Origin: Saccharothrix sp. S26
GTDB lineage: Bacteria; Actinomycetota; Actinomycetes; Mycobacteriales; Pseudonocardiaceae
Direction: 5' to 3'
DNA length: 64,000 bases
Assembly (NCBI RefSeq): GCF_021390395.1
Contig: NZ_JAJUWT010000006.1
Coordinates: 186,001-250,000 of the forward strand
In this document: positions 1-64,000 of the stretch, piece by piece
Layout: each line of letters opens with the position of its first letter
Position numbering within the stretch: position 1 is the stretch's first letter
Made by a program: the position numbers and the translations under genes
Notes under the pieces: generated by a model
Database searches by the model: none
What the model saw: only the letters and a program-made list of their open reading frames with translations
What the model was told of the DNA's origin: nothing

Positions 1-543
1 GTGCCGCGCGCCTCTACGGCAGAGGCACTGATCCGCGCCGACAGCGCGAGCAAACGTAGGGGTATTCTCGGACGACGCTGGAGGACCATCTCAGCGGACT
101 GCCGCGAGGTGGTCACAGCCTGCACGACGACGGCCGTCGCCCCGTACGTCCGCTTCGCCGTGGCCGCGCTCGACGCCCTCGATGCCGGCCACACGGAGGC
201 TGCGCAGGCACTCGCCGGTTCGCTCATTGACGCCGTCCTCAGCGCCTACTTCAAGAAGGACCGATACAAGTTCACGCCCGACCGGAAGGGCAGGCGCACG
301 AAGGACGCCTACGACGAGTTCACGGTCCGTCAGTTCATCGCGTTCGCTCCCATGTGGCAGACGTACCAGCAGTTCTTCGTCGAGGACGGAGACGTCGTGC
401 CGAACACCTTCAGTCGCAACGCGACGGCCCACACCGTGAGCCCTCGCCAGTACAGCCGTCGCAACGCGGTGCAGGCATCGATGCTCGCCTGTTCACTGTT
501 GTGCCGTCTCGACGAAGAGGCCGCAACCCGGAATGCCGCCTGA
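1..543 (+). CDS. Hypothetical protein, possibly 5'-truncated by window edge
   Basis: An open frame of 180 residues runs from a GTG at the first base to a TGA, so the true start may lie upstream of the window. The product is mostly helical in character, with an Ala-rich segment (about residues 45-80) and a charged Lys/Arg/Asp segment (about 80-105). It has no signal peptide and no membrane segment. I do not recognise a family. It reads away from the edge and is followed by an IS256 remnant, so it may be the last intact gene before the mobile-element debris. The coding call rests on frame length and codon bias only. Confidence 0.5.
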   Translation: MPRASTAEALIRADSASKRRGILGRRWRTISADCREVVTACTTTAVAPYVRFAVAALDALDAGHTEAAQALAGSLIDAVLSAYFKKDRYKFTPDRKGRRTKDAYDEFTVRQFIAFAPMWQTYQQFFVEDGDVVPNTFSRNATAHTVSPRQYSRRNAVQASMLACSLLCRLDEEAATRNAA

Positions 544-618
544 GGTCAGGCACCCGAGGACCGGCACCGCACCGGAAGTGACCCCCTTGCCCGCCGTGCG
601 TCGGATGCCGACCTCAGC

Positions 619-1671
619 GGGACTGTTGCAAGATCGGTGTGTTCGGCCCGACATGCCCAGTCGGAGGTCCGGCGGGATGGGCACTGTAAGTGATGACATC
701 TGAGCTCGTGGGGACGAGGAAGAGCAGGACCGGGACCGGGCGGCAGCCGTCGCCAGCTGTCGCCGGAGCAGGCCGCCGCGGCGGCGGTGGTGGTGGCCGA
801 GGCAGGCTCGGTGGCTGGCGCTGACCGGCCCGGACGGGCTGCTCAAGCTGTTCATTAAGAGTGTGCTGGAGACCGCCCTGGCCGAGGAGATGACCGAGCA
901 TCCCGGGCACGAGAAGAACCGGGCCGAACCGGGCTGTGAGTCGACCAATGTGCGCAACGGCACGCGGTCGAAGACGGTGATTTCGGACGCTGCCGGCGAG
1001 GTGGAGGTCGAAGTGCCCCGCGACCGGGAAGGCAGCTTCGAGCCGCAGATCGTCAAGAAGCGGCAGCGTCGTCTCACCGACTCGACGAGATCGTATCGTC
1101 GTTGTACACCAGGGGAGTGACCACCGGGGAGATCTACGGCGCCCCGGTGTCGGAGAAGACGGTCTCCCGCATCACCGAGAAGGTCTTGGCGCAGATGAAC
1201 GACTGGGCCGCCCGCCCGCTGGACGCCGTCTACGCGGCGGTGTTCCTCGACGCGATCGTGGTCAGGGTCCGTGACGGCCAGGTCGCCAACCGGCCGGTCC
1301 ATGCCGTGATCGGGGTGACCGTGGATGGGCGCGAGGACGTGCTCGGATTGTGGATGGCCGCCGGCGGCGAGGGGGCCGAGTTCTCCGACGGGCGTGCTGG
1401 TCGATCTGAAGAACCGCGGCGTCGGGGACGTGTTCTTCCTGGTCTGCGACGGTCAAGGGCCTACCGGAGGTGGTGCCAACGTGTGGCAGCGGACCGTGGT
1501 CCAGACCTGCATCGTGCATCTGATCCGCAGTACCTTCGCCGCTGGTGGCCCGTCAGGACGGGGACGCAGGTGATGATGTGCTGGAAGCCTGTGCTGAACG
1601 CCTTCGCCATCACGTTCGGTGACCGCTGGCCGAACGCCGAGAACTACTGATCAACAACGCCGGACACACCG
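619..1671 (+). mobile_element. Degenerate IS256-family (mutator-type) insertion sequence
   Basis: The transposase reads in pieces in several plus-strand frames: a part with LAEEMTEHPGHEKNRAEP (about 860-1100), then a part with GEIYGAPVSEKTVSRITEKV and a catalytic-domain segment FLDAIVVRVRDGQVANRPVH (about 1102-1390), then a frame-shifted LVDLKNRGVGDVFFLVCDG segment, and a C-terminus ending WKPVLNAFAITF before a TGA at 1650. At least three frameshifts make it non-functional. The upstream end at 619-653 is nearly identical to the end of the second copy at 41062-41096, which marks the left element boundary. An imperfect match to its reverse complement at 1659-1671 (GCCGGACACACCG) may be the right end. 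The element abuts a Tn3 fragment. Confidence 0.85.
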
Positions 1672-1683
1672 CTCACTAGATAG

Positions 1684-1983
1684 ACCTGGCACCTCCAGCG
1701 GGTCGTCGAGGAAGCGGCCGACGTAGCATACGGTCGCCAGCTGCACGGCGTAGCCGAGCCGGTTGTGGTCGCGGCGCTTGGTCTGGACCAGCGCCCGGTC
1801 GACGTTGTCGAGGACGAAGTACCGCTCCAGCTCGGCGCGGGCGAACCCACCGGTGGAACGGCCGTAGGCGGCGGCCTGGTCGTCGGACAGGAACTCAACG
1901 GGTACTGCGCCCTCCTGCTGCCTCTCGTCCGCCCACCGTGGTGGGATCGGGGCGAACTTCAGCAGCGAACGGGTTATGGTCAA
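1684..1983 (-). pseudogene. Tn3-family transposase, N-terminal (DUF4158) fragment
   Basis: The frame from an ATG at 1983 encodes VEFLSDDQAAAYGR, then RAELERYF, RDHNRLGYAVQLATVCYVG and FLDDPLEVP, the typical order of the DUF4158 domain that starts Tn3-family transposases. Only about 100 of the expected roughly 1000 residues remain. The frame breaks where the IS256 right end begins (about 1675-1690), so the rest was probably lost by insertion or deletion there. It shows that a Tn3-type unit once lay here. Confidence 0.8.
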
Positions 1984-2044
1984 CCGGTGTATGCCCTGGT
2001 CAGGCGCTAATTAGCGCTGTTTCCTGTTCCATTGTTCCTCCTCC

Positions 2045-2881
2045 CTATACGGTGGTTTTGCGCCAGGGTGCTTCGGGGTCGGCGAGGGTGTCGAGCAGGA
2101 GTTGGCACCAGGTGACCGCGGCGTTGACGGCCAGGTGTGCGTGGCGTGGGCGGAGTCCGACGCGGGCGGCGGCAGTGCCGTGTCCGGTGCCGTAGCCGCG
2201 GTTGCGCAGTTCGCCCAGTCCGGCCGTGATGGTGGTGACCGCGCCGAGGATTTTCTTGACCGCGTCGCTGCCGTCGGGGCCGGGTGCGGTCGAGGAGGGG
2301 TGCAGCCCGAGTGCTTCCTGGGCGGCCCGAGCGAGGGCGGGCAGGTCGTCCTTGTCGTTGACGGGGCGGCCTCGTTCGAGGAGCACGACCTTGGCGGTGC
2401 TCTCGACGAGTTCTTTGGCGCTGCCGATGGCCAGTGCGGGGTCATCGGGGATCGCGCGCTGGATGCGGTCGAGTTGCTCCTGGATGGCCGTGGGGTCGGT
2501 GAGCGTGGCCAGGGATCGCAGCGGCCGTAGCGGGCCTCGGTCGGCGGGTGGGGTGATCAGCCCGGTGCCGGGGTGGTCGACCGTGCACCCGTCCCTGCGC
2601 AGGGAATCGTAGAAGCGCTGGAGGTAGGGACCGTCGGGCCAGTCGATCAGCAGCCGCTCGAAGACCCGGCAGACGCGGGCGATGTGCCCCGGATGGGTCC
2701 AGTCGACGGACTCCAGGTACTGCTGGGTGGTGGTGCGTCGGACGCTGGTGTCGTCGTAGCGGCAGTCCGGGTTGGGGGCGAAGCCCTCGTCCTGGAACGC
2801 CGTGCTGATGGCGCCGACTGAGCTGTCGGTCATCAGGCTGCGGAACAGGCCGCGGGTGCTTGTGCTGATCATGTCCTTCAC
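2045..2881 (-). CDS. Abi_C-domain protein (abortive-infection C-terminus family)
   Basis: The C-terminal half carries the pattern of the Abi_C domain: a helix with AIGSAKELVESTAKVVL (about residues 152-168), then LPALARAAQEALGL, KKILGAVTTITAGLGELRNR and a final GTGHG...RHAHLAVNAAVTWCQLLL stretch. This domain ends several phage abortive-infection proteins. The N-terminal 130 residues are unfamiliar. The GTG start at 2881 overlaps the TGA of the upstream gene in a GTGA, so the two genes are translationally coupled and almost surely one operon; an in-frame ATG at 2872 is an alternative start. The role is inferred: a partner or effector of the large nuclease-like protein. No catalytic residues can be named. 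Domain call is firm, function is not. Confidence 0.75.
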   Translation of the reverse strand: MKDMISTSTRGLFRSLMTDSSVGAISTAFQDEGFAPNPDCRYDDTSVRRTTTQQYLESVDWTHPGHIARVCRVFERLLIDWPDGPYLQRFYDSLRRDGCTVDHPGTGLITPPADRGPLRPLRSLATLTDPTAIQEQLDRIQRAIPDDPALAIGSAKELVESTAKVVLLERGRPVNDKDDLPALARAAQEALGLHPSSTAPGPDGSDAVKKILGAVTTITAGLGELRNRGYGTGHGTAAARVGLRPRHAHLAVNAAVTWCQLLLDTLADPEAPWRKTTV

Positions 2882-5800
2882 CTGCTGCCCTCCTGCGGTG
2901 TCTGTGTGGGCGCTCCGGCGGTGAAGTCCGGGCGTGTGTGCTGGATCTCTGCGCGGACGGTGAACCGGCAGTCGCCGCTCAGGACCTCGCGGATGTCGTC
3001 GATGTCGGTCCTGGCGGTGCTGGTGAGCCCATGGGCCAGCGCCAGGCGCACGACTCCGGCGGGATCGGAAGCCAGTCGTCGGCCGATGCCCTCATCGCCG
3101 CTGTCGATCTCTGCCCAACAGTGGGCGGCGAAGGCACGGATCGAGGGAGAACGTGATGCGGCGAGCGCGAGCAGGTCGTTTTTGAAGGTGTCGGCCGGAG
3201 CCTGGGCCAGCGCGCTTTGCAACAGCCGGGGGTTCTCGATGTCACCGTCCATGAGGGTCAGCAACAGGTTGCGGGCGATCCGGTCGCGTTCCTGCTCGTC
3301 CGGGGCGAGGATGACCAGCAGTCTGTTCGCCGCGAGCACCAGCTCTTTCGGGGAAGCCAGCCGTCGCGGGAAAAGACCCTCGTCGCTGCCGACCCCCTGT
3401 CCGCCGGCGATCGGTCGTACGGCCTGGAGGATCGTGGCGCGGAGGTCGGTGTCGAGCGATGCGGCGCCGCATCGTTGGGCGACGGCGGCGATGGCGTCGA
3501 TCGCCTCGCGGCGCTCGACGTTCAGTTCCCGCGGTTCCAGCGCGATGTCGAGCATGGCGGCCACGAAGCGGTCACGTCGATCCGGGGCGCCGAGGTGGGA
3601 GAGGCCGGCCACGCTGACCAGGTCACTGCCGAACCCCGCGGAGCCCGGCGTGTAGGTGCGTGGTTTCGCCGCGGCCTCCAGCGCCGCGTTGGCGTGCTCG
3701 ACCACGACAGGTGTCCTCACCTCCAGTTCCCCGAGCACGGGCATGAGCCACGGCGCCTCGCCCGTCTCGACCGCACGTGACAGCCGTTCGACCAGGTACT
3801 CCTTGGCCGGCGACAGGAGCTCCAAGGCCCGGTCGAGCGCTTCCGACACCGCTTTCTCCGTCACGCACAGCAGGTCGGAGAACTGGTGCGCGGCGTCGGC
3901 CACGAGGTCGGGATGTACCCGGGCGCACCCCAGCAGGAGGTCGACGTGTGACTCGATCGAGCGCCGCAGTCCTCCCTTCCCGGCGACCGGCGCCAGGCGG
4001 GCGAGCAGTCTGCCCGCCGCGTCCCGCGGCGAGGCCCACACCAAGGCGGCCAGCGCCGTCAGCAGCGTCTCGTTCGCACCCAGGGTCGCCCAGCCGCGGA
4101 TGGGCCCCGTGGTGATCAGCCTGCCCTCCAACTTCTCGAACAACTCCCGCGCATGCTGCTCGGCGACCAGATCACCGTGCGCGCCGAGGAACTCGTACGC
4201 TGCCCTGGCCTGCCATACCGGTCCGTCGACCCACGCCTGCTCGGGCACCAGTTCGGTGTCGGGTTGCTGCCGCAACAGCGCCGTGGCCTTCTTGTGCTCG
4301 GTACCGCGCAGATAGCGGTCGACGGCCAACGGCACGTTGTCGTCGCCCAGGGCGTCGCCGAGGCTCGTGTCGCACTGGCGCTGGTTGGCCAGGGCCGCCC
4401 CGGTCGACATGCGGTGCCTCAGGCGCATGAACACGCGGTGGGCCCGGTCGCGTTGTTCGGAGGCGAGGGCTTCCAGACCGCGCGCCAGCAGCTGTTCCTT
4501 GCCCTCGAACACGGTGAGCTTATGACTGCGGGGAAGCGACTGCGCAGTGTGGTGCGTCTCGTAGCCCATGCCGGGCCCACCGAGGGCGAAACGCAGGTTG
4601 CGCAGGTCGTACAACCACGTGCGCACCTCGGCGTACATCCGCTCACGAGTGCCGGCCGCGACGGCCTGCTCGTAGTTCTCGACCGCGCCCGCGAGGTCGT
4701 TGCCCCGTGCGAGCGCCTGCCCGTGTCGGGCACGGGCCAACACGTACAGCTCGGGACCGCAGTCCGCCTCGACCGAGGCCAACAGGGGCGACCAGTCCCG
4801 ACGGCACTCCGCGACGGCGATACGCACGCGCCCGGCGAACTCCGCCGCTTCGTCGGGCGCCGCCGCCGCGTGCCCGAGGGCGCGGTCGCCCAGGCTCTCG
4901 AAGAGCTCGGGCAGACCGGCGGCGATCGCTTCTTCGGCCAGCCACAGCAACAACTCCCCGGCGAACTCGTCGTCATCGCGCACGGCTGCGACGCGTTCGG
5001 CCGCATCCGGCAACGACATGTCTCCGGCCTCGTACCGCAACACCGCGTACACCGCCGTGCCGACACGCGCACGGGCGTTCGGCGAGTGCCGGAGCTCGTC
5101 GACCAGCTTGAACTCGTCCGGGAACTGGGACGGTACCTCTCCACGCCGCACCGGCCCCCAGGCGGCAGCGACGGCCGCGCGCATCGCGGCATCGTGCTGT
5201 CCGCTTGCCCGCAGTGCCCGCGTCAGCTGCGGCTGCAGGCCGGCGGCCTGGTGGAGGTAGCCATCCGTCTGCAGGTCGGCCATCACCGACTTGTACCGCC
5301 GGGCGGCGGCCCGCGGGTCGGACTTCGACAGCTTGTCGGCTTCGGCGAGCCGGTCGCGCAGCGCACCGTCGGCGAGAGGGCCGTGGAGGACGGCATCCGG
5401 AGCGAACACCGGTCCGGCCTCGTCCGGGGGGTGGAGGATCTCCCTGCAGTCGAGTCCGTCGGCGGCAAGCTCGCCGCGCAGCTCCTGGGCGTTGGTGAAC
5501 GTCCGGTCGGCCGAGAGGTTTTCGCAGGTCACCAGCAGACTGCGCCAGGCTGTGTCGACCTGGGAAGCATCGGTCATCGTCCTGCCCAGCATGGCGTGCA
5601 CGGTCTGCAGGTCCCGTCCGCCCGGCTGGAGGTCGAACGCCATCACCCGCAACACCGAACAGAATGCGCGAAGATCCTCGCGCGCGATCTCCGAGCCGGC
5701 CTGCTGTCGCCACAGTCGTCGCACGTGCCCGGTGAAGACCGCCAGCGCCGTCCGCTCGCCCGCACTGTTGGCCAGTTGCTCCTCACCGGAGGAAGGGGGC

Positions 5801-6258
5801 GCCGTCGCGAGCCGGTTGACCACGGTCACCAGGTGGCGACGAATCGGTTCGGGAGCATCCGTGTCGGTCGCGATCACGATGCGGTCGATCGTCGGGTTCC
5901 ACTCCCGTTCCGTTCCCGGTTCCGCTGCCGCGCCCGGCGGTTTCCGACGGAACATCCGGACCGCCTGCTCGAGTGCCTGTGCCAGCGGGGACTCTTCCGT
6001 CCGGCCGAGCTTAAGGCCTTTCTTCGCCTGTACGGCGATGAAGCCCTCGTTGTCCGTGAAGGCCACGATGTCGTCGACGGGATAACCGGCCTGCAAGCCC
6101 ACATGGGTGAGCCAGCCCGCGGTGCGCGGCCATGGCCGCGTGGCACTGGTGGGCAGGCGGGTTCCCGTCACCACGTGCGCGGCCAGCAACGCGCCCACCT
6201 GTATCTCGAACCGGAAGCCGCCAGCCGCTGCCGATCCCCCGCCGCTACTGGTCGCCAT
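2878..6258 (-). CDS. Large protein: PD-(D/E)XK-like N-terminal module plus TPR/HEAT-like helical repeats
   Basis: The 1126-residue product begins with FRFEIQVGALLAAHVV (E18), then VDDIVAFTDNEGFIAVQAKK, where D62/D63 and the Q77-A-K79 pair fit the metal and lysine positions of PD-(D/E)XK nucleases (E...D...QxK variant). Residues 250-1100 are almost wholly alpha-helical, Ala/Leu-rich and look like TPR units (e.g. DLAGAVENYEQAVAAG) and, near the C-terminus, HEAT-like units (SPSIRAFAAHCWAEI, ASDPAGVVRLALAHGL). No ATPase, helicase or reverse transcriptase motif is visible. The architecture resembles nuclease-plus-repeat sensor proteins of antiphage systems, but I cannot match it to a named one. 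It is first in an operon with the Abi_C gene (GTGA overlap). The fold assignment from motif spacing is inference. Confidence 0.7.
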   Translation of the reverse strand: MATSSGGGSAAAGGFRFEIQVGALLAAHVVTGTRLPTSATRPWPRTAGWLTHVGLQAGYPVDDIVAFTDNEGFIAVQAKKGLKLGRTEESPLAQALEQAVRMFRRKPPGAAAEPGTEREWNPTIDRIVIATDTDAPEPIRRHLVTVVNRLATAPPSSGEEQLANSAGERTALAVFTGHVRRLWRQQAGSEIAREDLRAFCSVLRVMAFDLQPGGRDLQTVHAMLGRTMTDASQVDTAWRSLLVTCENLSADRTFTNAQELRGELAADGLDCREILHPPDEAGPVFAPDAVLHGPLADGALRDRLAEADKLSKSDPRAAARRYKSVMADLQTDGYLHQAAGLQPQLTRALRASGQHDAAMRAAVAAAWGPVRRGEVPSQFPDEFKLVDELRHSPNARARVGTAVYAVLRYEAGDMSLPDAAERVAAVRDDDEFAGELLLWLAEEAIAAGLPELFESLGDRALGHAAAAPDEAAEFAGRVRIAVAECRRDWSPLLASVEADCGPELYVLARARHGQALARGNDLAGAVENYEQAVAAGTRERMYAEVRTWLYDLRNLRFALGGPGMGYETHHTAQSLPRSHKLTVFEGKEQLLARGLEALASEQRDRAHRVFMRLRHRMSTGAALANQRQCDTSLGDALGDDNVPLAVDRYLRGTEHKKATALLRQQPDTELVPEQAWVDGPVWQARAAYEFLGAHGDLVAEQHARELFEKLEGRLITTGPIRGWATLGANETLLTALAALVWASPRDAAGRLLARLAPVAGKGGLRRSIESHVDLLLGCARVHPDLVADAAHQFSDLLCVTEKAVSEALDRALELLSPAKEYLVERLSRAVETGEAPWLMPVLGELEVRTPVVVEHANAALEAAAKPRTYTPGSAGFGSDLVSVAGLSHLGAPDRRDRFVAAMLDIALEPRELNVERREAIDAIAAVAQRCGAASLDTDLRATILQAVRPIAGGQGVGSDEGLFPRRLASPKELVLAANRLLVILAPDEQERDRIARNLLLTLMDGDIENPRLLQSALAQAPADTFKNDLLALAASRSPSIRAFAAHCWAEIDSGDEGIGRRLASDPAGVVRLALAHGLTSTARTDIDDIREVLSGDCRFTVRAEIQHTRPDFTAGAPTQTPQEGSR

Positions 6259-6763
6259 CCGCGAACCCTAGCGGTCGCGCGCCCGGCCGGGCCGTCATCC
6301 GCGACGCGGACCCGCGGGCAACGACCTTGGGCGTCTGCCTTTGGCGGGACTCGGCGAGCAGAAGGCACGATTTGGTGGAGACCACGCAGGCCGCCCGCGA
6401 CCTTTTGGGCGGCCTGCGCGAAGCTGCTCGGCGAGTGGACCCGCCTGCCCAGCTCGGTGGTCATCGACCGATCCCGCGAGTGACCCGACTCGGCATCACA
6501 TGACGCCGCAGTCGGAAGCCGTGTCATCCGGAGGCGACGCCGTTGCTTCCCGAACCGCGGAGGAGCGGCGGTGGCCCGGCTGTCACGGACGAAGTCCCCT
6601 TCGCCCGGACCGGCTGGATTCGCTCGTCCGCCGGACGAGGCGGTGTGCCGCCATGTGGGTGTAGGCAGTGCACTGTTCGGGTGTCAATTCCATGAGTTTG
6701 CGTCAGCCCACCGGTACGGAGTCGTCACGTAGGGCATCCACTGCCCGTCGGCGAAGGTGACAG
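6259..6763. other. Intergenic region between divergent defence operon and recombinase operon
   Basis: About 500 bases with no convincing gene. The frames present are short, Arg/Pro-rich and typical of non-coding high-GC DNA. It must hold the promoters for the leftward 1126-residue gene and the rightward recombinase, but I cannot point to clear -35/-10 boxes. A GAAGGTGA ribosome-binding site precedes the ATG at 6764. Confidence 0.5.
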
Positions 6764-8194
6764 ATGACGACATCCATGACTGATCAGGATCTACTGGACG
6801 GCTGGTTGCAGGGCAAACAGCGTAAGGGTGAGCGGAGGCGTTCGCAGGACCCGCACGTGCACCTTGGGTTGCGGTTCGCGTTCTACGGGCGGATGTCGAC
6901 CTCGGAGTACCAGGACCGGTACTCCTCGCGGTTGTGGCAGCGGGAGGTGTGCGAGCGCCTGGTCGCCGGGTACGGGGTGGTCGCGTCGGAGTTCTTCGAC
7001 GAGGGCGCCTCGCGACGGCGTCGGTGGTCCAACCGGCCGGAGGCGGCGCGGCTGTTGGAGGCGTTGGCCGACCCGGACCGCGGGTTCGACGCGATCGTGG
7101 TGGGCGAGTACGAGCGGGCGTTCTGCGGTCGTCAGTTCGACGAGCTGGTACCGCTGCTGCGTGCGGTCGGGGTGCAGGTGTGGCTGCCGGAGGTCGGTGG
7201 CCGAGTGGACCTGGATGACGACGAGCACCGTCGGTTGATGACGTTTCTGGGTGCGCAGTCGGAGCGGGAGGTGATCCGGGCGCGCAACCGGGCACTGGCG
7301 GCGATGAAGGCGCAGGCCGAGTTGGGCCGCTATCTGGGTGGACGTCCGCCGTACGGGTACATGCTGGTCGACGGCGGACCGCATCCCAGGCGTGCAGATG
7401 CTCGATGGGGACGCCGTGCGCAGAAGCTCGCACCTGATCCGCGCACCGCCGGATACGTGAAGTGGATGTTCGCCCGTCGGTTGAGCGGGGTGTCGGTAGC
7501 AGGGATCGCCCGTGAGCTGAACGAGCGTGGTGTGCCGTGCCCGTCGGCGGCGGATCGAGGGCGTAACCGGCACCGCTCGGGTGAGGGATGGAGGGTGCAG
7601 TCGGTGCAGACGATCCTGGAGAACCCGCGCTACACCGGCCGTCAGGTCTGGAACAGGGTCGCCAACGACCGCGACGAGGTCGACCTGCACACCGGACGGC
7701 CGGGACAGGTACCGAACCAGCCGCAGGACTGGGCGATCTCACTGGAGGTCGTGCACACGCCGTTGGTGAGTATGCGCGACTTCACCGCGGCCCAGAACGT
7801 GCGCGCCCGACGCCCCAACGACGACGGCGGTGAACGTCGGTACCTGTTGTCGGGTTTGGTGGTGTGCGGGGTGTGCGGGCGGCGGATGGACGCGCACTGG
7901 GTGCACGGACGTCCCGGCTATCGGTGCCGTCACGGCTACAGCAGTGCCCGCCCACGCCTGGCGGATGGGCCCAGGCCGCTGTACTGGCGTGAGGATCGTC
8001 TGCTGGAAGACATCCCGGTTGCTGCGGCGTCCGCGGGTTTCGCGCGGCCAGCCGTGGGCGCCGACATGGTGGTGTTTCTGCGCGAGAAGGATATGACCAT
8101 TGCCTGCGGGCACCGAGGGATCGAAGTCGTTGGAGGTCTGATGCCTGCCCTGTCGTCGCGGGGTTCGGTGCTGACCGACGATGCACTACGGTGA
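6764..8194 (+). CDS. Serine recombinase (resolvase/invertase domain, recombinase domain, zinc ribbon)
   Basis: The 476-residue protein has the order of serine recombinases: catalytic domain with FYGRMSTSEYQDR (nucleophile Ser about residue 46, the usual RxSTxxQ variant), DAIVVGEYERAF (the usual DR arginine segment), and SEREVIRARNRALAAMKA leading to helix E; then a recombinase domain with YLGGRPPYGY, GIARELNERGVPCP and ILENPRYTGRQVWNR; then a zinc ribbon CGVCGRRMD...YRCRHG. The C-terminus is short and lacks the long coiled coil of phage integrases. Start ATG 6764 follows GAAGGTGA. The next gene starts 6 bases after its stop. A close paralogue lies at 9721-11118. Its substrate is unknown; excision/integration of this island or inversion are options. 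Confidence 0.9.
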   Translation: MTTSMTDQDLLDGWLQGKQRKGERRRSQDPHVHLGLRFAFYGRMSTSEYQDRYSSRLWQREVCERLVAGYGVVASEFFDEGASRRRRWSNRPEAARLLEALADPDRGFDAIVVGEYERAFCGRQFDELVPLLRAVGVQVWLPEVGGRVDLDDDEHRRLMTFLGAQSEREVIRARNRALAAMKAQAELGRYLGGRPPYGYMLVDGGPHPRRADARWGRRAQKLAPDPRTAGYVKWMFARRLSGVSVAGIARELNERGVPCPSAADRGRNRHRSGEGWRVQSVQTILENPRYTGRQVWNRVANDRDEVDLHTGRPGQVPNQPQDWAISLEVVHTPLVSMRDFTAAQNVRARRPNDDGGERRYLLSGLVVCGVCGRRMDAHWVHGRPGYRCRHGYSSARPRLADGPRPLYWREDRLLEDIPVAAASAGFARPAVGADMVVFLREKDMTIACGHRGIEVVGGLMPALSSRGSVLTDDALR

Positions 8195-8200
8195 GCGGCC

Positions 8201-9511
8201 ATGTCCGAGGGTGAACAGGACGCGGTGGGTTCCGCGATCTCGGGTGCCGTGCCTCCACGGTCCCGGGAGGCGGAGGGGCGGCTGTTGTTGCGTCGTCTGG
8301 TCGCTCCATTGGTGCGGGCGGGCTGGTCGGAGGCCACGGTCGAGGAGTGGTACGACGACGAAGATCCGGACCGGGGAGGTGCCGAGGTCGCGGAGGTCAC
8401 CGTCGAGTTGGAGCGGTCGGGCTTCCACCTGCTTGTGTCGTGGAATCCTGTGACGGGTCTGCTGGTAGTCGCGGACCCGACCGAGGGTTGGGATTGGGAC
8501 GACGGACTGTTGCCGCCGCTGTTCCCGCTTGACGAGGAGATCACCGTAGACCTGGCCGGCGAGAGTTCGCAGGCCGTTCGTGCCGAGACCGCACGTCGGG
8601 CGTTCGCGGCCGCAGGACTGCTGGATGCCACGAGGATCCGGCTGTCCGAACCGGCTACCTTCCTGCACGCCGATCTGGTCATGTCCTTCCGGGCCGACTA
8701 CGTGCATGACGCGGCCATACGTCACCGTGGGCGTGACGACCTCGCCGGGGTGTATGCGTCGCTGGGCGAGGAGTTCTCCTGGCGGATCGCCTCGGGGATG
8801 CGCGCCTATCCGCTGATCGTGCCTGCGGCGGTGCCGTCGGCCGCGGCGCGGGGGATCGCGGAGTGGTGCTGGCGCCGGGAGAGCGTGGTCGAGGAGTGGC
8901 ACCACAAGGTCGACGACCTCACGATGGCACGTGCCAACATCGCCGCCACCCGGGCGGTCCTGCCCCACGTGCACCTCGAAGGTGTCGACTGGCCCGCCGT
9001 GCGCCTGGCTCTGACCTTCCCTGGTCGGCGCCTGGCCGACGGCCGCGCCCTGGTCGGGCTGTTCGATGACGGCTGGGAACCGATCCTCGCCTCGATCCAC
9101 GGCCAGGTGGACCTGTGGCAGCGCGCGGAGGACGAACTCGGACCGCAGACCGTGCTGGCGTTGCTGAGCATGCACGGCTCGCGCACCGAGTCCGTCGGCG
9201 ACTGGTGGGGCTCGGGGCACTTCGAGACCCTCACTCGACTGGTGATCGAGAATGGGGCACAGGTCGGCAAGCTGCCTCGGACGGCGCTGGAGTTGTTCGC
9301 CGACGCGGATCGGTTCGCCGACATCGCCGCCCACGCCCCCGACGTCCTCGACGACGACCTCCTGTACTGGCTTACCCGCGCCATCTTCGATGAACAGTCC
9401 CGACGCCGTATCGAAGGGGAACCCGACACCGCCGTCGTCACCTTGCCCGACTGGGTGACTGAGGAACTCACCGAGCTGCTCACGACCGACCGCGACGACA
9501 CGTCCTCCTGA
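8201..9511 (+). CDS. Hypothetical protein located between two serine recombinases
   Basis: A 436-residue acidic, soluble protein rich in Trp and Asp/Glu, without membrane segments or a recognisable catalytic motif. The N-terminal third contains a beta-rich stretch (VTVELERSGFHLLVSWNP, LLVVADPTEGWDWDD); the middle and C-terminal parts look helical (TMARANIAATRAVLPHV, WQRAEDELGPQTVLALL). It begins 6 bases after the stop of the upstream recombinase and is clearly cotranscribed with it. A 209-base gap separates it from the second recombinase. Tight linkage suggests an accessory factor for the recombinases or a cargo gene. No family is recognised. Confidence 0.7.
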   Translation: MSEGEQDAVGSAISGAVPPRSREAEGRLLLRRLVAPLVRAGWSEATVEEWYDDEDPDRGGAEVAEVTVELERSGFHLLVSWNPVTGLLVVADPTEGWDWDDGLLPPLFPLDEEITVDLAGESSQAVRAETARRAFAAAGLLDATRIRLSEPATFLHADLVMSFRADYVHDAAIRHRGRDDLAGVYASLGEEFSWRIASGMRAYPLIVPAAVPSAAARGIAEWCWRRESVVEEWHHKVDDLTMARANIAATRAVLPHVHLEGVDWPAVRLALTFPGRRLADGRALVGLFDDGWEPILASIHGQVDLWQRAEDELGPQTVLALLSMHGSRTESVGDWWGSGHFETLTRLVIENGAQVGKLPRTALELFADADRFADIAAHAPDVLDDDLLYWLTRAIFDEQSRRRIEGEPDTAVVTLPDWVTEELTELLTTDRDDTSS

Positions 9512-9720
9512 CCGGGGGCAGTGCCGACAACACAGCCACGAAGCCGGCGAGGTCACTCGATCGCGGGTTGTGTCCGTGATCCCGTTGTCGGGGCGTCGAT
9601 GTCGTGACGGCCCGGATCGGACAGCGGGGTGATGGTGTGCGGCCGATCGGGCCTGTCCCAATCCATGTTCTTGCCACCGTGCCAGCCTCGAAGTTCGAGT
9701 GTGGACGAGGGAGGCGGATC

Positions 9721-11118
9721 GTGGCGGCCTTGTGCGACCGAGATGTGCTGACCGACTGGATGGGACTGTGGACCGAGGACGACGCCTACGGTGCCCGCGG
9801 AGTCCATCCAGGACCTGCCGTGGTAGACGGGTTGCGGTTCGCCTTTTACGGCCGTACCTCGACCATTGAGCACCAGGACCCGGAGACCTCGCGGGCGTGG
9901 CAGTTGGAGGTGTGCGAGGACCTGGTCGCCGGGCACGGCCGGATCGTGGTGAGCTTCTTCGACGCCGGGAGGCCACGGCGTGATCGGTGGCGGGATCGGC
10001 CGGAAGCGGCGGAGCTGTTGGCGGCGATCCGGGATCCGAATCGCGGGTTCGACGCGATCGTGGTGGGGGAGTTCGAGCGCGGGTTCGCCGGGGATCAGAT
10101 CGAGCACGTCGTGGCGCTGTGCCGCAGACACGGTGTACAGGTGTGGCTGCCCGAGGCGGGCGGTCCGCTGGACCTGGACAACGCCGAGCACCGGGCACTG
10201 ATCCGGATGCTGGGCGCGCAGGCGCTCCGCGAGGTCGTACGCGCCCGGCACCGGGCGATGGCCGCCATGCGTGTTCAGACCCGTGATCACGGCCGCTACC
10301 TGGGCGGGCGTGCCCCCTACGGCTACCGGTTGGTGCCCGCAGGCGCGCACCCGAACCTGGCCGAGGCGCGTCGCGGTCGGTGCGTCTACCGCCTGGAGCC
10401 CGACCCGGACACCGCACCCACGGTGCGGTGGCTGTTCACCGAGCGTCGAGCCGGGCGCAGCGTGCAGGACCTGGTCGTCACGCTCAACCGGCAAGGTACG
10501 CCATGCCCGGCCGAGCATGACCCCGAGCGCAACCAGCATCGGACACGTCGTCGGTGGACCGCGCAGTCGGTGGCGTCGATCCTGTCCAATCCGCGCTACA
10601 CCGGTTGGCAGGTGTGGAACCGGCAGAGCGTCGACCACGACCATCACACTCCCGGCGAGCGCAGGCGGCGCCGCGTCACCAGGTGGAACCCGAGCAACCG
10701 CTGGGTCGTCTCCCGGCAGCGCTCCCACGCCCAACTGGTCAGCGAAGCCGACTTCGTCGCAGTCCAGCGACTGCGCTCGAACCGCCCTAACCGGGAGGGA
10801 GAGTCCCGCGAGTACTTGTTCGCCGGGCTGTTGCGCTGCGGCGTCTGTGGCCGGCGGATGGACAGCCACTGGGTGCACGGCCGTGCTGGCTACCGCTGCC
10901 GCCACGGCCGCACCGGTCCCCGTACCGGGCACACCCTGGCCACGCTGTACCTGCGCGAGGACCACCTGATCACCAGGATCAGCCATGCCTTGCACATGCC
11001 CGTGGCCGCGAGCCCGAGCCGGGTTGCCGCGCAGCTCCGCGCCCGCCATGTGATCATCGTGTGCACCGCCGACGGAGTGTCGGTCGAGACGCTCCGCCCG
11101 GTCCTGCGGGCCGCATAA
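9721..11118 (+). CDS. Second serine recombinase, paralogue of the 6764-8194 gene
   Basis: The protein aligns with the first recombinase along its whole length and, judged by eye, about half the residues agree: LRFAFYGRTSTIEHQD (catalytic Ser), GFDAIVVGEFERGFAG, RYLGGRAPYGYRLV, ILSNPRYTGWQVWNR and the zinc ribbon CGVCGRRMDSHWVHGRAGYRC. The open frame extends back to 9604, but GTG 9721 is preferred: it has GAGGGAGG seven bases upstream and gives an N-terminus (DRDVLTDWM) that matches the paralogue (DQDLLDGWL), yielding 465 residues. All catalytic positions seen in the first copy are kept. The pair may act as a heteromer, a feature seen in some multi-recombinase mobile units; that is inference. 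Confidence 0.88.
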   Translation: MAALCDRDVLTDWMGLWTEDDAYGARGVHPGPAVVDGLRFAFYGRTSTIEHQDPETSRAWQLEVCEDLVAGHGRIVVSFFDAGRPRRDRWRDRPEAAELLAAIRDPNRGFDAIVVGEFERGFAGDQIEHVVALCRRHGVQVWLPEAGGPLDLDNAEHRALIRMLGAQALREVVRARHRAMAAMRVQTRDHGRYLGGRAPYGYRLVPAGAHPNLAEARRGRCVYRLEPDPDTAPTVRWLFTERRAGRSVQDLVVTLNRQGTPCPAEHDPERNQHRTRRRWTAQSVASILSNPRYTGWQVWNRQSVDHDHHTPGERRRRRVTRWNPSNRWVVSRQRSHAQLVSEADFVAVQRLRSNRPNREGESREYLFAGLLRCGVCGRRMDSHWVHGRAGYRCRHGRTGPRTGHTLATLYLREDHLITRISHALHMPVAASPSRVAAQLRARHVIIVCTADGVSVETLRPVLRAA

Positions 11119-11126
11119 AGACGAAA

Positions 11127-11166
11127 CCACGGGTTCGATCTGATAAAAGCAAGATCGAACCCGTGG
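11127..11166 (+). terminator. Perfect 15-bp stem hairpin after second recombinase
   Basis: Arms 11127-11141 and 11152-11166 (CCACGGGTTCGATCT and its exact reverse complement) enclose a 10-base loop, followed by GGTAAAAC. It lies 9 bases after the recombinase stop. The position and strength fit a transcription terminator, though there is no long T tract. Confidence 0.8.
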
Positions 11167-11202
11167 GGTAAAACTGTGTCCGATTTGCCCGAACACGCAT
11201 CT

Positions 11203-11300
11203 GTGGGGAATTTCCCACTCGCCTCGAAGGGGAGTGGCTCATAAGTCCAGCTTAGCAGGGGTCTGGGGTGTCGTCGCAAGAGTGGGAAAGTTCCCACTCG
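11203..11300. promoter_or_regulatory. Pair of near-identical 19-bp palindromes
   Basis: GTGGGGAATTTCCCACTCG (11203-11221) and GTGGGAAAGTTCCCACTCG (11282-11300) differ at two positions. Both are dyads; the second is perfect over 20 bases (GAGTGGGAA-AG-TTCCCACTC, 11280-11299). Their centres lie 79 bp apart, upstream of the large unknown gene and downstream of the recombinase terminator. They could be operators for a dimeric repressor of the 11590 gene or recombinase binding sites. The dyads are seen directly; the function is inference. Confidence 0.6.
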
Positions 11301-11589
11301 AACTTTCGTCCAGTGAAATCGGCAGGGGTCTTTACGGTCGCACTCGGTAGTCGCCGTTCGGTCGGGAGGGTGCTCCTTGGTCGGTCGGAAGCCCGAGTCG
11401 CGAAATGCGGTTGATTGACTTCGGGCGACGCAAAATCCATTCCGTTCTACGGATTTGCGACCCGCCTTCGGTGCGATCTCGTTACGTTTCGTGATCCGCT
11501 GACTGTCCACATTGTCGGTGCGGTGGCGTACGGTGCCCGGAACCGCGGACTGGCTTCGTCTGCGGGTGGATCGCGGGTGGGAGGGCGTC

Positions 11590-14292
11590 ATGGGCGGCCG
11601 GAGGAGCAAGGCGAAGTCGGGTGAGCAGGAGCTGCTTCGTCAGCGTCGGAAGCATGAGCGTGCGGTGCTGGCTGCCTTGTCCGGTTTCGGTGATTTGTTG
11701 GCTGCCGTACACGTGATCGTGTCCTCGCCGTTGGGGATGCACCGGCATTTGACTTTGTCGTATGCGGTGAGGCTGGCGTTGCGGGCGGCGGTGCAGCGGC
11801 GTCCTGCGGTGCGGGCGGTGGGTGGTATGCGTGAGCTGATGGAGTCGCTGGTGGCGTTGGCCGGGCCCGCGGCGTCGTTGGAGGACGAGGTTCCTTGGGA
11901 TCCGCGAGTGCCCGCCGTGGGGGTCTTCCTCGGCCGGCCGTACCGGTTGTATCCGGGGATGTTGGAGCGTCCGTTGGCGTCGCTGCGGACGGCGGAGCTG
12001 GTCGCCCAGGCTGTGGACCCGGCTTTGAGGCGCATGGTGGGGTTCGGTGTGAATAACTGGGTCGAGGTGTTCCTGATGCACACCGAGCGGGTGGTCGAGA
12101 TCCTGGCGCCTGCGTGGCCTGCGGACGGCGAACCGGAGGTTGGGGACCTCCCGGTGGTTGGCACTGAGGAAATGCGGGCCGCTGAGGAAGTTCTGCTGTG
12201 GACTGCGCTGGGACCGGAGGCGACGGAGGAACAGCGCAAGGCGCTGGAGTGGGGCACGATCCCGCTGGGTCGGCTGGAGGTCGACCTGCGGATGATGACC
12301 ACGTGCTTCGGTAGGGCTGTTGCAGTGTCCGGTCCTGGTGGTGCGCGGTATGCGCTTCCGCTGCCGTACGTGACCGAGGCGTGGGAGTCCGGCATCGCGC
12401 AGTTGGCTGCCCGGGCTGCGGCGCGGTCGTGGCGGTCGCAGCAGGAGTGGCTGCGGATCGCGCGGGGTGAGGTCGGCAAGCTGCTGCACTCGCTGCACGA
12501 TCTTCCGCCCGCTGACGTGTTCCAGGGACCTGCGGGGCCGGTGATGCTCATCTTCTACGGGCGACGCCACGTCCTGGCTCTTGCGGTCGCGGCGCAGATT
12601 GGACCTGAGGGTGGTGTCCGTGAGGCCGAGACCGCGTTGGCCGCGATCACACCGGGCGTCACCGTGCCCACCGATGCCGGGCCGCTGACCCTGCCGGAGG
12701 ATGTGGAGATCGTGCGGGTGGTGGTGACCGCGCTGATCGGCACCTCGTTCATCGGGGTGACCGAGCCGGTCGCGATGATTTCTCTGGAGGACCTGGCGTG
12801 GATCGTCAAGACGTGTGAGCGTTCGGACGAGCTGTGGGCGTTCTTCCACGAGCAGGTGGTCACCAACGCGGATGTGCAGATGTTCGGTTGGGAGCCGGTG
12901 AATACCTGGCAGACGTGGCGGGCCAACGGTCAGGCGCTGCATCGCGCGGGGTTGCCGCCCACCGGCATCATGGTCGCCCTGCACCAGGTCGGTGACGAGG
13001 AGTGGGAGCTGGCGGGGCGGCGGGTCCCGCTGGAGTGGGCGTTGCACCGGCTCGGCCTGCCGCCGGTCAACCAGTTGGCGGTCGTCATGTCGGAGGGCGA
13101 TCCGGTCAGCTTCGTGTCCGCGGACAGGACCGTGTGGGCGTTGGGTCTGCTCGATCGTGCGGATCCGTGGCACGGGCCGCTGTTCGCCGAGGTCCTGCGG
13201 GGGTCGATGCCATCGCATCTGGTGGCGTTCGCGTTCGACATGGTAGGGACGGCGTGCCGGGTGGCGCTGCAACTGCGAGACGAGACCATAGCGGTACTGC
13301 GTGCTTGCGGCCTCGATCGGCTGGTGGTCGAGTTCGCGTACGAGGATGCCTCTGGCGAACCATTGACACTGGAAGGAGGTGAGGGCGGTGAGGGCGGGAT
13401 CGTCATCCGGTGGACTTCCTCCCTGCAGCACCATGAGGTCGAGAACCCCGGATACGTTCAGCGCCGACTCGGTGAGCTGATCACGACCGCGTTGCTGCGC
13501 AACTGCGGCAACGATCAAGCAGCGGCGATCGAGTCTTTGGCCGCCGCCTGGCCCACCGCGACCCGAGTGCTGGTGGTCTCGGCCGAGACCACCTTGAACG
13601 AGGCTCTCGACATGCGGCGGCCCGCGCCGGTGCCGGGGTGGGCGGTGTCGCAGGCCAACAGGCTGCTCGGCGTCCACCTGGTTCGCAGCGGACAAGCGGC
13701 GGGGCGTCGCGACCACGCCGAGTCCAGGGCACTCGAATTGGAGGTGATTCTGCCCTGGCTGCGTCACCAGGTGGAAGAGAGGTTCGCACGCTTCGACGCC
13801 TCTGCGGTGCTGCACCGGGCTGCGGAGGAGATCGAAGCAGTCGCCTTCACACGCGAGGCGCACCGACGTCAACGTTCGAATCGTACGCAGATGCCACCGC
13901 GCTTGTCGGAGACCGGTGATCCGGTACTCGAACCGGACGGCGAGAGCCCTTTGGTCAAGCAGTCGGCGGTTCTGGCGACGCTGATGGAACTCGCCCTGGT
14001 GGCCGATCGGCAGGGCACAGCTGAACCCGATGACATCGAGTGGGCCCACCTGCTGGCATTGGCCGGTTTGTTCGTCGACTCCACCACCCGCGCCGACGCC
14101 CTGCTGCACGAGATGAGCGGCGAAGTGACCGACGTGTCCGACCGCTTCGAGATCACCCTCCACACCGGGGAGTCCACGGCCGTCGACATCGAGGCGTTCA
14201 ACGACGCCCGCCAACGCCATTACCAGCGGACGACCACGCGACCCGATACCGAGCAGGGACGCGGCCCTGACCCCAGGGAGATCCTGGCCTAG
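11590..14292 (+). CDS. Large hypothetical protein, in frame with downstream nuclease ORF
   Basis: A 900-residue protein from ATG 11590 (GGGAGGG nearby upstream; the frame is open from GTG 11512). It starts with a basic segment (GGRRSKAKSGEQELLRQRRK) and is then mixed helix/strand with many Val/Leu/Trp and acidic residues. No Walker, helicase, protease or methylase motif is visible. It stops at TAG 14290-14292, and the same frame stays open after that codon for another 297 codons into a PD-(D/E)XK-type nuclease ORF. The following ORF has no good ribosome-binding site, so this may be the N-terminal two-thirds of a roughly 1200-residue protein split by an amber codon, or the first of two cotranscribed genes. 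Family unknown; a nuclease-associated defence role is inferred from context. Confidence 0.65.
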   Translation: MGGRRSKAKSGEQELLRQRRKHERAVLAALSGFGDLLAAVHVIVSSPLGMHRHLTLSYAVRLALRAAVQRRPAVRAVGGMRELMESLVALAGPAASLEDEVPWDPRVPAVGVFLGRPYRLYPGMLERPLASLRTAELVAQAVDPALRRMVGFGVNNWVEVFLMHTERVVEILAPAWPADGEPEVGDLPVVGTEEMRAAEEVLLWTALGPEATEEQRKALEWGTIPLGRLEVDLRMMTTCFGRAVAVSGPGGARYALPLPYVTEAWESGIAQLAARAAARSWRSQQEWLRIARGEVGKLLHSLHDLPPADVFQGPAGPVMLIFYGRRHVLALAVAAQIGPEGGVREAETALAAITPGVTVPTDAGPLTLPEDVEIVRVVVTALIGTSFIGVTEPVAMISLEDLAWIVKTCERSDELWAFFHEQVVTNADVQMFGWEPVNTWQTWRANGQALHRAGLPPTGIMVALHQVGDEEWELAGRRVPLEWALHRLGLPPVNQLAVVMSEGDPVSFVSADRTVWALGLLDRADPWHGPLFAEVLRGSMPSHLVAFAFDMVGTACRVALQLRDETIAVLRACGLDRLVVEFAYEDASGEPLTLEGGEGGEGGIVIRWTSSLQHHEVENPGYVQRRLGELITTALLRNCGNDQAAAIESLAAAWPTATRVLVVSAETTLNEALDMRRPAPVPGWAVSQANRLLGVHLVRSGQAAGRRDHAESRALELEVILPWLRHQVEERFARFDASAVLHRAAEEIEAVAFTREAHRRQRSNRTQMPPRLSETGDPVLEPDGESPLVKQSAVLATLMELALVADRQGTAEPDDIEWAHLLALAGLFVDSTTRADALLHEMSGEVTDVSDRFEITLHTGESTAVDIEAFNDARQRHYQRTTTRPDTEQGRGPDPREILA

Positions 14293-14304
14293 GTCGATCC
14301 GGCG

Positions 14305-15183
14305 ATGCTGACCGACCTCGGCTGCACCGCCACGGCGCTGCTGGGCGCCTGCACGGTGCTCAGCGCCTGGCCGGTCACCAACGAACACCCGACTGCGGAA
14401 GTCGCGCTCGTCGACGTCGAGACCGAGCTGGTCGACCAACTCGACGTCGACCGTGCGCAGGCGCAAGCCGCGCTGGCGGCCCTGACGCTGACTGGCGCCG
14501 ACTTGGCCGCTGAACGCGTGCAACCGTGGAAAGCGCGGGCCCGCGACCACCGGCTCCTCACCCGACCCCTGATCCGGCTGACCGAGCACACGGTGCTGGT
14601 CCTGCCCTGGAACTCGGCGGCCACGGGACGGGTCACCAGCGGCTACCTCACCGACGGCCTGCTGCCGTGGCCGACCAGCCGCCTGGACCGCTGTCCGACG
14701 GTGCGCAGTGCTATCGACCAGGTTCGATTGCAGCGCACCAGGGTCTTGGAGGACCAGGTCGACGAGCGGTTGCGGGAGATGGGGTTCATGGTACGCAGCC
14801 GCATCAAGCCCCACCACGCGCACACGATCGGACTCGCCGCCCTGCCCGGCGAGATCGACCACATCGCGATGCACCCCGACAAGGGCGTCCTGTGGGTCAT
14901 CGACGACAAGGATCTGGCCGAGGTGTTCACCCCGGCCGAGATCAAACGCGCGGTTCGGCAGTTCTACGATCCGAAGAAGGGCGAAGTCGGCAAGTTGCAG
15001 GCCAAGGTGGACACCGTCGCGGCGGATTGCACGGCAGTCGCGGACGCCTTGGGCGTACCGATGCCGACGTCCGTCCAAGGACTGTTCGTCACACGGCGCC
15101 CGAGCCCGGCGGCCTTCGTGCCACGGCCGCTCATGGCGTTCGTGACACTGGAGGAGTTCGACGGCCTGATGGCCGCGGGCTGA
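14305..15183 (+). CDS. PD-(D/E)XK nuclease-like protein
   Basis: The product of 292 residues from ATG 14305 has a C-terminal nuclease-like core: helix with DERLREMGFMV (about 153-163), then LPGEIDHIAMH with E183 and D185, then VLWVIDDKDL with D200-D201-K202, matching the E...D...(D/E)xK order and the strand-strand layout of restriction-like nucleases. The N-terminal 130 residues are unfamiliar. It lies in the same frame as the 900-residue ORF upstream, separated only by the TAG at 14290-14292 and 12 further bases, with no clear Shine-Dalgarno sequence. Readthrough, a nonsense mutation in one long gene, or reinitiation are all possible. Substrate (phage or plasmid DNA) is inferred from the surrounding defence genes. 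Confidence 0.65.
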   Translation: MLTDLGCTATALLGACTVLSAWPVTNEHPTAEVALVDVETELVDQLDVDRAQAQAALAALTLTGADLAAERVQPWKARARDHRLLTRPLIRLTEHTVLVLPWNSAATGRVTSGYLTDGLLPWPTSRLDRCPTVRSAIDQVRLQRTRVLEDQVDERLREMGFMVRSRIKPHHAHTIGLAALPGEIDHIAMHPDKGVLWVIDDKDLAEVFTPAEIKRAVRQFYDPKKGEVGKLQAKVDTVAADCTAVADALGVPMPTSVQGLFVTRRPSPAAFVPRPLMAFVTLEEFDGLMAAG

Positions 15184-15772
15184 CACGTCACCAGCTCGTC
15201 GATCGACCTGACGTCACGCGGCCGGGAATGGGCCACTCCAGATCATTGATGGTCATGCCGTCCTCGTCGCGGCGGGGCCGCACGGCTTCGACATGCCTCT
15301 GAGTTGGCCTTTTCGCAGACCGTAGAAGAGTTCGTCTTCGCTGATCAGCGCGCCACCGGTGTTTGCATCGAAGTTATGGCGATCCGGCTGCGGTAGACGT
15401 ATGTTATCGCTCAGGACGTCGTCGGGGTGCATGTAGATGTGACAGCGAGCATGCCGTACCAATTCCTGGTTGATTTAATGAGCGTATATCGTCGAACCGG
15501 ATTCGTCGAAGTCGGGAACGAAGACATACTGAACCGGCAACTTGTGTCGCGCTGGATCAGCAGTGCTGCATATCGGCTCAGTGGGGCAAGAAAAGCGTCG
15601 TGCCGTCCGGCCTGAGGAAGCGGTCGGAAACGCTGGTCCGAAGGACTGCCGATCCGGCGGCTGCGCCTCGTCTCGTCTTCGGCTCCTTGGCCACGACGGC
15701 GTGGGAACTGGCCGAAACATGGTTGGCGTATATGCCGTTGGCGAGGCGGACTTCGGCTGACGCTGTCAGCGC
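15184..15772. other. Intergenic region with possible gene remnants
   Basis: About 590 bases, with lower GC than its surroundings near 15350-15550. Minus-strand frames at 15253-15462 (containing NIRLPQPDRHNFDANTGGA) and 15475-15720 (ending QYVFVPDFDESGSTIYAH) look protein-like over short stretches and could be pieces of one decayed leftward gene, but neither has a ribosome-binding site or a recognisable family. I do not call a gene. Confidence 0.35.
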
Positions 15773-16789
15773 TCAGAGTGAATAAGGGCTGGTCGGTAGG
15801 TGCATGATCGGATTACAGCGTTCGCAGAGGACTCGGCCTGGGCGCCTCCACAGAAGGTGTTCACCACACCCCTCACACTCCACGCTCGAGTCGGCAAGGT
15901 GCGACGCGTTGTAGCAATCGGTGGGCTCTGACGAGGCGCGGTCGGTCTCCGACGGTATTTTCGGGGTGTAGCGGGCAGGGCCTCCGGTCAGCGACTCGTA
16001 GAGTCGCAGGTCGTTCGGTGGGACCAGGTACACGATCCGGCCGGTGGTCATGAGTGGCACCGCTTTGCCAGCGGGGACCAGAGCCGCCACGTGATCCAGC
16101 GTCAGACCTGCCCACGGGTTGAGCTTCGGGTGATCGCCACCGCAGTGGCGGCGGTTGGTCGGGCATGTCTTGAAGTTGTGCACGGTGCACTTGGCGATGT
16201 CGACTCGGCGCAGACCGGTGGCCACGGCCGAGCCCCTGGGAGGAAGGTTGTCCCACGGGATGTGGTTGCAGCCCACCGAGGGCACCCGGTGGAACCACTT
16301 CGGTAAGCGCTCTGCGGGGGTGAACCACAGCGACAACCAGCCGGCTCGATGTGATCGAGCGGTGCGGCCACTCGCTGTCGACAGGTTGATGCGGGAGAGC
16401 TGGACCTCCACGCCGGTAGGGGTGGGCCCATGGATGGCGACGTCGAGGATGCTCCCGGTGCTCGTCGTGAACTCGGTGTCGCTGCGGTAGCCGGCGTCGT
16501 CGCCGGCCCGGTGCCAATACTCTTTCTGCCGCTTGTGCTCGTCGCTCTCTCGGACGATCTCATGCGTGCCATGGCCGCCGCCCGCGAAGTGGCTCGCGTA
16601 GTACTTGCCGTCGCGCCTGCGGACGAACATCTCGTCGTGGCCAGACACCGCTGGTTCCAGGCAGAGCAGCACGCGGTCGCCGCGCCCGATCTTGCCCCGC
16701 AGCGAGGAGACCGTCTGATAATCGCTCTCGGAGAGACGGGAGAGGTCCAACTCGCGGTTGTCCGGGACGTACAGCACACGCGTCGTCAT
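15773..16789 (-). CDS. CoiA-like nuclease-domain protein with C-terminal zinc finger
   Basis: The 338-residue protein contains the CoiA-type pattern ESDEHKRQKEYW (about 81-92), an acidic strand TEFTTSTGSILDVAIH (D116) and GVEVQLSRI (E128, Q130), in the order H/K...E...D...ExQ typical of CoiA-family nuclease-like domains, which belong to the PD-(D/E)XK superfamily. Near the C-terminus CEGCGEHLLWRRPGRVLCERC gives two CxxC pairs for a zinc ribbon. CoiA proteins were named from competence, but actinomycete members are uncharacterised and a DNA-processing role is the safest reading. It reads leftward, alone, with the Wadjet operon starting its stop side 330 bases away. Start ATG 16789. Confidence 0.7.
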   Translation of the reverse strand: MTTRVLYVPDNRELDLSRLSESDYQTVSSLRGKIGRGDRVLLCLEPAVSGHDEMFVRRRDGKYYASHFAGGGHGTHEIVRESDEHKRQKEYWHRAGDDAGYRSDTEFTTSTGSILDVAIHGPTPTGVEVQLSRINLSTASGRTARSHRAGWLSLWFTPAERLPKWFHRVPSVGCNHIPWDNLPPRGSAVATGLRRVDIAKCTVHNFKTCPTNRRHCGGDHPKLNPWAGLTLDHVAALVPAGKAVPLMTTGRIVYLVPPNDLRLYESLTGGPARYTPKIPSETDRASSEPTDCYNASHLADSSVECEGCGEHLLWRRPGRVLCERCNPIMHLPTSPYSL

Positions 16790-17119
16790 GACGGCCCCGC
16801 ATTCTCACGACCAGTAGGTGGTTGAGCGAAGAGCTGCGTACCGCGATGGTACGACGCCTGGCGAGCGGCACGGGTGGGCTCGGTGCACTACCGGGAAAGG
16901 GCCATAGGTGGTCGTCAGTATGGCGACGGCGGGGCGAGTCCCGTCGACTTGCGGATACTGTAGCGGTCACCGCTGGGCCGTCACTGGCGAGACGCCTGAC
17001 CTGCCCGAGTGGGTGCACAAGCTCCACACGGCCTCCACCACCCGAAGCCGTGTGCTCGGCATCGGGGGTTTCTCCGCACCGTTGCGCCCCAGGATGGGGA
17101 GCCTTGATGAACGGCATGT
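16790..17119. other. Intergenic region between CoiA-like gene and jetD
   Basis: About 330 bases. I see no supported gene; rightward frames here are antisense to jetD. It would hold the promoter of the CoiA-like gene and the terminator of the Wadjet operon, but no strong hairpin was found by eye. Confidence 0.4.
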
Positions 17120-18433
17120 CTAGCGCACTGAGGTGCCCAGGGCTGTGCGGACGCTCTGCAGCGCAGTGTGCAGCGGGATGCGCTCCTGCTCGATACGTCG
17201 GTGTCGTGTCCATTGTGGTGAGCAAAGATCCTCGTACAGGGAGCGTTCCTCAGCGGTCAGGTGCGGTGTCGGGCTGGGGGTGCGTGGCTGTAGTGGCTTG
17301 CCGTGGCGGTCGACGCTGGTGCCGTAGCGTTCCCAACGCTGGTAAGCGGCGCGGTTCATCAGCAGCGACCGTGCGGGGATTCCGGCGGCACGGAATCCGG
17401 CGAGGATTTCGAAGCCGTCGGGGTCAATGTCGCCCCAGTAGAACACGGCGGGGGCGTCGGTGATCCAGGTGAAGGACGCTGCGGTGGTGCCGCCCCGTCC
17501 GCTGCCTTCCACGGCGATACCGCCGGTCAGCGGCGGGAAGTGGACCGCGGTGTCCTTGTTCTCGCTGATGATGATCACTACTGGCGGATAGGGCAGAGGG
17601 AGGTTGTCGCCCACGGTGGCGCAGTCGTGTCGGCGGCCGCCCGAACCGAGGTGTGCAGGGTCCAGGTAGGTGAGGTGTAGGCGGGGCGGGTGGGGTGGCA
17701 GCAGGTGCAGTTCGTCGACGCCGGCGAGTTCGCGCAGCAACGCGTGCCGGGTGTTGAGCCATTTGGCGTGCAGCCCTTCGATCGGCACCTGTCGAGGCGT
17801 GAGCGGCGCGGGCGGGCCGGTGACGGCGCGTTCAGCGAACCAGTCTGCAGCGCGGCTGAGCAGGTCGAAGTCCACCTCGTCGTAGTCGATTACCTGGCGC
17901 AGCACGGCGGCAGGGGAGCGCGGCAGCGGGTTCCGACGTAGCAGGATCCGCGCGCGGGCGCGGGCGGTGGCCAGCGTGTCGTGCCAGCCAGTGATGCGGG
18001 CGGCGGTGTCGATGTCATCGACGAGCAGATGGGTAGGCAGGTGCTGTTCTGTGCCGTGGACGCGGCGTATCCGCCAGCGCAGCGTCATGCCGTGCCGATC
18101 GGCCCACTCGCGCCAGTCGCGGACCAGGCCCACGACGTCGCCGAAGTGGGCTGCCAGCATGGTGGCGTCGGGCTGTCCCAGCGGGAACGCGTGCGGCCAT
18201 GCCGGCGGGCCAGCATCGAACGCCGACTCCGTCGTATCCGGTTCGGTCTGTGGTGTCTGGTGGCCCGCGCCGGGCGTGTGGCGGTGGTGCTCCCGTAGGA
18301 CGGTGTCCGGCCAGCTGCGTTCCAGGCGTCGTCGGACGTCGTGAACCACCAGGTGGGGTGTCCTGATCCCGGCGATCGGGTCGGTGATGGTCCGATCGCC
18401 GCTGCGGGCCGTGCCGCGTGCTCGGCCGGTCAT
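17120..18433 (-). CDS. jetD: Wadjet protein JetD (DUF3322 / Toprim-like DUF2220)
   Basis: This 437-residue protein is the Toprim-containing nuclease subunit of Wadjet, which cleaves closed circular plasmid DNA once the JetABC motor has extruded it. The N-terminal part (HLVVHDVRRRLERSWPDTVL; DWREWADRHGMTLRWRIRRV) fits DUF3322, and AVFYWGDIDPDGFEILAGF (about residues 343-361) carries the Toprim acidic motif GDIDPDG of the DUF2220 domain. Start ATG 18433 shares one base with the jetC stop (TGATG), so the two genes are translationally coupled. A longer frame to 18913 exists but only overlaps jetC. It is last of the four-gene leftward operon. Confidence 0.93.
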   Translation of the reverse strand: MTGRARGTARSGDRTITDPIAGIRTPHLVVHDVRRRLERSWPDTVLREHHRHTPGAGHQTPQTEPDTTESAFDAGPPAWPHAFPLGQPDATMLAAHFGDVVGLVRDWREWADRHGMTLRWRIRRVHGTEQHLPTHLLVDDIDTAARITGWHDTLATARARARILLRRNPLPRSPAAVLRQVIDYDEVDFDLLSRAADWFAERAVTGPPAPLTPRQVPIEGLHAKWLNTRHALLRELAGVDELHLLPPHPPRLHLTYLDPAHLGSGGRRHDCATVGDNLPLPYPPVVIIISENKDTAVHFPPLTGGIAVEGSGRGGTTAASFTWITDAPAVFYWGDIDPDGFEILAGFRAAGIPARSLLMNRAAYQRWERYGTSVDRHGKPLQPRTPSPTPHLTAEERSLYEDLCSPQWTRHRRIEQERIPLHTALQSVRTALGTSVR

Positions 18434-21400
18434 CAGCTGCTGCCCCGTCCTGTGGTGTCTTCGGGTGTGGACGGGCCGCCCGGATCGGCCGGTGTGGCGG
18501 CGGAGGTGCCGTTGTCTGCTACCAGGCTGTCCAAGGTGTCGCGGAAGGCTTGGCGGTCCTTGACCGGGTGAAGGAACGAGCGCTGTGTCCGGGTGTCCGT
18601 AGTGATCACCAGCAGTGCGTTCATGTGCGGTTCCAGGCCGGTCACCTTGTCCAGCGGGGCGCCGATGACGAGTTGGAAGCCCAGCCCCCGCCAGGCCTGC
18701 ACCGCGCGGCCGGCGAACTCGGCGTCGGCTTTGATGAATCCCTCGTCGAGGAACACCGGGGCGAACCGCGGTCGATCGCGCAGTTCGTCGCCCAGCCGGA
18801 ACCTTAGCGCCGCGCCGACGATGAACGCGATGAGTTCCTGTGACTCGCCGCCCGACTTGCCGCCCAGCGATGAGTGGGTGGACACCAGGTGGCCGGTCTG
18901 CTGGTCGTAGCACTCGGCGGTGACGGTGACGTGTTTGCGCACGTCGAGCAGTTGGTCGCGGTCGCGCTCAACCGCGCCTGTCTTCGTCGTGCCGCCGCGG
19001 CCGGGGGTGGCTCGCAGGCCGCGCGGATCGTCCTTGGTTCGGATCTGGTCCATGAAGGCCTGTAGATCCTGGAACCGCTGTTCCAAGGCGTGGTCGTCCA
19101 GATGTGTGGTTGCCGTGGACGAAAGCTGGGCCAGCTCGCGGCGGAACGTGGTGACGTGCTCGAAGCGTTGTCTGCGCATCCGGATGCGCAGACGGTTGGC
19201 GTTCGCGCCGAACGGCAGTGCGCCGAGGATGGCGTTGATCGGTTCCAGGCGCCGTTCGATCTCATCGATCGCGTCGCCCATCGAATGGGCCAGCGGTACG
19301 AGGTCCTCGCCGGACCAGTCGGTCAGCCGGCGTCGCCACTGGTCGCGACGGGTGTGCAGGCCGGTGGCCTCGATTTCGTCGTAGAGGCGTGCGTAGTCGG
19401 CGTAGGAGTCCAGCGTCTTGCCGAGTTTGGGGTCGTACCAGTTGTGCTGGAACTGCATGAACCGGTCCTCGATGAGACTAGTGAGCTGGGTGATCCGTTG
19501 ACCGGACACATCGGCCTGCTCACGCAGTCGTCGGCGGAGCGCGACCAGGTATCTGGGGAAGTCGGCGAGGATGTTGTCGCGGTCGGCGGTGACGGTGGCG
19601 AAGTGCCGATCCAGTTCCCGGGTCTGCTCGTTGGTGAGCACGACCCGCTGTTCGCGGTCCAGGCGCTGCAGCTCGCCCACCACCGCGTCCTGCCGGTCGA
19701 CCAGCTGGTTCCACAGCTCGTTCAATTCTCTGTGGTGGCGTTGGCAGCCGTACACCTGGTTGCGGGCCTGCTCGACCTGGCCCTCCAGATCCTCGATGTG
19801 TTTCTGCAGGGCCTGGAGCCGGGTGTTGTCGTCGAGGATGGCCTGGCGTTGCCTCCGCAGGGCGGCGATGCGTTCGTCCGAGCCGGGCACGTCGATGTCA
19901 TCCCAGCTCAACCGGGCCACCGCCTGGCAGGCGCCGATGCGTCGCTGCAGTGTGCCCTGCTCGGCTTCGACGGCCTTGACCGCCTGCCCGGTGGATCGCA
20001 GGTCGCGTTCGATGTCGGCGAGTTCCTCGTCGATGTCGGCGAGGGTGTCGGTGTTGGAGAAGCCGATGATGTTGTGCCGTTCGGCGCGTCCGTGCGAGCC
20101 GCGGCGACCCCGTCGGGTTTGCCCGGCGGGGGTGACCCGGTAGCCGTGCCCTGCCAGGTCGGCTGCGGTCGGCACGCAAAGCGCGTTGAGGGATGCGTCG
20201 CTGACGTGCTCGAATACCCACGAGGTGAACGGGGTGGCCTTGAATTGCAGTTTTCCGGCGATCCGCTGTGAGTCGGCTGCTGCGGTGCGCGTCGGATTCC
20301 ACGGTTGCAGCGTGACGCCTTCGAACGTGATCCGGCCGGTCAGGTGCAGCGGGTCGATCTTCCGGGAGAAGTCCTCCAGCCGGTCTCCGGGCACCAGCAG
20401 CAGCCGTGCACTGGCGCCTAGGACGGTCTCGATCGCCGTGCGCCACTGCTGCTGGCCGTCGGCAACGTCGATCAACTCGGCGAGGAACGGCAACTCTTCC
20501 GCCGCGAGCCCGGCCGCCTGCGCGACCTGGGCGCGCAGTGCGTCGAGCCACGGCGGGACACGGCCGCTACGGCCCTCGTAGGACGTCCGCTCTGTCCTCA
20601 GTTCGGTTCGCCGCTGCAGAAGAGGGAACTGCTGCTCCTGCAGAATTCTGTCGCGACGCTGCTGCAGTTCGACGGCTGTGGAGTCCGCGGCATCGACCAA
20701 CGCCGTCGCGGCCTCGCGTAGTGCCTGGTAGTCCGCCGCCGAGTCCAACCCGCCGGGCAGATGCCCGCTCAGGATGACCGTGTCGCGGGCAAGGACCGTA
20801 CGGCGCTGGTCGAGTTCGTTACGGCGCGCGGTCTCCACCTGAAGGTCGTCGTCGATCCGCCGCAGGGTTCCCCCTCCTGCGGCGTCGTGGTCGGCCTGCG
20901 CCTGTGTCAGGGCCCGCTCCTGCTCGGCGCGTGTGAGCTGTGCCGTGGCCAGGGCCTTCTCGGCGTGGTCACGCTGCTTGCGGTTGGTGTCGACGGCGGC
21001 GGTGAGCAGGGCGTCCTCGGTGCGTAACGCCCATAGCGCGACGGGTGAGTCGGCGCCCAGATCCAGGCCGAAGCCGTCGATGGCCCCGATCCGGTCGCGT
21101 GCCTGACACAGCTCGTCGTACCAGGCTTTCACCGGGGCGAGCATCTCGGCTTTGAGCTGCTCGGTATGCATGGTCAGGTAGGCGTCCTCGAGCGCGTTGA
21201 AGTGCTCGATGGCGCGGTCGGCGTCGTCGTAGGTAGCGGGCCGTTCGAGGACCATCTCCTTGTACAACTCGTCGACGGTGCGGATCTGCTGGCCGGCCTG
21301 CACGCGGGCCAGCAGCCGCAGTGCCTTGCTGCCGTCGCCGCCCGCGCCGATGCCCAGCCGGGTGAACAGTTGCTGGGAGAACGTGGAGTACCGCTCGTGG

Positions 21401-22161
21401 TGTACGGCGCCGGGGATCCGTGCCTTGACCTGGGCGGGGGCGAACGGCGACGGGCGAGTGGTGGTCAGCGGCGCCAGGTCGGCCAGGTCGAGGGTGCCGT
21501 CGAAGGTGAACATGCGACTGAGCACATCGGCGAATCGGGTGACGCGGGCCGCGGCGTAGTAGAGCCGGAAGGCGGTGAAACGCCGCCCGTGGTCGTCGAC
21601 GAAGGTCGCCGCGACCGCACCCCAGGTGTCGGTTCCGTCCCCGCGCAGCACTTTGGGCTTGTCCGCGCCGTCGGCGTCCTCGGTGGTGTCGGTCTGTCCA
21701 CGCAGGTAGGACAGCAGGTTGCGTTGTTCGGCCGAGCGCGCCCGACCACGCACGGCGTCGTTGGAGGCGCCGTTGAACGGGGTGTCCGACGGCTGCATCA
21801 AGGCCAGCCACGCGTCCTGGACGGTGGACTTCCCGGTCCCGGATGCCCCCGACATCAATGTGGAGTCGCGGTCGAACTCGATCAGCCGGCGTCCCTCGAA
21901 GCCGCCCCAGTTGACCAGTTGGATGCTTTCCAGGCGGTGTTGCACGGTGGCCGGTGTCGTCTCCCGTCGCGCATCCGATGCCCGCGTGGCCGGGGCGGGG
22001 GCAGGGCCGGTCGCCGTGGACGACCGGGCGGAATCCGCAGGAGCGCCGGGTACGACATCCTTGGCGGAGGCCGGGGCGATCGAGGGCGCGGCGGTCGGGC
22101 CGGGCCGTGGTCGGATGTCCGCCCGCAGGTCGCCCAACTCCAGGGTCATCTCCTCGGTCAT
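18433..22161 (-). CDS. jetC: Wadjet protein JetC (SMC/MukB-like ATPase)
   Basis: The 1242-residue protein is the SMC-like motor of the condensin-type JetABC complex. Residues 76-115 hold the ATPase start, with Walker A GASGTGKST at about 105-113. A long coiled coil fills the middle (e.g. ALTQAQADHDAAGGGTLRRIDDDLQVE; DLEGQVEQARNQVYGC). Near the C-terminus come the ABC signature SLGGKSGGESQEL (about 1097) and Walker B FAPVFLDEGF (about 1135). The first 70 residues are a low-complexity Pro/Ala extension absent from the core fold, so a later start (M5) would change little. It lies 12 bases after jetB and shares one base with the jetD start. Expected cellular role: plasmid recognition by loop extrusion. 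Confidence 0.95.
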   Translation of the reverse strand: MTEEMTLELGDLRADIRPRPGPTAAPSIAPASAKDVVPGAPADSARSSTATGPAPAPATRASDARRETTPATVQHRLESIQLVNWGGFEGRRLIEFDRDSTLMSGASGTGKSTVQDAWLALMQPSDTPFNGASNDAVRGRARSAEQRNLLSYLRGQTDTTEDADGADKPKVLRGDGTDTWGAVAATFVDDHGRRFTAFRLYYAAARVTRFADVLSRMFTFDGTLDLADLAPLTTTRPSPFAPAQVKARIPGAVHHERYSTFSQQLFTRLGIGAGGDGSKALRLLARVQAGQQIRTVDELYKEMVLERPATYDDADRAIEHFNALEDAYLTMHTEQLKAEMLAPVKAWYDELCQARDRIGAIDGFGLDLGADSPVALWALRTEDALLTAAVDTNRKQRDHAEKALATAQLTRAEQERALTQAQADHDAAGGGTLRRIDDDLQVETARRNELDQRRTVLARDTVILSGHLPGGLDSAADYQALREAATALVDAADSTAVELQQRRDRILQEQQFPLLQRRTELRTERTSYEGRSGRVPPWLDALRAQVAQAAGLAAEELPFLAELIDVADGQQQWRTAIETVLGASARLLLVPGDRLEDFSRKIDPLHLTGRITFEGVTLQPWNPTRTAAADSQRIAGKLQFKATPFTSWVFEHVSDASLNALCVPTAADLAGHGYRVTPAGQTRRGRRGSHGRAERHNIIGFSNTDTLADIDEELADIERDLRSTGQAVKAVEAEQGTLQRRIGACQAVARLSWDDIDVPGSDERIAALRRQRQAILDDNTRLQALQKHIEDLEGQVEQARNQVYGCQRHHRELNELWNQLVDRQDAVVGELQRLDREQRVVLTNEQTRELDRHFATVTADRDNILADFPRYLVALRRRLREQADVSGQRITQLTSLIEDRFMQFQHNWYDPKLGKTLDSYADYARLYDEIEATGLHTRRDQWRRRLTDWSGEDLVPLAHSMGDAIDEIERRLEPINAILGALPFGANANRLRIRMRRQRFEHVTTFRRELAQLSSTATTHLDDHALEQRFQDLQAFMDQIRTKDDPRGLRATPGRGGTTKTGAVERDRDQLLDVRKHVTVTAECYDQQTGHLVSTHSSLGGKSGGESQELIAFIVGAALRFRLGDELRDRPRFAPVFLDEGFIKADAEFAGRAVQAWRGLGFQLVIGAPLDKVTGLEPHMNALLVITTDTRTQRSFLHPVKDRQAFRDTLDSLVADNGTSAATPADPGGPSTPEDTTGRGSS

Positions 22162-22173
22162 CGTCCACTACTT

Positions 22174-23070
22174 TCATTCACCGCTGTCGGCGGCGTGGTC
22201 GGGTGCCGTCGCGGTGACGGAGGCAGCAGGAGAGTGGTCGGCGGGCGTGGTCGGGCCCCCGGCGCCGTCGGTGTTCTGTTGCCGCAGCCAGGCGAGCAGT
22301 TCGGTGAGCCTGGACAGCGGCATGAGCGTGTCGATGGCGCGTGCGACCTCGAACCGCTCACCGGTTTTGCGGCCGATCAGCAATCCGGTCTTGAACACCT
22401 TCTCGATCGCCCGCTCGACCCTGCCGCGGTCACCGACCTTATCGGTGGCGTGGGCGGGCCGGAACCGTGTCACGTAGTCGTGGATGTCGTCGCGGTCGAC
22501 GAACACCCGGCCGGTGCCGGCGGCCTGCTCGGTATGCGACCGGGTGCGCAGGCACAGCAGCACGATGGTCTCCTCGCGGGTCCACGCCTGGTCGTAGAAC
22601 AGCGTCGGGAATCGTCGTCCGCCACCCTCCGGTGTCGCCTGCCGGGTGAAGGCGACCTCACGCTGGGTGTCCAATTCCAGGACCATGAACAGGTCGTTGA
22701 GGCGGGCGCGGATGGGGCGTGGATTGCCGACGAGAGTCCGCCAGTCCCGTGGGTGGGTCTGGGCGCTGATGAACGGATGTTTGATCAGGTGCACCAAAGC
22801 TTGCCGTTGGGCGAACAACAACGCGCCCTCGTCGCTCTCGAACAGCGAGAGCGTCGAGGTGCTTTCCGTGTCGCCGTCGTCGTCCAGGTCGGGGAACTCC
22901 TCGCCCACACGGCCGTGCGCATCGGGCTTCTCCGGCTCAGGCCATGCCGTCGTGTCCTCGACATCGGTATCTGCGGTCGGGTCACCGATCGATGTGGCCT
23001 GATCCTGCGTGCTGCGGGATGTCACGACGTGCAGGGACGCGGCGGGCTCGTCGCCGAGGTTGTGGATCAT
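22174..23070 (-). CDS. jetB: Wadjet protein JetB (DUF4194, MukE-like)
   Basis: The 298-residue protein is the winged-helix, KITE-type subunit (DUF4194) that bridges the kleisin-like JetA. The core runs from about residue 85 (RQALVHLIKHPFIS) through RARLNDLFMVLELDTQREVAF, REETIVLLCLRTRSHTEQ and FVDRDDIHDYVTRF to KVFKTGLLIG, an order typical of MukE-like proteins. The N-terminal 70 residues are acidic and variable. Its ATG at 23070 overlaps the jetA stop as ATGA, and jetC begins 12 bases downstream. Confidence 0.9.
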   Translation of the reverse strand: MIHNLGDEPAASLHVVTSRSTQDQATSIGDPTADTDVEDTTAWPEPEKPDAHGRVGEEFPDLDDDGDTESTSTLSLFESDEGALLFAQRQALVHLIKHPFISAQTHPRDWRTLVGNPRPIRARLNDLFMVLELDTQREVAFTRQATPEGGGRRFPTLFYDQAWTREETIVLLCLRTRSHTEQAAGTGRVFVDRDDIHDYVTRFRPAHATDKVGDRGRVERAIEKVFKTGLLIGRKTGERFEVARAIDTLMPLSRLTELLAWLRQQNTDGAGGPTTPADHSPAASVTATAPDHAADSGE

Positions 23071-24656
23071 GTCGATTGCTCCCGTCGCTCGTCCCGGTGC
23101 GGGCCGTCATTCCCGCTGCGTGTCCGCTCGGCGTCTCCGTCGGCCGACACCGCTGCGGTCGTGCCGTCGTCCGCGCCAGCCGTGGCGATGCCGTGGGCGG
23201 GGACGATCCTGGGCACCTCCAGTGATCGACAGCTGCCGTCGGGGCGCACCGTGTCGTACACCTCGGTCTCCTCGGTCACGGCCAGAGCGTCGGTGTTGGT
23301 GGCAAGGTGCAACAGGCCGTAGATCTCCACCGGCCGCCGCAACGCGTTCGGGAACCCGCGGAACAGGCCACCCGCCGAGTCCGGCGCACCGGATGTGCCC
23401 AGCGTCGACAACCGTGCTCGCAGCGCGTCCAGCGAGGGGCCTCCCTGCATCAGCAACTCCCGCATCGACGGCGCGTCGGGCTGGTCGGCCGAGACGTCCA
23501 CCAGCGGCGGCGGTGGCGCGGACGTTTCGGCGTCGTGGAACCGTTCACGCAGCAGCGACACCTCGATCTCCGCTGGTAGCAACGACACCGGCACCCGGGT
23601 CTTCGGCCCGCCACGCAGCATCCACACGGTGATCTCCGACTCCAGCGCCCGCAACGTCGCGTCCAGCTCACGGTCGCGGGTGCGGTCGTAGGTGGTGATG
23701 AACTCCTTGAGCGCCGAGGTCGCCCGCCCTCGTTCCACGATCACCCGACTCATGCCACGCCGGATCATCGACACGGTGCCGCGCAGGTCCGCACGATCGG
23801 AGTCGGTGAGGATGTCCCCGGCCAACGGGTGTTCCAGAAGGTCGGCGATGTCCTCACGCAACTGCTCGACCAGCACCTGGTCGCGCAGGAGGTCGAAGGC
23901 ACCCTTGAACGCCCGACCCTCGGGGGTGGCCTCCTCCAGCGAGTCGGCCTGTCTCAGGTACTCGTCAACGGTCTGCCCCGCGGGTCTGTCCTCACCGCGC
24001 AGCGACACGAAGATCTGATCACGCAAAGTGGTGAACGACTCCGACACGCGCGCGAAGTCCGAGGGCAGACCGGCGACCAGTTCGGTCAGCTCGGAGAAGC
24101 CCTGCAACATGTAGTCGGCGCCCGCCGCGGGCATGTCCCCACCGGCGAGCAGCCGGTCCCGTTCCCGGGTCAGACGCCCGATCTCGGCATCCAGGATGTT
24201 CACTCGCGCCGCCCGGTCCGGATTGGCCACCCGGTTGAAGCGGCGGACCTGCTCGAGGATGGTGGCGATCCGGTGCTCCGAGAGGGTGGCGCGTTCCCTG
24301 GTCAACTGCTCGACCAGCCGCAACGCGTCCTGGGCGTGCGAGGTGAGCGTGTACTGCTCGGTGCCGTCCTCTGTCGGAGACCGGATGAGCCACTGATCCG
24401 ACACCCACTTGCGGCACAACCCGCGCCCCGACCCCGCCGGCACCTCCCGGTCGGCCAGCCCCGACAACCGCAACTCGGTGAGGAACGCCTCGACCATCTC
24501 GTGTAACCGGGCCGCGGGCACGGCCGGGACCTCACGGGAGAACGCCGAACGGAACACCGCGATCACCACCGGAGCGTGCCCTTGGTGCAATAAGGACAGC
24601 GTGGGTTGCTCGAACGCCTCCTTCACCCGAGCACGATCAGCGACGACGCCAGACAT
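23067..24656 (-). CDS. jetA: Wadjet protein JetA (DUF3375, MukF/kleisin-like)
   Basis: First gene of the Wadjet operon, 529 residues from ATG 24656, chosen because GGGAGGTGG lies just upstream; the frame is open to 24680. DUF3375 features are present: FEQPTLSLLHQGHAPVVIAVFR at the start, a winged-helix segment with RKWVSDQWLIRSPTEDGTE, QYTLTSHAQDALRLVEQL, and the helical middle with LLRDQVLVEQLREDIADLLEHP. It should act as the kleisin linking JetB dimers to the JetC heads. The C-terminal 60 residues are Asp/Thr-rich. ATGA overlap with jetB indicates coupling. In the mycobacterial literature homologues are named EptABCD/MksBEFG. Confidence 0.93.
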   Translation of the reverse strand: MSGVVADRARVKEAFEQPTLSLLHQGHAPVVIAVFRSAFSREVPAVPAARLHEMVEAFLTELRLSGLADREVPAGSGRGLCRKWVSDQWLIRSPTEDGTEQYTLTSHAQDALRLVEQLTRERATLSEHRIATILEQVRRFNRVANPDRAARVNILDAEIGRLTRERDRLLAGGDMPAAGADYMLQGFSELTELVAGLPSDFARVSESFTTLRDQIFVSLRGEDRPAGQTVDEYLRQADSLEEATPEGRAFKGAFDLLRDQVLVEQLREDIADLLEHPLAGDILTDSDRADLRGTVSMIRRGMSRVIVERGRATSALKEFITTYDRTRDRELDATLRALESEITVWMLRGGPKTRVPVSLLPAEIEVSLLRERFHDAETSAPPPPLVDVSADQPDAPSMRELLMQGGPSLDALRARLSTLGTSGAPDSAGGLFRGFPNALRRPVEIYGLLHLATNTDALAVTEETEVYDTVRPDGSCRSLEVPRIVPAHGIATAGADDGTTAAVSADGDAERTRSGNDGPHRDERREQST

Positions 24657-25379
24657 CCCCCACCTCCCACAATCGCGCACGCACCAGCTGGCACGACATC
24701 CCGTCCACCCGCCCGAGCGCGCATGCCGGCTCGACAGTCGCCACCGATCTCACCGCCGCGTCGGTCGGCCCGGTGCCCCTCGACGACACCAACCGGCATC
24801 GGCATCGCATCGGGCGATCGTCCCCACCGCGCCGCCGACGGACAGGATCCGGATACGGCAAAGGGGCCGGCACATCCCAGCGCGCGGAGCGTGTCAAGCC
24901 CTTCACCCGCCCATCGCCGATGCCCGCGACAGCGTTAGCCACATCGGAGCGGTCGGAACGCCCAGTCGGCCCATAAGCCGCAGAAGTACGGAGTACATCG
25001 CTTCTAGGATCGGAGCCGACTGGTCTGCCTGGACGCCTATGCACGCCATCTGCCGCCGCGCACCGGCTGTCCAGGGCAGGCTGGACGCACTATCAACCAC
25101 ACCGGCCGAGCCTCAACCTGTCCGGCATCGCCTTTCTGCTGAACGTCGAAGGCGTGCCCTGTCCAACGGGGGTCGAACCGACCGCAACCGACACCGCTCG
25201 GGCAGCGAGTGGACGGCTATGACAACCTTGCCTGACTGGCCGTCAGGTGGATCACCTGCAGGTACTGCTGATCAACGCCAACGCGACAGCTGTGCTGGGC
25301 ACCGGCGTGCTGTGTCCAGGTTTCCTGGAATCCGATTGCTGTACATGCCGAGCTCGGCGAGGTGGAGGGGACTTGACCC
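24657..25379. other. Gene-free region upstream of the Wadjet operon
   Basis: About 720 bases. No frame here has a ribosome-binding site plus protein-like composition. It must contain the jetA promoter. The right end grades into an IS110 fragment, so part of the stretch may be mobile-element debris. Confidence 0.4.
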
Positions 25380-25592
25380 CGAGTGCTGGTCGGAATTGGT
25401 ACCGATCGGGGTCCGTGGGTGCGGGCGTTGGTCGTCGTGGGATACACGGTGCTCGCGGTTGACCCGCTGTCGGTGGGCCGTTACCGGGAACGCCACGGCG
25501 TGTCCGGCGCGAAGAGCGACGCGGCCAACACGCGCACCCTGGCCGACATGGCGCGCACCGACTCCCTCCGGCCGGTCAGAATCGCCAGTTGA
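25380..25592 (+). pseudogene. IS110-family transposase, N-terminal fragment
   Basis: The frame encodes GTDRGPWVRALVVVGYTV, AVDPLSVGRYRERHGVSGAK and SDAANTRTLADMARTD, the hallmark order of the DEDD catalytic domain of IS110 transposases (D of GAKSDA included). About 70 of some 350-400 residues remain and the frame then stops at a TGA. It is clearly a relic and marks the right side of the defence island. Confidence 0.85.
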
Positions 25593-25602
25593 CCTGGATC
25601 CG

Positions 25603-26201
25603 TTAGGCGACCGTCGCTCCGTCGGGGTTGATGACGGCGGACTCCAGCATCACGAGGAAGAGCAGATGTAGGTCGTCCTCGTCCATGTCGGGCACCGTTT
25701 CGCCGTCCAGCTGTTCGAGGCGCTCTGCGCCACCGAGTTCCTCGAACTCGTCTGTGAACTCCCGGAGCAGCGCTTCTGGATCCTGGCTGATCGCCGCGGC
25801 GGCGCGTTTGAGAAGCCCAGGGTGGTGTCGAGGTGTTCGGCGATCAAAGCGAGCACGTACTCGTCCGCGTCATCGGCGTCGATGTCGTTGCCGTGGTCCA
25901 TGGCGGCGGGAAGCGCCATATCGCGAAGGTGCTCGACGACGTCTTCGCCGGTCTGCTCGCAGCGGGCGACGAGCACCTGGTGCGCCAGTTGTGTGAGTGC
26001 GATCAGGTAGGAGACGGCGGTCAGCCCGGAGCCGAGGTTGGTCGTCAGTACCGGCGCGATGTCGTCGGCGGTTCGGTGCCCGCCGTAGACCTCGGCGTAC
26101 ACCCGGGCGGTCGCGAGGACGCGGTGCCAGGGCTCGGGAAGGTCGGTTTCGTCGTCCGCGAGTTCGGCCGCGACATCGTCGAGGACTTCGGCCGGCTGCA
26201 T
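25603..26201 (-). pseudogene. Hypothetical acidic protein, frameshifted
   Basis: From ATG 26201 the frame reads about 130 residues of a helical acidic protein (PWHRVLATARVYAEVYGG, GLTAVSYLIALTQLAHQ, ADEYVLALIAEHLDTTL), then turns to low-quality sequence near 25815. Shifting frame by one base there restores a protein-like tail (LLKRAAAAISQDPEALLREF, EELGGAERLEQLDGE, DLHLLFLVMLESAVI) ending at TAA 25603-25605. The whole would be about 200 residues. I do not recognise the family. Either a one-base deletion inactivated it or there is a sequencing indel. An IS701 relic abuts its 5' side. Confidence 0.55.
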
Positions 26202-26214
26202 GTCGTGGATCTCC

Positions 26215-26520
26215 GGGCGGGAGGGTGGACAGCCAGTAGTCGGTGGGCTCGGGTTCGCCGGTGAGCCATTCGGCCAGCAGCCAGCACTCGGGCAGGCTGC
26301 CGTCGGCGGCGCGGGGGATGTTGCAGTTGGCCGAGCGTGCTCGCAGCGCGAGGAAGCGGGAACGCATGGTCGGGGTCGGGTTGACGGTGCTCTTGCGGGA
26401 GCCGTGGCGCCAGACCACGAACCGACCGGCCGAGCGTCCGGCCGTCGTCACGAGGGTCTTAGCGGTGACGGGCTTGTCGAGGTAGGTCGTCTTCGTGGGT
26501 GGGCGGCCGGTGCCGGACCA
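26215..26520 (-). pseudogene. IS701-family transposase, internal/C-terminal fragment
   Basis: The minus-strand frame reads TWSGTGRPPTKTTYLDKPV, then AGRSAGRFVVWRHGSR, TMRSRFLALRARSANCNIPRAA and DGSLPECWLLAEWLTGE...DYWLSTLPP, which is the familiar central part of IS701-type DDE transposases. Both ends are missing: no start, and the RIEHDYRELK catalytic tail is absent. A relic. Confidence 0.75.
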
Positions 26521-27239
26521 TGTCTGACCGACGCCGGGTACCGTGGCCGGTCAGCTGCGCAGCCACGGGATCGTGTCGCGCAGCCGTCGATCGCCTGCCT
26601 GCGCCGCCGGTGGTCGGCCGCCCTCGGCGGTGATCACCTGGCCGACGAACCCCAACGCGGCTGCCGCCGCCGCGATGCCGCCCACCCTTGTGGCACCCGC
26701 TGCGGCTGCCTTGACACCACGACCTGCTCTGCGCCCGCCACCAGGTTCGGATCGGGCGACCCGTTCACCACCGAGATCCGCCGCAGCCTCGACCTGACCG
26801 ACTACCGGCCCATCCGTTCCCACGACGTCATCGAGCACTCGATCGACCAGCGCTGCCGGCAACCGTCGGTCCTGCCACACAGCTCCTACCGGCGCGAACG
26901 TACCTTCGGCGGTAAGACCTACCGCGAGCGCGTCGCCAGCGGCGATGCAGGCGGCCGGGACGATCAGCAGCGATCCGGCCGCGGTCCCGGCCCGCTTCCG
27001 ACTCGCCGGGAGCGGATCATGGGCACGCTGCGAAGACCTCGCGTTACCCGAGCCGCGGCGCTTCAAGGCCCGACCTGCACCGACGACTGGACAGGCCCTT
27101 CCGCAGCTGCGACCGGGCTTCCCGCCGAGGCAGGTGTACCGTCCGGCGATCGCCCGCGTCCGCGCTCTCGCCACACCGGGCGGTGGGCGCCGGGCCGCTC
27201 CATGATGGACCTCTGATCGTCGTGGTGGAGGGTGCGGGC
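26521..27239. other. Gene-poor region between IS701 relic and PAP2 gene
   Basis: About 700 bases. A short protein-like stretch is visible in the plus frame around 26750-26930 (containing TEIRRSLDLTDYRPIRSHDV), but it has no start signal or family match. Otherwise I see only non-coding high-GC frames. Confidence 0.35.
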
Positions 27240-28142
27240 GTGGCATCGGAGGAAGAGTGCGACCGCGGACCGGAGCAGGTCGTGGCACCGGTCCGGTCCC
27301 GGCGGTGGGCGGTGATCGCGGTCGCGGCGTTCGGGGTCGCGGTTCTGGTCTACGTGCTGGCCGTGTGGACGGTGACGGGTCAGGCGCTGGAGAACGCCGC
27401 GTTGCGCGGCGCGGATCAGGTCGACTTGGCCCAGGCCGGTGAGGCGTGGCGGGCGCTGGACGAGATCACCGTCTACTCGCTGGCGGCGGCCGTGGTGCTC
27501 ATCGCCTTGGTCGGCGCGCTGCGGAGGCGCTGGGACCTCGCGGTCGCGGCGGTCGGTGTTGTGGTGCTCGGCCAGGTGGTCGTCCAGGGTCTCAAGCGGT
27601 TCGTGCTCGTCCGACCCCCGTTGGTGGAGGTGACGGGCGACTACACCCACAACAGCCTGCCCAGCGGGCACACCGCGATCGCCATGACCGTGCTGTTCGC
27701 CGCTGTGATCGTCGCGCCTCACCGCTGGCGCGGCGTGGTGATGCTGTTCCTGCTGCCGTGGGCGGTGGGCATCGGACAGTACACGCTCACCGCGAAGTGG
27801 CACCGGCTCAGCGACACCCTCGCCGCGGACGCGATCGCCCTGGCCCTGGCCGCGCTCGCGTCGTGGTGGCTGGCCCGCCGCGGTGCGCTGCACCGCTACG
27901 AGGGCCGTCGCCGGGTCGGCCGGGTCGTCATCGGGGCGTTCGCCGTGGTGTCCGCCGTGGTGGGACTGGTCTTGGGCGGTGTGCTGTGGGGCGTGCCGCT
28001 CGCCCGTGCCGGCCTGGCCGGCGTGGTGCGGGACCACGACTACGAGTGGGACGTCTACCTCGGTGCCGGGTCGTTCGCTCTGGCCGGGTCGCTCGTCGCG
28101 GCGCTGGTGTTCCTGGCCTCCTGGCGACGGTTGGCGACCTGA
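27240..28142 (+). CDS. PAP2-superfamily membrane phosphatase
   Basis: A 300-residue integral membrane protein with six likely membrane segments (starting WAVIAVAAFGVAVLVYVLAV). It carries the three PAP2 phosphatase signatures: KRFVLVRP (motif 1), PSGHT (motif 2, with the catalytic His) and WHRLSDTLAAD (motif 3, nucleophilic His region, with WHRL in place of the commoner SR..H). Such enzymes dephosphorylate lipid phosphates such as undecaprenyl pyrophosphate or phosphatidic acid. GTG 27240 is chosen because GGAGGG sits 7 bases upstream; the open frame begins at 27183. Monocistronic. Confidence 0.88.
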   Translation: MASEEECDRGPEQVVAPVRSRRWAVIAVAAFGVAVLVYVLAVWTVTGQALENAALRGADQVDLAQAGEAWRALDEITVYSLAAAVVLIALVGALRRRWDLAVAAVGVVVLGQVVVQGLKRFVLVRPPLVEVTGDYTHNSLPSGHTAIAMTVLFAAVIVAPHRWRGVVMLFLLPWAVGIGQYTLTAKWHRLSDTLAADAIALALAALASWWLARRGALHRYEGRRRVGRVVIGAFAVVSAVVGLVLGGVLWGVPLARAGLAGVVRDHDYEWDVYLGAGSFALAGSLVAALVFLASWRRLAT

Positions 28143-28588
28143 CCGCACACCGGTACGGGGAGGTCGCCAACGTCGCCGGCCGGAACGCCCCGTGGGCGGG
28201 TTCAGGCCGGGTTCTACCGCTGGTCGCCCCGGAGCTCGATATCGCGACTGCCCGGCTGGTGGTGACTGCCGTGGCGGCAGCGGCGGCCTGCTACGTCAAG
28301 GCCCATGCCGCAGTCGTTGATCGACATATGGCGCGTGTGAGGACGAGATCCGAGGCGAGTTGCTCAAGCTCGGACACCGGTGCGTTCTACGCCCGCGTCC
28401 GCGAACGCGGCACCACCTCCGGCGACGAGCTCCTGCTGCGCGCGACCGGCGCCGCGCTGAAGAAGACCATCGCCGGCGAAGAACGCCGAACTCACTGCTG
28501 CGTGCGGACGTCCCGCACCGGTCCGCGTCGTCAACCAACTCGCCCTCGAAATCGGCAGCTCCACGACGCGCCGGCGCACCCGGACTCC
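28143..28588. other. Non-coding stretch with mobile-element crumbs
   Basis: No intact gene. A very short plus-strand stretch near 28337-28380 reads DEIRGELLKLGHR, which resembles the middle of integrase-type (IS3/IS481-like) transposases, and 28377-28480 reads AFYARVRERG, reminiscent of an IS110 C-terminus. Both are too short for firm calls. Confidence 0.35.
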
Positions 28589-28690
28589 AACGTCGGCAGA
28601 CGGGCCGGTGATGATCTGGACGACGGTGCTCCCGGTGAACAGGCCGGAGATGACCGTGCCGGTGTAGGTGACCACGATCGGGTTGAATCC
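28589..28690 (-). pseudogene. Fragment duplicated from the secreted-protein gene at 30097-30654
   Basis: The minus strand reads VVTYTGTVISGLFTGSTV and VQIITGPSADV, which matches VVTHTGTVTSGLFTGSTV and LQVLTGPATDV in the intact gene 1.5 kb to the right. Only about 34 residues survive, without start or stop context. A decayed paralogue of the small secreted protein. Confidence 0.7.
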
Positions 28691-28848
28691 GTACGCCTGG
28701 TGGATGGGGCGGATGCCGCCGGCGTCGGGTCGAACGACAGCGGGTATCCGATCAGGTCACTCGGTCCGGAGTGGCCCGCACATCGACGGCCGGGCTCGTT
28801 CACTTGGATTTCATCAGTAACTGCCCCCGCGCCGGGAAACCCTCCCGA

Positions 28849-29418
28849 GTGCTCGATGAAACCGCCGTCGGCGATCACCGGCACCGTGCGAAAGAACTCG
28901 CGGAGCGACTCCTCGGCGGTCTCGCCGATCGTATGCGCCACACGGCGGCCGTCGCGGCCCGTGCGGACAAGTCGGCGGTGACCGTGGCACCGGCCGACCG
29001 AGACGTCCTGGTCGCGGCGGCGTGGCTGCACGACATCGGCTATGCGGAGGCGTTGCGGGACACCGGGTTCCACCCGCTCGACGGCGCCCGTCACCTGGAG
29101 CAGCTCGGTTGGCCGCGGCGCGTCTGCGCCCTGGTCGCACACCACTCGGGCGCCCGCCTGGTGGCTGGCGTCCTCGGCTTGGTCGACCAGCTCGACGCCT
29201 ACCCCCACGAGGACGACGCGGTCTCCGACGCGCTCACCTACGCCGACCAGACGGTCGACAACAAGGGACGTCGGGTGACCATCCGGGTCCGGCTGGAGGA
29301 CATGTTCCGCCGGCACGGCCCGGACTCGCCCAATGGGAGGGGCCACCACCTGCGTGCGCCGCACCTCCTGGCCGTCGCGGACCGCGTGGAGCGCCGGAGG
29401 CTTGCCCGGAGGTCATGA
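28849..29418 (+). CDS. HD-domain phosphohydrolase
   Basis: The protein (189 residues from GTG 28849; the frame is open from GTG 28771) has an HD superfamily core: RMRHTAAVAARA (first metal His), VAAAWLHDIGYAEAL (the HD doublet), FHPLDGARHLEQLG and VCALVAHHSGARLVA with further His residues, then a Asp in VDQLDAYPHEDDAVSDALTYAD. Such enzymes are metal-dependent phosphohydrolases acting on nucleotides or related phosphates; the exact substrate cannot be told. No strong ribosome-binding site decides the start. Its stop overlaps by six bases with the end of an oppositely oriented oxidoreductase relic; such HD proteins often sit near TIGR03364-type oxidoreductases. Confidence 0.8.
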   Translation: MLDETAVGDHRHRAKELAERLLGGLADRMRHTAAVAARADKSAVTVAPADRDVLVAAAWLHDIGYAEALRDTGFHPLDGARHLEQLGWPRRVCALVAHHSGARLVAGVLGLVDQLDAYPHEDDAVSDALTYADQTVDNKGRRVTIRVRLEDMFRRHGPDSPNGRGHHLRAPHLLAVADRVERRRLARRS

Positions 29419-29597
29419 AATCAGGCCGTCGAGGACGGTGGGGGCGAGGCCGAAGGCGGTGGTCATGCCGATGCCGGAGGTCATCGAGACGACGCGGGTG
29501 GTGGGATGCGGCGTGGCGGTGAGGAACTCGTCGGGGGCGAACGCGTAGACGCCGGTCCAGCGGCGGCGGACGGTCAGGCCGGGCACGCCGAGCAGGC
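29413..29597 (-). pseudogene. FAD-dependent oxidoreductase (TIGR03364-like), C-terminal fragment
   Basis: The frame encodes GVPGLTVRRRWTGVYAFA, EFLTATPHPTTRVVS and TSGIGMTTAFGLAPTVLDGL and ends at TGA 29413. This is the conserved C-terminal FAD-binding end of TIGR03364-family oxidoreductases. The preceding 300 residues and the Rossmann N-terminus are missing; upstream DNA belongs to a Sua5 relic on the other strand. Confidence 0.7.
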
Positions 29598-29640
29598 GAC
29601 CTCGACATCTGCGGTTTGTCGTCGCGGGTGGCTGAGAGGA

Positions 29641-29943
<303 letters not shown>

Positions 29944-30096
29944 GTCCGGACGGGACGCGGATGTCCGGTCCGGTCGAAGTGGGCGGTGGCACGAGCGCTG
30001 ACCTGAGGCCCGCCGAGTAGGCGCGAACACCTGGTAGCCGGCCTGTTCGGCCCTATTCCGCGGGATCGGTGTCGGGGCGGCTGTCGGGGCGGAGGT

Positions 30097-30654
30097 TCAG
30101 AGTGAGGTGATCTCCAGGGTGGCGAGGGAGTAGATGCTGGGCACTGTGCCCAGGCCGGCCGTGCACAGCAGCACGTCGGTGGCCGGGCCGGTGAGGACCT
30201 GCAGGACGGTGCTCCCGGTGAACAGGCCGGAGGTGACCGTGCCGGTGTGGGTGACCACGAGGGCGGCCCCCACGACGGTGGCGGTGCGGTTGGTCGAGAG
30301 GGTCGAGGTCTGGCCGGTGTTCCAGGTGATGGTGAAGGTGCTGGGCCCGCTGTTCAGCAGGTCGAGGCAGCCGTATCCCGGTAGAACCGTGGTCGACGTG
30401 CGGGTGCCGGAGGTCAGGGCCGGGTTGCTCAGCGACACGCACGGCCCGTACTGGGCCGTGAGGTGGGCGGTGACGTCCTGCGGGGCCAGGGTCAGCGGCG
30501 GGGTGTAGGCGTGGTTCTGGCTGCTGGGCGGGGTGCAGGTGACGTCGAGCACGCCGGCCGAGGCCGTCCCGGCCGGACCCGCCACGAGCAGCGTCAGGGT
30601 GCACACAGCCGTGGTCAGAACGGCCATGGCGGTGCGGAACGACTTGATCATCAT
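30097..30654 (-). CDS. Small secreted protein of unknown function
   Basis: A 185-residue protein beginning MMIKSFRTAM, with a hydrophobic signal segment (AVLTTAVCTLTLLVAGPAG) and a likely signal-peptidase site after ASA (about residue 33). The mature part is Thr/Ser/Gly-rich and beta-like, with four Cys residues (VTCTPP, GPCVSL, YGCLDLL, LLCTAG) able to form two disulfides. Start ATG 30654 follows GGAGAG. A shortened paralogue fragment is at 28589-28690. Transcribed leftward, downstream of the carbonic anhydrase but separated by an array of hairpins, so probably a separate unit. Family not named; extracellular location is well supported. Confidence 0.8.
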   Translation of the reverse strand: MMIKSFRTAMAVLTTAVCTLTLLVAGPAGTASAGVLDVTCTPPSSQNHAYTPPLTLAPQDVTAHLTAQYGPCVSLSNPALTSGTRTSTTVLPGYGCLDLLNSGPSTFTITWNTGQTSTLSTNRTATVVGAALVVTHTGTVTSGLFTGSTVLQVLTGPATDVLLCTAGLGTVPSIYSLATLEITSL

Positions 30655-30757
30655 CGCTCTCCATCCGGGCGGTACCCGCGAAGCCCGGGTAGGCACGAGC
30701 CCGCCGGCCACCCAGGATGACCCCGTCCGCCCGCCCGCGACAGGACCAGACGGGCGG

Positions 30758-30830
30758 CACCGCCACCTAGGCGGTGGGCACCGCCACAGGTGCCGCCAAC
30801 TAGGTCCGAACACCGCCAACTTCAGGCGGT
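30758..30830 (-). terminator. Three tandem GC-rich hairpins downstream of the carbonic anhydrase gene
   Basis: Perfect short stems: CACCGCC/GGCGGTG (30758-30764 and 30770-30776), GGCACC/GGTGCC (30777-30782 and 30789-30794) and ACCGCC/GGCGGT (30812-30817 and 30825-30830). They lie between the leftward carbonic anhydrase stop (30921) and the start of the secreted-protein gene (30654). A multi-hairpin terminator is the simplest reading; an operator array of repeated ACCGCC half-sites is an alternative. Confidence 0.5.
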
Positions 30831-30920
30831 CCGGACGAACATTGTCCGTTCCGCTTGAACTCTGCGGACCGGATGCCTGTTGACCTGCGATCCGCAGGCT
30901 AACGTCCTTGCCGGGGGCGT

Positions 30921-31559
30921 TCAGTTCGTGGGGACGGGGACGTCGAGGCCGCGGGCGGCGACGAGTCGCATGTTGCCGTCGGCCAGGCGGTAGCACAGGC
31001 CGATCACGGCGGACTGGCCGGCGTTCACCCGTTCGGCGAGTAGTCGGGAGCGGTCGAGCAGCAGGTCGACGGTGCGGCTGACGTGCTCGGCAAGGATTTC
31101 GTCGGCCTGCCCGCGTCCGGCGGCCCGGGCCGCGATGACGCTGGGGGTGACGCGCTCGACGACGTCGCGGATGTACCCGTCCGGGACCGCGCCCTCGTCG
31201 AGTGCCGCGCACGCCGCGGCGACCGCGCCGCAGGTGTCGTGGCCGAGGACCACCACCAGCGGGCTGCCCAGCACGCCGACCCCGTACTCGACGCTGCCCA
31301 GCACCTCCGAACCCGCGACGTGGCCCGCGGTGCGCACCACGAACAAGTCGCCCAGCCCGCGGTCGAAGATGATCTCGGCGGCCAGCCGGGAGTCGGAACA
31401 CCCGAACAGCACGGCGAACGGGCGCTGGGCGGGTGCGACCTCGGCGCGCCGTGCCGCGTCCTGGTTGGGGTGCTCCGGCGTTCCGGCGACGAAGCGCTGG
31501 TTACCGGACATCAGCAGCTCGAAGGCTTCCCGGGGAGACGAGTGCTTGATCTCAACCAT
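30921..31559 (-). CDS. Beta-class carbonic anhydrase
   Basis: The 212-residue enzyme interconverts CO2 and bicarbonate. Zinc ligands are plain: Cys54 and the Asp56-Arg58 dyad in GCSDSR, and His107 and Cys110 in GHDTCGA. The preceding NQRFVAG segment and the FVVRTAGH strand fit the family, and the length is usual for bacterial beta-enzymes. Cytoplasmic, no signal peptide. Start ATG 31559 lies just after an ACC-rich leader; the gene stands alone, leftward, divergent from the STAS/MEDS operon. With the SulP transporter at 49.9 kb it suggests bicarbonate handling within this stress-signalling region. Confidence 0.93.
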   Translation of the reverse strand: MVEIKHSSPREAFELLMSGNQRFVAGTPEHPNQDAARRAEVAPAQRPFAVLFGCSDSRLAAEIIFDRGLGDLFVVRTAGHVAGSEVLGSVEYGVGVLGSPLVVVLGHDTCGAVAAACAALDEGAVPDGYIRDVVERVTPSVIAARAAGRGQADEILAEHVSRTVDLLLDRSRLLAERVNAGQSAVIGLCYRLADGNMRLVAARGLDVPVPTN

Positions 31560-31742
31560 GGTCTGGACCCTAGGTCAATCCAGCGCCTGTGCTGGCCTGG
31601 GTCTCGCGGTGCGGGGTCCGTTCCATGCCTGAGCGCGTACCAACGGCCGAGTGGAATCCGTGGCCGGTGTTCGACGCTGACGCGGTCACTCGATGTCAAC
31701 ATTGAGCCGTATTGGGTATCCTGGAGTCGCACCTGGAACGCG

Positions 31743-32114
31743 GTGAAGGACGTGGTGTGCTTGTCGGAGCTTCCACACGTGGGCAGCGTGTTGTGTTCGA
31801 TTGATCGCCACGGTCCGACGTTGGTCGTGGCGGGGGAGATCGATGCGAGCAATGCCCAATGGGTCGGCGAACGGATCGGCGTCGAAACCGGTGTTCACAC
31901 CGTGGACCTTTCCGGTGTCCGGTTCTGCTCTGCCGCCGGTGTGACGATGTTGTTCGACCTCGGACAGGACGCGGTGGGGCGTGGCGACGTGCTGCGCTTG
32001 CTGCGCTCGCCGCAGTTGGACCGGATGCTGCGGCTGAACTCGCAGGACGCGATCGAGGGATTCACCTTCGTCGCGGACGGCGGTCCCGTCCCGGGCAGTG
32101 CGGGAGGGTCGTGA
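31743..32114 (+). CDS. STAS-domain anti-sigma factor antagonist (RsbV/SpoIIAA-like)
   Basis: A single STAS domain of about 120 residues: PTLVVAGEIDASNAQWV, then VHTVDLSGVRFCSAAGVTML, where the DLSG motif and the following Ser (FCSAAG) match the phosphorylatable-serine region of RsbV-type antagonists. Starts at GTG 31743, 31752 or 31755 are all possible (AAGGA sits at 31746-31750). A GGGTAT box at 31714-31719 resembles the -10 of stress-sigma promoters, but I find no good -35 partner. The stop overlaps the next gene's GTG as GTGA, so antagonist and ATPase are coupled. It should bind and titrate the neighbouring HATPase protein. Confidence 0.8.
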   Translation: MKDVVCLSELPHVGSVLCSIDRHGPTLVVAGEIDASNAQWVGERIGVETGVHTVDLSGVRFCSAAGVTMLFDLGQDAVGRGDVLRLLRSPQLDRMLRLNSQDAIEGFTFVADGGPVPGSAGGS

Positions 32115-33121
32115 GCCAGGTCGACATCACGCGGGACGGGGCACCCGGGTTCGTGCACGCGGCGTTGATCGTGGACAGTGACCGGTCCCTGCGGGAGCGG
32201 CTGCTGCCCGCGCTGGACCGGTCATTGTCGGCCGGTGAGGCGGTGGTGATGGCGGTCGGCGCGCACACCGAGCGTGTGGTGCGAGCCGCCCTCGGCGGAC
32301 GTGCGGGTGCGGTGGAGTGGAGTGCCCCAGGCGCCTTCTACCAGCGGTTGGGCCTCACTTTCAGTGCTTTCCGCGATCACTTGGCGCATCGGCACGCGGC
32401 CGGGCGGCGGGTGCACGTGGTGGCCGAGCCCGACATCGTCGCCAGCGCCGATCCGGAGGCACCGATCGACCGGGTGGCGGCCTATTTGCCCTACGAGGCG
32501 TTGTGCAACCAGGCCTACGCCGTGTTCGACTGCGCCGTCACCTGCCTGTGGGACAGTCGGCGCCATCCGGCGCTGGTCATCGAAGGGGTGCGCGACCTGC
32601 ACCCGTTCGAGATGACCGCGGTGGGCGTGCGGGCCAACCTCGGGTTCACCGCCACCGCCGACTACCTGGCCGGTCGGAACCTGATCGCGCTGGAACCGCC
32701 ACCCGCGTCGGTCGACCTGGACCTGGAGGTGGGATCCCTGGGGGAGTTGGCCGGAGTGCGGGCGGCTCTGCGCGGGTGGGCGGGTGGCCGTGGGTTCGCG
32801 GTCGAGGCGATCGACGACGTGGTGACCGCCGCGGACGGGATCGTCACCAACGCGGTCGAGCACGGTCGGCCACCGGTCCGGGTGCGGGGCTGGCAGGCCG
32901 CCGACACGCTGGTCGTGCAGGTCGACGACACCGGCGCGGTCCCGCTGCCCGCCTTCGGCGGCTACCGGCCACCGTCGCCGGGCCAGCGCCGTGGCCGAGG
33001 GCTGTGGATCGCACGTCAACTGGCTGACGCCGTGACCACCCACACCACCGACAGCCACACCCACGTCCGCCTCCACTTCCCGCACGAGATCACCCACCGG
33101 GGCCCGATCACGAACGGGTGA
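32111..33121 (+). CDS. MEDS-domain sensor with C-terminal RsbW-like HATPase
   Basis: The 336-residue protein starts at GTG 32111 within a GTGA overlap. Residues 10-190 form a MEDS domain (FVHAALIVDSDRSLRERLLP, AVVMAVGAHTERVVRAAL, RVAAYLPYEALCNQAYAVFDC, HPFEMTAVGVRANLGF), a proposed sensor of small hydrophobic or one-carbon ligands. The C-terminus is an HATPase_c_2 domain with the N-box AADGIVTNAVEHGRPPV, the G1 box VDDTGAVP and RGRGLWIARQLADAV. Together they make a sensory anti-sigma-type kinase whose partner is probably the STAS protein encoded just upstream. No His-kinase dimerisation box is present. Confidence 0.82.
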   Translation: MSQVDITRDGAPGFVHAALIVDSDRSLRERLLPALDRSLSAGEAVVMAVGAHTERVVRAALGGRAGAVEWSAPGAFYQRLGLTFSAFRDHLAHRHAAGRRVHVVAEPDIVASADPEAPIDRVAAYLPYEALCNQAYAVFDCAVTCLWDSRRHPALVIEGVRDLHPFEMTAVGVRANLGFTATADYLAGRNLIALEPPPASVDLDLEVGSLGELAGVRAALRGWAGGRGFAVEAIDDVVTAADGIVTNAVEHGRPPVRVRGWQAADTLVVQVDDTGAVPLPAFGGYRPPSPGQRRGRGLWIARQLADAVTTHTTDSHTHVRLHFPHEITHRGPITNG

Positions 33122-33322
33122 TCGGCGGCCCGTCTTTCCGATCGTCATGTTCGCGGGGCCAGCATTGGTATGTGAGGCCACTGGAGTGAAGTAGGTGTCC
33201 GCACGCGGTGCGGTGCGGGTGAGAGATCTTGTCACGGGCTAGGGTGAGCTCCGTCGCGACAGGGTTGACGGATCGGTCACGCGGTTATTCTCGCGCCGTT
33301 CGACGTCTTCGGTGGAGAGGAC

Positions 33323-33760
33323 GTGAGGCGTGTGACGCTGATCGACGAGGACGACACCTGTTCGGGGGCTCTGGCTCTGGACCTCACCGACGAGATCCCG
33401 CCGCTGGTCCGGGTGCGGCGGTGGGCGGGCTGGGCGTTGTCCGATCTGACCGACGACGAGTTGGGCGACTGCCTGCTGGTGGTCACCGAGCTGGTCGCCA
33501 ACGCCTACGACCACGGTGAGGAGCCACGTCGGGTGCGGTTGCACCGGTCGGTGGAGCCGTGTTCCGTGCGGATCGAGGTCGACGACGGGGTCCAGGGAGA
33601 GGTGGTGCTGGGACGCTCCCGGTTGGGGCCGCATCGGGGCCGGGGTCTGGTGATGGTGGCGAACCTGAGCGCGAAATGGGGAGTCGAGTACCAGGAACAG
33701 GGCAAGACGGTGTGGGCGGAAGTCCCCTGCGCCGCACCGCCGCTCGTCGGCAGGGACTGA
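33323..33760 (+). CDS. RsbW-like ATP-binding anti-sigma-type protein
   Basis: A compact 145-residue HATPase_c_2 protein: N-box LLVVTELVANAYDHGEEP, G1 box IEVDDGVQ, G2 box GPHRGRGLVMVANLSAKWG and C-terminal GKTVWAEVP. GTG 33323 is the start because GGAGAGG lies 3-9 bases upstream. Single-domain members of this family bind or phosphorylate STAS antagonists and sequester sigma factors. It converges on the STAS gene at 33769, with only eight bases between stops, a natural kinase/antagonist pair though encoded on opposite strands. Confidence 0.85.
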   Translation: MRRVTLIDEDDTCSGALALDLTDEIPPLVRVRRWAGWALSDLTDDELGDCLLVVTELVANAYDHGEEPRRVRLHRSVEPCSVRIEVDDGVQGEVVLGRSRLGPHRGRGLVMVANLSAKWGVEYQEQGKTVWAEVPCAAPPLVGRD

Positions 33761-33768
33761 CCGGTCGG

Positions 33769-34131
33769 TCAACGTGACAAGACCGCGGTGACCGCCTCGT
33801 CGACCGTGGGACGCACCGTCACCACCCGGTCGAGTTCGGTGATCTGCATCGGTCGCAGCACCGCGTGGTGCGCGGCCACCACCGCGAGGGGCATCGCCAA
33901 CCGCGCCGCGCGCGTGATCGCCTCGGCCAGCAGTTGCAGACCGGTGGAGCCGATGAAGCCCACACCCGACAGGTCGACCACCAGGCCACTCGGCCGGCGG
34001 TCCAGCTGGTCGACCAGGTGGGTGCGGACCGGTTCGACGGTGGTGGAGTCGATCTCGCCGGTCACCACCACGACGGGCACACCGCGGTGAGGGGTGGTGC
34101 GGGCTGTCGCGAAGTCGGTGGTGTCGAGCAT
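33769..34131 (-). CDS. STAS-domain anti-sigma factor antagonist
   Basis: From ATG 34131 the product is a 120-residue STAS protein: VPVVVVTGEIDSTTVEPV, PSGLVVDLSGVGFIGSTGL (DLSG and the target-Ser region GSTG) and RLAMPLAVVAAHHAV. The open frame extends to 34374 but upstream residues are not family-like. The stop is eight bases from that of the convergent HATPase gene, a likely functional partner. Only a weak GAGG precedes the start. Confidence 0.85.
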   Translation of the reverse strand: MLDTTDFATARTTPHRGVPVVVVTGEIDSTTVEPVRTHLVDQLDRRPSGLVVDLSGVGFIGSTGLQLLAEAITRAARLAMPLAVVAAHHAVLRPMQITELDRVVTVRPTVDEAVTAVLSR

Positions 34132-34370
34132 GAGGGGTGCCTCTCGGTGAAACCACGAGAACCGGCGACCGAGCTGCTGCTGAACCCGTATGGCCGCTCC
34201 GCGGCGAATCGGTGGATATTCACCACGCTCGACGGTACGTGGTTGCCGGTCCTGCGCACAATCCGCCGGCGGGGCGCTTCGCCTGCCCGCCGCGTGCCGG
34301 ACACCCGATCGGGTTCGCCAACACCAGCACCGCAGCCCTGATCGGCAGACCCGACCGGGTGCATGCCTCG

Positions 34371-35576
34371 TCAACGGTGGTCGGAGCCCTCCGGTACTGG
34401 ACCGAGCGGGCCGTGCCAGTCAAGGCACACCACCATGGCATCGTCCTCCGCGCCGGAGACGTGGCGGTGTCCGGCGAGTTCCTGGAGGACCGCCCGCGGC
34501 ACTTGGGCGGCCGGCAGCAGGCGGGTGGCATTGATGGCGCGAGCGAGGGCTTGTTTGCCGTAGCGCTCGCCGGTGGCGGAGGCGACGTCGTAGACGCCGT
34601 CGCTGACGAAGATCAGCCGGTCGCCGGCTTCGACCTGGAACTGCTCGGTTCGGTAGTGGGTTTCCTCGAACATGCCGAGAGGGAGTTGCGCGTCGAAGGT
34701 GATGGGTTCGATGGTGCCGGCGCGCAGTCGCCACATGCGGGGCGACCCCGCGTCGATGACGTCGACGTTGCCGGTGCTCAGCTCGAAGCGGAGCAGGAGG
34801 ACGGAGACGTGCACGCGTCCGCCGTACTGCCCGTAGATGGCTTGGTCGGCGAGCGCGGCCTGGTCGGGCAGCGGGATGCCGGCCCGGCGCGCGTTGCGCA
34901 GGGCGTTGATCGCCAGGTTGGTCAGGAGGGCGGCGTCGATGCCTTCGCCCATGCCGTTGGTGACGGTGAGGGTGAGGTGCTCGGCGGAGGTGGACCAGTC
35001 GAAGTTGTCGCCGTAGATCGCGTAGGCGGGTTCGAGTTGGGCTCCGATGCTGTACTCGGTGCGCGCGCACGCCCGGCCCGGGAGGAGTTGCCACTGCATC
35101 TCCGCGGCGAGGGTGAGCCGGTCGGCACGGCGGGCCTGGAGGTAGACGTCGGTGTCGCGCTCCGCGACGATGATCTCGTGGCCGAGGGTTTCGGCGACTT
35201 GCGCCAGTTCGCGGAGCGTGTCCGGGTCGGGCGAGGCGGGAATGGCGACCGACAGCACGCCCAGCCGGTCGCCGCGCACGGTGACCGGGAGGTGGGCCAC
35301 CACGCCGCCGCCCTCGCCGTCCTCGAGGTAGGGCCGCTGGGTGCCGAAGGCCCGCCCGGGCGCGCCGACGTTGGTCGACAGCGGACGACGCGTGTAGGGC
35401 AGGACCGCGACCGGTTGCAGCATGGTCAGCGCGTAGTCGGCCATGAGCAGCTCCACCCGCCGTGCCCCGAACAGGCGGTCGAGCTCGGCTCGTACGGCGT
35501 CGAGCAGCTCGTGGGGCGCTGCGGTGCGCAGCACGCGTTCGACCGAGTGGTACCGGTCGGCGCTGGGTGAGGGCAC
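34371..35576 (-). CDS. GAF-like plus SpoIIE-type PP2C phosphatase, with altered metal motif
   Basis: The 401-residue protein has an N-terminal GAF-like sensor (ELLDAVRAELDRLFGARRVE to about 150) and a C-terminal RsbU/SpoIIE phosphatase domain: AAEMQWQLLPGR, YAIYGDNFDW, TVTNGMGEGIDAALL, LSTGNVDVIDAGSPRMWRL, FVSDGVYD and AEDDAMVVCLDW. The usual GDWYD is GDNFD, and the usual D-x-x-G-H-G metal motif reads TNGMGEG, so one metal Asp is Asn and the His is Glu. Activity may be reduced or lost. Start GTG 35576; it is divergent from marR, sharing 66 bases of upstream DNA. Expected target: phosphorylated STAS antagonists. Confidence 0.82.
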   Translation of the reverse strand: MPSPSADRYHSVERVLRTAAPHELLDAVRAELDRLFGARRVELLMADYALTMLQPVAVLPYTRRPLSTNVGAPGRAFGTQRPYLEDGEGGGVVAHLPVTVRGDRLGVLSVAIPASPDPDTLRELAQVAETLGHEIIVAERDTDVYLQARRADRLTLAAEMQWQLLPGRACARTEYSIGAQLEPAYAIYGDNFDWSTSAEHLTLTVTNGMGEGIDAALLTNLAINALRNARRAGIPLPDQAALADQAIYGQYGGRVHVSVLLLRFELSTGNVDVIDAGSPRMWRLRAGTIEPITFDAQLPLGMFEETHYRTEQFQVEAGDRLIFVSDGVYDVASATGERYGKQALARAINATRLLPAAQVPRAVLQELAGHRHVSGAEDDAMVVCLDWHGPLGPVPEGSDHR

Positions 35577-35642
35577 GTGGTTCTACTTTCTCGCCGGCTG
35601 CCACACTGGGGTGGCGGCCGGCGCGGCTGTCGGAGAACGTCG

Positions 35643-36158
35643 ATGGATGCGAGAGTGGAAGGTGTGAACCGGATCCGGCACCATCCCACCTGCGACGAGG
35701 TGCTCCATGCTCTCACCGGCGTGGCGGAGCACCTCGAAGTGCTCTGGGAACGGAGCCGGGAGGTCTCGGCCGCTCCGCTGTCGGTGTCGCAGCTGCGGGC
35801 GATGTTCGTGCTGGAACGCGCGGAGCCGATGAACCTGCGTTCGCTGGGGGAGGCCCTGTCCTCGAGCCCGCCGTCGGTGAGCCGGCTGTGCGACCGGCTC
35901 CAGGCCGCCGGGTTCCTCGACCGCTCCACCAGCGCCACCAACCGCCGCGAGGTCGAGCTGCGGCTGAGCGAGCGCGGCCGCGGCTACCTGCGTGAGCTGC
36001 GTGCCCGGCGCAAGGAACGGCTGCGCGAAGTGATCGAGTCGATGCCGTCGGCCGCGCGCAAGGCACTGTTCGACGGGCTCACGTCCTTCCACGAGGCCGT
36101 CTCCGAGTTGGAGCCACGCGGCGAGGCGGACGGCAAGCACGACAGCCAGTCGGCCTGA
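35643..36158 (+). CDS. MarR-family transcriptional regulator
   Basis: A 171-residue winged-helix protein: LSVSQLRAMFVLERAEPM leads to the HTH (LRSLGEALSSSPPSVSRLCDRLQAAGFL) and to the wing with RREVELRLSERGRGYL, then a C-terminal dimer helix (HEAVSELEP). ATG 35643 follows GGAGA by six bases; the frame is open from 35577. It stands divergent to a phosphatase gene and directly upstream of the rsbT-like operon. A TTGTC-N4-GACAA palindrome 80 bases after its stop is a good candidate for its operator. Ligand unknown. Confidence 0.88.
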   Translation: MDARVEGVNRIRHHPTCDEVLHALTGVAEHLEVLWERSREVSAAPLSVSQLRAMFVLERAEPMNLRSLGEALSSSPPSVSRLCDRLQAAGFLDRSTSATNRREVELRLSERGRGYLRELRARRKERLREVIESMPSAARKALFDGLTSFHEAVSELEPRGEADGKHDSQSA

Positions 36159-36239
36159 CCTCAGCCTGCTCATTGTTGTCGTCCTGCAACTCTTGATCGG
36201 CGAACTGTTGTCGTGCCGGAGGTCGGCGCCTGCTAACGT

Positions 36240-36253
36240 TTGTCATCCGACAA
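36240..36253. promoter_or_regulatory. MarR-type palindrome TTGTC-N4-GACAA
   Basis: A perfect 5-bp dyad (TTGTCATCCGACAA) lies between marR and the rsbT-like operon. MarR proteins commonly bind TTG...CAA dyads. Related half-sites TGTTGTCG occur at about 36172 and 36206. The symmetry is seen; the regulator assignment is inference. Confidence 0.5.
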
Positions 36254-36519
36254 TAGTTCATGGGCTGATCCGAGCGTCCGGAAGGGGGTCCGACTTGGCC
36301 TCCGACGACGCATCCGCGCGCGAGCTCATCGTGCAGGTGATCACCGAACAGGGCGGACGCGCCGTCAACCACTGCGCGGCGACACCGTGCTGACCGGTCT
36401 GCTCAACGCCGTGGACGGCCAGATCCCGCTGCTGGTCGGTCAAGAGCTCGGCGAACACATCGCCGTCGACCGCGCCGAACATGCCCTCGACCAGCCGCGC
36501 TCTCCCGAGGTCCGGCCCG
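36254..36519 (+). other. Leader region with two short overlapping frames before the rsbT-like gene
   Basis: Plus frames here read ASDDASARELIVQVITEQGG (about 36298-36360) and, shifted, VLTGLLNAVDGQIPLLVGQEL (about 36388-36450). Both look protein-like and together could be a frameshifted or truncated small gene of the rsbR/rsbS position that normally precedes rsbT, but no STAS motif can be shown. Confidence 0.3.
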
Positions 36520-36960
36520 ATGCGACCCGCTGACCCGGCCGCCGTCGAGCGCGGCGCCGCCACCGGTCACCCGCACGCCGTGCGCGTCGAGCAGGACCTG
36601 CTCGCCGCCCGCCACGCCGTGCGGGCCGCGGCCGTCGCGGCCGGCTTCGACCTCGTGGGCCAGACGAAGATCATCACGGCGGCCAGTGAGCTGGTGCGCA
36701 ACGCCTACGTCCACGGCGGCGGTGGTGTGATGACGATCGAGGAGACGACAGGCGATGGCGGCCGGACCGGGCTGCGCCTCGTGGTGTCCGACGCCGGACC
36801 GGGCATTCGCGACATCGACGCCGCGCTCGCCGACGGGTTCAGCACCGGCGCCGGTCTCGGTCACGGCCTGGGCGGAGCGCGCAGGCTGGTCGACGACTTC
36901 CACGTCGAGAGCGCGGCCGGCGTCGGCACCACGGTCACCATCGTGAGGTGGAACCGGTGA
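36520..36960 (+). CDS. RsbT-like switch kinase (anti-sigma regulatory factor)
   Basis: The 146-residue HATPase has the RsbT-type signature order: EQDLLAARHAVRAAAVAAGF, N-box ITAASELVRNAYVHGGGG, VSDAGPGIRDIDAALADG and GLGHGLGGARRLVDDFHVES. RsbT proteins phosphorylate stressosome STAS partners and activate an RsbU phosphatase. ATG 36520 follows GAGG by nine bases. The stop overlaps the GTG of a 56-codon ORF (GTGA), which in turn overlaps the SpoIIE phosphatase gene, so the three are one operon. The usual RsbR/RsbS partners are not recognised upstream. Confidence 0.85.
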   Translation: MRPADPAAVERGAATGHPHAVRVEQDLLAARHAVRAAAVAAGFDLVGQTKIITAASELVRNAYVHGGGGVMTIEETTGDGGRTGLRLVVSDAGPGIRDIDAALADGFSTGAGLGHGLGGARRLVDDFHVESAAGVGTTVTIVRWNR

Positions 36961-37127
36961 GGGCCTCCGCCGCGCGAGAGATCCACGTCGACCACATCAG
37001 CGCCGTCCATGTCGCCCGAACCGGTACGCCCGGCGTCGGTCCGAGCTTCCTCATCACCTCGACGCCCGGCAAGGGGGACAGCGGCGACACCGCCGTGGTC
37101 GTCCGGACACCGGCCGACCCGGCATGA
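36957..37127 (+). CDS. 56-residue ORF coupled between rsbT-like and phosphatase genes
   Basis: GTG 36957 overlaps the rsbT-like stop as GTGA, and its own TGA (37125-37127) overlaps the phosphatase ATG as ATGA. The frame is exactly open between these two overlaps. The product begins VRASAAREIHVDHISAVHVA and contains GPSFLITSTPGKGDSGDTAV; it has no membrane segment and no known motif. It could be a genuine small regulator that couples translation of its neighbours, or the remnant of a longer N-terminal module. The double overlap is the evidence. Confidence 0.5.
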   Translation: MRASAAREIHVDHISAVHVARTGTPGVGPSFLITSTPGKGDSGDTAVVVRTPADPA

Positions 37128-38314
37128 TCCCGATCGAGCAGGTGGGCGCGTACATCCGGCGACTGTGCGACGCCCACGACGTGCCGTTGGAGTCACGCAC
37201 CCGAATGGTTCTCAGCGCACTCGCCGTGGCACGCGGAGTCGACGGCCCGGTCGGCGTCGACGTGCGCGTCCAGCCCGAGCCCGACGGCGGCGCCACACTG
37301 GCCGTCCGGCTCGACCTGCCCGCACCACCCGACCGGGACCGCCCGCCGAACCTCCCGCTCACCCCGGAAGCCGCCGACCCGCGTCACCCGGTGTGGAAGA
37401 TCCCGTTGTCTCGAAAGCAGAACAGCGTGCCCGCCGTCGCCCACTACGACGACGAGGCCGCCATCGAACAGGAACTGCGAGCGCTCATCGCGCGCGTCGA
37501 CGCATTGGAGCACGAGCACCGCGACCTCAAACACGAACTGGCCGAGACCAACAGCGGCGTGCTCGCCATGTACGTGCAGCAGGAGGAGCGGGACGAGCAA
37601 TTCCGCCTCGCGCACGCCGTCATCTTCCGCGAACTGGAAGACGCGCTGCGTCCACCATCACCCATCGTGGACGGCATCGAACTGGGCGTGTGCTACCGAC
37701 CGGCGGGCGACGACACCCCGACCGGCGGCGACCTCTACGACTGGTTCCTCCTGCCGGACGGCACACTGCACATCACGGTCGTCGACGCCGTGGGACACGG
37801 CGTCACCTGCACCCGCAACGCGCTCAACGTCACCCACACCGTGCGCACGCTCGCCCTGGAAGGCCACCCGCTGCACGACCTCGTCCGCCGCACGGACCAG
37901 GTCAACCACGGCGCGATGGCGACCATCCTGCTAGCCCGACTCGACCCCCGCACCGGCCACCTGGAGTTGGCCAACGGCAGCCACCCGGCCGCGCTGCTGC
38001 TCCACGACACCGAGGCGAGCTACCTCCCCGTGCCCGGACGCGGCGTCGGTTTCCCCCTGCCCGGCAGCGAAGGGGTGCGCACCGCACGGCTGACCCCGAA
38101 CGACACCCTGCTCCTCTACACCGACGGCCTGATCGAAAGCCGAGGCGACCTCGCGGAAGGCGAGGCGAGGCTCACCCACGTCGCCCGTCGCCACGCCGGC
38201 CGACCGCTCGACAGCCTCCCTTCGGCCATCGTCCAAGACATGCACGACGTCGTCCTGTACCCCGACGACACGCTGGTGCTGGCCGTCCGATTCACCCGCC
38301 TGGCAGAGGACTGA
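37124..38314 (+). CDS. SpoIIE/RsbU-type PP2C phosphatase with coiled-coil region
   Basis: The 396-residue product has an N-terminal HATPase-remnant-like or linker region to about 100, a coiled coil (EQELRALIARVDALEHEHRD, LKHELAETNSG; about 123-155) and a SpoIIE phosphatase domain with canonical metal sites: TGGDLYDWFLLPDG, VVDAVGHGVTC, LANGSHPAALLL, LYTDGLIESRG and PDDTLVLAV. It should dephosphorylate a STAS antagonist and be activated by the RsbT-like kinase encoded upstream in the same operon. Start ATG 37124 overlaps the preceding 56-codon ORF. Confidence 0.9.
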   Translation: MIPIEQVGAYIRRLCDAHDVPLESRTRMVLSALAVARGVDGPVGVDVRVQPEPDGGATLAVRLDLPAPPDRDRPPNLPLTPEAADPRHPVWKIPLSRKQNSVPAVAHYDDEAAIEQELRALIARVDALEHEHRDLKHELAETNSGVLAMYVQQEERDEQFRLAHAVIFRELEDALRPPSPIVDGIELGVCYRPAGDDTPTGGDLYDWFLLPDGTLHITVVDAVGHGVTCTRNALNVTHTVRTLALEGHPLHDLVRRTDQVNHGAMATILLARLDPRTGHLELANGSHPAALLLHDTEASYLPVPGRGVGFPLPGSEGVRTARLTPNDTLLLYTDGLIESRGDLAEGEARLTHVARRHAGRPLDSLPSAIVQDMHDVVLYPDDTLVLAVRFTRLAED

Positions 38315-38754
38315 TTGCGGTGGGATCGCTCTCGAAGGTCGAGGCGACGTAGGGGATCACGTCCTCTTGGCCTTCAACCACAGGCGGCGGCGAGCCGCTT
38401 CCAGCAGCAGGGCGCAGGTGTCGAGGCTATGGCGTCCCTCGCCCAGCGCGGGCCGGGCAGCCGCTGAGCGGGCGGCAGCGCCGGCCCCCGGGACCGGCGA
38501 GGCCGCAGCGTCGCCGACGCCTCGCACAACCGCTCGATTCCGCTGGCCGCTTCACGGTCAGCGCTCCCGAAGATCAGCAGCTTGCTCGTGCAGCCGCTCA
38601 TCGAGCATCGCGCCCCTCTCACCCGCTCTGGCCTCTCCGAACGAGACCAGACAACTGTCGACGTTCTGCTCAACCTGCAACACGAATGTCCGAACCCAGC
38701 CCGCGCCCGGATCAGCCACCACCGGAACGCGGGCATCACGACCTGTCGTTGTCG
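38315..38754. other. Intergenic stretch with an unassigned leftward remnant
   Basis: No intact gene. A minus frame around 38565-38760 reads VPVVADPGAGWVRTFVLQVE and NVDSCLVSFGEARAGER, which looks genuinely protein-like, but it has no start and breaks near 38560. It is joined directly to an IS256 C-terminal relic, so I take it as a gene fragment of unknown family. Confidence 0.35.
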
Positions 38755-38851
38755 TATTGAGTACGGTCTTCCAGCGCATCGTCCACCTGGCGCGGCCCGT
38801 CCCGGTGGGTCGAGGCTGCGGGTGACAAGGTACAGACACTTCATCGCGGGG

Positions 38852-40108
38852 TGGATTCAACCGGTCAACGCAACACCAGGTCGGTCGTGCCGTGCCGAGA
38901 GTAACCTGTCGAAGGCCTCGGCCGGAGTTCGCCAACCAAGCCGTTTGCGCGGCCTGGCGTTGAGTTGCGCTGCGACGAACTCGAGGTAGTCACGGTGGTA
39001 GCCGGACAGGTCCGTGCTCTTGGGAAAGTACTGCCGTAGCAACCCGTTCGTGTTCTCGTTGGTCGCCCGTTGCCAAGGCGAGTGGGGATCACAGAAGTAG
39101 ATGTCGAGCCGGGTAGCCTCGGCGATGACCGTGTGGTTGGCCATCTCCTGCCCTTGGTCCCAGGTCAGGGTGCGGCGCAGGAACGGCGGCAGCCGGTTCA
39201 TCGCCTCGATCGTCGCTTCCCCGACAGGAAGGGCGCCATGGTTGTCCGGCAAGTGCAACAGCACCACGAAGCCGGTGGAGCGTTCCACGAGCGTGCCAAT
39301 CGCCGACTTGTTCTCCTTGCCCGTGATCAAATCCCCTTCCCAATGCCCCGCGACCACGCGGTCCAGGACCTCCGACGGCCGCAGCGCGATGTTGACCATG
39401 CCCGCCAGGCGCCCACGCCGCTCGGTGGTGCGTCGCGTCCGGCGCAGAGCCCGCCCGGTGCGCAACGTCTTCACCAGCTCCCGCTGCAGACCACCGCGAC
39501 CCTGCACGTAAAGGCTGCGGTAGACGGTCTCGTGACTCACACGCATGCCCGGATCGTCGGGGAACAGCAGCGGTAGGCGCCGACTGATCTGCTCGGGGCT
39601 GTCCTTGGCCCGCAACCGATCCTGCACGTGCTCACGCAGCCGGTCCTCCACCGCCAGTAGCCTCGCCTTCGGCCGCCGGGCACGCTGATCGGCCACCGCC
39701 TGAGCCACCGACGCCCGGTACCCGGACTTCCGACGGACGATCCCGCGCGCCAGCTCCCGGCTCACCGTGGACGGCGAGCGCCCCAGCACCCGCGCGATCG
39801 CCCGCACTCCCTCACCTGCGGCCCGGCGGCAGCTGATCTCCTCCCGCTCCCGGAACGACAGACGACGCGCACCGGACAAAGGCAGGCCGACGGGGAAAGG
39901 CTCGGGCATCACGCCGCCAACGTGCCGGAACCACTCCCACGCCACAGTGATCGACACGCCGACCGATGCCGCCGCCTCCGCCACAACCATCCCCGACCGG
40001 ACCGCGGCCCAGAACTCCCGCCGAACCTCGACCGGAATCGCCGGTCGACCTCCAACACCCACGCAACACCTCGCTGATCAGCGGTGTTGCGTTGACCGGT
40101 TGAATCCA
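38852..40108 (-). mobile_element. Intact IS30-family insertion sequence
   Basis: A 1257-bp element bounded by perfect 26-bp inverted repeats at 38852-38877 and 40083-40108 (starting TGGATTCAACCGG). It contains one complete transposase gene whose stop codon lies inside the left repeat. It sits inside the decayed IS256 copy between the codons for PTEQA and KCLYL. I could not define a clean target duplication by eye. Perfect ends and an intact gene indicate a recent insertion. Confidence 0.92.
38857..40062 (-). CDS. IS30-family transposase
   Basis: The 401-residue protein has the IS30 layout: N-terminal HTH pair (AAASVGVSITVAWEWF; LSFREREEISCRRAAG with GVRAIARVLGRSPSTVSREL), then the DDE core with GHWEGDLITGKEN (first Asp), LTWDQGQEMANH (second Asp) and RATNENTNGLLRQYFP (Glu), and the C-terminal NARPRKRLGWRTPAEAF. 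All three catalytic residues are present and the frame is unbroken, so it is probably active. It lies wholly inside the 26-bp inverted repeats. Confidence 0.95.
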   Translation of the reverse strand: MGVGGRPAIPVEVRREFWAAVRSGMVVAEAAASVGVSITVAWEWFRHVGGVMPEPFPVGLPLSGARRLSFREREEISCRRAAGEGVRAIARVLGRSPSTVSRELARGIVRRKSGYRASVAQAVADQRARRPKARLLAVEDRLREHVQDRLRAKDSPEQISRRLPLLFPDDPGMRVSHETVYRSLYVQGRGGLQRELVKTLRTGRALRRTRRTTERRGRLAGMVNIALRPSEVLDRVVAGHWEGDLITGKENKSAIGTLVERSTGFVVLLHLPDNHGALPVGEATIEAMNRLPPFLRRTLTWDQGQEMANHTVIAEATRLDIYFCDPHSPWQRATNENTNGLLRQYFPKSTDLSGYHRDYLEFVAAQLNARPRKRLGWRTPAEAFDRLLSARHDRPGVALTG

Positions 40109-41142
40109 GCCGGCCTGTTCGGTCGGGAAATGCCCACGGGCGCGGATCGCCCGGCGGTAGCGGGCGTTGAGCGACTCGATCGCGTTGTGGAACAGATCAT
40201 CCGCCGGATCTCGACGTCTTAGTCGAGGGGTACGAACTCGTCCCAGGCGTTGCGCCACAACCGGATCACCGCCCCGTACTTCCGTCCCCACTTCTCCGCC
40301 AGGTCCTCCAGCGCGACGGCCGCGGTGTCGGGGGTGGGGGCGGTGCAGATCGGGGCGATGCCCCGTTTCACCGCGTCCCAGTCCTGGCGGGCCACCAGCC
40401 GGAAGGTGTTGCGGATCAGATGCACCACCCAGGTCTGCACGACGGTGTGCGGCCACACGTTCGCCACCGCGTCGGGCAGGCCCTTGAGTCCCGTCGCAGA
40501 CCAGGAAGAACACGTCGTGAACGCCGCGGTTCTTCAGGTCGACCAGCACGCTCATCCAGAACTTGGCGCCCTCGCCGCCGGTGCCCATCCACAGCCCGAG
40601 CACGTCCTTGCGCCCGTCCACCAACGACAACACGATTTCATCGAAGTCGGTCAGGCGACGTTGCCGCTTCTTCACGATCTGCGGCTCGAAGGTGCCCTCC
40701 CGGTCGCAGGGCACCTCGATCCCCACCTCGCTGGCCGTCTCCGAGATCACGGTCTTGGTCCGGCTGCCGTTGCGCACGTTGGTCGACTCGCGCCCCGGTT
40801 CGGCGCGGTTCTTCTCGTGGCCGAGGTGCTCGGTCATCTCCCCGGCCAAGGCGGTCTCCAGCACGTTCTTGGTGAACAGCTTGAGCAGGCCGCCGGGACC
40901 GGTCAGCGCCAGCCCTCGTGCTTTGGCCTCGGCCACCATCGCCGCCGCGGCGGACTGCTCCGGCGACAGCTGCCGCCCGGTCCCGGCATCGCTCTCCCGT
41001 GCGCTCAAAGCTCAGATGTCATCACTCACAGTGCCCATCCCGCCGGACCCCAGGCCCGGCGTGTCGGGCCGAACACACCGATCTTGAAACAGTCCCAGGG
41101 CGGCACGCGAACTGTGAGACGGTTCGTCCTTCCGTGTGGGGT

Positions 41143-41874
41143 TCACCGGTCGTGCAGGTGGCGGGCCAGCACGTCGTGGGCCACCTCGGCCAGTGGGCGG
41201 TTCGTGGCAAAAGCGGTCGCTCGGAGCTGGGCGAGTGCGCTGTCGGTGCTGATCACCTGTTGCGCGGCCAGCAACCCGGTCGCGATGTTGACGGCATCGT
41301 GGTCGGTCGAGGAGTTGATGTGCTCGACCACTTCGGTACGGGAATTGGCCAGCAGCACCACCGCAGCCACGTCCGCCAGCTCGCGCGCGTCGGCGAGCAT
41401 CGAGCGGGACAGGGCGCCGGGGCTGCGGCGGTAGAAGGTCATGGTTCCCAGGTTGGCGACCGCGGTGCGCAGTGGGAAGGCGAACACCGCGGCGACGCCG
41501 ATGGCGCCGGCGGCGTCGGTGAAGCCCGGCCATCGCGCACCGTGTTCGGTCAGGTTGGTGACCAACACCGGATCACCGGTCGTGAACGCCGTCACCGACG
41601 GGCCCTCGCCGGTGGTGTACTGCAGTTCCTCCACGCGCCGACCCCAGGGGTCGGTGACCGCCAGCTGGTGCTGTGCCAGTCCCCGACCGCGGATGGTGAT
41701 CACCACCGCATCGACTCCGGCCAGCCGTTCCAGCGCCGCGTCCGCCACGACCGCGGCGCACCCGGTTGCGGGATCCGCGCGTCGAGCGGCGTGCACGACG
41801 CTGTGCCACAACTCGTCCCGGTGTCCAACCGGTGATGATCGGCTGCTATCCGGCATGGTGCGCGGCATCCGCAT
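41143..41874 (-). CDS. GAF-ANTAR regulator (RNA-binding antiterminator type)
   Basis: The 243-residue protein has a GAF sensor (ELQYTTGEGPSVTAFTTGDP, ATHG-like VFAFPLRTAVANLGTMTFYR) and a C-terminal ANTAR segment (NIATGLLAAQQVISTDSALA, QLRATAFATNRPLAEVAHDV). ANTAR domains bind paired hairpins in mRNA leaders and prevent termination. The usual AKGIL motif is changed to ATGLL. Starts at ATG 41874, 41868 or 41856 are possible. It is next to the IS256 left end and stands alone. Confidence 0.8.
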   Translation of the reverse strand: MRMPRTMPDSSRSSPVGHRDELWHSVVHAARRADPATGCAAVVADAALERLAGVDAVVITIRGRGLAQHQLAVTDPWGRRVEELQYTTGEGPSVTAFTTGDPVLVTNLTEHGARWPGFTDAAGAIGVAAVFAFPLRTAVANLGTMTFYRRSPGALSRSMLADARELADVAAVVLLANSRTEVVEHINSSTDHDAVNIATGLLAAQQVISTDSALAQLRATAFATNRPLAEVAHDVLARHLHDR

Positions 41875-42749
41875 CGACGTCGACGTCCGGGGGCGCCGAC
41901 CGGTCTCGCGAAGTGGTCACGACCGCCATCCGCACCGCCGACACCTCTCGCGCTGTACCCGGTCCGACCGGCCGATGGGGTGTGTCGATGCCGCGGAAGC
42001 CGCGACGACGTCCTCCCTGAGGTGCGTGGCCCTGATCATGCGCGCTTCGGCGTCCGGCAGCGGTGGATCATCGGATTTCCGGTGAACGGGACCAACCGGG
42101 CAATCCGCACCGTGTCGGAGTCGCATGGTGTCGTGTTCCCATGCCGTTGCGGTGTCCCTGCCCCGATCTCCGCTCCGACGAGGTCGGGGGGTTCACCACT
42201 CCGGGCACGCCCTGGTCCGAGTTGCCGCTCGCCGCCCGCAGGTCGCCCCGCACCTGCCACCACCTCTCGATCAGCGGTTGCGATGGACCACGCCGGGGTA
42301 ACCACTCGGAAGGTCGATCAATCCTGCGTGGCCGACGAAGCTCGTCGGCCACGCAGGCCAGCACGGTGGCGGCGGGGCGCCCTGCGACACGTCCGCCGCT
42401 CAGGAACGGCCTGCCTGGCGATGGACCGCCTCCCCGGTGAATAAGCCGTGCGCATGATTTGCCTGGATGCTCGCTCGAAAGCAGGGGACGTGTCATGTCG
42501 AGACTGCCGCAGGGGTGGGCGCTGATCGGGAAACGCTCCCGGCCGATTTTCTTCCTCGCTTGGTGAACTCGCAGTTAACGTCTCGTGGCTGGCTGTGTGC
42601 TGGCGGTGACCTACTTGATTCTCGCGGGTTCGGTTCGAATCCGGAGCGGAGCCGCCGAATTGTCCCAGTTAGTAGTTTATGCGGGCTGGTCGAGGGTAGC
42701 CGAACTGTCAGCGCTCGTGTATGCGGGCGATTTCGACAGGAGGCCCGAG
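41875..42749. other. Gene-free stretch of about 870 bases
   Basis: No supported gene on either strand. The stretch holds a very strong orphan hairpin at 42323-42357 and, at its right end, the promoter region and AGGAGG site of the small membrane protein gene. The part 42540-42720 is less GC-rich than its flanks. Confidence 0.45.
42323..42357. terminator. Orphan 16-bp perfect hairpin
   Basis: Arms 42323-42338 (CCTGCGTGGCCGACGA) and 42342-42357 are exact reverse complements with a three-base loop. No gene ends beside it. It may be the terminator of a lost gene, of a small RNA, or a protein-binding dyad. Confidence 0.6.
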
Positions 42750-43085
42750 ATGACCAGTGCGACAGGCCCGGCGGGCGGTGTTCCTGGAAATTCGGGGTTC
42801 CAGGGCGGCAGGATGGCGGGTGACCTCGGGGCCGGTGCGCCTGCCGTGCGGCGGGCGGATCTGGGAACGAAGCCGTCGTTCAGGACCACGGAGTTCTTCG
42901 TGTTCCTCGCCGCGGTCGCCGCGGTGGTTGTGACGGCGCTGGTGGTGGGCGGTGATGCGGACACCGCTGATCCGTTCAACGCCGAGCAGGCGTTGCGCTA
43001 CGTCACGTTCCTGGCGATCGGTTACATGATCAGTCGTGGCCTGGCGAAGGCGGGCAGCCGTCGCCGCGACGTCGATCACCGCTGA
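42750..43085 (+). CDS. Small membrane protein, two transmembrane segments
   Basis: A 111-residue protein from ATG 42750, with AGGAGG six bases upstream. The first 45 residues are Gly/Ala-rich and disordered; then come FFVFLAAVAAVVVTALVVG and, after a short acidic loop (DADTADPFNAEQ), YVTFLAIGYMISRGLA, and a basic tail. The family resembles small actinobacterial membrane proteins of unknown role. A 34-codon membrane ORF follows 17 bases later and is probably cotranscribed. Confidence 0.75.
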   Translation: MTSATGPAGGVPGNSGFQGGRMAGDLGAGAPAVRRADLGTKPSFRTTEFFVFLAAVAAVVVTALVVGGDADTADPFNAEQALRYVTFLAIGYMISRGLAKAGSRRRDVDHR

Positions 43086-43102
43086 GCAACGGGACGGACG
43101 AG

Positions 43103-43207
43103 GTGAAGATCCGCCCTCTCGGTGGTCGTCTGGGCTGCCTCTTGATGATCACAGTCTCGGTAGTCGCGTCCGTCGTGCTGACCATCTTGCTCAACGTCGT
43201 CCTCTGA
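43103..43207 (+). CDS. 34-residue single-span membrane miniprotein
   Basis: GTG 43103 opens a frame to TGA 43205-43207. The product begins KIRPLGGRLGCL and continues as one uninterrupted hydrophobic helix (MITVSVVASVVLTILLNVVL). Basic N-terminus plus hydrophobic stretch fits a genuine single-pass miniprotein. A GGACGGACGAG stretch precedes the start. It follows the two-span membrane protein by 17 bases. Confidence 0.5.
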   Translation: MKIRPLGGRLGCLLMITVSVVASVVLTILLNVVL

Positions 43208-44075
43208 CGCCGTTTCCGGGTGTGGGCTCGATGCCGCGCAGCCGGTGTCCTCGATGGCAGCGACGGTGGGCAAGTGGTCGGCAGAGGAGTTCGGTCCGGT
43301 TCTCGCTGACTTCTTGCTTTTGCCGGGCGGGCTGTCCTTCTGCTTCTTCGTACCAGGCTCCTTTTCGGGGCTGGCTCCGGTTTCGCAGCGGAGTCGACCT
43401 GTTGCCGCTCGACTTCCGCGGGGGCGGCGGTATCGGCGCCGGCGTGAGTGGCGGGCTGCTGGTGCACCGTTGCCGCGCTCGGTAGCGGTGCGGTGGAGAT
43501 CGGGGCCGCCGCGCTGGAGGTCGCGGTGGCCGGGGACGTGGTCGAGCGGGCGCCGAGTTCGCCGGTTGGGCAGCGGGTGTGATCGCCCACGCGACGCTGA
43601 TCGCGCTGAGCAGCGCCGCCGCCGAGGCCAGCAGCGCCTTGCGCGGCGCCGGGGCCGTCTGCGGCGTCTCGGCTGGAGCCGTCGGCGGGATCCGGGCGGG
43701 TATCGGGAGGGTGTTCTCGGCCGGGTTGGCCTGGAGGGCGCGGGCGCAGTCGGCGGCGGTCGGCCGCTGGTCGGGGTCGGAGGCGGTCATCGCCGTCAGC
43801 AGGTTCGCCAGGTCGGGCGGCAGGTGCGCGGGGACCGCGGGGGAGCGGTGCAGGCGGGCGACGGCGGCCTCGACCTCGCTGCCGGTGTACTCGCAGTGGC
43901 CGGTGAGGCACTCCAGCAGGACCAGGCCGAGGGCGTAGATGTCGGCGGAGTGGTCGACTCCGGTGCCGCGGACCTGTTCGGGGGCGAGGTAGGCGGCGGT
44001 GCCGACCATCTGGTCGGTGCGGGTCAGCCGGGTCGCGCCGGGCAGGTGGGCCAGGCCGAAGGTGACTGTCCGTGA
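43208..44075 (-). pseudogene. Ser/Thr protein kinase, truncated before the catalytic loop and frameshifted
   Basis: The frame begins at the activation segment (VTFGLAHLPG, TFG where DFG is usual) and reads MVGTAAYLAPEQVRG, HSADIYALGLVLLECLTGH and DPDQRPTAADCARAL, that is kinase subdomains VIII-XI, then a transmembrane helix (LLASAAALLSAISVAWAI). The glycine loop, Lys and HRD loop are missing: upstream DNA at 44076 is unrelated. After the membrane segment a one-base shift near 43570 is needed to keep a plausible Ala/Thr/Pro-rich external tail. A relic of a Hanks-type membrane kinase. Confidence 0.75.
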
Positions 44076-44489
44076 TACCGCTACACCCTCCGTCGCCGAC
44101 CAGGCACTTCCGGGTGCCCCTGCAGTGCAGGGGCGAAACAGCGCACGTTGCGGTCTCCGCCACACGCGTTAGTTCAGCGGTCCCTGCTCGACGACCGATC
44201 CACGAGGCCACGTCGGCGGGCGACGATCCGCGCGGAAGTCCGGTGTGCGGCACGCCCCGGACGGCGACGTCGCGCGCTTCACGCCAATGCTGCCGATGAC
44301 CGTCCGCAATGTGGACGCTCGCCGGATTCCGTAGTGCGAGCACGATCTGAATCTGGCTGGTCGGCTCGCGAGACGACATCGAACGCCCCGCTGTACTCGC
44401 GACAGGGCGGAGATGCCCCCGAGCACCTAGAGCACGGCTCGCCGGTCTCCACCGGGTACCGGAGGTGTGGGTCAGCCGATACCGCGGCG

Positions 44490-44586
44490 CGGTGTGGCCG
44501 GTGCCGCTGATGTCCGCCAAGACGGTCTTGTGGTGGTAGTGCGGCACGACACCCCGGTCTTCGGACAGCCGGTCCACGATCATCAT
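44490..44586 (-). pseudogene. C-terminal relic of an RsbW-like HATPase gene
   Basis: The minus strand reads MIVDRLSEDRGVVPHY and HHKTVLADISG, matching the final strand/helix of RsbW-like proteins (compare the MVANLSAKWGVEYQEQGKTVWAEV end of the 33323 gene). Nothing of the N-box remains. Short, so only moderately certain. Confidence 0.5.
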
Positions 44587-44711
44587 CCCCGTCGCCGCGA
44601 GTCACTGATCGGAAAACGTCCCCGAACCGGTTGGTGTGGTTCACGGGCCCGCGGTGGTCGGCGCACGGGCGCGCTGTCGTCGGCGGGTGGTGAGGTGCCG
44701 TCGCCGGGCCG

Positions 44712-44737
44712 GTGTGGCGACCCGCGTCGGCGGGTAC
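44712..44737 (+). promoter_or_regulatory. Possible stress-sigma promoter of the 44747 gene
   Basis: GTGT (44712-44715), 16 bases, then GGGTAC (44732-44737) fits the loose GNNT-N14-16-GGGTA(C/T) consensus of actinomycete SigB-type promoters. It lies nine bases before the ATG, so the transcript would have almost no leader. Confidence 0.35.
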
Positions 44738-44746
44738 GTCGAGACC

Positions 44747-45220
44747 ATGGGTGCGGTCGAGCGGATCGGCTCCACAGGGCGGGACGACGGACGTCGAGGC
44801 GCGCGGGGGCGACTCGTGTTCAGTTCCGACCTGCCGGTGCCGTGGATGTCGTCGTCGGAGGAGTTGTGGCGGTGGGTGCGGGCGGGGTTGTACCGGGAGG
44901 ACGAGGACTGCGTGGAGAAGGTGGCGCTCGTGCTCGCGGAACTGGTGGCCAACGCCTACGAGCACGGGCGACCGCCGTACGGGGTCAAGGTCTGGCGGTC
45001 GACGGCCGTGCCGGTCGTGCGGATCGAGGTGGAGGACGCCGGCCTTGAGGATTTGGCCGTTCCCGGGTTGTCGCGGTGGGGTGGCACGCGTGGCTCCGGC
45101 TTGGTCCTCGTAGGCGGGTTGGCACGTCGGTGGGGTGTCGACGTGCACCGGGCGGGCAAAACGGTGTGGGCCGAGCTGGCCGGACGTGCGGCCTCGGTCG
45201 GGTCCGGCGAGGTGGTCTGA
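44747..45220 (+). CDS. RsbW-like ATP-binding protein
   Basis: The 157-residue protein (ATG 44747; the frame is open from 44636 but upstream residues are Arg-rich filler) is a single HATPase_c_2 domain: VALVLAELVANAYEHGRPPY, VEDAGLEDLAV, GGTRGSGLVLVGGLARRWG and AGKTVWAELAG. It closely resembles the 33323 product in order and length. Likely an anti-sigma-type switch protein; no antagonist gene is adjacent. Confidence 0.82.
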   Translation: MGAVERIGSTGRDDGRRGARGRLVFSSDLPVPWMSSSEELWRWVRAGLYREDEDCVEKVALVLAELVANAYEHGRPPYGVKVWRSTAVPVVRIEVEDAGLEDLAVPGLSRWGGTRGSGLVLVGGLARRWGVDVHRAGKTVWAELAGRAASVGSGEVV

Positions 45221-45523
45221 CCGCGATCCTCGGAGGTGGGGTTCCGGTCGCCGGCACGGCCTCCGCCTCGCGGGAGGTCAGCACACCGGTACGGCCCGGA
45301 GCCGTGCCGCTCCACGGAGCATGGGGCATTGTCGCTGGTCGTGTCCGATGAGGTAAAGGACATGGCATCAGACTGTCGATTCCGGGACCGCCCGCGTCGG
45401 TGGGACACCCGCGGCGGGATGGCGGTGGGCGCCTGCGGACTTCGAGGAAGGAGCGCTGTTCGGTGGGCGAGGCGGTGCTTCCTGGAGGCCCGAGACCCGG
45501 TGCCGGCAGGTCGCGGAGCGTGG
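45221..45523. other. Intergenic region
   Basis: About 300 bases between convergent genes. No gene and no strong hairpin seen. Confidence 0.4.
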
Positions 45524-46229
45524 TCAGGGGGTACGAGGAGGTGGGATGGGCAGTTGGCCGGTTCGGGTGAGGTGGTCGGCGACGTCGTGGAGCTTGGTGT
45601 TGGTGCCCTGACTGGCGCGCGCGAGTTTGGCGAACGCCTCATCGGCGGTGATCTTGTGACGTTCCATCAGGATGCCTTTGGCCTGGCCGATCAGGTCGCG
45701 GCTGTGCATGCCCAGGCCCAGTTGCTTCTCGCGCCGGGCGGCGGCCAGGGCGACGGCGGCGTGGGTGGCGAAGAGCAGTCCGACGTGTTCGGAGTCCCGG
45801 TCGAACGCCTCGGGCTCGGACGAGTAGAGGGTGAGCGCACCCAGGTCCTCGTCGTTGACGAATAGCTGGAACGACAACATGCTCAGCACCCCGAGGTCAC
45901 GGACGCGCGGCGAAAGCGGGCCAGCGTTGCTCGGTGCGCAGGTCGGGCACCACGACGGTGAGGTGCCGGCGCAGCGAGTCGAGGCAGGGGTCCTGCACGG
46001 TTTCGTACTGGGCCCGGTCGATCCGGTCGACGAGGTCCGCTGTGCGCGCGACGGTGTACACCCGGCGCTTGCCCAGCACCATCATGATCCCGGCGTGCCG
46101 CGCGCCGGGGATCGCTTCCACCGCGGTGCGCACCACCCCGTCCAGGGTGTCACGGGCGCTGTCCTGGTCCTGCAACGACCGGGCGATCCGTCCGAGCTGG
46201 ACTGCCACCTCGTTCCACCGACCGCCAAG
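45524..46229 (-). pseudogene. GAF-ANTAR regulator gene, frameshifted and cut by IS256 sequence
   Basis: The GAF part reads VQLGRIARSLQDQDSARDTL, AVEAIPGARHAGIMMV and DLVDRIDRAQYETVQDPCLD, then FAARP and a stop; a one-base shift near 45905 restores RDLGVLSMLSFQLFVNDEDL and the ANTAR end (SRDLIGQAKGILMERHKITA, KLHDVADHLTRTGQL). The intact homologue is at 60738-61475 and agrees closely. The first 30 or so codons are replaced by antisense IS256 sequence starting at 46230. Two independent lesions argue for a true pseudogene. Confidence 0.75.
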
Positions 46230-46414
46230 GGAGCCGCAGATCGTGAAGAAGCGGCAACGTCGCCTGACCGACGTCGACGAGATCGTGTTGTCGTTGTACG
46301 CCAAGGGATTGACCACCGGGGAAGTCTCGGCGCACTATGCCGAGATCTACGGCGCGTCGCTGTCGAAGGAGACGGTCTCGCGGATCACCGACAAGGTCGT
46401 CGCGGAGGTGTGTA
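46230..46414 (+). pseudogene. Internal fragment of an IS256-family transposase
   Basis: The plus strand reads EPQIVKKRQRRLTDVDEIVL, SLYAKGLTTGEVSAHYAEIY and GASLSKETVSRITDKVVAEV, the segment lost from the copy at 38.7-41.1 kb. No element ends are seen, so this is a bare internal piece fused to the 5' part of the GAF-ANTAR pseudogene. Confidence 0.8.
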
Positions 46415-46733
46415 TCCAGCCCAGGCGTGTGGTCCACCAGCCCCGACCTGCGCATTCCCTCGAGATCTCACGTATCGCTGGTGCGTGCCGGTCGCACGGG
46501 TCCGCGCTGTCTCGGAGATTTGCCGCTCGGATGCCGCCGGCACTCCTGGGTGAGGACCGCTCGGACGTCACCCGAAGATCGGTTCACCCTGGGCTGGCCG
46601 TGACAGCGGTGGTCTTGACGGCCGGGTGAGCCCGCCGACCGTGCTCATCGCCGCAGGTAAGCACACCTGGATCACCTGGTAGAGGAAATCTGTGATCGCT
46701 GGAGTAGACATTCCCATGCCGGTGTGTGTAGTG

Positions 46734-46759
46734 TTCTCCCTGTCGAACAGAAGAGAACG
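46734..46759. promoter_or_regulatory. Nested dyad GTTCTC...CTGTCGAACAG...GAGAAC
   Basis: An inner palindrome CTGT-CGA-ACAG (46741-46751) is flanked by GTTCTC (46734-46739) and GAGAAC (46754-46759), nearly concentric. This looks like an operator or a bulged RNA stem. It contains TCGAACA, a half-site of the actinobacterial SOS box, but not the full box. Confidence 0.4.
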
Positions 46760-47291
46760 TCCTATCGGCGCGGGAGAGGATGAACTACCCGCGAGTTGGG
46801 AGCAGTACGACCCCGCCGGCCGGGACCGGTAGTAGAACGTTCCGCGGGCGGAGTCAAGGGCAGTCGGCACAGGTAGTACCGGGAGCACAACCGCAATACG
46901 CTCGACAGCAGTTCGCACGGCCCGGAGTCCGACTGTCGGCAGTGGAAGTGGCAGCATCGGTCAGGCGCGCTGGAGCCGATCAGTGGAAGGGGTTCCGGCA
47001 CGGTGGCCGCAGGCGGTTGGTGAGGTGAGCCGGAGTGTTCAACGAGGCCGGCGCCGACCGTCGAGGCAGTACAGGCAAGGCAAGGATCGACAGAGAAGGG
47101 AAGGGTTGCACGCCATCGGATCGCCTGCCTCGGAGTGAAGTCGTCCGGGCGGGTACCGCAGTCCAGATCGATTGGATGGTGGTTTCCGGTCACGTACATG
47201 CGATCCCCGCGTTGTCCGGAGTTCGTACGGACGGCGTGGACATGACAAGCCGGTCTCAGGACCGGTTGGTGGAAGTGAACCCGTAACCCCA

Positions 47292-47322
47292 GGGGCCCGG
47301 CGCCGAGATGGTGCCGGGCCCC
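47292..47322 (+). terminator. GC-rich 13-bp hairpin upstream of merR-like gene
   Basis: Arms 47292-47304 (GGGGCCCGGCGCC) and 47310-47322 pair over 13 positions with one G-T type mismatch and a five-base loop. It lies about ten bases before the GGAGG of the merR-like gene, so it could end an upstream transcript or act as an attenuator of the ANTAR-controlled kind. Confidence 0.55.
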
Positions 47323-47342
47323 TCTTCGCGCGCGGAGGTGCG

Positions 47343-47699
47343 ATGATCCCAGAGACGGCCGAGCCGCGGCCGGCGGCCGACAAGTTCGACGACGACCACT
47401 ACCCCGCCTACACGATGGGCGGGGCTGCCGAGATGCTCGGCACCACGCCGGGCTTCCTGCGCAGCCTGGACGAGGCGAAGCTGATCCAGCCCCGACGTTC
47501 CCCGGGCGGGCACCGCCGCTACTCCCGCCACCAGTTGCGCATCGCCGCCCGCGTCCGGGAACTCGTCGACCAGGGCACCGGACTGGATGCCGCGTGCCGC
47601 ATCGTCACCCTGGAGGACCAACTCCGGGAAGCACGCGAACTCAACGACAAGCTCTCGTCACCACCCGGACAGGACTACCCGCCGCTGCGCGGGGTGTGA
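47343..47699 (+). CDS. MerR-like DNA-binding protein
   Basis: A 118-residue protein from ATG 47343 (GGAGG a few bases upstream). YTMGGAAEMLGTTPGFLRSL is the MerR-type helix-turn-helix, followed by the wing signature RRSPGGHRRYSRHQLRIAAR and a short C-terminal coiled coil (RIVTLEDQLREARELNDKLS). There is no effector-binding domain, as in small heat-shock-type (HspR-like) or BldC-like regulators. It lies after a long untranslated leader with a hairpin, so post-transcriptional control is plausible. Target unknown. Confidence 0.85.
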   Translation: MIPETAEPRPAADKFDDDHYPAYTMGGAAEMLGTTPGFLRSLDEAKLIQPRRSPGGHRRYSRHQLRIAARVRELVDQGTGLDAACRIVTLEDQLREARELNDKLSSPPGQDYPPLRGV

Positions 47700-48198
47700 G
47701 GCAGGCAGGGCCGGGACGTCGACCGAGCAACCTCCGGCAGGGCAACGAGCCAATCGTGCCGACCGTCCCCTCGACGTCCCGAATCCCGCCGCCGGCACCA
47801 GCCACCGGAACACCGCGTTCGACCCTCGGCGGTATGTGACCATGCTGGCCCGGACGTGGAGTGGTGGGGCATTCGCGCAGGTCACGTACGTGCACTCGAA
47901 CACCCACTCCGTGTTCATCGGGCCCTGTCCGCAGGCGTTGGACGCCAGCCCAGTGGCCACCAGCCGCACGTCCAGGACGAAGGCCTCGTCACATGTGTGC
48001 AGCACCTCGCCGATGCGGTTCGCACGGCGGCGAGGTCGTCGCAGTGCACCGGGGTGTCCACCACCTGGCCGGTGGTCCGGCCTGCGTCGGCGTGACCGTC
48101 CGCGCTCGTCGTAACGATGCGGGCTGAGCGCGAGCGGATCATCACCCCCTTCGGAGGTCGATGCGCCGCTCGGTGGCCTTGCCGGATCGTGTGAGACG
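47700..48198. other. Intergenic region
   Basis: About 500 bases between the merR-like gene and the leftward phosphatase gene's stop. Frames present are short and carry no family signature. I see no gene. Confidence 0.4.
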
Positions 48199-49410
48199 TC
48201 AAGCAGGTGAGGCGGTGTCGATGTCGGCGCCGTTGTCGGCGTGGCGTTCGGTGCGGTTGGTGCCGTGCCAGTCCAGGCAGAGCACGGTGGCGTCGTCCTG
48301 GAGGTGGTCGCCGCAGGCGTGGCGCACCGCTCTGGTGACGGCCCGCACGACCTCCCTGGCGTGCAGTCCGGCGGTGTCGCGGACCAGTGCCGGCAGGTCG
48401 GCGTCGGCGGCGTCGCGTTCGAACGTGCCGTCGGTGATCAGCACCAGCCGGTCGCCGGGGCGCAGGTCGAGCCGCTGCACCCGATAGTGGTGCGGCTGGA
48501 CGCCGAAGAGCAGGTCGATTTCCAGCTCGACCGGTCGCACCACGCCGTCGCGCAGCAGCAGCGGTGCGGGGTGGCCGGCGTTGACCAGCTCGATCCCTCC
48601 CTCGCGCAGGTCCAGGCGCAGCAGCAGCCCGGTCGCCAGCGATCCGCGGCCGTGGTCCAGCAGGGCCTGGTTGGCTTGTCGCGCCTGCTCGGCCAGGTCG
48701 TGGCCGGCCCGGCGGGCCCCGCGCAGCGCGCCGACGAGCAGGGTCGCGGTCAGCGCCGAGGCCACGTCGTGTCCGACGGCGTCGGTCATCGACAGGTGCA
48801 GGGTGTCGGGGTCCAGGGTGTAGTCGTAGGTGTCGCCGCCGATGTCGTCGGCGGGCACCAGGGCTCCGGCGACGGTGAACTGAGCAGCCTCGCAGCAGGA
48901 CGCCGACGGCAGCAGCTGGTGCTGGATCTCCGCGGCCAGGCTCATCGGGGTGGTGCGCCGGCCGGAGTGGTAGAGGTCGGTGAAGCGGCGGTCGGCGACG
49001 ATGACGTAGGCCAACGCGTGCGCCGCCTCGGACAGCTGCGACAGCACCTCGTCGTCGAAGGAGGGCACGGTCACCTCCAGCACGCCGACGCAGTCGCCGC
49101 GGTTGGTCACCGGCAGCACCACCCGCACCCCGTCGTCGCCCTGCTCCTGCCACGGCCGCTGGGTGCGCAGCACCTCCTCGTAGACGCTGTCCCGCAGGCG
49201 GACGTGCACCGCACCCCACCCGCCGCGGTCCTGCGCAGTCGAGGTCAGCCGCACCAGATGCTCATCGACGAGATCGACCAGCAAGAACGACACGTCGAAC
49301 GCCCCGAACCGCTTCGCCAGATCACGCGCGACGACCTCGACCGAATCCGCCGGCGGTGCGCTTTCGGCCGCCGCCAGCACATCACCCGGTTTCAACACCT
49401 CACCGTTCAC
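48199..49410 (-). CDS. GAF-like plus SpoIIE-type PP2C phosphatase
   Basis: From GTG 49410 (GGAGG five bases upstream; the frame is open to 49683) the 403-residue product has a GAF-like N-terminal sensor ([39 protein letters not shown]) and a phosphatase domain: [68 protein letters not shown] and [13 protein letters not shown]. All metal aspartates are present. Expected to dephosphorylate a STAS antagonist in response to the GAF input. It stands as a single leftward gene. Confidence 0.88.
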
Positions 49411-49651
49411 GGCAACCTCCGACGACTGGAAATCCACCCCACCACAGACCTCACCGTCCGGACGCGGTCCGCAGCTCTTCAGCGCGGCCGTCGCCCGCCG
49501 ATGGTGCAGTCCATGGGGAACGTGCTCAGGGCAGGGTAAGCGGTACGGCGTCGAGCAGGCCGAGCACGGCCACCTCGCGTCGCACGACCGGCGAGGGCAG
49601 CACGTGGAGGACGCGTCGGTGTCCTGTATCCGAAAGGAGCCCTCCGGCAGT

Positions 49652-49900
49652 TCACCCGCATCGGGCGGGGCACCTCCGGCCACCCACCCTCAGCACCTCT
49701 TCGCCGCAGCCGGTCTCGGCGACGCAACGGCGTACCCGGGTGTCGGGACTTGTCGCTTGATCGGGTCCGCGCGGTCGGCCGGGCAGACGGACCACGGTGC
49801 CGAAGAACCCGGTGACCTGCCGTGGGATGGCGACGAAGCCCTCGGCGTCCAGCGGCTTGGCGAGATAGGCGTTGGCGTGGGCGCTGTAGCTGGCCGTCAC
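49652..49900 (-). pseudogene. Response regulator receiver domain, C-terminal fragment
   Basis: The frame reads ASYSAHANAYLAKPLDAEGF, then IPRQVTGFFGTVVRLPGRP. The K-P of AKPLD is the conserved Lys-Pro of receiver domains, and the ending FF.TVVRLP is typical of small Rcp1-like response regulators. The phospho-acceptor Asp region is missing. A relic lying directly downstream of the SulP gene. Confidence 0.6.
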
Positions 49901-49909
49901 GTCGACGCG

Positions 49910-51415
49910 TCAGTGGCTGCCGGTGAGTTCGCCGGTGAGCGCGCTGTGCATCTTGGCGCTGTGCTCGTTGAGGCCGATGATCTCCACTGTCTTGCCGCGT
50001 GCGGCGTACTTGGTGGTGATCGCGTCCAGCGCGGCCACCGATGAGGCGTCCCAGACGTGGGCGTCGGTCATGTCGATGACGACCTTGGTGGGATCGCCCG
50101 CGTAGTCGAACTGGTGGACGAGGTCGTTGCTGGAGGCGAAGAACAACTCGCCGTTCACGGTGTAGACCACCTGGTCGCCGTCGGGGTCGACGAGCGCGGT
50201 CACGGTCGCGAGGTGGGCGACGCGCCGGGCGAAGATCACCATGGCGGTGATGGTGCCGATGACGACGCCGACGGCAAGGTTGTCGGTGGCGACGACCACG
50301 GCGACGGTGACGGTCATGACGGTGATCTCGCCGGTCGGCATCCGCTTGAGGGTCGCCGGGGCCACGGAGTGCCAGTCGAAGGTGCCGAAGGCGACCAGGA
50401 CCATCACGGCGACCAGGGCGGCCATCGGCATGTCCGAGACGATCGGGCCGAACACGATGCACAGGATCATGAGGAAGACGCCGGCCAGGAACGTCGAGAG
50501 CCGGGTGCGGGCGCCGTTCTTGACGTTGATCATGGTCTGGCCGATCATCGCGCAGCCGCCCATGCCGCCGAAGAAGCCGGTGACCACGTTGGCGATGCCT
50601 TGGCCGATGGACTCGCGGGTCTTGTTCGAGCGGGTGTCGGTGAGGTCGTCGACCAACTTGGCGGTCATCAGCGATTCCATCAACCCGACCAGCGCCAGCG
50701 CCAGCGCGAACGGTGCGATCAGCTTGAGCGTGTCCAGGGTGAACGGCACGTCGGGCAGGCCCGGCACCGGCAGGGACGAGGGCAGGGCGCCCTTGTCGCC
50801 GACGGTCGGGACGGCGATGCCGGCGCCGATGGTCAACGCCGTGAGCGCGATGATCGTCACCAGGGGTGCGGGGACGACCTTGGTGAGCCGGGGGAAGAAG
50901 ATCATGATCAGCAGGGCGGCGACGACGAGCGGGTAGACCATCCACGGGACGTCGACGAGCTCTGGCACCTGGGCCATGAAGATCAGGATGGCCAGCGCGT
51001 TGACGAAGCCGACCATCACGCTGCGAGGGACGAAGCGCATCAGCTTGGCCACGCCCAGCGCGCCGAGCGCGATCTGGAACAGTCCGCCGAGGATGACGGT
51101 CGCGATGAGGTAGCCCAGCCCGTGGTCCCGGGCGAGCGGGGCGACGACCAGGGCGATGGCGCCGGTGGCGGCGGAGATCATCGCGGGTCGTCCACCCGCG
51201 ACGGAGATGACCACGGCCATCGTGAAGGAGGCGAACAGACCGACGCTGGGGTCGACCCCGGCGATGATCGAGAACGAGATCGCCTCCGGGATCAGCGCCA
51301 GGGCGACCACCAGACCTGCCAACACCTCGGTTCGCAGGACCTTGGGGGTCATGCGGGCGGACCGCAGGCGCGTCAGCAGTGCGGTGGGAGAGACGGGTGA
51401 GGTAGTCAAGAACAA
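49910..51415 (-). CDS. SulP-family inorganic anion transporter with STAS domain
   Basis: The 501-residue membrane protein has the SulP layout: VLAGLVVALALIPEAISFSI with the N-terminal signature, about 12-14 membrane segments, GQGIANVVTGFFGGMGGCAM in the conserved core, and a C-terminal STAS domain (ELFFASSNDLVHQFDYAG, KVVIDMTDAHVWDASSVAAL). The GGCAMIGQTMINVKNG pattern is common in SulP carriers proposed to move bicarbonate or sulfate. Substrate cannot be decided, but a carbonic anhydrase gene 18 kb away favours bicarbonate. Start ATG 51415. Single leftward gene. Confidence 0.92.
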   Translation of the reverse strand: MFLTTSPVSPTALLTRLRSARMTPKVLRTEVLAGLVVALALIPEAISFSIIAGVDPSVGLFASFTMAVVISVAGGRPAMISAATGAIALVVAPLARDHGLGYLIATVILGGLFQIALGALGVAKLMRFVPRSVMVGFVNALAILIFMAQVPELVDVPWMVYPLVVAALLIMIFFPRLTKVVPAPLVTIIALTALTIGAGIAVPTVGDKGALPSSLPVPGLPDVPFTLDTLKLIAPFALALALVGLMESLMTAKLVDDLTDTRSNKTRESIGQGIANVVTGFFGGMGGCAMIGQTMINVKNGARTRLSTFLAGVFLMILCIVFGPIVSDMPMAALVAVMVLVAFGTFDWHSVAPATLKRMPTGEITVMTVTVAVVVATDNLAVGVVIGTITAMVIFARRVAHLATVTALVDPDGDQVVYTVNGELFFASSNDLVHQFDYAGDPTKVVIDMTDAHVWDASSVAALDAITTKYAARGKTVEIIGLNEHSAKMHSALTGELTGSH

Positions 51416-51921
51416 CCCTGTCGCGTTCGAGCACGACCCTTCACCGGGAGCGTGCGGGGGAGACGTGGGACACGACGCCGAGGTGCGCTGGTGAGCGGTT
51501 CGCGCGAGCGCCGCGGAATCCGGACGTCAGGTGGCATGCCGACCGACGAACCGGCGTAGTGGGCCTAAGGCCGTAGCGACTACGGCGGGCAGGACGAGAA
51601 GCGGGGCAGCGACTCGCGCATGCGGCATCTCCTGTCCGTGGGGAACTTCCTGGGCGGGAGCACCGTCGCCACTCGCGAGAGTGAGCGGCGCTCACGGCCG
51701 TCATGTCGAGGTGTCGACCTCGGACTTGAACGATCCAATTCTATCCGCATGCCGCGGAGGAGTTTGAAGTGGTGCGGCTCGGATGTGGCCGACGGCACCC
51801 ACAAACAGTCCGAGGACGTGGCTCGGCCAGCAGCTGTGCGCGGACCCTCACACGGCAGTTTCGTCACCCTGTCTGATCGAGGCGCGAACGACTGTCCATT
51901 GCGTGCCCCGACGCGTCCGGT
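51416..51921. other. Intergenic region upstream of the SulP gene
   Basis: About 500 bases. It contains the sulP promoter region. I find no gene, and no riboswitch-like structure that I can name. Confidence 0.4.
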
Positions 51922-52218
51922 TCACATCACCATCAACATCGCCGACAGGCACCCCGCCATCGTGAGGACGCCGACGACCAGCGGCAGACGACCGATACCG
52001 GCTCCGCGCCGCACCCCCTGTCCTCTGCGGCTGCCCACCCGCACTGCCAGGACCGCCACCAGCGCGATCAGAACGGCGGGCACCACTCGCAGGCCCCAAC
52101 CGCTGCGGGCCGCTGCCTGCAGTAGCAGCACCGAACACGCCGCCGCGCTGAACGCCGTGCGCCGCCAGGCCAGGTCGGTGCGTTCCGGCTGCAACCCCGG
52201 ATCCCGTGGACCGCTCAC
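51922..52218 (-). CDS. DUF202-family small membrane protein
   Basis: The 98-residue protein starts at GTG 52218, overlapping the stop of the preceding DUF202 fragment as GTGA. It begins with DPGLQPERTDLAWRRTAFSA, the DUF202 hallmark (R-T-x-L-A-W-x-R), and has three hydrophobic segments (AAACSVLLLQAA, VVPAVLIALVAVLAV, LPLVVGVLTMAGCLSAML). Function of the family is unknown. Two DUF202 genes in tandem are a common arrangement. Confidence 0.85.
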   Translation of the reverse strand: MSGPRDPGLQPERTDLAWRRTAFSAAACSVLLLQAAARSGWGLRVVPAVLIALVAVLAVRVGSRRGQGVRRGAGIGRLPLVVGVLTMAGCLSAMLMVM

Positions 52219-52394
52219 CCGACGACCACCAGGATCCCGGCCGTCATCGTCACGACCAGCACCCTGACGGCCAGCACGGTCACCACCCGGCTGCTCGGCA
52301 ACGGCCGCTCGGCGCGCATCGCCCGCTGGACCGCCCGCCACCGGGGGTAGCTGCCCGCGGCCAGCAGCGCCGCCAACGCGAATCGGGTGGGAAA
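52215..52394 (-). pseudogene. YidH-like DUF202 protein, 5'-truncated
   Basis: The frame ending at TGA 52215 reads RFALAALLAAGSYPRWRAVQ, RAMRAERPLPSSRVV and VRVLVVTMTAGILVVVG, the last two membrane segments and basic loop of YidH-type DUF202 proteins. The first half with the RTxLAW motif is absent; upstream DNA encodes the end of a MEDS-STAS gene in another frame. A deletion has probably fused the two. Confidence 0.65.
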
Positions 52395-53156
52395 GACGGG
52401 TCCGCAGCACTGCCGTGACCCCGCGCCGGTCGACGTGGTCGGCCAGGGCGAGCAGACTGCGGTGGTCGATGAAGGCCAGGTCGGTCGCGTCGATCACGAT
52501 TTGGCCGTCCGCAGACGGCGGATCCGTGCGGTCCAGCGCCGCCGGCCACAGCTCGTGCGACTCCGCGTCCAGGTCACCGTCCAAGGCCACGGAGGTCCCG
52601 GCCGGTGCGTGGGCGTGCAGGTGGCACGGGGCGGTGCCTGCGGTGGACCGGGGTGCAGGCAGGCGACCTGGGCGACGGCGGCGTCACCGAGTTGGACCCG
52701 GTCGTAGGCGCACATACCCGCCAGCGGGTGGGTGGCCATGTAGCAGTCCACTAGGTGCTCGTAGCGGGCGAAGGCCTCCAGCCGGGCCGGGGTGCTCACC
52801 AACGGGGTGACGTCGGCGACGACCAGCAGACCGGTGAACCCCGCGGCTAACGCCTCCTGCGTCGCATCGGCGCAGACCCGCACCTGCTGTTCCGGGCCGA
52901 CCACCGCGCCGGGGAGTACGTCGCCTCCATCGAGGCGACCCGCACGGCCCCCCGCCGGGCGCCCTCCTCGAAGATCCCGGTGGTCCGCAGCCGTTCCGCG
53001 AGGTCGTCCGGGGTTCCGGTCGTCACATACGGGACGCGCTGCCCCGCCCCGAGGCCTTTGACCAGGAACCCCGGCGCCGCCGCTTTGAAGTCGGCTGGCC
53101 GCTCGTAGCCGTGGCACAGGTGGTTGCGGGTCCCGCCCGCGGTCGAGCGACTGCAT
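52395..53156 (-). pseudogene. MEDS-STAS regulator gene with frameshifts
   Basis: In successive minus-strand frames one reads TRNHLCHGYERPADFKAAAP, GLGAGQRVPYVTTGTPDDLA, then (shifted near 52920) VCADATQEALAAGFTGLLVV and PARLEAFARYEHLVDCYMAT, then (shifted near 52640) VALDGDLDAESHELW and VIDATDLAFIDHRSLLALAD. The order is a MEDS sensor followed by a STAS domain. At least two one-base shifts separate the parts, and the 3' end runs into the DUF202 relic. No good start in the first frame. A pseudogene, or a gene hit by sequencing indels. Confidence 0.7.
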
Positions 53157-53206
53157 GGCGCGGTTACGTCATGCGCGGAAGGGACGCGTGCCGCCGTGCC
53201 GGGTGA

Positions 53207-54676
53207 TCACGTGGTGACGCCGGGGTCGGTCCAGCGGGCGAACAGCACGGTGGCGTCGTCCTGGAGGACGCCGCCCTGGTGGTTGAGGACCGCTTGGATG
53301 AGGCGTCGCGCGGTTTCGGGCGGCGGGTGACCGGCGGCGGCTTCGCGGTGCAGGAAGTCGATGAGGCGGGCTTGGCCGAAGGGCTCGCCGCCGCGGCCGC
53401 GGGCTTCGGTGATGCCGTCGGTGTGCAGCACCAGCCAGTCGTCGGGTTGCAGCGCCTCCTCGGCGATGGTCAGGTCGTGCGCGCTGAGCCCGAGGGGTGG
53501 TCGTCGGCCACCGGTCAGAGGTTTGACGACCTTGCCCTCCCGCATGACCAGGGGCGCGGGGTGGCCCGCGTTGAGGTGGCGTAGGCGCCCGGTGGTCAGG
53601 TCGAGCTCGACCAGGACGGCGGTGGCGTGCGCGCCCTCGCCGAATTGTTTGGCGATCGCCTCGTCGATGGCGCGGGCCTGCTCGTACAGGCCGTGCCCGG
53701 CGCGGCGGGCGCTGCGGTACGCGGCCAGCGCGATGGCGGCGATCAGGCCGCTGCGCAGGTCCTGCCCGGCCGCGTCGAGGACGATCAGGTTCGCCGTCGT
53801 CTCGGACAGCGCGTAGTCGAAGGCGTCGCCGCTGACCTCTTGGCGGGGTTCCACCACGCCGGTGACCATGAAGTTGTCCACTCCGGAGGTGAGCGGGGGC
53901 AGCAGCGACCAGATGAGTTCCCCGTCGACGGTGCGCGGTGCGGGCAGCCGGACCCGGTCGAGGGCGTCGCCGTGCTGGTTGAGCAGGGTGACCATGTGCC
54001 CGAGCAGCGTGGACAGCCAGCGGCACTGGGTGCGCAGGGCCGGGTCGTAGAGGTCGTCGGTGTGGGTGACCGCGATTTCGAGCACGCCCAGGCGCTCGAC
54101 CCCGTCGACCAGCGGCATCCACAGCCGTGGGTGATCGGGCACCTCCGCGGCCAGTGTCTCGACGTGTCGGAACGCCCGTCCGGCCAGGGTGGTGTCGATG
54201 TCCAGTGGCTTTCGCTCGCCGTCGTCGCCGGCCCGGCCGGGCGGGGTCAGCGGGTGCAGGCGGCGCTGGTCGTAGTCGACCAGGTAGACGGTGATCCCGA
54301 CACCCAGCGCTTCGCCGGCGGCGCTCGCTGCGGCCGGCAACCGTTCCGGTGGCGCCAGGTGGGTGTCCTCCAGCAGCCTGACCAGCGCGGCCAGGGGAGG
54401 GCTGTGCGGCCGGTCCTCTCGCGACGGGCGGCTGTAGGCCGCGCGGTGGTGCGGTGTGAGCTCGTCGAGGCGTTCGTTGACGGCGTGGGCCAGGACGTCG
54501 CGCTGCAATGGGTCCAGGCCGCCCAGGCCGTGGATGTAGGCGTCGACGTCGATCAGGCCGGCGTCGCCGCCCAGTCCGAAGTACCGCACCCACAGCTCTT
54601 CGAGCTTCAGGTCGGCGCGCTTGAGCGCCTGGGCCAGGGTGCGCTGCTGCTCGTCCTCGCGGTTTCGCTGGTCCAT
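53207..54676 (-). CDS. GAF plus SpoIIE-type PP2C phosphatase
   Basis: The 489-residue protein has an N-terminal helical region (LAQALKRADLKLEELWVRYF), a GAF domain (about 110-240: GVGITVYLVDYDQRRLHPLT, LAGRAFRHVETLAAE, PLVDGVERLGVLEI) and a phosphatase domain with [54 protein letters not shown] and [12 protein letters not shown]. Metal Asp residues are kept, though the GHG motif is GQD. It starts at ATG 54676, four bases after the GAF-ANTAR stop, so both form one operon read from the stress-type promoter at 55443-55467. Confidence 0.9.
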   Translation of the reverse strand: MDQRNREDEQQRTLAQALKRADLKLEELWVRYFGLGGDAGLIDVDAYIHGLGGLDPLQRDVLAHAVNERLDELTPHHRAAYSRPSREDRPHSPPLAALVRLLEDTHLAPPERLPAAASAAGEALGVGITVYLVDYDQRRLHPLTPPGRAGDDGERKPLDIDTTLAGRAFRHVETLAAEVPDHPRLWMPLVDGVERLGVLEIAVTHTDDLYDPALRTQCRWLSTLLGHMVTLLNQHGDALDRVRLPAPRTVDGELIWSLLPPLTSGVDNFMVTGVVEPRQEVSGDAFDYALSETTANLIVLDAAGQDLRSGLIAAIALAAYRSARRAGHGLYEQARAIDEAIAKQFGEGAHATAVLVELDLTTGRLRHLNAGHPAPLVMREGKVVKPLTGGRRPPLGLSAHDLTIAEEALQPDDWLVLHTDGITEARGRGGEPFGQARLIDFLHREAAAGHPPPETARRLIQAVLNHQGGVLQDDATVLFARWTDPGVTT

Positions 54677-54680
54677 GGCG

Positions 54681-55403
54681 TCAGCGGCGGCGTCGCACGG
54701 TGGACCGGGTGAGTCGTTCGGCGGCCTGCCGGAGGGTCGTGCCCTGTCGGCCGGCGGTGTCGGCCAACGCCAGGAACGCCGTGCGCTCGTCCACGCCGTC
54801 GCGGGCCATGATGATGCCCTTGGCCAAGGTGACGACCTCCCGTTCCCGCAGTCTGTCCTTCAACCGGTCGCTGATTCGTTCGGCGTCCTGGGCGGTGCGC
54901 ACGTTGGCCAGCAGCACGGCCGCCTGCGTGGCGAACAGCGTGAGCACCTGTTCCTCGCGTGCGCCGTAGGCGTGGGGCCGATGGGCGTAGACCTTTAGCG
55001 CCCCTAGCGCTCGGGAGCCCGCGACCAGCGGTGCGCTGAGCGCGGACCGCAGTCCCAGCTCCGCCGTCGGCCGGGACCAGTCGGGCCACCGGTCATCATC
55101 GGCCAGGTCGTCCACGCGCACCACGACCCGGTCCTCCCACGCTTTCAGGCACGGGCCCCGCCCGAGGCGGTACTGCAGGGCGTCGGCCTTTCCCACGACT
55201 GCGTCGGTGGCCGCCGCCGTGACCCGCTCACCCCGCTGGTCCAGCAGCGTGATGCCGGACCCGACCGTGCCGGGGACGGTCTGCCTGGCCAGCGAGGTGA
55301 TCAGCTTCAGCGCCGTGTCCACCGTCTCGGTCGACAGGAGCAGACCCGACACGCGGGCGAAGACACCGGCCAGCTCGTCGGTGCTTGAGGCGTCCGAGGC
55401 CAT
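54681..55403 (-). CDS. GAF-ANTAR regulator
   Basis: The 240-residue protein (ATG 55403 after AGAGGTGG; the frame is open to 55424) has a GAF domain (ALKLITSLARQTVPGTVGSG, LQYRLGRGPCLKAWEDRVVV, ALSAPLVAGSRALGALKVYA) and an ANTAR domain (LREREVVTLAKGIIMARDGV, ERTAFLALADTAGRQGTTLR). It should bind RNA hairpins in leaders and stop termination when the GAF ligand or partner state allows. First gene of an operon with the phosphatase; SigB-type promoter 40 bases upstream of the start. Confidence 0.9.
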   Translation of the reverse strand: MASDASSTDELAGVFARVSGLLLSTETVDTALKLITSLARQTVPGTVGSGITLLDQRGERVTAAATDAVVGKADALQYRLGRGPCLKAWEDRVVVRVDDLADDDRWPDWSRPTAELGLRSALSAPLVAGSRALGALKVYAHRPHAYGAREEQVLTLFATQAAVLLANVRTAQDAERISDRLKDRLREREVVTLAKGIIMARDGVDERTAFLALADTAGRQGTTLRQAAERLTRSTVRRRR

Positions 55404-55442
55404 GCCACCACCTCTGCTCGTCATCGAGTCGTCGGTCCGGGC

Positions 55443-55467
55443 TTACCCGGCTGTGCCGGATCTGAAC
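55443..55467 (-). promoter_or_regulatory. Stress-sigma (SigB/SigF-type) promoter for the GAF-ANTAR/phosphatase operon
   Basis: On the minus strand GTTC (55467-55464), 15 bases, GGGTAA (55448-55443) fit the GTTT-N14-16-GGGTA consensus. The -10 lies about 40 bases before ATG 55403. Confidence 0.6.
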
Positions 55468-55518
55468 GTGTGGTCGTGTCGTGGTTCGGCGCGCCGCTGA
55501 ACGGGGCGCGGACAGATC

Positions 55519-55544
55519 GTTTCCGCTCGACCTCTGCGGGGTAC
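55519..55544 (+). promoter_or_regulatory. Stress-sigma (SigB/SigF-type) promoter for the rightward GAF-ANTAR gene
   Basis: GTTT (55519-55522), 16 bases, GGGTAC (55539-55544) match the SigB/SigF-type consensus at every defined position. It lies 86 bases before GTG 55630 and is divergent to the promoter at 55443-55467. Confidence 0.65.
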
Positions 55545-55629
55545 CGTCACGACGCGTCAAGAAGCCGGCGCTTGATGTCGCGCACCCGCGCCGGTCCGGC
55601 GCAGGTGCGCCCTGCCGGGGAGGATCGGG

Positions 55630-56501
55630 GTGGAACTCGCCGAGAGCCTTGCCCACGCCGCGGGTGTGTTCGCCGCGCAGAAGTCGCTTGCCGCGACGGT
55701 GCGACAGGTCACCGAGCTTGCCGTGCGGATCGTGCCCGGCGTCAACGCGGCCGGGACCTCGTCGGGCAGGCGGCCCGGCGGTTTCGTGGCCTCCGGTGCG
55801 CTCGCTCACGCCTGCGAGGCCGTCCAGCGGCGTCTCGGCGAGGGGCCGTCGGTGGAACGCGAGCCGGTCGCAGGCGTCGTCGTCGTGGATCTGGACTCGG
55901 ACTCCCGGTGGCCGCACTTCCGGCCGCGGGCGCGGGCGCTGGGGGTGCGCGGCCTGATCGTCTGCGACCTGATCGAGGAGAAGACGGCGCCTGCCAGGCT
56001 CACGCTCTACACCCGGCACGCCTGGGAGTCGCGGGTCGTGCACGTCGCCGAGCTCTACGCCACCCATGCCGCGGCCGCGTTGACCTACGCCACCCAGCTT
56101 GAGCAGCTCAACGCCGCGGTGGCGACCCGGGAGCGCATCGGGCAGGCCATCGGCCTGCTGATGCAACGGCACCGCCTGACTCCCGACGGGGCGTTCCAGC
56201 TCCTGGTGCGGGCGTCCAGCAGGTCAACGTCAAGCTGCGGGACCTCGCGGAGATCGTCGTCGAGACCGGGGTGGAGCCGGGTGAAGCGGCGGACATGGCC
56301 CGCCGCGCGGCCAAGGAGGCGGGCGCGCGGGTCGACGAACTGCGGCAGTGGCGCACCGAACCGAGGACCGGTAGACCTGCGGGCGGACGCCTCGGCGAGG
56401 CCGAGCAGCGAGCGCGCCTGGCCGCAGCCAGGGCAGTCCACCGGATGGCCCGCTCGTCGACCCGCCGCACCGGCGTGGACGGGAAAGACCACCGCTGACA
56501 C
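55630..56501 (+). pseudogene. GAF-ANTAR regulator with a one-base frameshift
   Basis: GTG 55630 follows GGGGAGG by six bases. The GAF part reads ELAESLAHAAGVFAAQKSLA, ACEAVQRRLGEGPSVEREPV and VRGLIVCDLIEEKTAPARLT; the ANTAR part starts ATRERIGQAIGLLMQRHRLT. At about 56218 VRASSRS should be VRASQQVNVKLRDLAEI: one C is missing, and the next frame continues with VETGVEPGEAADMARRAAKE to TGA 56499-56501. The intact promoter and site make a recent mutation or a sequencing deletion likely. After the ANTAR domain comes an unusual Arg/Ala-rich tail of about 70 residues. Confidence 0.75.
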
Positions 56502-56565
56502 CGATCACGACCGCTACGCACCCATGGCCCATCCGCGAAGCGCGGCTGCCGCCGGTCCCCCGGGG

Positions 56566-58428
56566 TCAGGCCGGCTCGGTACCCTCCATCAGCAGGATGC
56601 CGCCCCGGATCTCGCCACCCGGCGTGCGCAGCGGCCCGCAATGGACCCGCAGGGAGATCCGCTTGCCCCGCCGGTTGACCGCGGCCATGGTCTTCGTCTC
56701 CGCGAAGTGCAGGTCCTGCAGGGCGGCACGCACGGTGGGCCGCAGCTCGGCGACGGGCATCCCGATGTCGAGGTTGAGCAGGTGCTGCCCGACGGCTTCG
56801 TCCTGGCGCAACCCCCACAGGTCCTCGGCGCCGAAGTTCCACGCCACGACCCGCATCTCACCATCCACCACGACGACCCCGGACCGGATCGAGGTGAGGA
56901 CCGACTCCAGGAAGTCGTTGACCTCGTCCAGCTCGACGCTGCGCTCGCGCAGCGCGTCGTTGATGGCCTGCAACTCGTCGTTCGTGGACTGGAGCTCCTC
57001 GTTCATGGTCTCCAGCTCCTCGTTCGTGGACTGGAGCTCCTCGTTGGTGGTCTCCAACTCCTCCACGGTGGACTGGAGTTCCTCGTTCGTGGTCTCCAGC
57101 TCTTCATTGGTGGACTGGAGTTCCTCGTAAGCGGACTCGAGCTGCCGGTTGGCGTGCGCCAGCTCGTCCAGCAGCGCCCGCGCCGCCGTGACGTCGTGGA
57201 ACACGATCGACACGCCCAGCAGGCCGTTGTCGCCGTCGACGAGCGGGTTTACGTGGATCTCCAGCCAGATCGCCTCGCCGGGTCCGCGCTGCCACTCGAC
57301 GTCCTTGATCCGGATGCCGCGCCGCTCGACCTTCGCCTGCTCGACGTAGGCGCGCAGCTCCACCGGCCGGTAGGACACCTCCAGGTCGCGCAACGGGCGG
57401 CCCAGGTCCCGGTTGGAGAGCCCGAACACGAGCTCGGCCTGCTGGTTGACCAGCGCGACGACGTCCTCGCCGGTGACGACGACCTGGGCGACAGGTGACG
57501 CGGAGAACGCGTGGTCGCGCAGCTGGGCCAGGCCGCGGATCTCGGTGGTGCGCTCGTGCGCGAACGACTGGGCGGCGAAGTGGCCGAGCCCGACGGTCGC
57601 GGCGGTCGTCTTGCGGAACACGCGCCGCTTCAGGTCGACCGGGTCGAAGATCCGGCTGTGGGACAGCAGCATCTCGGCCTTGCCCAGGAACAGCAGACCA
57701 CGCGGCGCGAGCGCGAAGTGCAGCCTGCCGAGGATCTTCGACTGGGTCTCGGCGTTGAAGTACATCAGCGTGTTGCGGCAGACCAGGAGGTCGATGCGCG
57801 AGATCGGGGCGTCCTGCACCAGGTCGTTGCGACCGAAGATCACCGACCGGCGCAGGTCCTTGCGGAAGGTGTACTGGTTGCCCTGCCGCTCGAAGTAGGT
57901 GCCCACCATATCCGGCGGCACCTTCTCGACGGCGCTCTCCGGGTAGGCGGCGTGGCGGGCCTGGGCCAGCGCTTCCTCGTCCACGTCGGTGGCGTAGATC
58001 TTCACCCGTTGGCGGAACCGGTCGGGTCCGATGGCCTCGGCGAACACCATGGCGAGGGTGTAGGCCTCCTCACCGGAGGCGCAGCCCGCGCTCCAGATGC
58101 GGATCTGGTCCTCGGGGGAGCGTTCAGCGAGCAGTGCCGGCACCAGGTCCGACCGCAGGACGTCCCACGCCTCCGGGTCGCGGAAGAAGCCGGTGACGTT
58201 GATGAGGATCGTGTTGAAGAGGGCGTTGAACTCCTCGGGATCGACCTGCAGGTGGTCGACGTACTCGCTGTAGGCGTCGATGCCGACCTGCGCCATCCGC
58301 CTGCGCACGCGGCGGGCGAGGCTGGTGCGCTTGTAACCGGTGAAGTCGAAGCCGCGCGACTCCTTCAGGTAGAGCAGCACCGCCTCGAATTCACTGCCGA
58401 GCTCGAGCTCGTTGGACACGTCCTCCAC
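56566..58428 (-). CDS. CheR-type methyltransferase with PAS domains and coiled coil
   Basis: The 620-residue protein begins with a CheR domain: KESRGFDFTGYKRTSLARRV, NVTGFFRDPEAWDVL, RIWSAGCASGEEAYTLAM (SAM-binding), KIYATDVDEEALAQARHA and DLLVCRNTLMYF. Then come a PAS domain (SPVAQVVVTGEDVVALVNQQ, LGVSIVFHDVTAARALL), a long heptad-like coiled coil of repeated EELQSTNEELET units (encoded at about 56960-57130) and a second PAS domain (SGVVVVDGEMRVVAWN). The CheB half of the usual fusion is encoded separately two genes upstream. GTG 58428 is chosen; GTG 58419 is an alternative. It modifies an unknown target, since no chemoreceptor is in the window; such proteins can also serve stress signalling. 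Confidence 0.88.
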   Translation of the reverse strand: MEDVSNELELGSEFEAVLLYLKESRGFDFTGYKRTSLARRVRRRMAQVGIDAYSEYVDHLQVDPEEFNALFNTILINVTGFFRDPEAWDVLRSDLVPALLAERSPEDQIRIWSAGCASGEEAYTLAMVFAEAIGPDRFRQRVKIYATDVDEEALAQARHAAYPESAVEKVPPDMVGTYFERQGNQYTFRKDLRRSVIFGRNDLVQDAPISRIDLLVCRNTLMYFNAETQSKILGRLHFALAPRGLLFLGKAEMLLSHSRIFDPVDLKRRVFRKTTAATVGLGHFAAQSFAHERTTEIRGLAQLRDHAFSASPVAQVVVTGEDVVALVNQQAELVFGLSNRDLGRPLRDLEVSYRPVELRAYVEQAKVERRGIRIKDVEWQRGPGEAIWLEIHVNPLVDGDNGLLGVSIVFHDVTAARALLDELAHANRQLESAYEELQSTNEELETTNEELQSTVEELETTNEELQSTNEELETMNEELQSTNDELQAINDALRERSVELDEVNDFLESVLTSIRSGVVVVDGEMRVVAWNFGAEDLWGLRQDEAVGQHLLNLDIGMPVAELRPTVRAALQDLHFAETKTMAAVNRRGKRISLRVHCGPLRTPGGEIRGGILLMEGTEPA

Positions 58429-58445
58429 CCGGTGAACCGTACCCG

Positions 58446-59189
58446 CTAGGTGACTTGCAGCGTCGCCCACACGACCTTGCCGCCCTCCGGCGCCGGCGAG
58501 CAACCCCACGCCCGCGCCGCCTGGGCGACGAGCAGCAGCCCGTGCAGGCGGTGCGGGTCCCCGCCAGGGTCTCGGATGCTCACCGTGCCGGGCACGTCGT
58601 CGTGGACCGCGACGCTGAGCAGGTCGCGACGCAGCTCCAGCCGGACCCGCGCGGCGGAGCCGGTGTGCGCGACCACGTTGGCCACGAGCTCGTTGACGAT
58701 CAGGAGCGCGGTGGGCGTGAGGTCATCCACCCCCCACTCGGCGAACGCCCGGTACGCGAACCGACGTGCGACACCGGGGCTGTCGGGGCTGTTGGGCAGC
58801 AGGATGCGCGCTACACGTCGGGGCGGTGGCTCGTCCACCGCGGCCAGTGCCTCCACCAAGGTGCCGTGGACCGGCAGGTACCGGCCCGTGCGGCTGCGCG
58901 CGAGCAGGTCGGCGACGTGTCCGCCGCCTGCGACCAGCAACATCGGCACCCCCGGCCACTCCGACAGCCGTTCGTGGGTGGTGGCGAAGACGGCGAGCAC
59001 CGCCGGGCGGTCGACGCGGAGGTCCGTGAGGTCGACGATGACCGCCCGCGGCGCGTCGGTGCCGATCTTCAGCAGGTGGTCGCGCAGCCTGTGACAGCCG
59101 GCCAGGTCGAGCAGACCTCGGACGGTGACCACGACCACGTCGTCCAGGTCGCGGGTGTTCAGGCGCAACCCGTCGGCGGTCCGTCCCAT
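58446..59189 (-). CDS. STAS plus RsbW-like HATPase fusion protein
   Basis: The protein (247 residues from ATG 59189; GTG 59204 overlaps the cheB stop and is an alternative) joins a STAS domain (LDDVVVVTVRGLLDLAGCHR, RAVIVDLTDLRVDRPAVLAV) to an HATPase domain (ALLIVNELVANVVAHTGSAA, VHDDVPGTVSI, LHGLLLVAQAARAWG, EGGKVVWATLQV). Antagonist-like and kinase-like modules in one chain suggest an internally regulated switch. The STAS domain has Thr (DLTDL) where antagonists usually have Ser. It sits between cheB and cheR genes in one leftward operon. Confidence 0.83.
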   Translation of the reverse strand: MGRTADGLRLNTRDLDDVVVVTVRGLLDLAGCHRLRDHLLKIGTDAPRAVIVDLTDLRVDRPAVLAVFATTHERLSEWPGVPMLLVAGGGHVADLLARSRTGRYLPVHGTLVEALAAVDEPPPRRVARILLPNSPDSPGVARRFAYRAFAEWGVDDLTPTALLIVNELVANVVAHTGSAARVRLELRRDLLSVAVHDDVPGTVSIRDPGGDPHRLHGLLLVAQAARAWGCSPAPEGGKVVWATLQVT

Positions 59190-59196
59190 ACCGTGC

Positions 59197-60176
59197 TCAG
59201 CCACGCACGCCGACTTGGTGCCGCAGCACCTTCGCGGCTTCGCTGTTCTCCTCCGCCTGCCGGTCGTACCGTTCGCCGATCCGGTCGTTGCCGCGCTGCC
59301 GGGCTTGGTCGGCCAACCGGCGGCACAGCGCGGCCTTCTCCTCGAGGGTGCGCAGGGCGGTCCAGATCGCGCGTTCCAGGGCGGAGCCCTGGGCGGCGAG
59401 CAGGGCTTCGGCGGTCCAGGCGTGCCCCACCCGGCAGCGGTAGCGGACGCCACCGTCGATGTCGGTGAGCACGCCGTGGCAGTCCGGGCACGCGAACTCC
59501 GACGCCCCGCCCACGGCTCCGGCTGTTTTCTCCACGCGCCCTCCGCCCGCGATCTCGTTCTCCCACACCAGCAGCTCCGGCGCCGTGTTCGGCACCACCT
59601 CGACTTGCTCGGAGGCGATTTTCGCGAGCACTTCGCCGATGTCGTGGGCAGCGACCACGTAGTCGGATGTAACGGCCTGTAGAGCGTGCTGCGGCATGCT
59701 GGGGTAGAGCGCGTCGCCGGGATCCTGCACCACCACCCTGCCGCCACGCTCGGCGATCGCGTGCAGACCCGCGACCCCGTCGTCCAGCACCCCGCTCAAC
59801 AGCACACCCGTCACCGAAGCCCCCTGGCGACCGCCGCCGACCGGAACAGGGCGTTGATCGCGGGCCGGTGCCCGTTCTCGGTGGGGCCGTGCGAGAGCGC
59901 CACCGCGTCCTCCAGCACCAGCAGATGGTGGTCCGGTCGTGCCACGTAGACGCGCCCGTGTTCCAGCGGCTCGCCGTTGCGGGCGGCAGCCGCGGGCAGG
60001 GGGCCCGAGCGGTCGAGGATCGCGGGCAGCGCGCTCGTCCCCCCGGACGGCAGGTGCAGCACGACCAGGATGCTGGCCGGCAGGTCGGCCGGGAGCTGGG
60101 CCACCATGGCCCGCAGGGCCTCGACACCGCCGGCGGACGCACCCACGACGACCACGTCCCGCGGTCGGGGTGTCAT
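59197..60176 (-). pseudogene. CheB-type methylesterase with C-terminal zinc motif, frameshifted
   Basis: ATG 60176 follows GAGGAGG. The first part is a CheB catalytic domain: VVVVGASAGGVEALRAM (catalytic Ser), ILVVLHLPSGGTSALP (His), RVYVARPDHHLLVLED. At about 59815 a one-base shift is needed to continue into SVTGVLLSGVLDDGVAGLHA (catalytic Asp) and VVVQDPGDALYPSMPQHAL. The C-terminus adds a two-Cys motif pair FACPDCHGVL...YRCRVGHAWT and a helix. There is no receiver domain. With everything else intact, a sequencing indel or a very recent mutation is likely. First gene of the cheB / STAS-HATPase / cheR operon. Confidence 0.8.
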
Positions 60177-60211
60177 GGCTCCTCCTCGCATGTACCTGTT
60201 CGTCAGTGGGT

Positions 60212-60235
60212 AACCCGTTCGAGCACGTACAAACC
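60212..60235 (-). promoter_or_regulatory. Stress-sigma (SigB/SigF-type) promoter of the cheB operon
   Basis: On the minus strand GTTT (60235-60232), 14 bases, GGGTTA (60217-60212). It fits the stress-sigma consensus with one change in the -10 box, and lies about 36 bases before ATG 60176. Confidence 0.55.
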
Positions 60236-60737
60236 CGCCGGACCGGCTTACCGCGGCACCACCTGACGGCCGCTTCCACCCACCGTTCGACCGGTGCGGG
60301 AGGTGGTGTCGTTCGTCCGCACCTCGGTGCTCGTGCCCGGTCGCGCGTGAGAGGTTTGAACGCGCCCGCCGCTGCCGATCCGGCTCCTATCGATCATGGT
60401 TGCCCTGGGCGGACGAGTACCTGCTCGGGCACATCCGGGACCGGAGGTCCGGCTCGATGGGTGTTGATCCGCCGTTCGACCCGCTCACCGGGGTGCTGGT
60501 CGCCGCTGGGCCGGTTCGCATCGCGGAGGCGGTGGCCGGGTACCCCGACCTGAGCGAGGGCGGCCGGCAGGGGAGCCGGAGGTCGGACCCGATTGCTGTG
60601 GGATGCCACCGCGGCTGGTCTTGCAGTCCGTCCTCGCTGCGACGGATGCTTCGGTTCTCGCCTGATCGCCACAGCGCGGGAACGGGTTCCGTGCCGTCCG
60701 GACAAGGCCAGGGCGGCGACTTCGGAGGGATGCCGGT
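60236..60737. other. Intergenic region between cheB operon and rightward GAF-ANTAR gene
   Basis: About 500 bases. A plus frame from 60400 has 113 codons but no ribosome-binding site and a poor composition, so I do not call it. A GCAT-N16-GGGTAC pattern near 60540 could be a weak stress-type promoter for the 60738 gene. Confidence 0.35.
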
Positions 60738-61475
60738 ATGACGACGGAAGAGCAATACCGCCGGCACGGCCACGACGCGGACGACCTGGCGGAACTCGCG
60801 TCGCGGTTGGGTGACCTGGCCCGCTACCTGCAACAACAGGACGGTGTCGAGGACACGCTGCGCGGTGTCGTGAGGGCGGCCGTGGACACCGTGCCCGGCG
60901 CGCGGTACGCCGGGGTGTCGGTGACCGAGGCGCGCAAGTCCATGCGCACGATCGCCGGCTCCGACGAGCTGGTCGGGAAAGTCGACCAGGCGCAGATCGA
61001 CCTCGGACAGGGACCGTGCCTCGACGCGCTGTACGGCAAGCACGTGGCGGTGCTGCCGGACATGGCACGGGAGCGGAGATGGCCCCGGTTCGCCTCCCGA
61101 GCCGTCGAGCTCGGTGTGGGCAGCATGCTGTCGTTCCAGCTCTACGTGACCGACGACGCCCTGGGAGCGCTCAACCTGTACTCCAGCGACGCGCACGCCT
61201 TCAACGACCAGTCCGAGCAGGTGGGGACGCTGTTCGCCGCGCACGCGGCGGTCGCGATGGCGGATGCCCAGCAGATCGAGGGCATGACCCGGGCGGTGAG
61301 CACCCGCGACCTGATCGGCCAGGCCAAGGGCATCCTGATCGAACGCCACCGGATCACCGGAGACCAGGCCTTCGCCGTCCTGGTGCGGGCCAGTCAGCGC
61401 ACCAACACCAAACTGGCCCACATCGCCGAGTACCTGGTCCACAGCGGCGAACTGATCACCGAGCCGCGACTCTGA
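60738..61475 (+). CDS. GAF-ANTAR regulator
   Basis: An intact 245-residue protein from ATG 60738, with GGAGGG eight bases upstream. GAF domain: LRGVVRAAVDTVPGARYAGV, VDQAQIDLGQGPCLDALYGK, GSMLSFQLYVTDDALGALNL. ANTAR domain: STRDLIGQAKGILIERHRIT, QAFAVLVRASQRTNTKLAHI, with the usual AKGIL core. It is the best-preserved relative of the broken gene at 45524-46229. Expected to be an RNA-binding antiterminator whose leaders lie elsewhere. Confidence 0.92.
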   Translation: MTTEEQYRRHGHDADDLAELASRLGDLARYLQQQDGVEDTLRGVVRAAVDTVPGARYAGVSVTEARKSMRTIAGSDELVGKVDQAQIDLGQGPCLDALYGKHVAVLPDMARERRWPRFASRAVELGVGSMLSFQLYVTDDALGALNLYSSDAHAFNDQSEQVGTLFAAHAAVAMADAQQIEGMTRAVSTRDLIGQAKGILIERHRITGDQAFAVLVRASQRTNTKLAHIAEYLVHSGELITEPRL

Positions 61476-61510
61476 GCGGGAACCGCCGCGCAACCTCGGG
61501 TACTCCGGTG

Positions 61511-62548
61511 TCACACCTCGGTTGCCCTGGGTGACCCGGCGGTGAACCGGTCCGGGCGACCGCCACCCCACCGACCGAGGTGTGGACGCCCCGGCTGGTC
61601 GAACGTGCGTTCCAGCAGCGTGAGCAGCAGGCCCTCCTGCGTGGACCAGGGGCAGATCTCTACGCTCTCGCGGCCGGTGGCCGTCATGAGGGCGTGTGCG
61701 ACGACTGCTCCGGCGAGCGACTGGTGCGCGCGGTGCGGGGAGATACCGGGCAGCTGTGCCCGTTGCCGGGGCGGGAGCGCGGCGAGCCGGGGGATCCACC
61801 GTGCGAGGTCGGCGGCGTGGAGTCGACGTCGCACGAACGGGCCGTCGCGCTGTGGTCGCGCGCCGCTCAACCTGGCGAGCTGCCGGAAGACCTTGGAGCA
61901 CGCAACCGCGCGCGGGAAACCGACCGCCGGCACGCCGTCCACCGGCAGCGCCGAGCGGATGGCGTCGACCACCTCGCTGCCGGTGGCGCCCAGCAGTTGC
62001 CCCGAGGTCCCTCCCACTGCGTCCCACATCCGGGTCACCGTCCTGGCTCCGAGGGGCAGGGACAGCGCGAACAGGGGATCCGCGTCCTCGCCGACCGCCA
62101 ACTCGACGGTCCCGCCCCCGACGTCCAGCACCATCACCGGGCCGGCCGACCAGCCGAACCAGTTCCGCGCCGCGAGGTAGGACAACCGCGCCTCCTCCCG
62201 GCCCGGCAACGTCCGCAGCCGGACTCCGGTCAGGTCGGCCACCCGGTCTAGGACCTCTCCGGCGTTGGTCGCGTCGCGGATCACCGAGGTGGCGAACGGC
62301 ACGAAGGTCGACACGCGTGCCGGCCGCAGGGCGATCAGCGCCCGGCTGACCGCGGCGGCGATCCGGTCGACCCCCTCGTCGGTCACCCGCCCACCGGGGT
62401 CGAGTGCCCGGTCCAGGCGGAGCCTGACCTTGTGCGACAGCAGCGGGCGCAGCACCGAACCGCGCTCGGGGTCGACCACCGTCAGCTGCGCGCTGAAACA
62501 ACCCACGTCGAGGACTGCCACCCGGTACGGCTGCTCGGCCACTGACAT
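61511..62548 (-). CDS. Ppx/GppA-family phosphatase
   Basis: The 345-residue protein starts RVAVLDVGCFSAQLTVVDPE and has the ASKHA-type phosphate loops of the family: FVPFATSVIRDATNAGEVLD, then PGREEARLSYLA and MVLDVGGGTVELAVGED (ATP/polyphosphate-binding), LSLPLGARTVTRMW, and the C-terminal region with STQEGLLLTLLERTF. Members hydrolyse exopolyphosphate or pppGpp. Start ATG 62548 after GAGGGCGG; GTG 62551 is adjacent. The stop is 35 bases from that of the convergent GAF-ANTAR gene. It connects the region to phosphate and stringent-type stress physiology. Confidence 0.88.
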   Translation of the reverse strand: MSVAEQPYRVAVLDVGCFSAQLTVVDPERGSVLRPLLSHKVRLRLDRALDPGGRVTDEGVDRIAAAVSRALIALRPARVSTFVPFATSVIRDATNAGEVLDRVADLTGVRLRTLPGREEARLSYLAARNWFGWSAGPVMVLDVGGGTVELAVGEDADPLFALSLPLGARTVTRMWDAVGGTSGQLLGATGSEVVDAIRSALPVDGVPAVGFPRAVACSKVFRQLARLSGARPQRDGPFVRRRLHAADLARWIPRLAALPPRQRAQLPGISPHRAHQSLAGAVVAHALMTATGRESVEICPWSTQEGLLLTLLERTFDQPGRPHLGRWGGGRPDRFTAGSPRATEV

Positions 62549-62919
62549 CACCCGCCCTCGTACCGCGGTTCGGCGGTGCTCACGACCGGGTCCGCCGGAC
62601 AGCGGGGCACTGTGCCGTCGGCTCGGTCGGGGACCGGAACCCGATTTTCACCTCGGCGGCGTGAGCGCTTGGCGATCACCACCCGAAAGGGTGTCCGCTT
62701 CGACTGGAACGGTCAGCCGTCTCACCCGGCACACCGACCACGCAGAACGGCGGGCCCGCATGGGCGCCTCGCGGCTCTCGATCAAGGCTTGGGCCGGACG
62801 CATGTCGGTATCGATCTTCGACTCCGCGTCGACCCCGACGTCACCGCGGTCGCTCGGGGCGCCGCGGGCGGTGCGGTCGTGCCAGGCCGGACGGGCACTC
62901 CTCGGGTGACGAGCGGATC
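62549..62919. other. Intergenic region
   Basis: About 370 bases. No gene is supported. A weak minus-strand frame continues the ligase relic to the right but loses similarity here. Confidence 0.4.
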
Positions 62920-63210
62920 CGGTGGTGATCGAGGTGACCACCACTGTCCTCCGAAAGCCGCTGATAGCGGTCTTCACCGCCGGTCTGCAACGCGGGTCCG
63001 CCCGCCGGCGCCACACCGACCGCCAGCAGTCGGCAGCCGAGGCCGCGCGGTTTCGGCGGCCACCATGCGCAGTCCGTGCAGCTGCCTCCGCACGTCGGCG
63101 AGGTCGTGGCACACCGTGCGGCGCGGGCTCTCCGGTCCGGGCGTCGACCGGCAGAAACTCCTCCTCGACGCCCAGCGTCGAGGCAGGTGACAGGGTGTCC
63201 ACCGTGGCCT
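62920..63210 (-). pseudogene. Carboxylate-amine ligase (YbdK/GCS2-type) N-terminal fragment
   Basis: In shifting minus-strand frames one reads TLSPASTLGVEEEFLPVDAR, TGEPAPH, then VCHDLADVRRQLHGLRMVAA and GCRLLAVGVAPAGGPALQ, TGGEDRYQRLSED. These are the GVEEEFLL start, the LxxLR helix and the A(V)GVxP motifs of GCS2-type glutamate-cysteine ligase-like enzymes. About 100 internal residues and the C-terminal 250 are missing. A decayed relic. Confidence 0.7.
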
Positions 63211-63482
63211 CCGGCGGCGCTCGGTCCAGGCATCCGAGGTGCCCGGCGGATCGGAGGGGGAAACGCGGGCCGGGAAGGGCGAGGACGGCGACGATCCGGA
63301 CATATCGGATCAACCGGATCGTCGGCTTGGGGCGAAGGGGTGATGTGGGAGCAGCGGTGTGTAAGAGGGCCGCAGCCGGGTAGCCGGGCGCGTCCTCGAC
63401 GGTTCCAGGTGACCGACGGGGCTTTAGAGCGGTCGTCCAACCCGGTGGACCCGTGTCCTGCCCCAGTGATCCGAGGATGGTC
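63211..63482. other. Upstream region of ctaD
   Basis: About 270 bases without a gene. It should contain the ctaD promoter. GAGG at about 63474 precedes the ATG at 63483 by a few bases. Confidence 0.4.
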
Positions 63483-64000
63483 ATGACGACGCTGAAGCCG
63501 ACGCCGATCGTGCCGAGGGAGGCCGCGCGACCCCGCCTGAAGGGGACGGCGCTGTTGCGGCTGTTCCGCACGACCGATCACAAGCTGATCGGGCTGCTGT
63601 ACCTGACGACATCGTTCGGCTTCTTCCTGGTCGGCGGTCTGATGGCGTTGCTGATGCGCGGCGAGCTGGCTCAGCCGGGCCTGCAGTTCCTGTCCAACGA
63701 GCAGTACAACCAGCTGTTCACCATGCACGGCACGATCATGCTGCTGCTGTACGCGACGCCGATCGTGTTCGGCTTCGCGAACTTCATCCTGCCGCTGCAG
63801 ATCGGTTCGCCGGACGTGGCGTTCCCTCGTCTCAACGCCTTCTCGTACTGGTTGTACCTGTTCGGCGGCCTGATCGCGGTGAGCGGGTTCCTGACCCCGG
63901 CCGGCGCGCCGGACTTCGGCTGGACGGCCTACACGCCGCTGTCGGGCGCGATGCACACCCCCGGCGTGGGCGCGGACCTGTGGATCACCGGCCTGGCCGT
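63483..64000 (+). CDS. ctaD: Cytochrome c oxidase subunit I (5' part, runs off window)
   Basis: From ATG 63483 the frame stays open to the window end (172 codons seen of about 560-590). The sequence [40 protein letters not shown] and [20 protein letters not shown] is the classic start of aa3-type subunit I, with the first heme-a ligand His in FTMHGT. Membrane segments begin at [19 protein letters not shown]. The subunit holds the heme a, heme a3-CuB centre and pumps protons. The N-terminal 30 residues ([18 protein letters not shown]) are typical of actinomycetes. Confidence 0.95.

Follow-up and report, generated by a model that had tools for sequence, protein, structure and literature searches.

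In Avs and other STAND NTPase sensors, a nuclease, TIR or protease effector at the N-terminus is joined to a repeat sensor at the C-terminus. They are effector-swapping immune sensors, and most of them are assembled by means of an NTPase. The vWA-MoxR ternary systems, too, mostly use an NTPase for assembly; their exchange of effectors is described in part in Kaur 2020 (PMC7159879). Constant cores with exchanged effectors, as well as Trypco domains, are described in sections of Kaur 2020 (PMC7159879) and Kaur 2021 (PMC8195603), among them a TPR-GreA/B-C-PIN core for which 13 different effectors are given. Anantharaman 2013 (PMC3710099) assigned AbiJ to the HEPN superfamily, whose members carry an Rx4-6H motif and are predicted to be RNases. 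PADLOC lists a further candidate system, PDC-M54, consisting of M54A and M54B, on which we found no paper in the open-access literature. The principle of effector exchange is already known; the repeat body of the protein P1 described here differs in that it is without GreA/B-C and PIN. In the open-access literature on repeat-based defence sensors we found nothing recognisable as the P1 body family, and the figure legends of DefensePredictor (PMC13092281) that name TPR proteins are too brief for a comparison.

Gene Organization and Genomic Setting

A first-pass annotation of the window (the whole stretch of DNA analysed here, 64,000 nucleotides) had described two open reading frames coupled by a GTGA overlap. 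Both were confirmed from the sequence:

2878..6258, minus strand: P1, 1126 aa, with a PD-(D/E)XK-like N-terminus and a TPR/HEAT solenoid (ORF, AlphaFold2 model, dN/dS 0.267)
2045..2881, minus strand: P2, 278 aa, abortive-infection (Abi_C / AbiJ-like) protein (ORF, Pfam, PADLOC, model)
2878..2881, minus strand: GTGA overlap of the P1 stop and the P2 start (sequence)
1651..1983, minus strand: DUF4158 fragment, downstream of P2 (Pfam, E 2.8e-18)

The GC3 bias of both ORFs is of the coding type. Positions 1–6351 of the window are 97% identical to contig NZ_JAHXGQ010000003.1 of S. obliqua, which puts the source genome in or very near Saccharothrix; the similarity stops about 90 bases upstream of P1. 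The S. obliqua copies share 1091 of 1126 residues with P1 and 271 of 278 with P2. With 47 synonymous and 35 nonsynonymous changes in P1 (dN/dS 0.267), and 10 and 7, respectively, in P2 (dN/dS 0.251), the substitution pattern of both genes looks like that of purifying selection, and both therefore appear to be maintained. Only fragments of P1 were found in S. coeruleofusca (L008), in genome G083 and at a second site on the window's own contig. Taken alone, the GTGA overlap is a hint of translational coupling rather than of a joint function.

The recombinases and the Wadjet operon that had been reported nearby were recovered with Pfam and PADLOC. The plus strand encodes two large serine recombinases with Resolvase, Recombinase and zinc ribbon matches, at 6764–8194 and 9604–11118, and the 436-aa gene between them (8201–9511) had no Pfam or PADLOC match. 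JetA, JetB and JetC lie at 18433–24680 on the minus strand, 12 kb from P1-P2, with best PADLOC E values of 1.4e-161, 1.4e-84 and 0; JetD was not found in one further gene tested (15773–16789, no PADLOC or Pfam match). Directly downstream of P2 lie the DUF4158 fragment (1651–1983), which we take to derive from a Tn3-type transposase, and remnants of a Mutator-family transposase (863–1650); this entire stretch (863–1983) is also present in S. obliqua. On the same contig, outside the window, locus L013 encodes a 1582-aa protein (7172–11920, minus strand) whose NACHT and HEAT matches stay below threshold; the adjoining gene (11991–12947, minus strand) matches the PDC-M68A and CBASS HNH/endonuclease models. 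This gene pair is likely another defence locus.

A Predicted Nuclease Domain at the N-Terminus of P1

The following features were assigned to the N-terminal part of P1:

5440..6258, minus strand: P1 residues 1–273, PDC-M54A-type nuclease domain (PADLOC match; alpha-beta-beta-beta-alpha-beta order in the model)
6070..6075, minus strand: P1 D62-D63, predicted metal-binding acid(s) (identical in 12/12 rows)
6022..6030, minus strand: P1 Q77-A-K79, QxK part of the nuclease motif (Q77 and K79 identical in 12/12 rows; end of the third core strand in the model)

P1 matched no Pfam family above the cut-off and none of NCBIfam, the latter scan covering P1 and P2 alone. The PADLOC model for the PDC-M54A N-terminus matched residues 6–273 with an E value of 1.6e-38; together with a second M54A-type match (E 1.4e-36) residues 4–273 are spanned, and the profile match stops at 273. 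D62, D63, Q77, K79 and Q98 are identical in all 12 aligned M54A-type N-termini. E18 and K79 had been put forward as sites for mutants. K79 is conserved but E18 is not: position 18 is occupied by Q in seven of the 12 rows, by E in two, by R in two and by a gap in one.

A PD-(D/E)XK domain is expected to show the order helix-strand-strand-strand-helix-strand. In the AlphaFold2 model of P1 (17 alignment rows, pLDDT 78.1, pTM 0.61) the N-terminus is composed of a helix (12–31), three strands (50–55, 64–68, 73–78), a second helix (91–105) and a further strand (126–132), and D62, D63, Q77, K79 and Q98 sit on or beside these core elements. Structure prediction, which had been suggested as a check of the N-terminus, gave a PD-(D/E)XK-like topology, and together with the invariant D62, D63, Q77 and K79 this supports the proposed nuclease-like start of P1. 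When the full P1 model was used as query, no named nuclease was among the best 50 of 1118 Foldseek matches in the PDB, and a profile of the nuclease domain found no nuclease among PDB sequences. The PD-(D/E)XK call therefore rests on topology, motif and family, by which the P1 N-terminus is likely a PD-(D/E)XK-like DNA-cutting domain.

The Solenoid Body of P1 and Its Distribution

The remainder of P1 is formed by the body:

2926..5436, minus strand: P1 residues 275–1111, solenoid body, TPR-like and then HEAT-like (profile matches, 16 other loci besides S. obliqua; all-helical model)

It comprises about 835 residues, of which 287–1106 were modelled by AlphaFold2 as helices only. The best 50 of the 1118 Foldseek matches of P1 in the PDB are mostly HEAT/TPR proteins; karyopherins, the SKI-complex TPR protein and PP2A PR65 solenoids, all with low TM-score, are among the matches listed. 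The C-terminal part of the body profile matched the HEAT repeats of PP2A PR65 (E 1.5e-5), which, along with the all-helical model, is in agreement with the TPR/HEAT-like body proposed in the first-pass annotation. A Walker A motif was present in none of 15 body proteins versus all 13 PDC-M54A-type controls. Judged by its sequence, the P1 body is without a recognisable NTPase. The body proteins resemble Avs and other STAND sensors in joining an N-terminal effector to a C-terminal repeat sensor, but differ from them in lacking a recognisable NTPase.

We also considered the EAD10 / TPR-GreA/B-C-PIN core, which, in the sections of PMC8195603 that describe it, likewise consists of a constant repeat core that is combined with many different effectors at the N-terminus, REase, TIR and trypsin among them. 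However, residues 287–1106 of P1 are all-helical, and neither the model nor Pfam revealed GreA/B-C or PIN. The P1 body was rejected as a core of this kind because these domains are absent.

Body matches were found in 4 of 345 genomes of the window's class, 4 of 396 genomes of the phylum, 5 of 25 genomes of the window's genus, 3 of 118 genomes of the genus of G116 and 2 of 120 genomes of the family of G388 (each count includes the centre genome, and the genome samples overlap with one another). One of the four matches in the phylum, G905, was dropped: it covers 87 profile positions only, and by eye its frame resembles a generic HEAT protein. In 72,556 plasmid records there were ten matches to the G123 body (six of these were examined), six to that of G1060 and none to that of the window. 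No P1 relative was detected in phage records and viral contigs. Within the scope of these searches (Actinomycetota genomes, plus plasmids, phages and viral contigs) the body family looks rare and patchy.

Different N-Terminal Effectors on the P1 Body

The effector survey included 15 full body proteins; Pfam and PADLOC were each run on eight body proteins. The M54A-type nuclease tip is found in three of the 15, namely in the window, in S. obliqua and in G1167. For G1167 the M54A-type assignment (genome search 4.0e-7, BLASTP 1.6e-4) is moderate, because its N-terminus was missed by the local nuclease profile at E 0.01. Eight proteins joined by BLASTP (G123, G899, one from Gordonia, three from Rhodococcus and two from Streptomyces) carry a second nuclease-like tip. 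A single weak Pfam match, Mrr_cat in G899 (E 0.069, below the cut-off), was obtained for this type, which we name Mrr-like by its motif. The N-terminus of G388 is nuclease-like by eye only. In G1024, which belongs to the window's own genus, the tip is TIR_2 (32.9 bits, cut-off 28). G1060 has a Trypsin_2 tip (33.9 bits, cut-off 27.6) that matches the N-terminus of Avs1b (E 1.2e-6), and Trypco2 is encoded beside it (74 bits). The N-terminus of G116 looks helical and has no assigned domain; a TIR gene (65.3 bits) follows 21 nt downstream.

In a tree of the bodies G1167 (nuclease) is the sister of G1024 (TIR), with starred support of 98/96. The tree would also be compatible with one common origin of the three M54-type proteins (support 59/61), and several of its branches are long or open in placement. 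Taken together, the P1 body recurs in Actinomycetota behind N-terminal domains that are predicted to be interchangeable effectors. A scattered family with differing killing tips suggests a defence sensor.

The neighbourhoods of the body genes differ. By our own gene calls, the body gene of G123 starts 13 nt after type I hsdM-hsdS-hsdR (hsdR-like) genes and adjoins a CBASS cyclase and 4TM effector; the solenoid gene is part of a single gene run between the type I restriction-modification operon and the CBASS cyclase/4TM pair (L010:3352-15443). The Gordonia body gene is located downstream of DUF1156 and DUF499 genes, and Mov34 and ThiF genes lie 3.3–3.9 kb from the body gene of Rhodococcus ZPP. 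In G1060, a partial Dsr1 match (E 1.3e-14) was shown by a gene at a distance of 3.5 kb from the body gene. The neighbours tested at G899 (two), G1024 (one) and G1029 (one) had no PADLOC match, and a second gene beside the G1029 body gene matched a TPR model alone.

P2 Is Probably an AbiJ-Type HEPN Protein

Two features were assigned within P2:

2090..2341, minus strand: P2 residues 181–264, Abi_C domain (Pfam PF14355, E 5.4e-24)
2180..2206, minus strand: P2 R226...H234, HEPN-like motif (R-N-x6-H = Rx7H; conserved in 18 rows)

The Abi_C domain that had been noticed in the second protein was recovered with 84.5 bits versus a Pfam cut-off of 24, and P2 also matched AbiJ of PADLOC (E 4.9e-10). R226, G231, G233 and H234 are identical in all 18 family rows, N227 in 16 of them. 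The predicted structure (pLDDT 80.2, pTM 0.55) is mainly helical. As best PDB match Foldseek returned the HEPN protein 2hsb with a probability of 0.99 but an E value of 0.32, followed by 1wol and the sacsin HEPN domain 3o10_C (probability 0.89, E 1.2 and 1.6); nothing was obtained at E <= 0.001, and a P2 profile found no HEPN among PDB sequences. In its Abi_C domain, PADLOC AbiJ match, R-N...H motif and helical model P2 resembles the AbiJ family HEPN proteins as characterised in the corresponding part of PMC3710099. It differs from the Rx4-6H spacing given there by its Rx7H; of the 18 family rows, 11 have Rx7H and seven have Rx6H. By family, P2 is probably an AbiJ-type HEPN protein that would cut RNA.

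Homologues of P2 are common. Within the order, 21 of 249 genomes have one (the window's genome counted), as do 86 of 72,556 plasmid records; among the 40 plasmid matches listed, "abortive infection family protein" is a frequent annotation. One P2 relative was present in viral contigs.

The Combination of P1 and P2 Is Restricted to Two Close Strains

The first-pass annotation had raised the two-gene operon of nuclease-repeat and Abi_C proteins as a possible undescribed defence system. A conserved two-gene system was not supported: the P1-P2 pair is common only to the window and the near-copy in S. obliqua. In the gene-neighbourhood search, which had been set beforehand as the refuting test, P1 homologues were not adjacent to Abi_C genes beyond S. 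obliqua: the Abi_C profile had no match beside any of the 16 other body-bearing loci (flanks of 0.6 to 8.7 kb; L092, L093 and L096 are body fragments), while the positive control L007 was detected. For G1060 only 567 bases downstream of the body gene are available, so a partner is possible there. Conversely, neither the P1 body nor an M54-type nuclease was found beside P2 homologues at 21 other wide loci, which consist of 13 loci from 12 genomes (covering 14 of the 22 matches of the order search outside the window's genome), seven of the 86 plasmid records and one viral contig. P1 modules were also absent from 22 narrower loci with P2 homologues (L018–L039, about 3 kb). In two Rhodococcus plasmids (NZ_CP130954.1 and NZ_CP113952.1) a body protein and a P2 homologue are encoded in one record, far apart.

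The gene upstream of P2 homologues varies. In G132, GTGA again forms the overlap, here between a serine recombinase and a homologue with 81% identity (start inferred by homology); the alignment of this homologue to P2 begins at the start codon. Because this homologue overlaps an unrelated recombinase in the same manner, the GTGA overlap alone is no proof of partnership. In G058 a DUF6308 gene is located 326 nt upstream of the P2 homologue, and some other homologues have no close upstream gene. Abi_C protein genes were also seen 12 nt downstream of an Mrr_cat nuclease gene in G245 (L043:6582-8291) and 54 nt downstream of a SMODS CD-NTase gene in G040 (L045:6814-8658); both pairings are possibly undescribed. 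The simplest reading of the P1-P2 pair is one recombination product common to two close strains.

Discussion

We lean towards the reading that P1 is an immune sensor built on a solenoid without an NTPase, that its effectors are interchangeable, the one in P1 being a DNase, and that P2 would be either a second effector, an RNase of the HEPN type, or a passenger coupled to P1. The data show the gene structure, the substitution pattern, the domain families, the differing effectors on one body and the lack of Walker A; the mechanism given below is a proposal. The location of some body genes among restriction or CBASS genes and the dN/dS of about 0.25–0.27 for both genes are further points for a sensor. 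As a member of a family scattered among actinobacteria, P1 would combine immune sensor and effector inside the cell. The TPR/HEAT solenoid of P1 would most likely bind an infection cue, e.g., a phage protein, and this binding would release or dimerise the N-terminal PD-(D/E)XK domain, which is then predicted to cut DNA. P2, as an AbiJ-type HEPN protein, would probably cut RNA and lead to a growth stop. It may serve as a second, suicidal arm whose start overlaps the end of P1; we consider any working cooperation of P1 and P2 doubtful.

It has nearly an even chance that P1 and P2 are two independent defence genes joined by recombination at the overlap, P2 being a mobile abortive-infection cassette that uses varied upstream genes for its translation. 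The G132 homologue, aligned from its start codon and overlapping a serine recombinase by GTGA, the 21 loci with P2 homologues and no P1 modules, and the transposase remnants just downstream of P2 all point in this direction. Against it stand the overlap kept in two strains and the low dN/dS of both genes, although the persistence of the overlap in two strains is weak either way because it represents one event. The same overlap and the intact genes with low dN/dS in two strains can be read in favour of a true two-gene system, in which P1 and P2 form one complex with P1 as the sensor and P2 as the principal toxin (or with P1 holding P2 in check). Such a system also finds parallels among eight examined plasmid loci with M54A-type genes: in two of them an M54B gene overlaps by 4 nt, and in one a HEPN_LA2681 gene follows after 122 nt. 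We nevertheless regard it as rather unlikely. Abi_C is lacking beside all 16 body loci beyond S. obliqua, including G1167 with the same nuclease kind, P2 homologues lie next to a recombinase, an Mrr nuclease or a CD-NTase or have no close upstream gene, and the other five of the eight plasmid loci show neither arrangement (one of the five is without annotation). The HEPN_LA2681 gene mentioned above, on a Gemmobacter fulvus plasmid (L080:3719-10290), has a weak TPR match and occupies the place expected for M54B.

The M54A-type N-terminus of P1 (E 1.6e-38) and the 4 nt overlap of a second gene, as at the two M54A loci, are likenesses to PDC-M54. Membership of P1-P2 in PDC-M54 was rejected, however, as P1 has neither a Walker A NTPase nor the M54A C-terminus, and P2 matches AbiJ and not M54B (E values of 1.2e-188 and 2.5e-159 were obtained for two genuine M54B partners). 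That P1 is a degenerate PDC-M54A which lost its NTPase is very improbable: its approximately 835 C-terminal residues belong to a different family that also carries TIR, trypsin and other nuclease tips, and the scanned M54A-type loci had no body profile match, except for the window, S. obliqua, the S. coeruleofusca fragment and G1167.

Of the possible undescribed defence system in the first-pass annotation, the PD-(D/E)XK-like N-terminus, the TPR/HEAT body, the Abi_C partner and the setting among defence genes are supported; a conserved pair is not, beyond the near-copy in S. obliqua. Returning to P1 as a sensor, we tentatively suggest, at somewhat less than even confidence, that its body represents an unnamed class of immune receptors: an NTPase-free TPR/HEAT solenoid that would sense an infection product directly and fire a fused or recruited N-terminal effector, which may be one of two kinds of PD-(D/E)XK nuclease, a TIR domain, a trypsin-like protease or the TIR protein of a neighbouring gene. 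If this is true, the family would suggest that repeat-mediated recognition can work without an NTPase switch, with the same effector classes placed on a bare helical solenoid, and it would offer a simple one-gene platform to find the phage product that is sensed.
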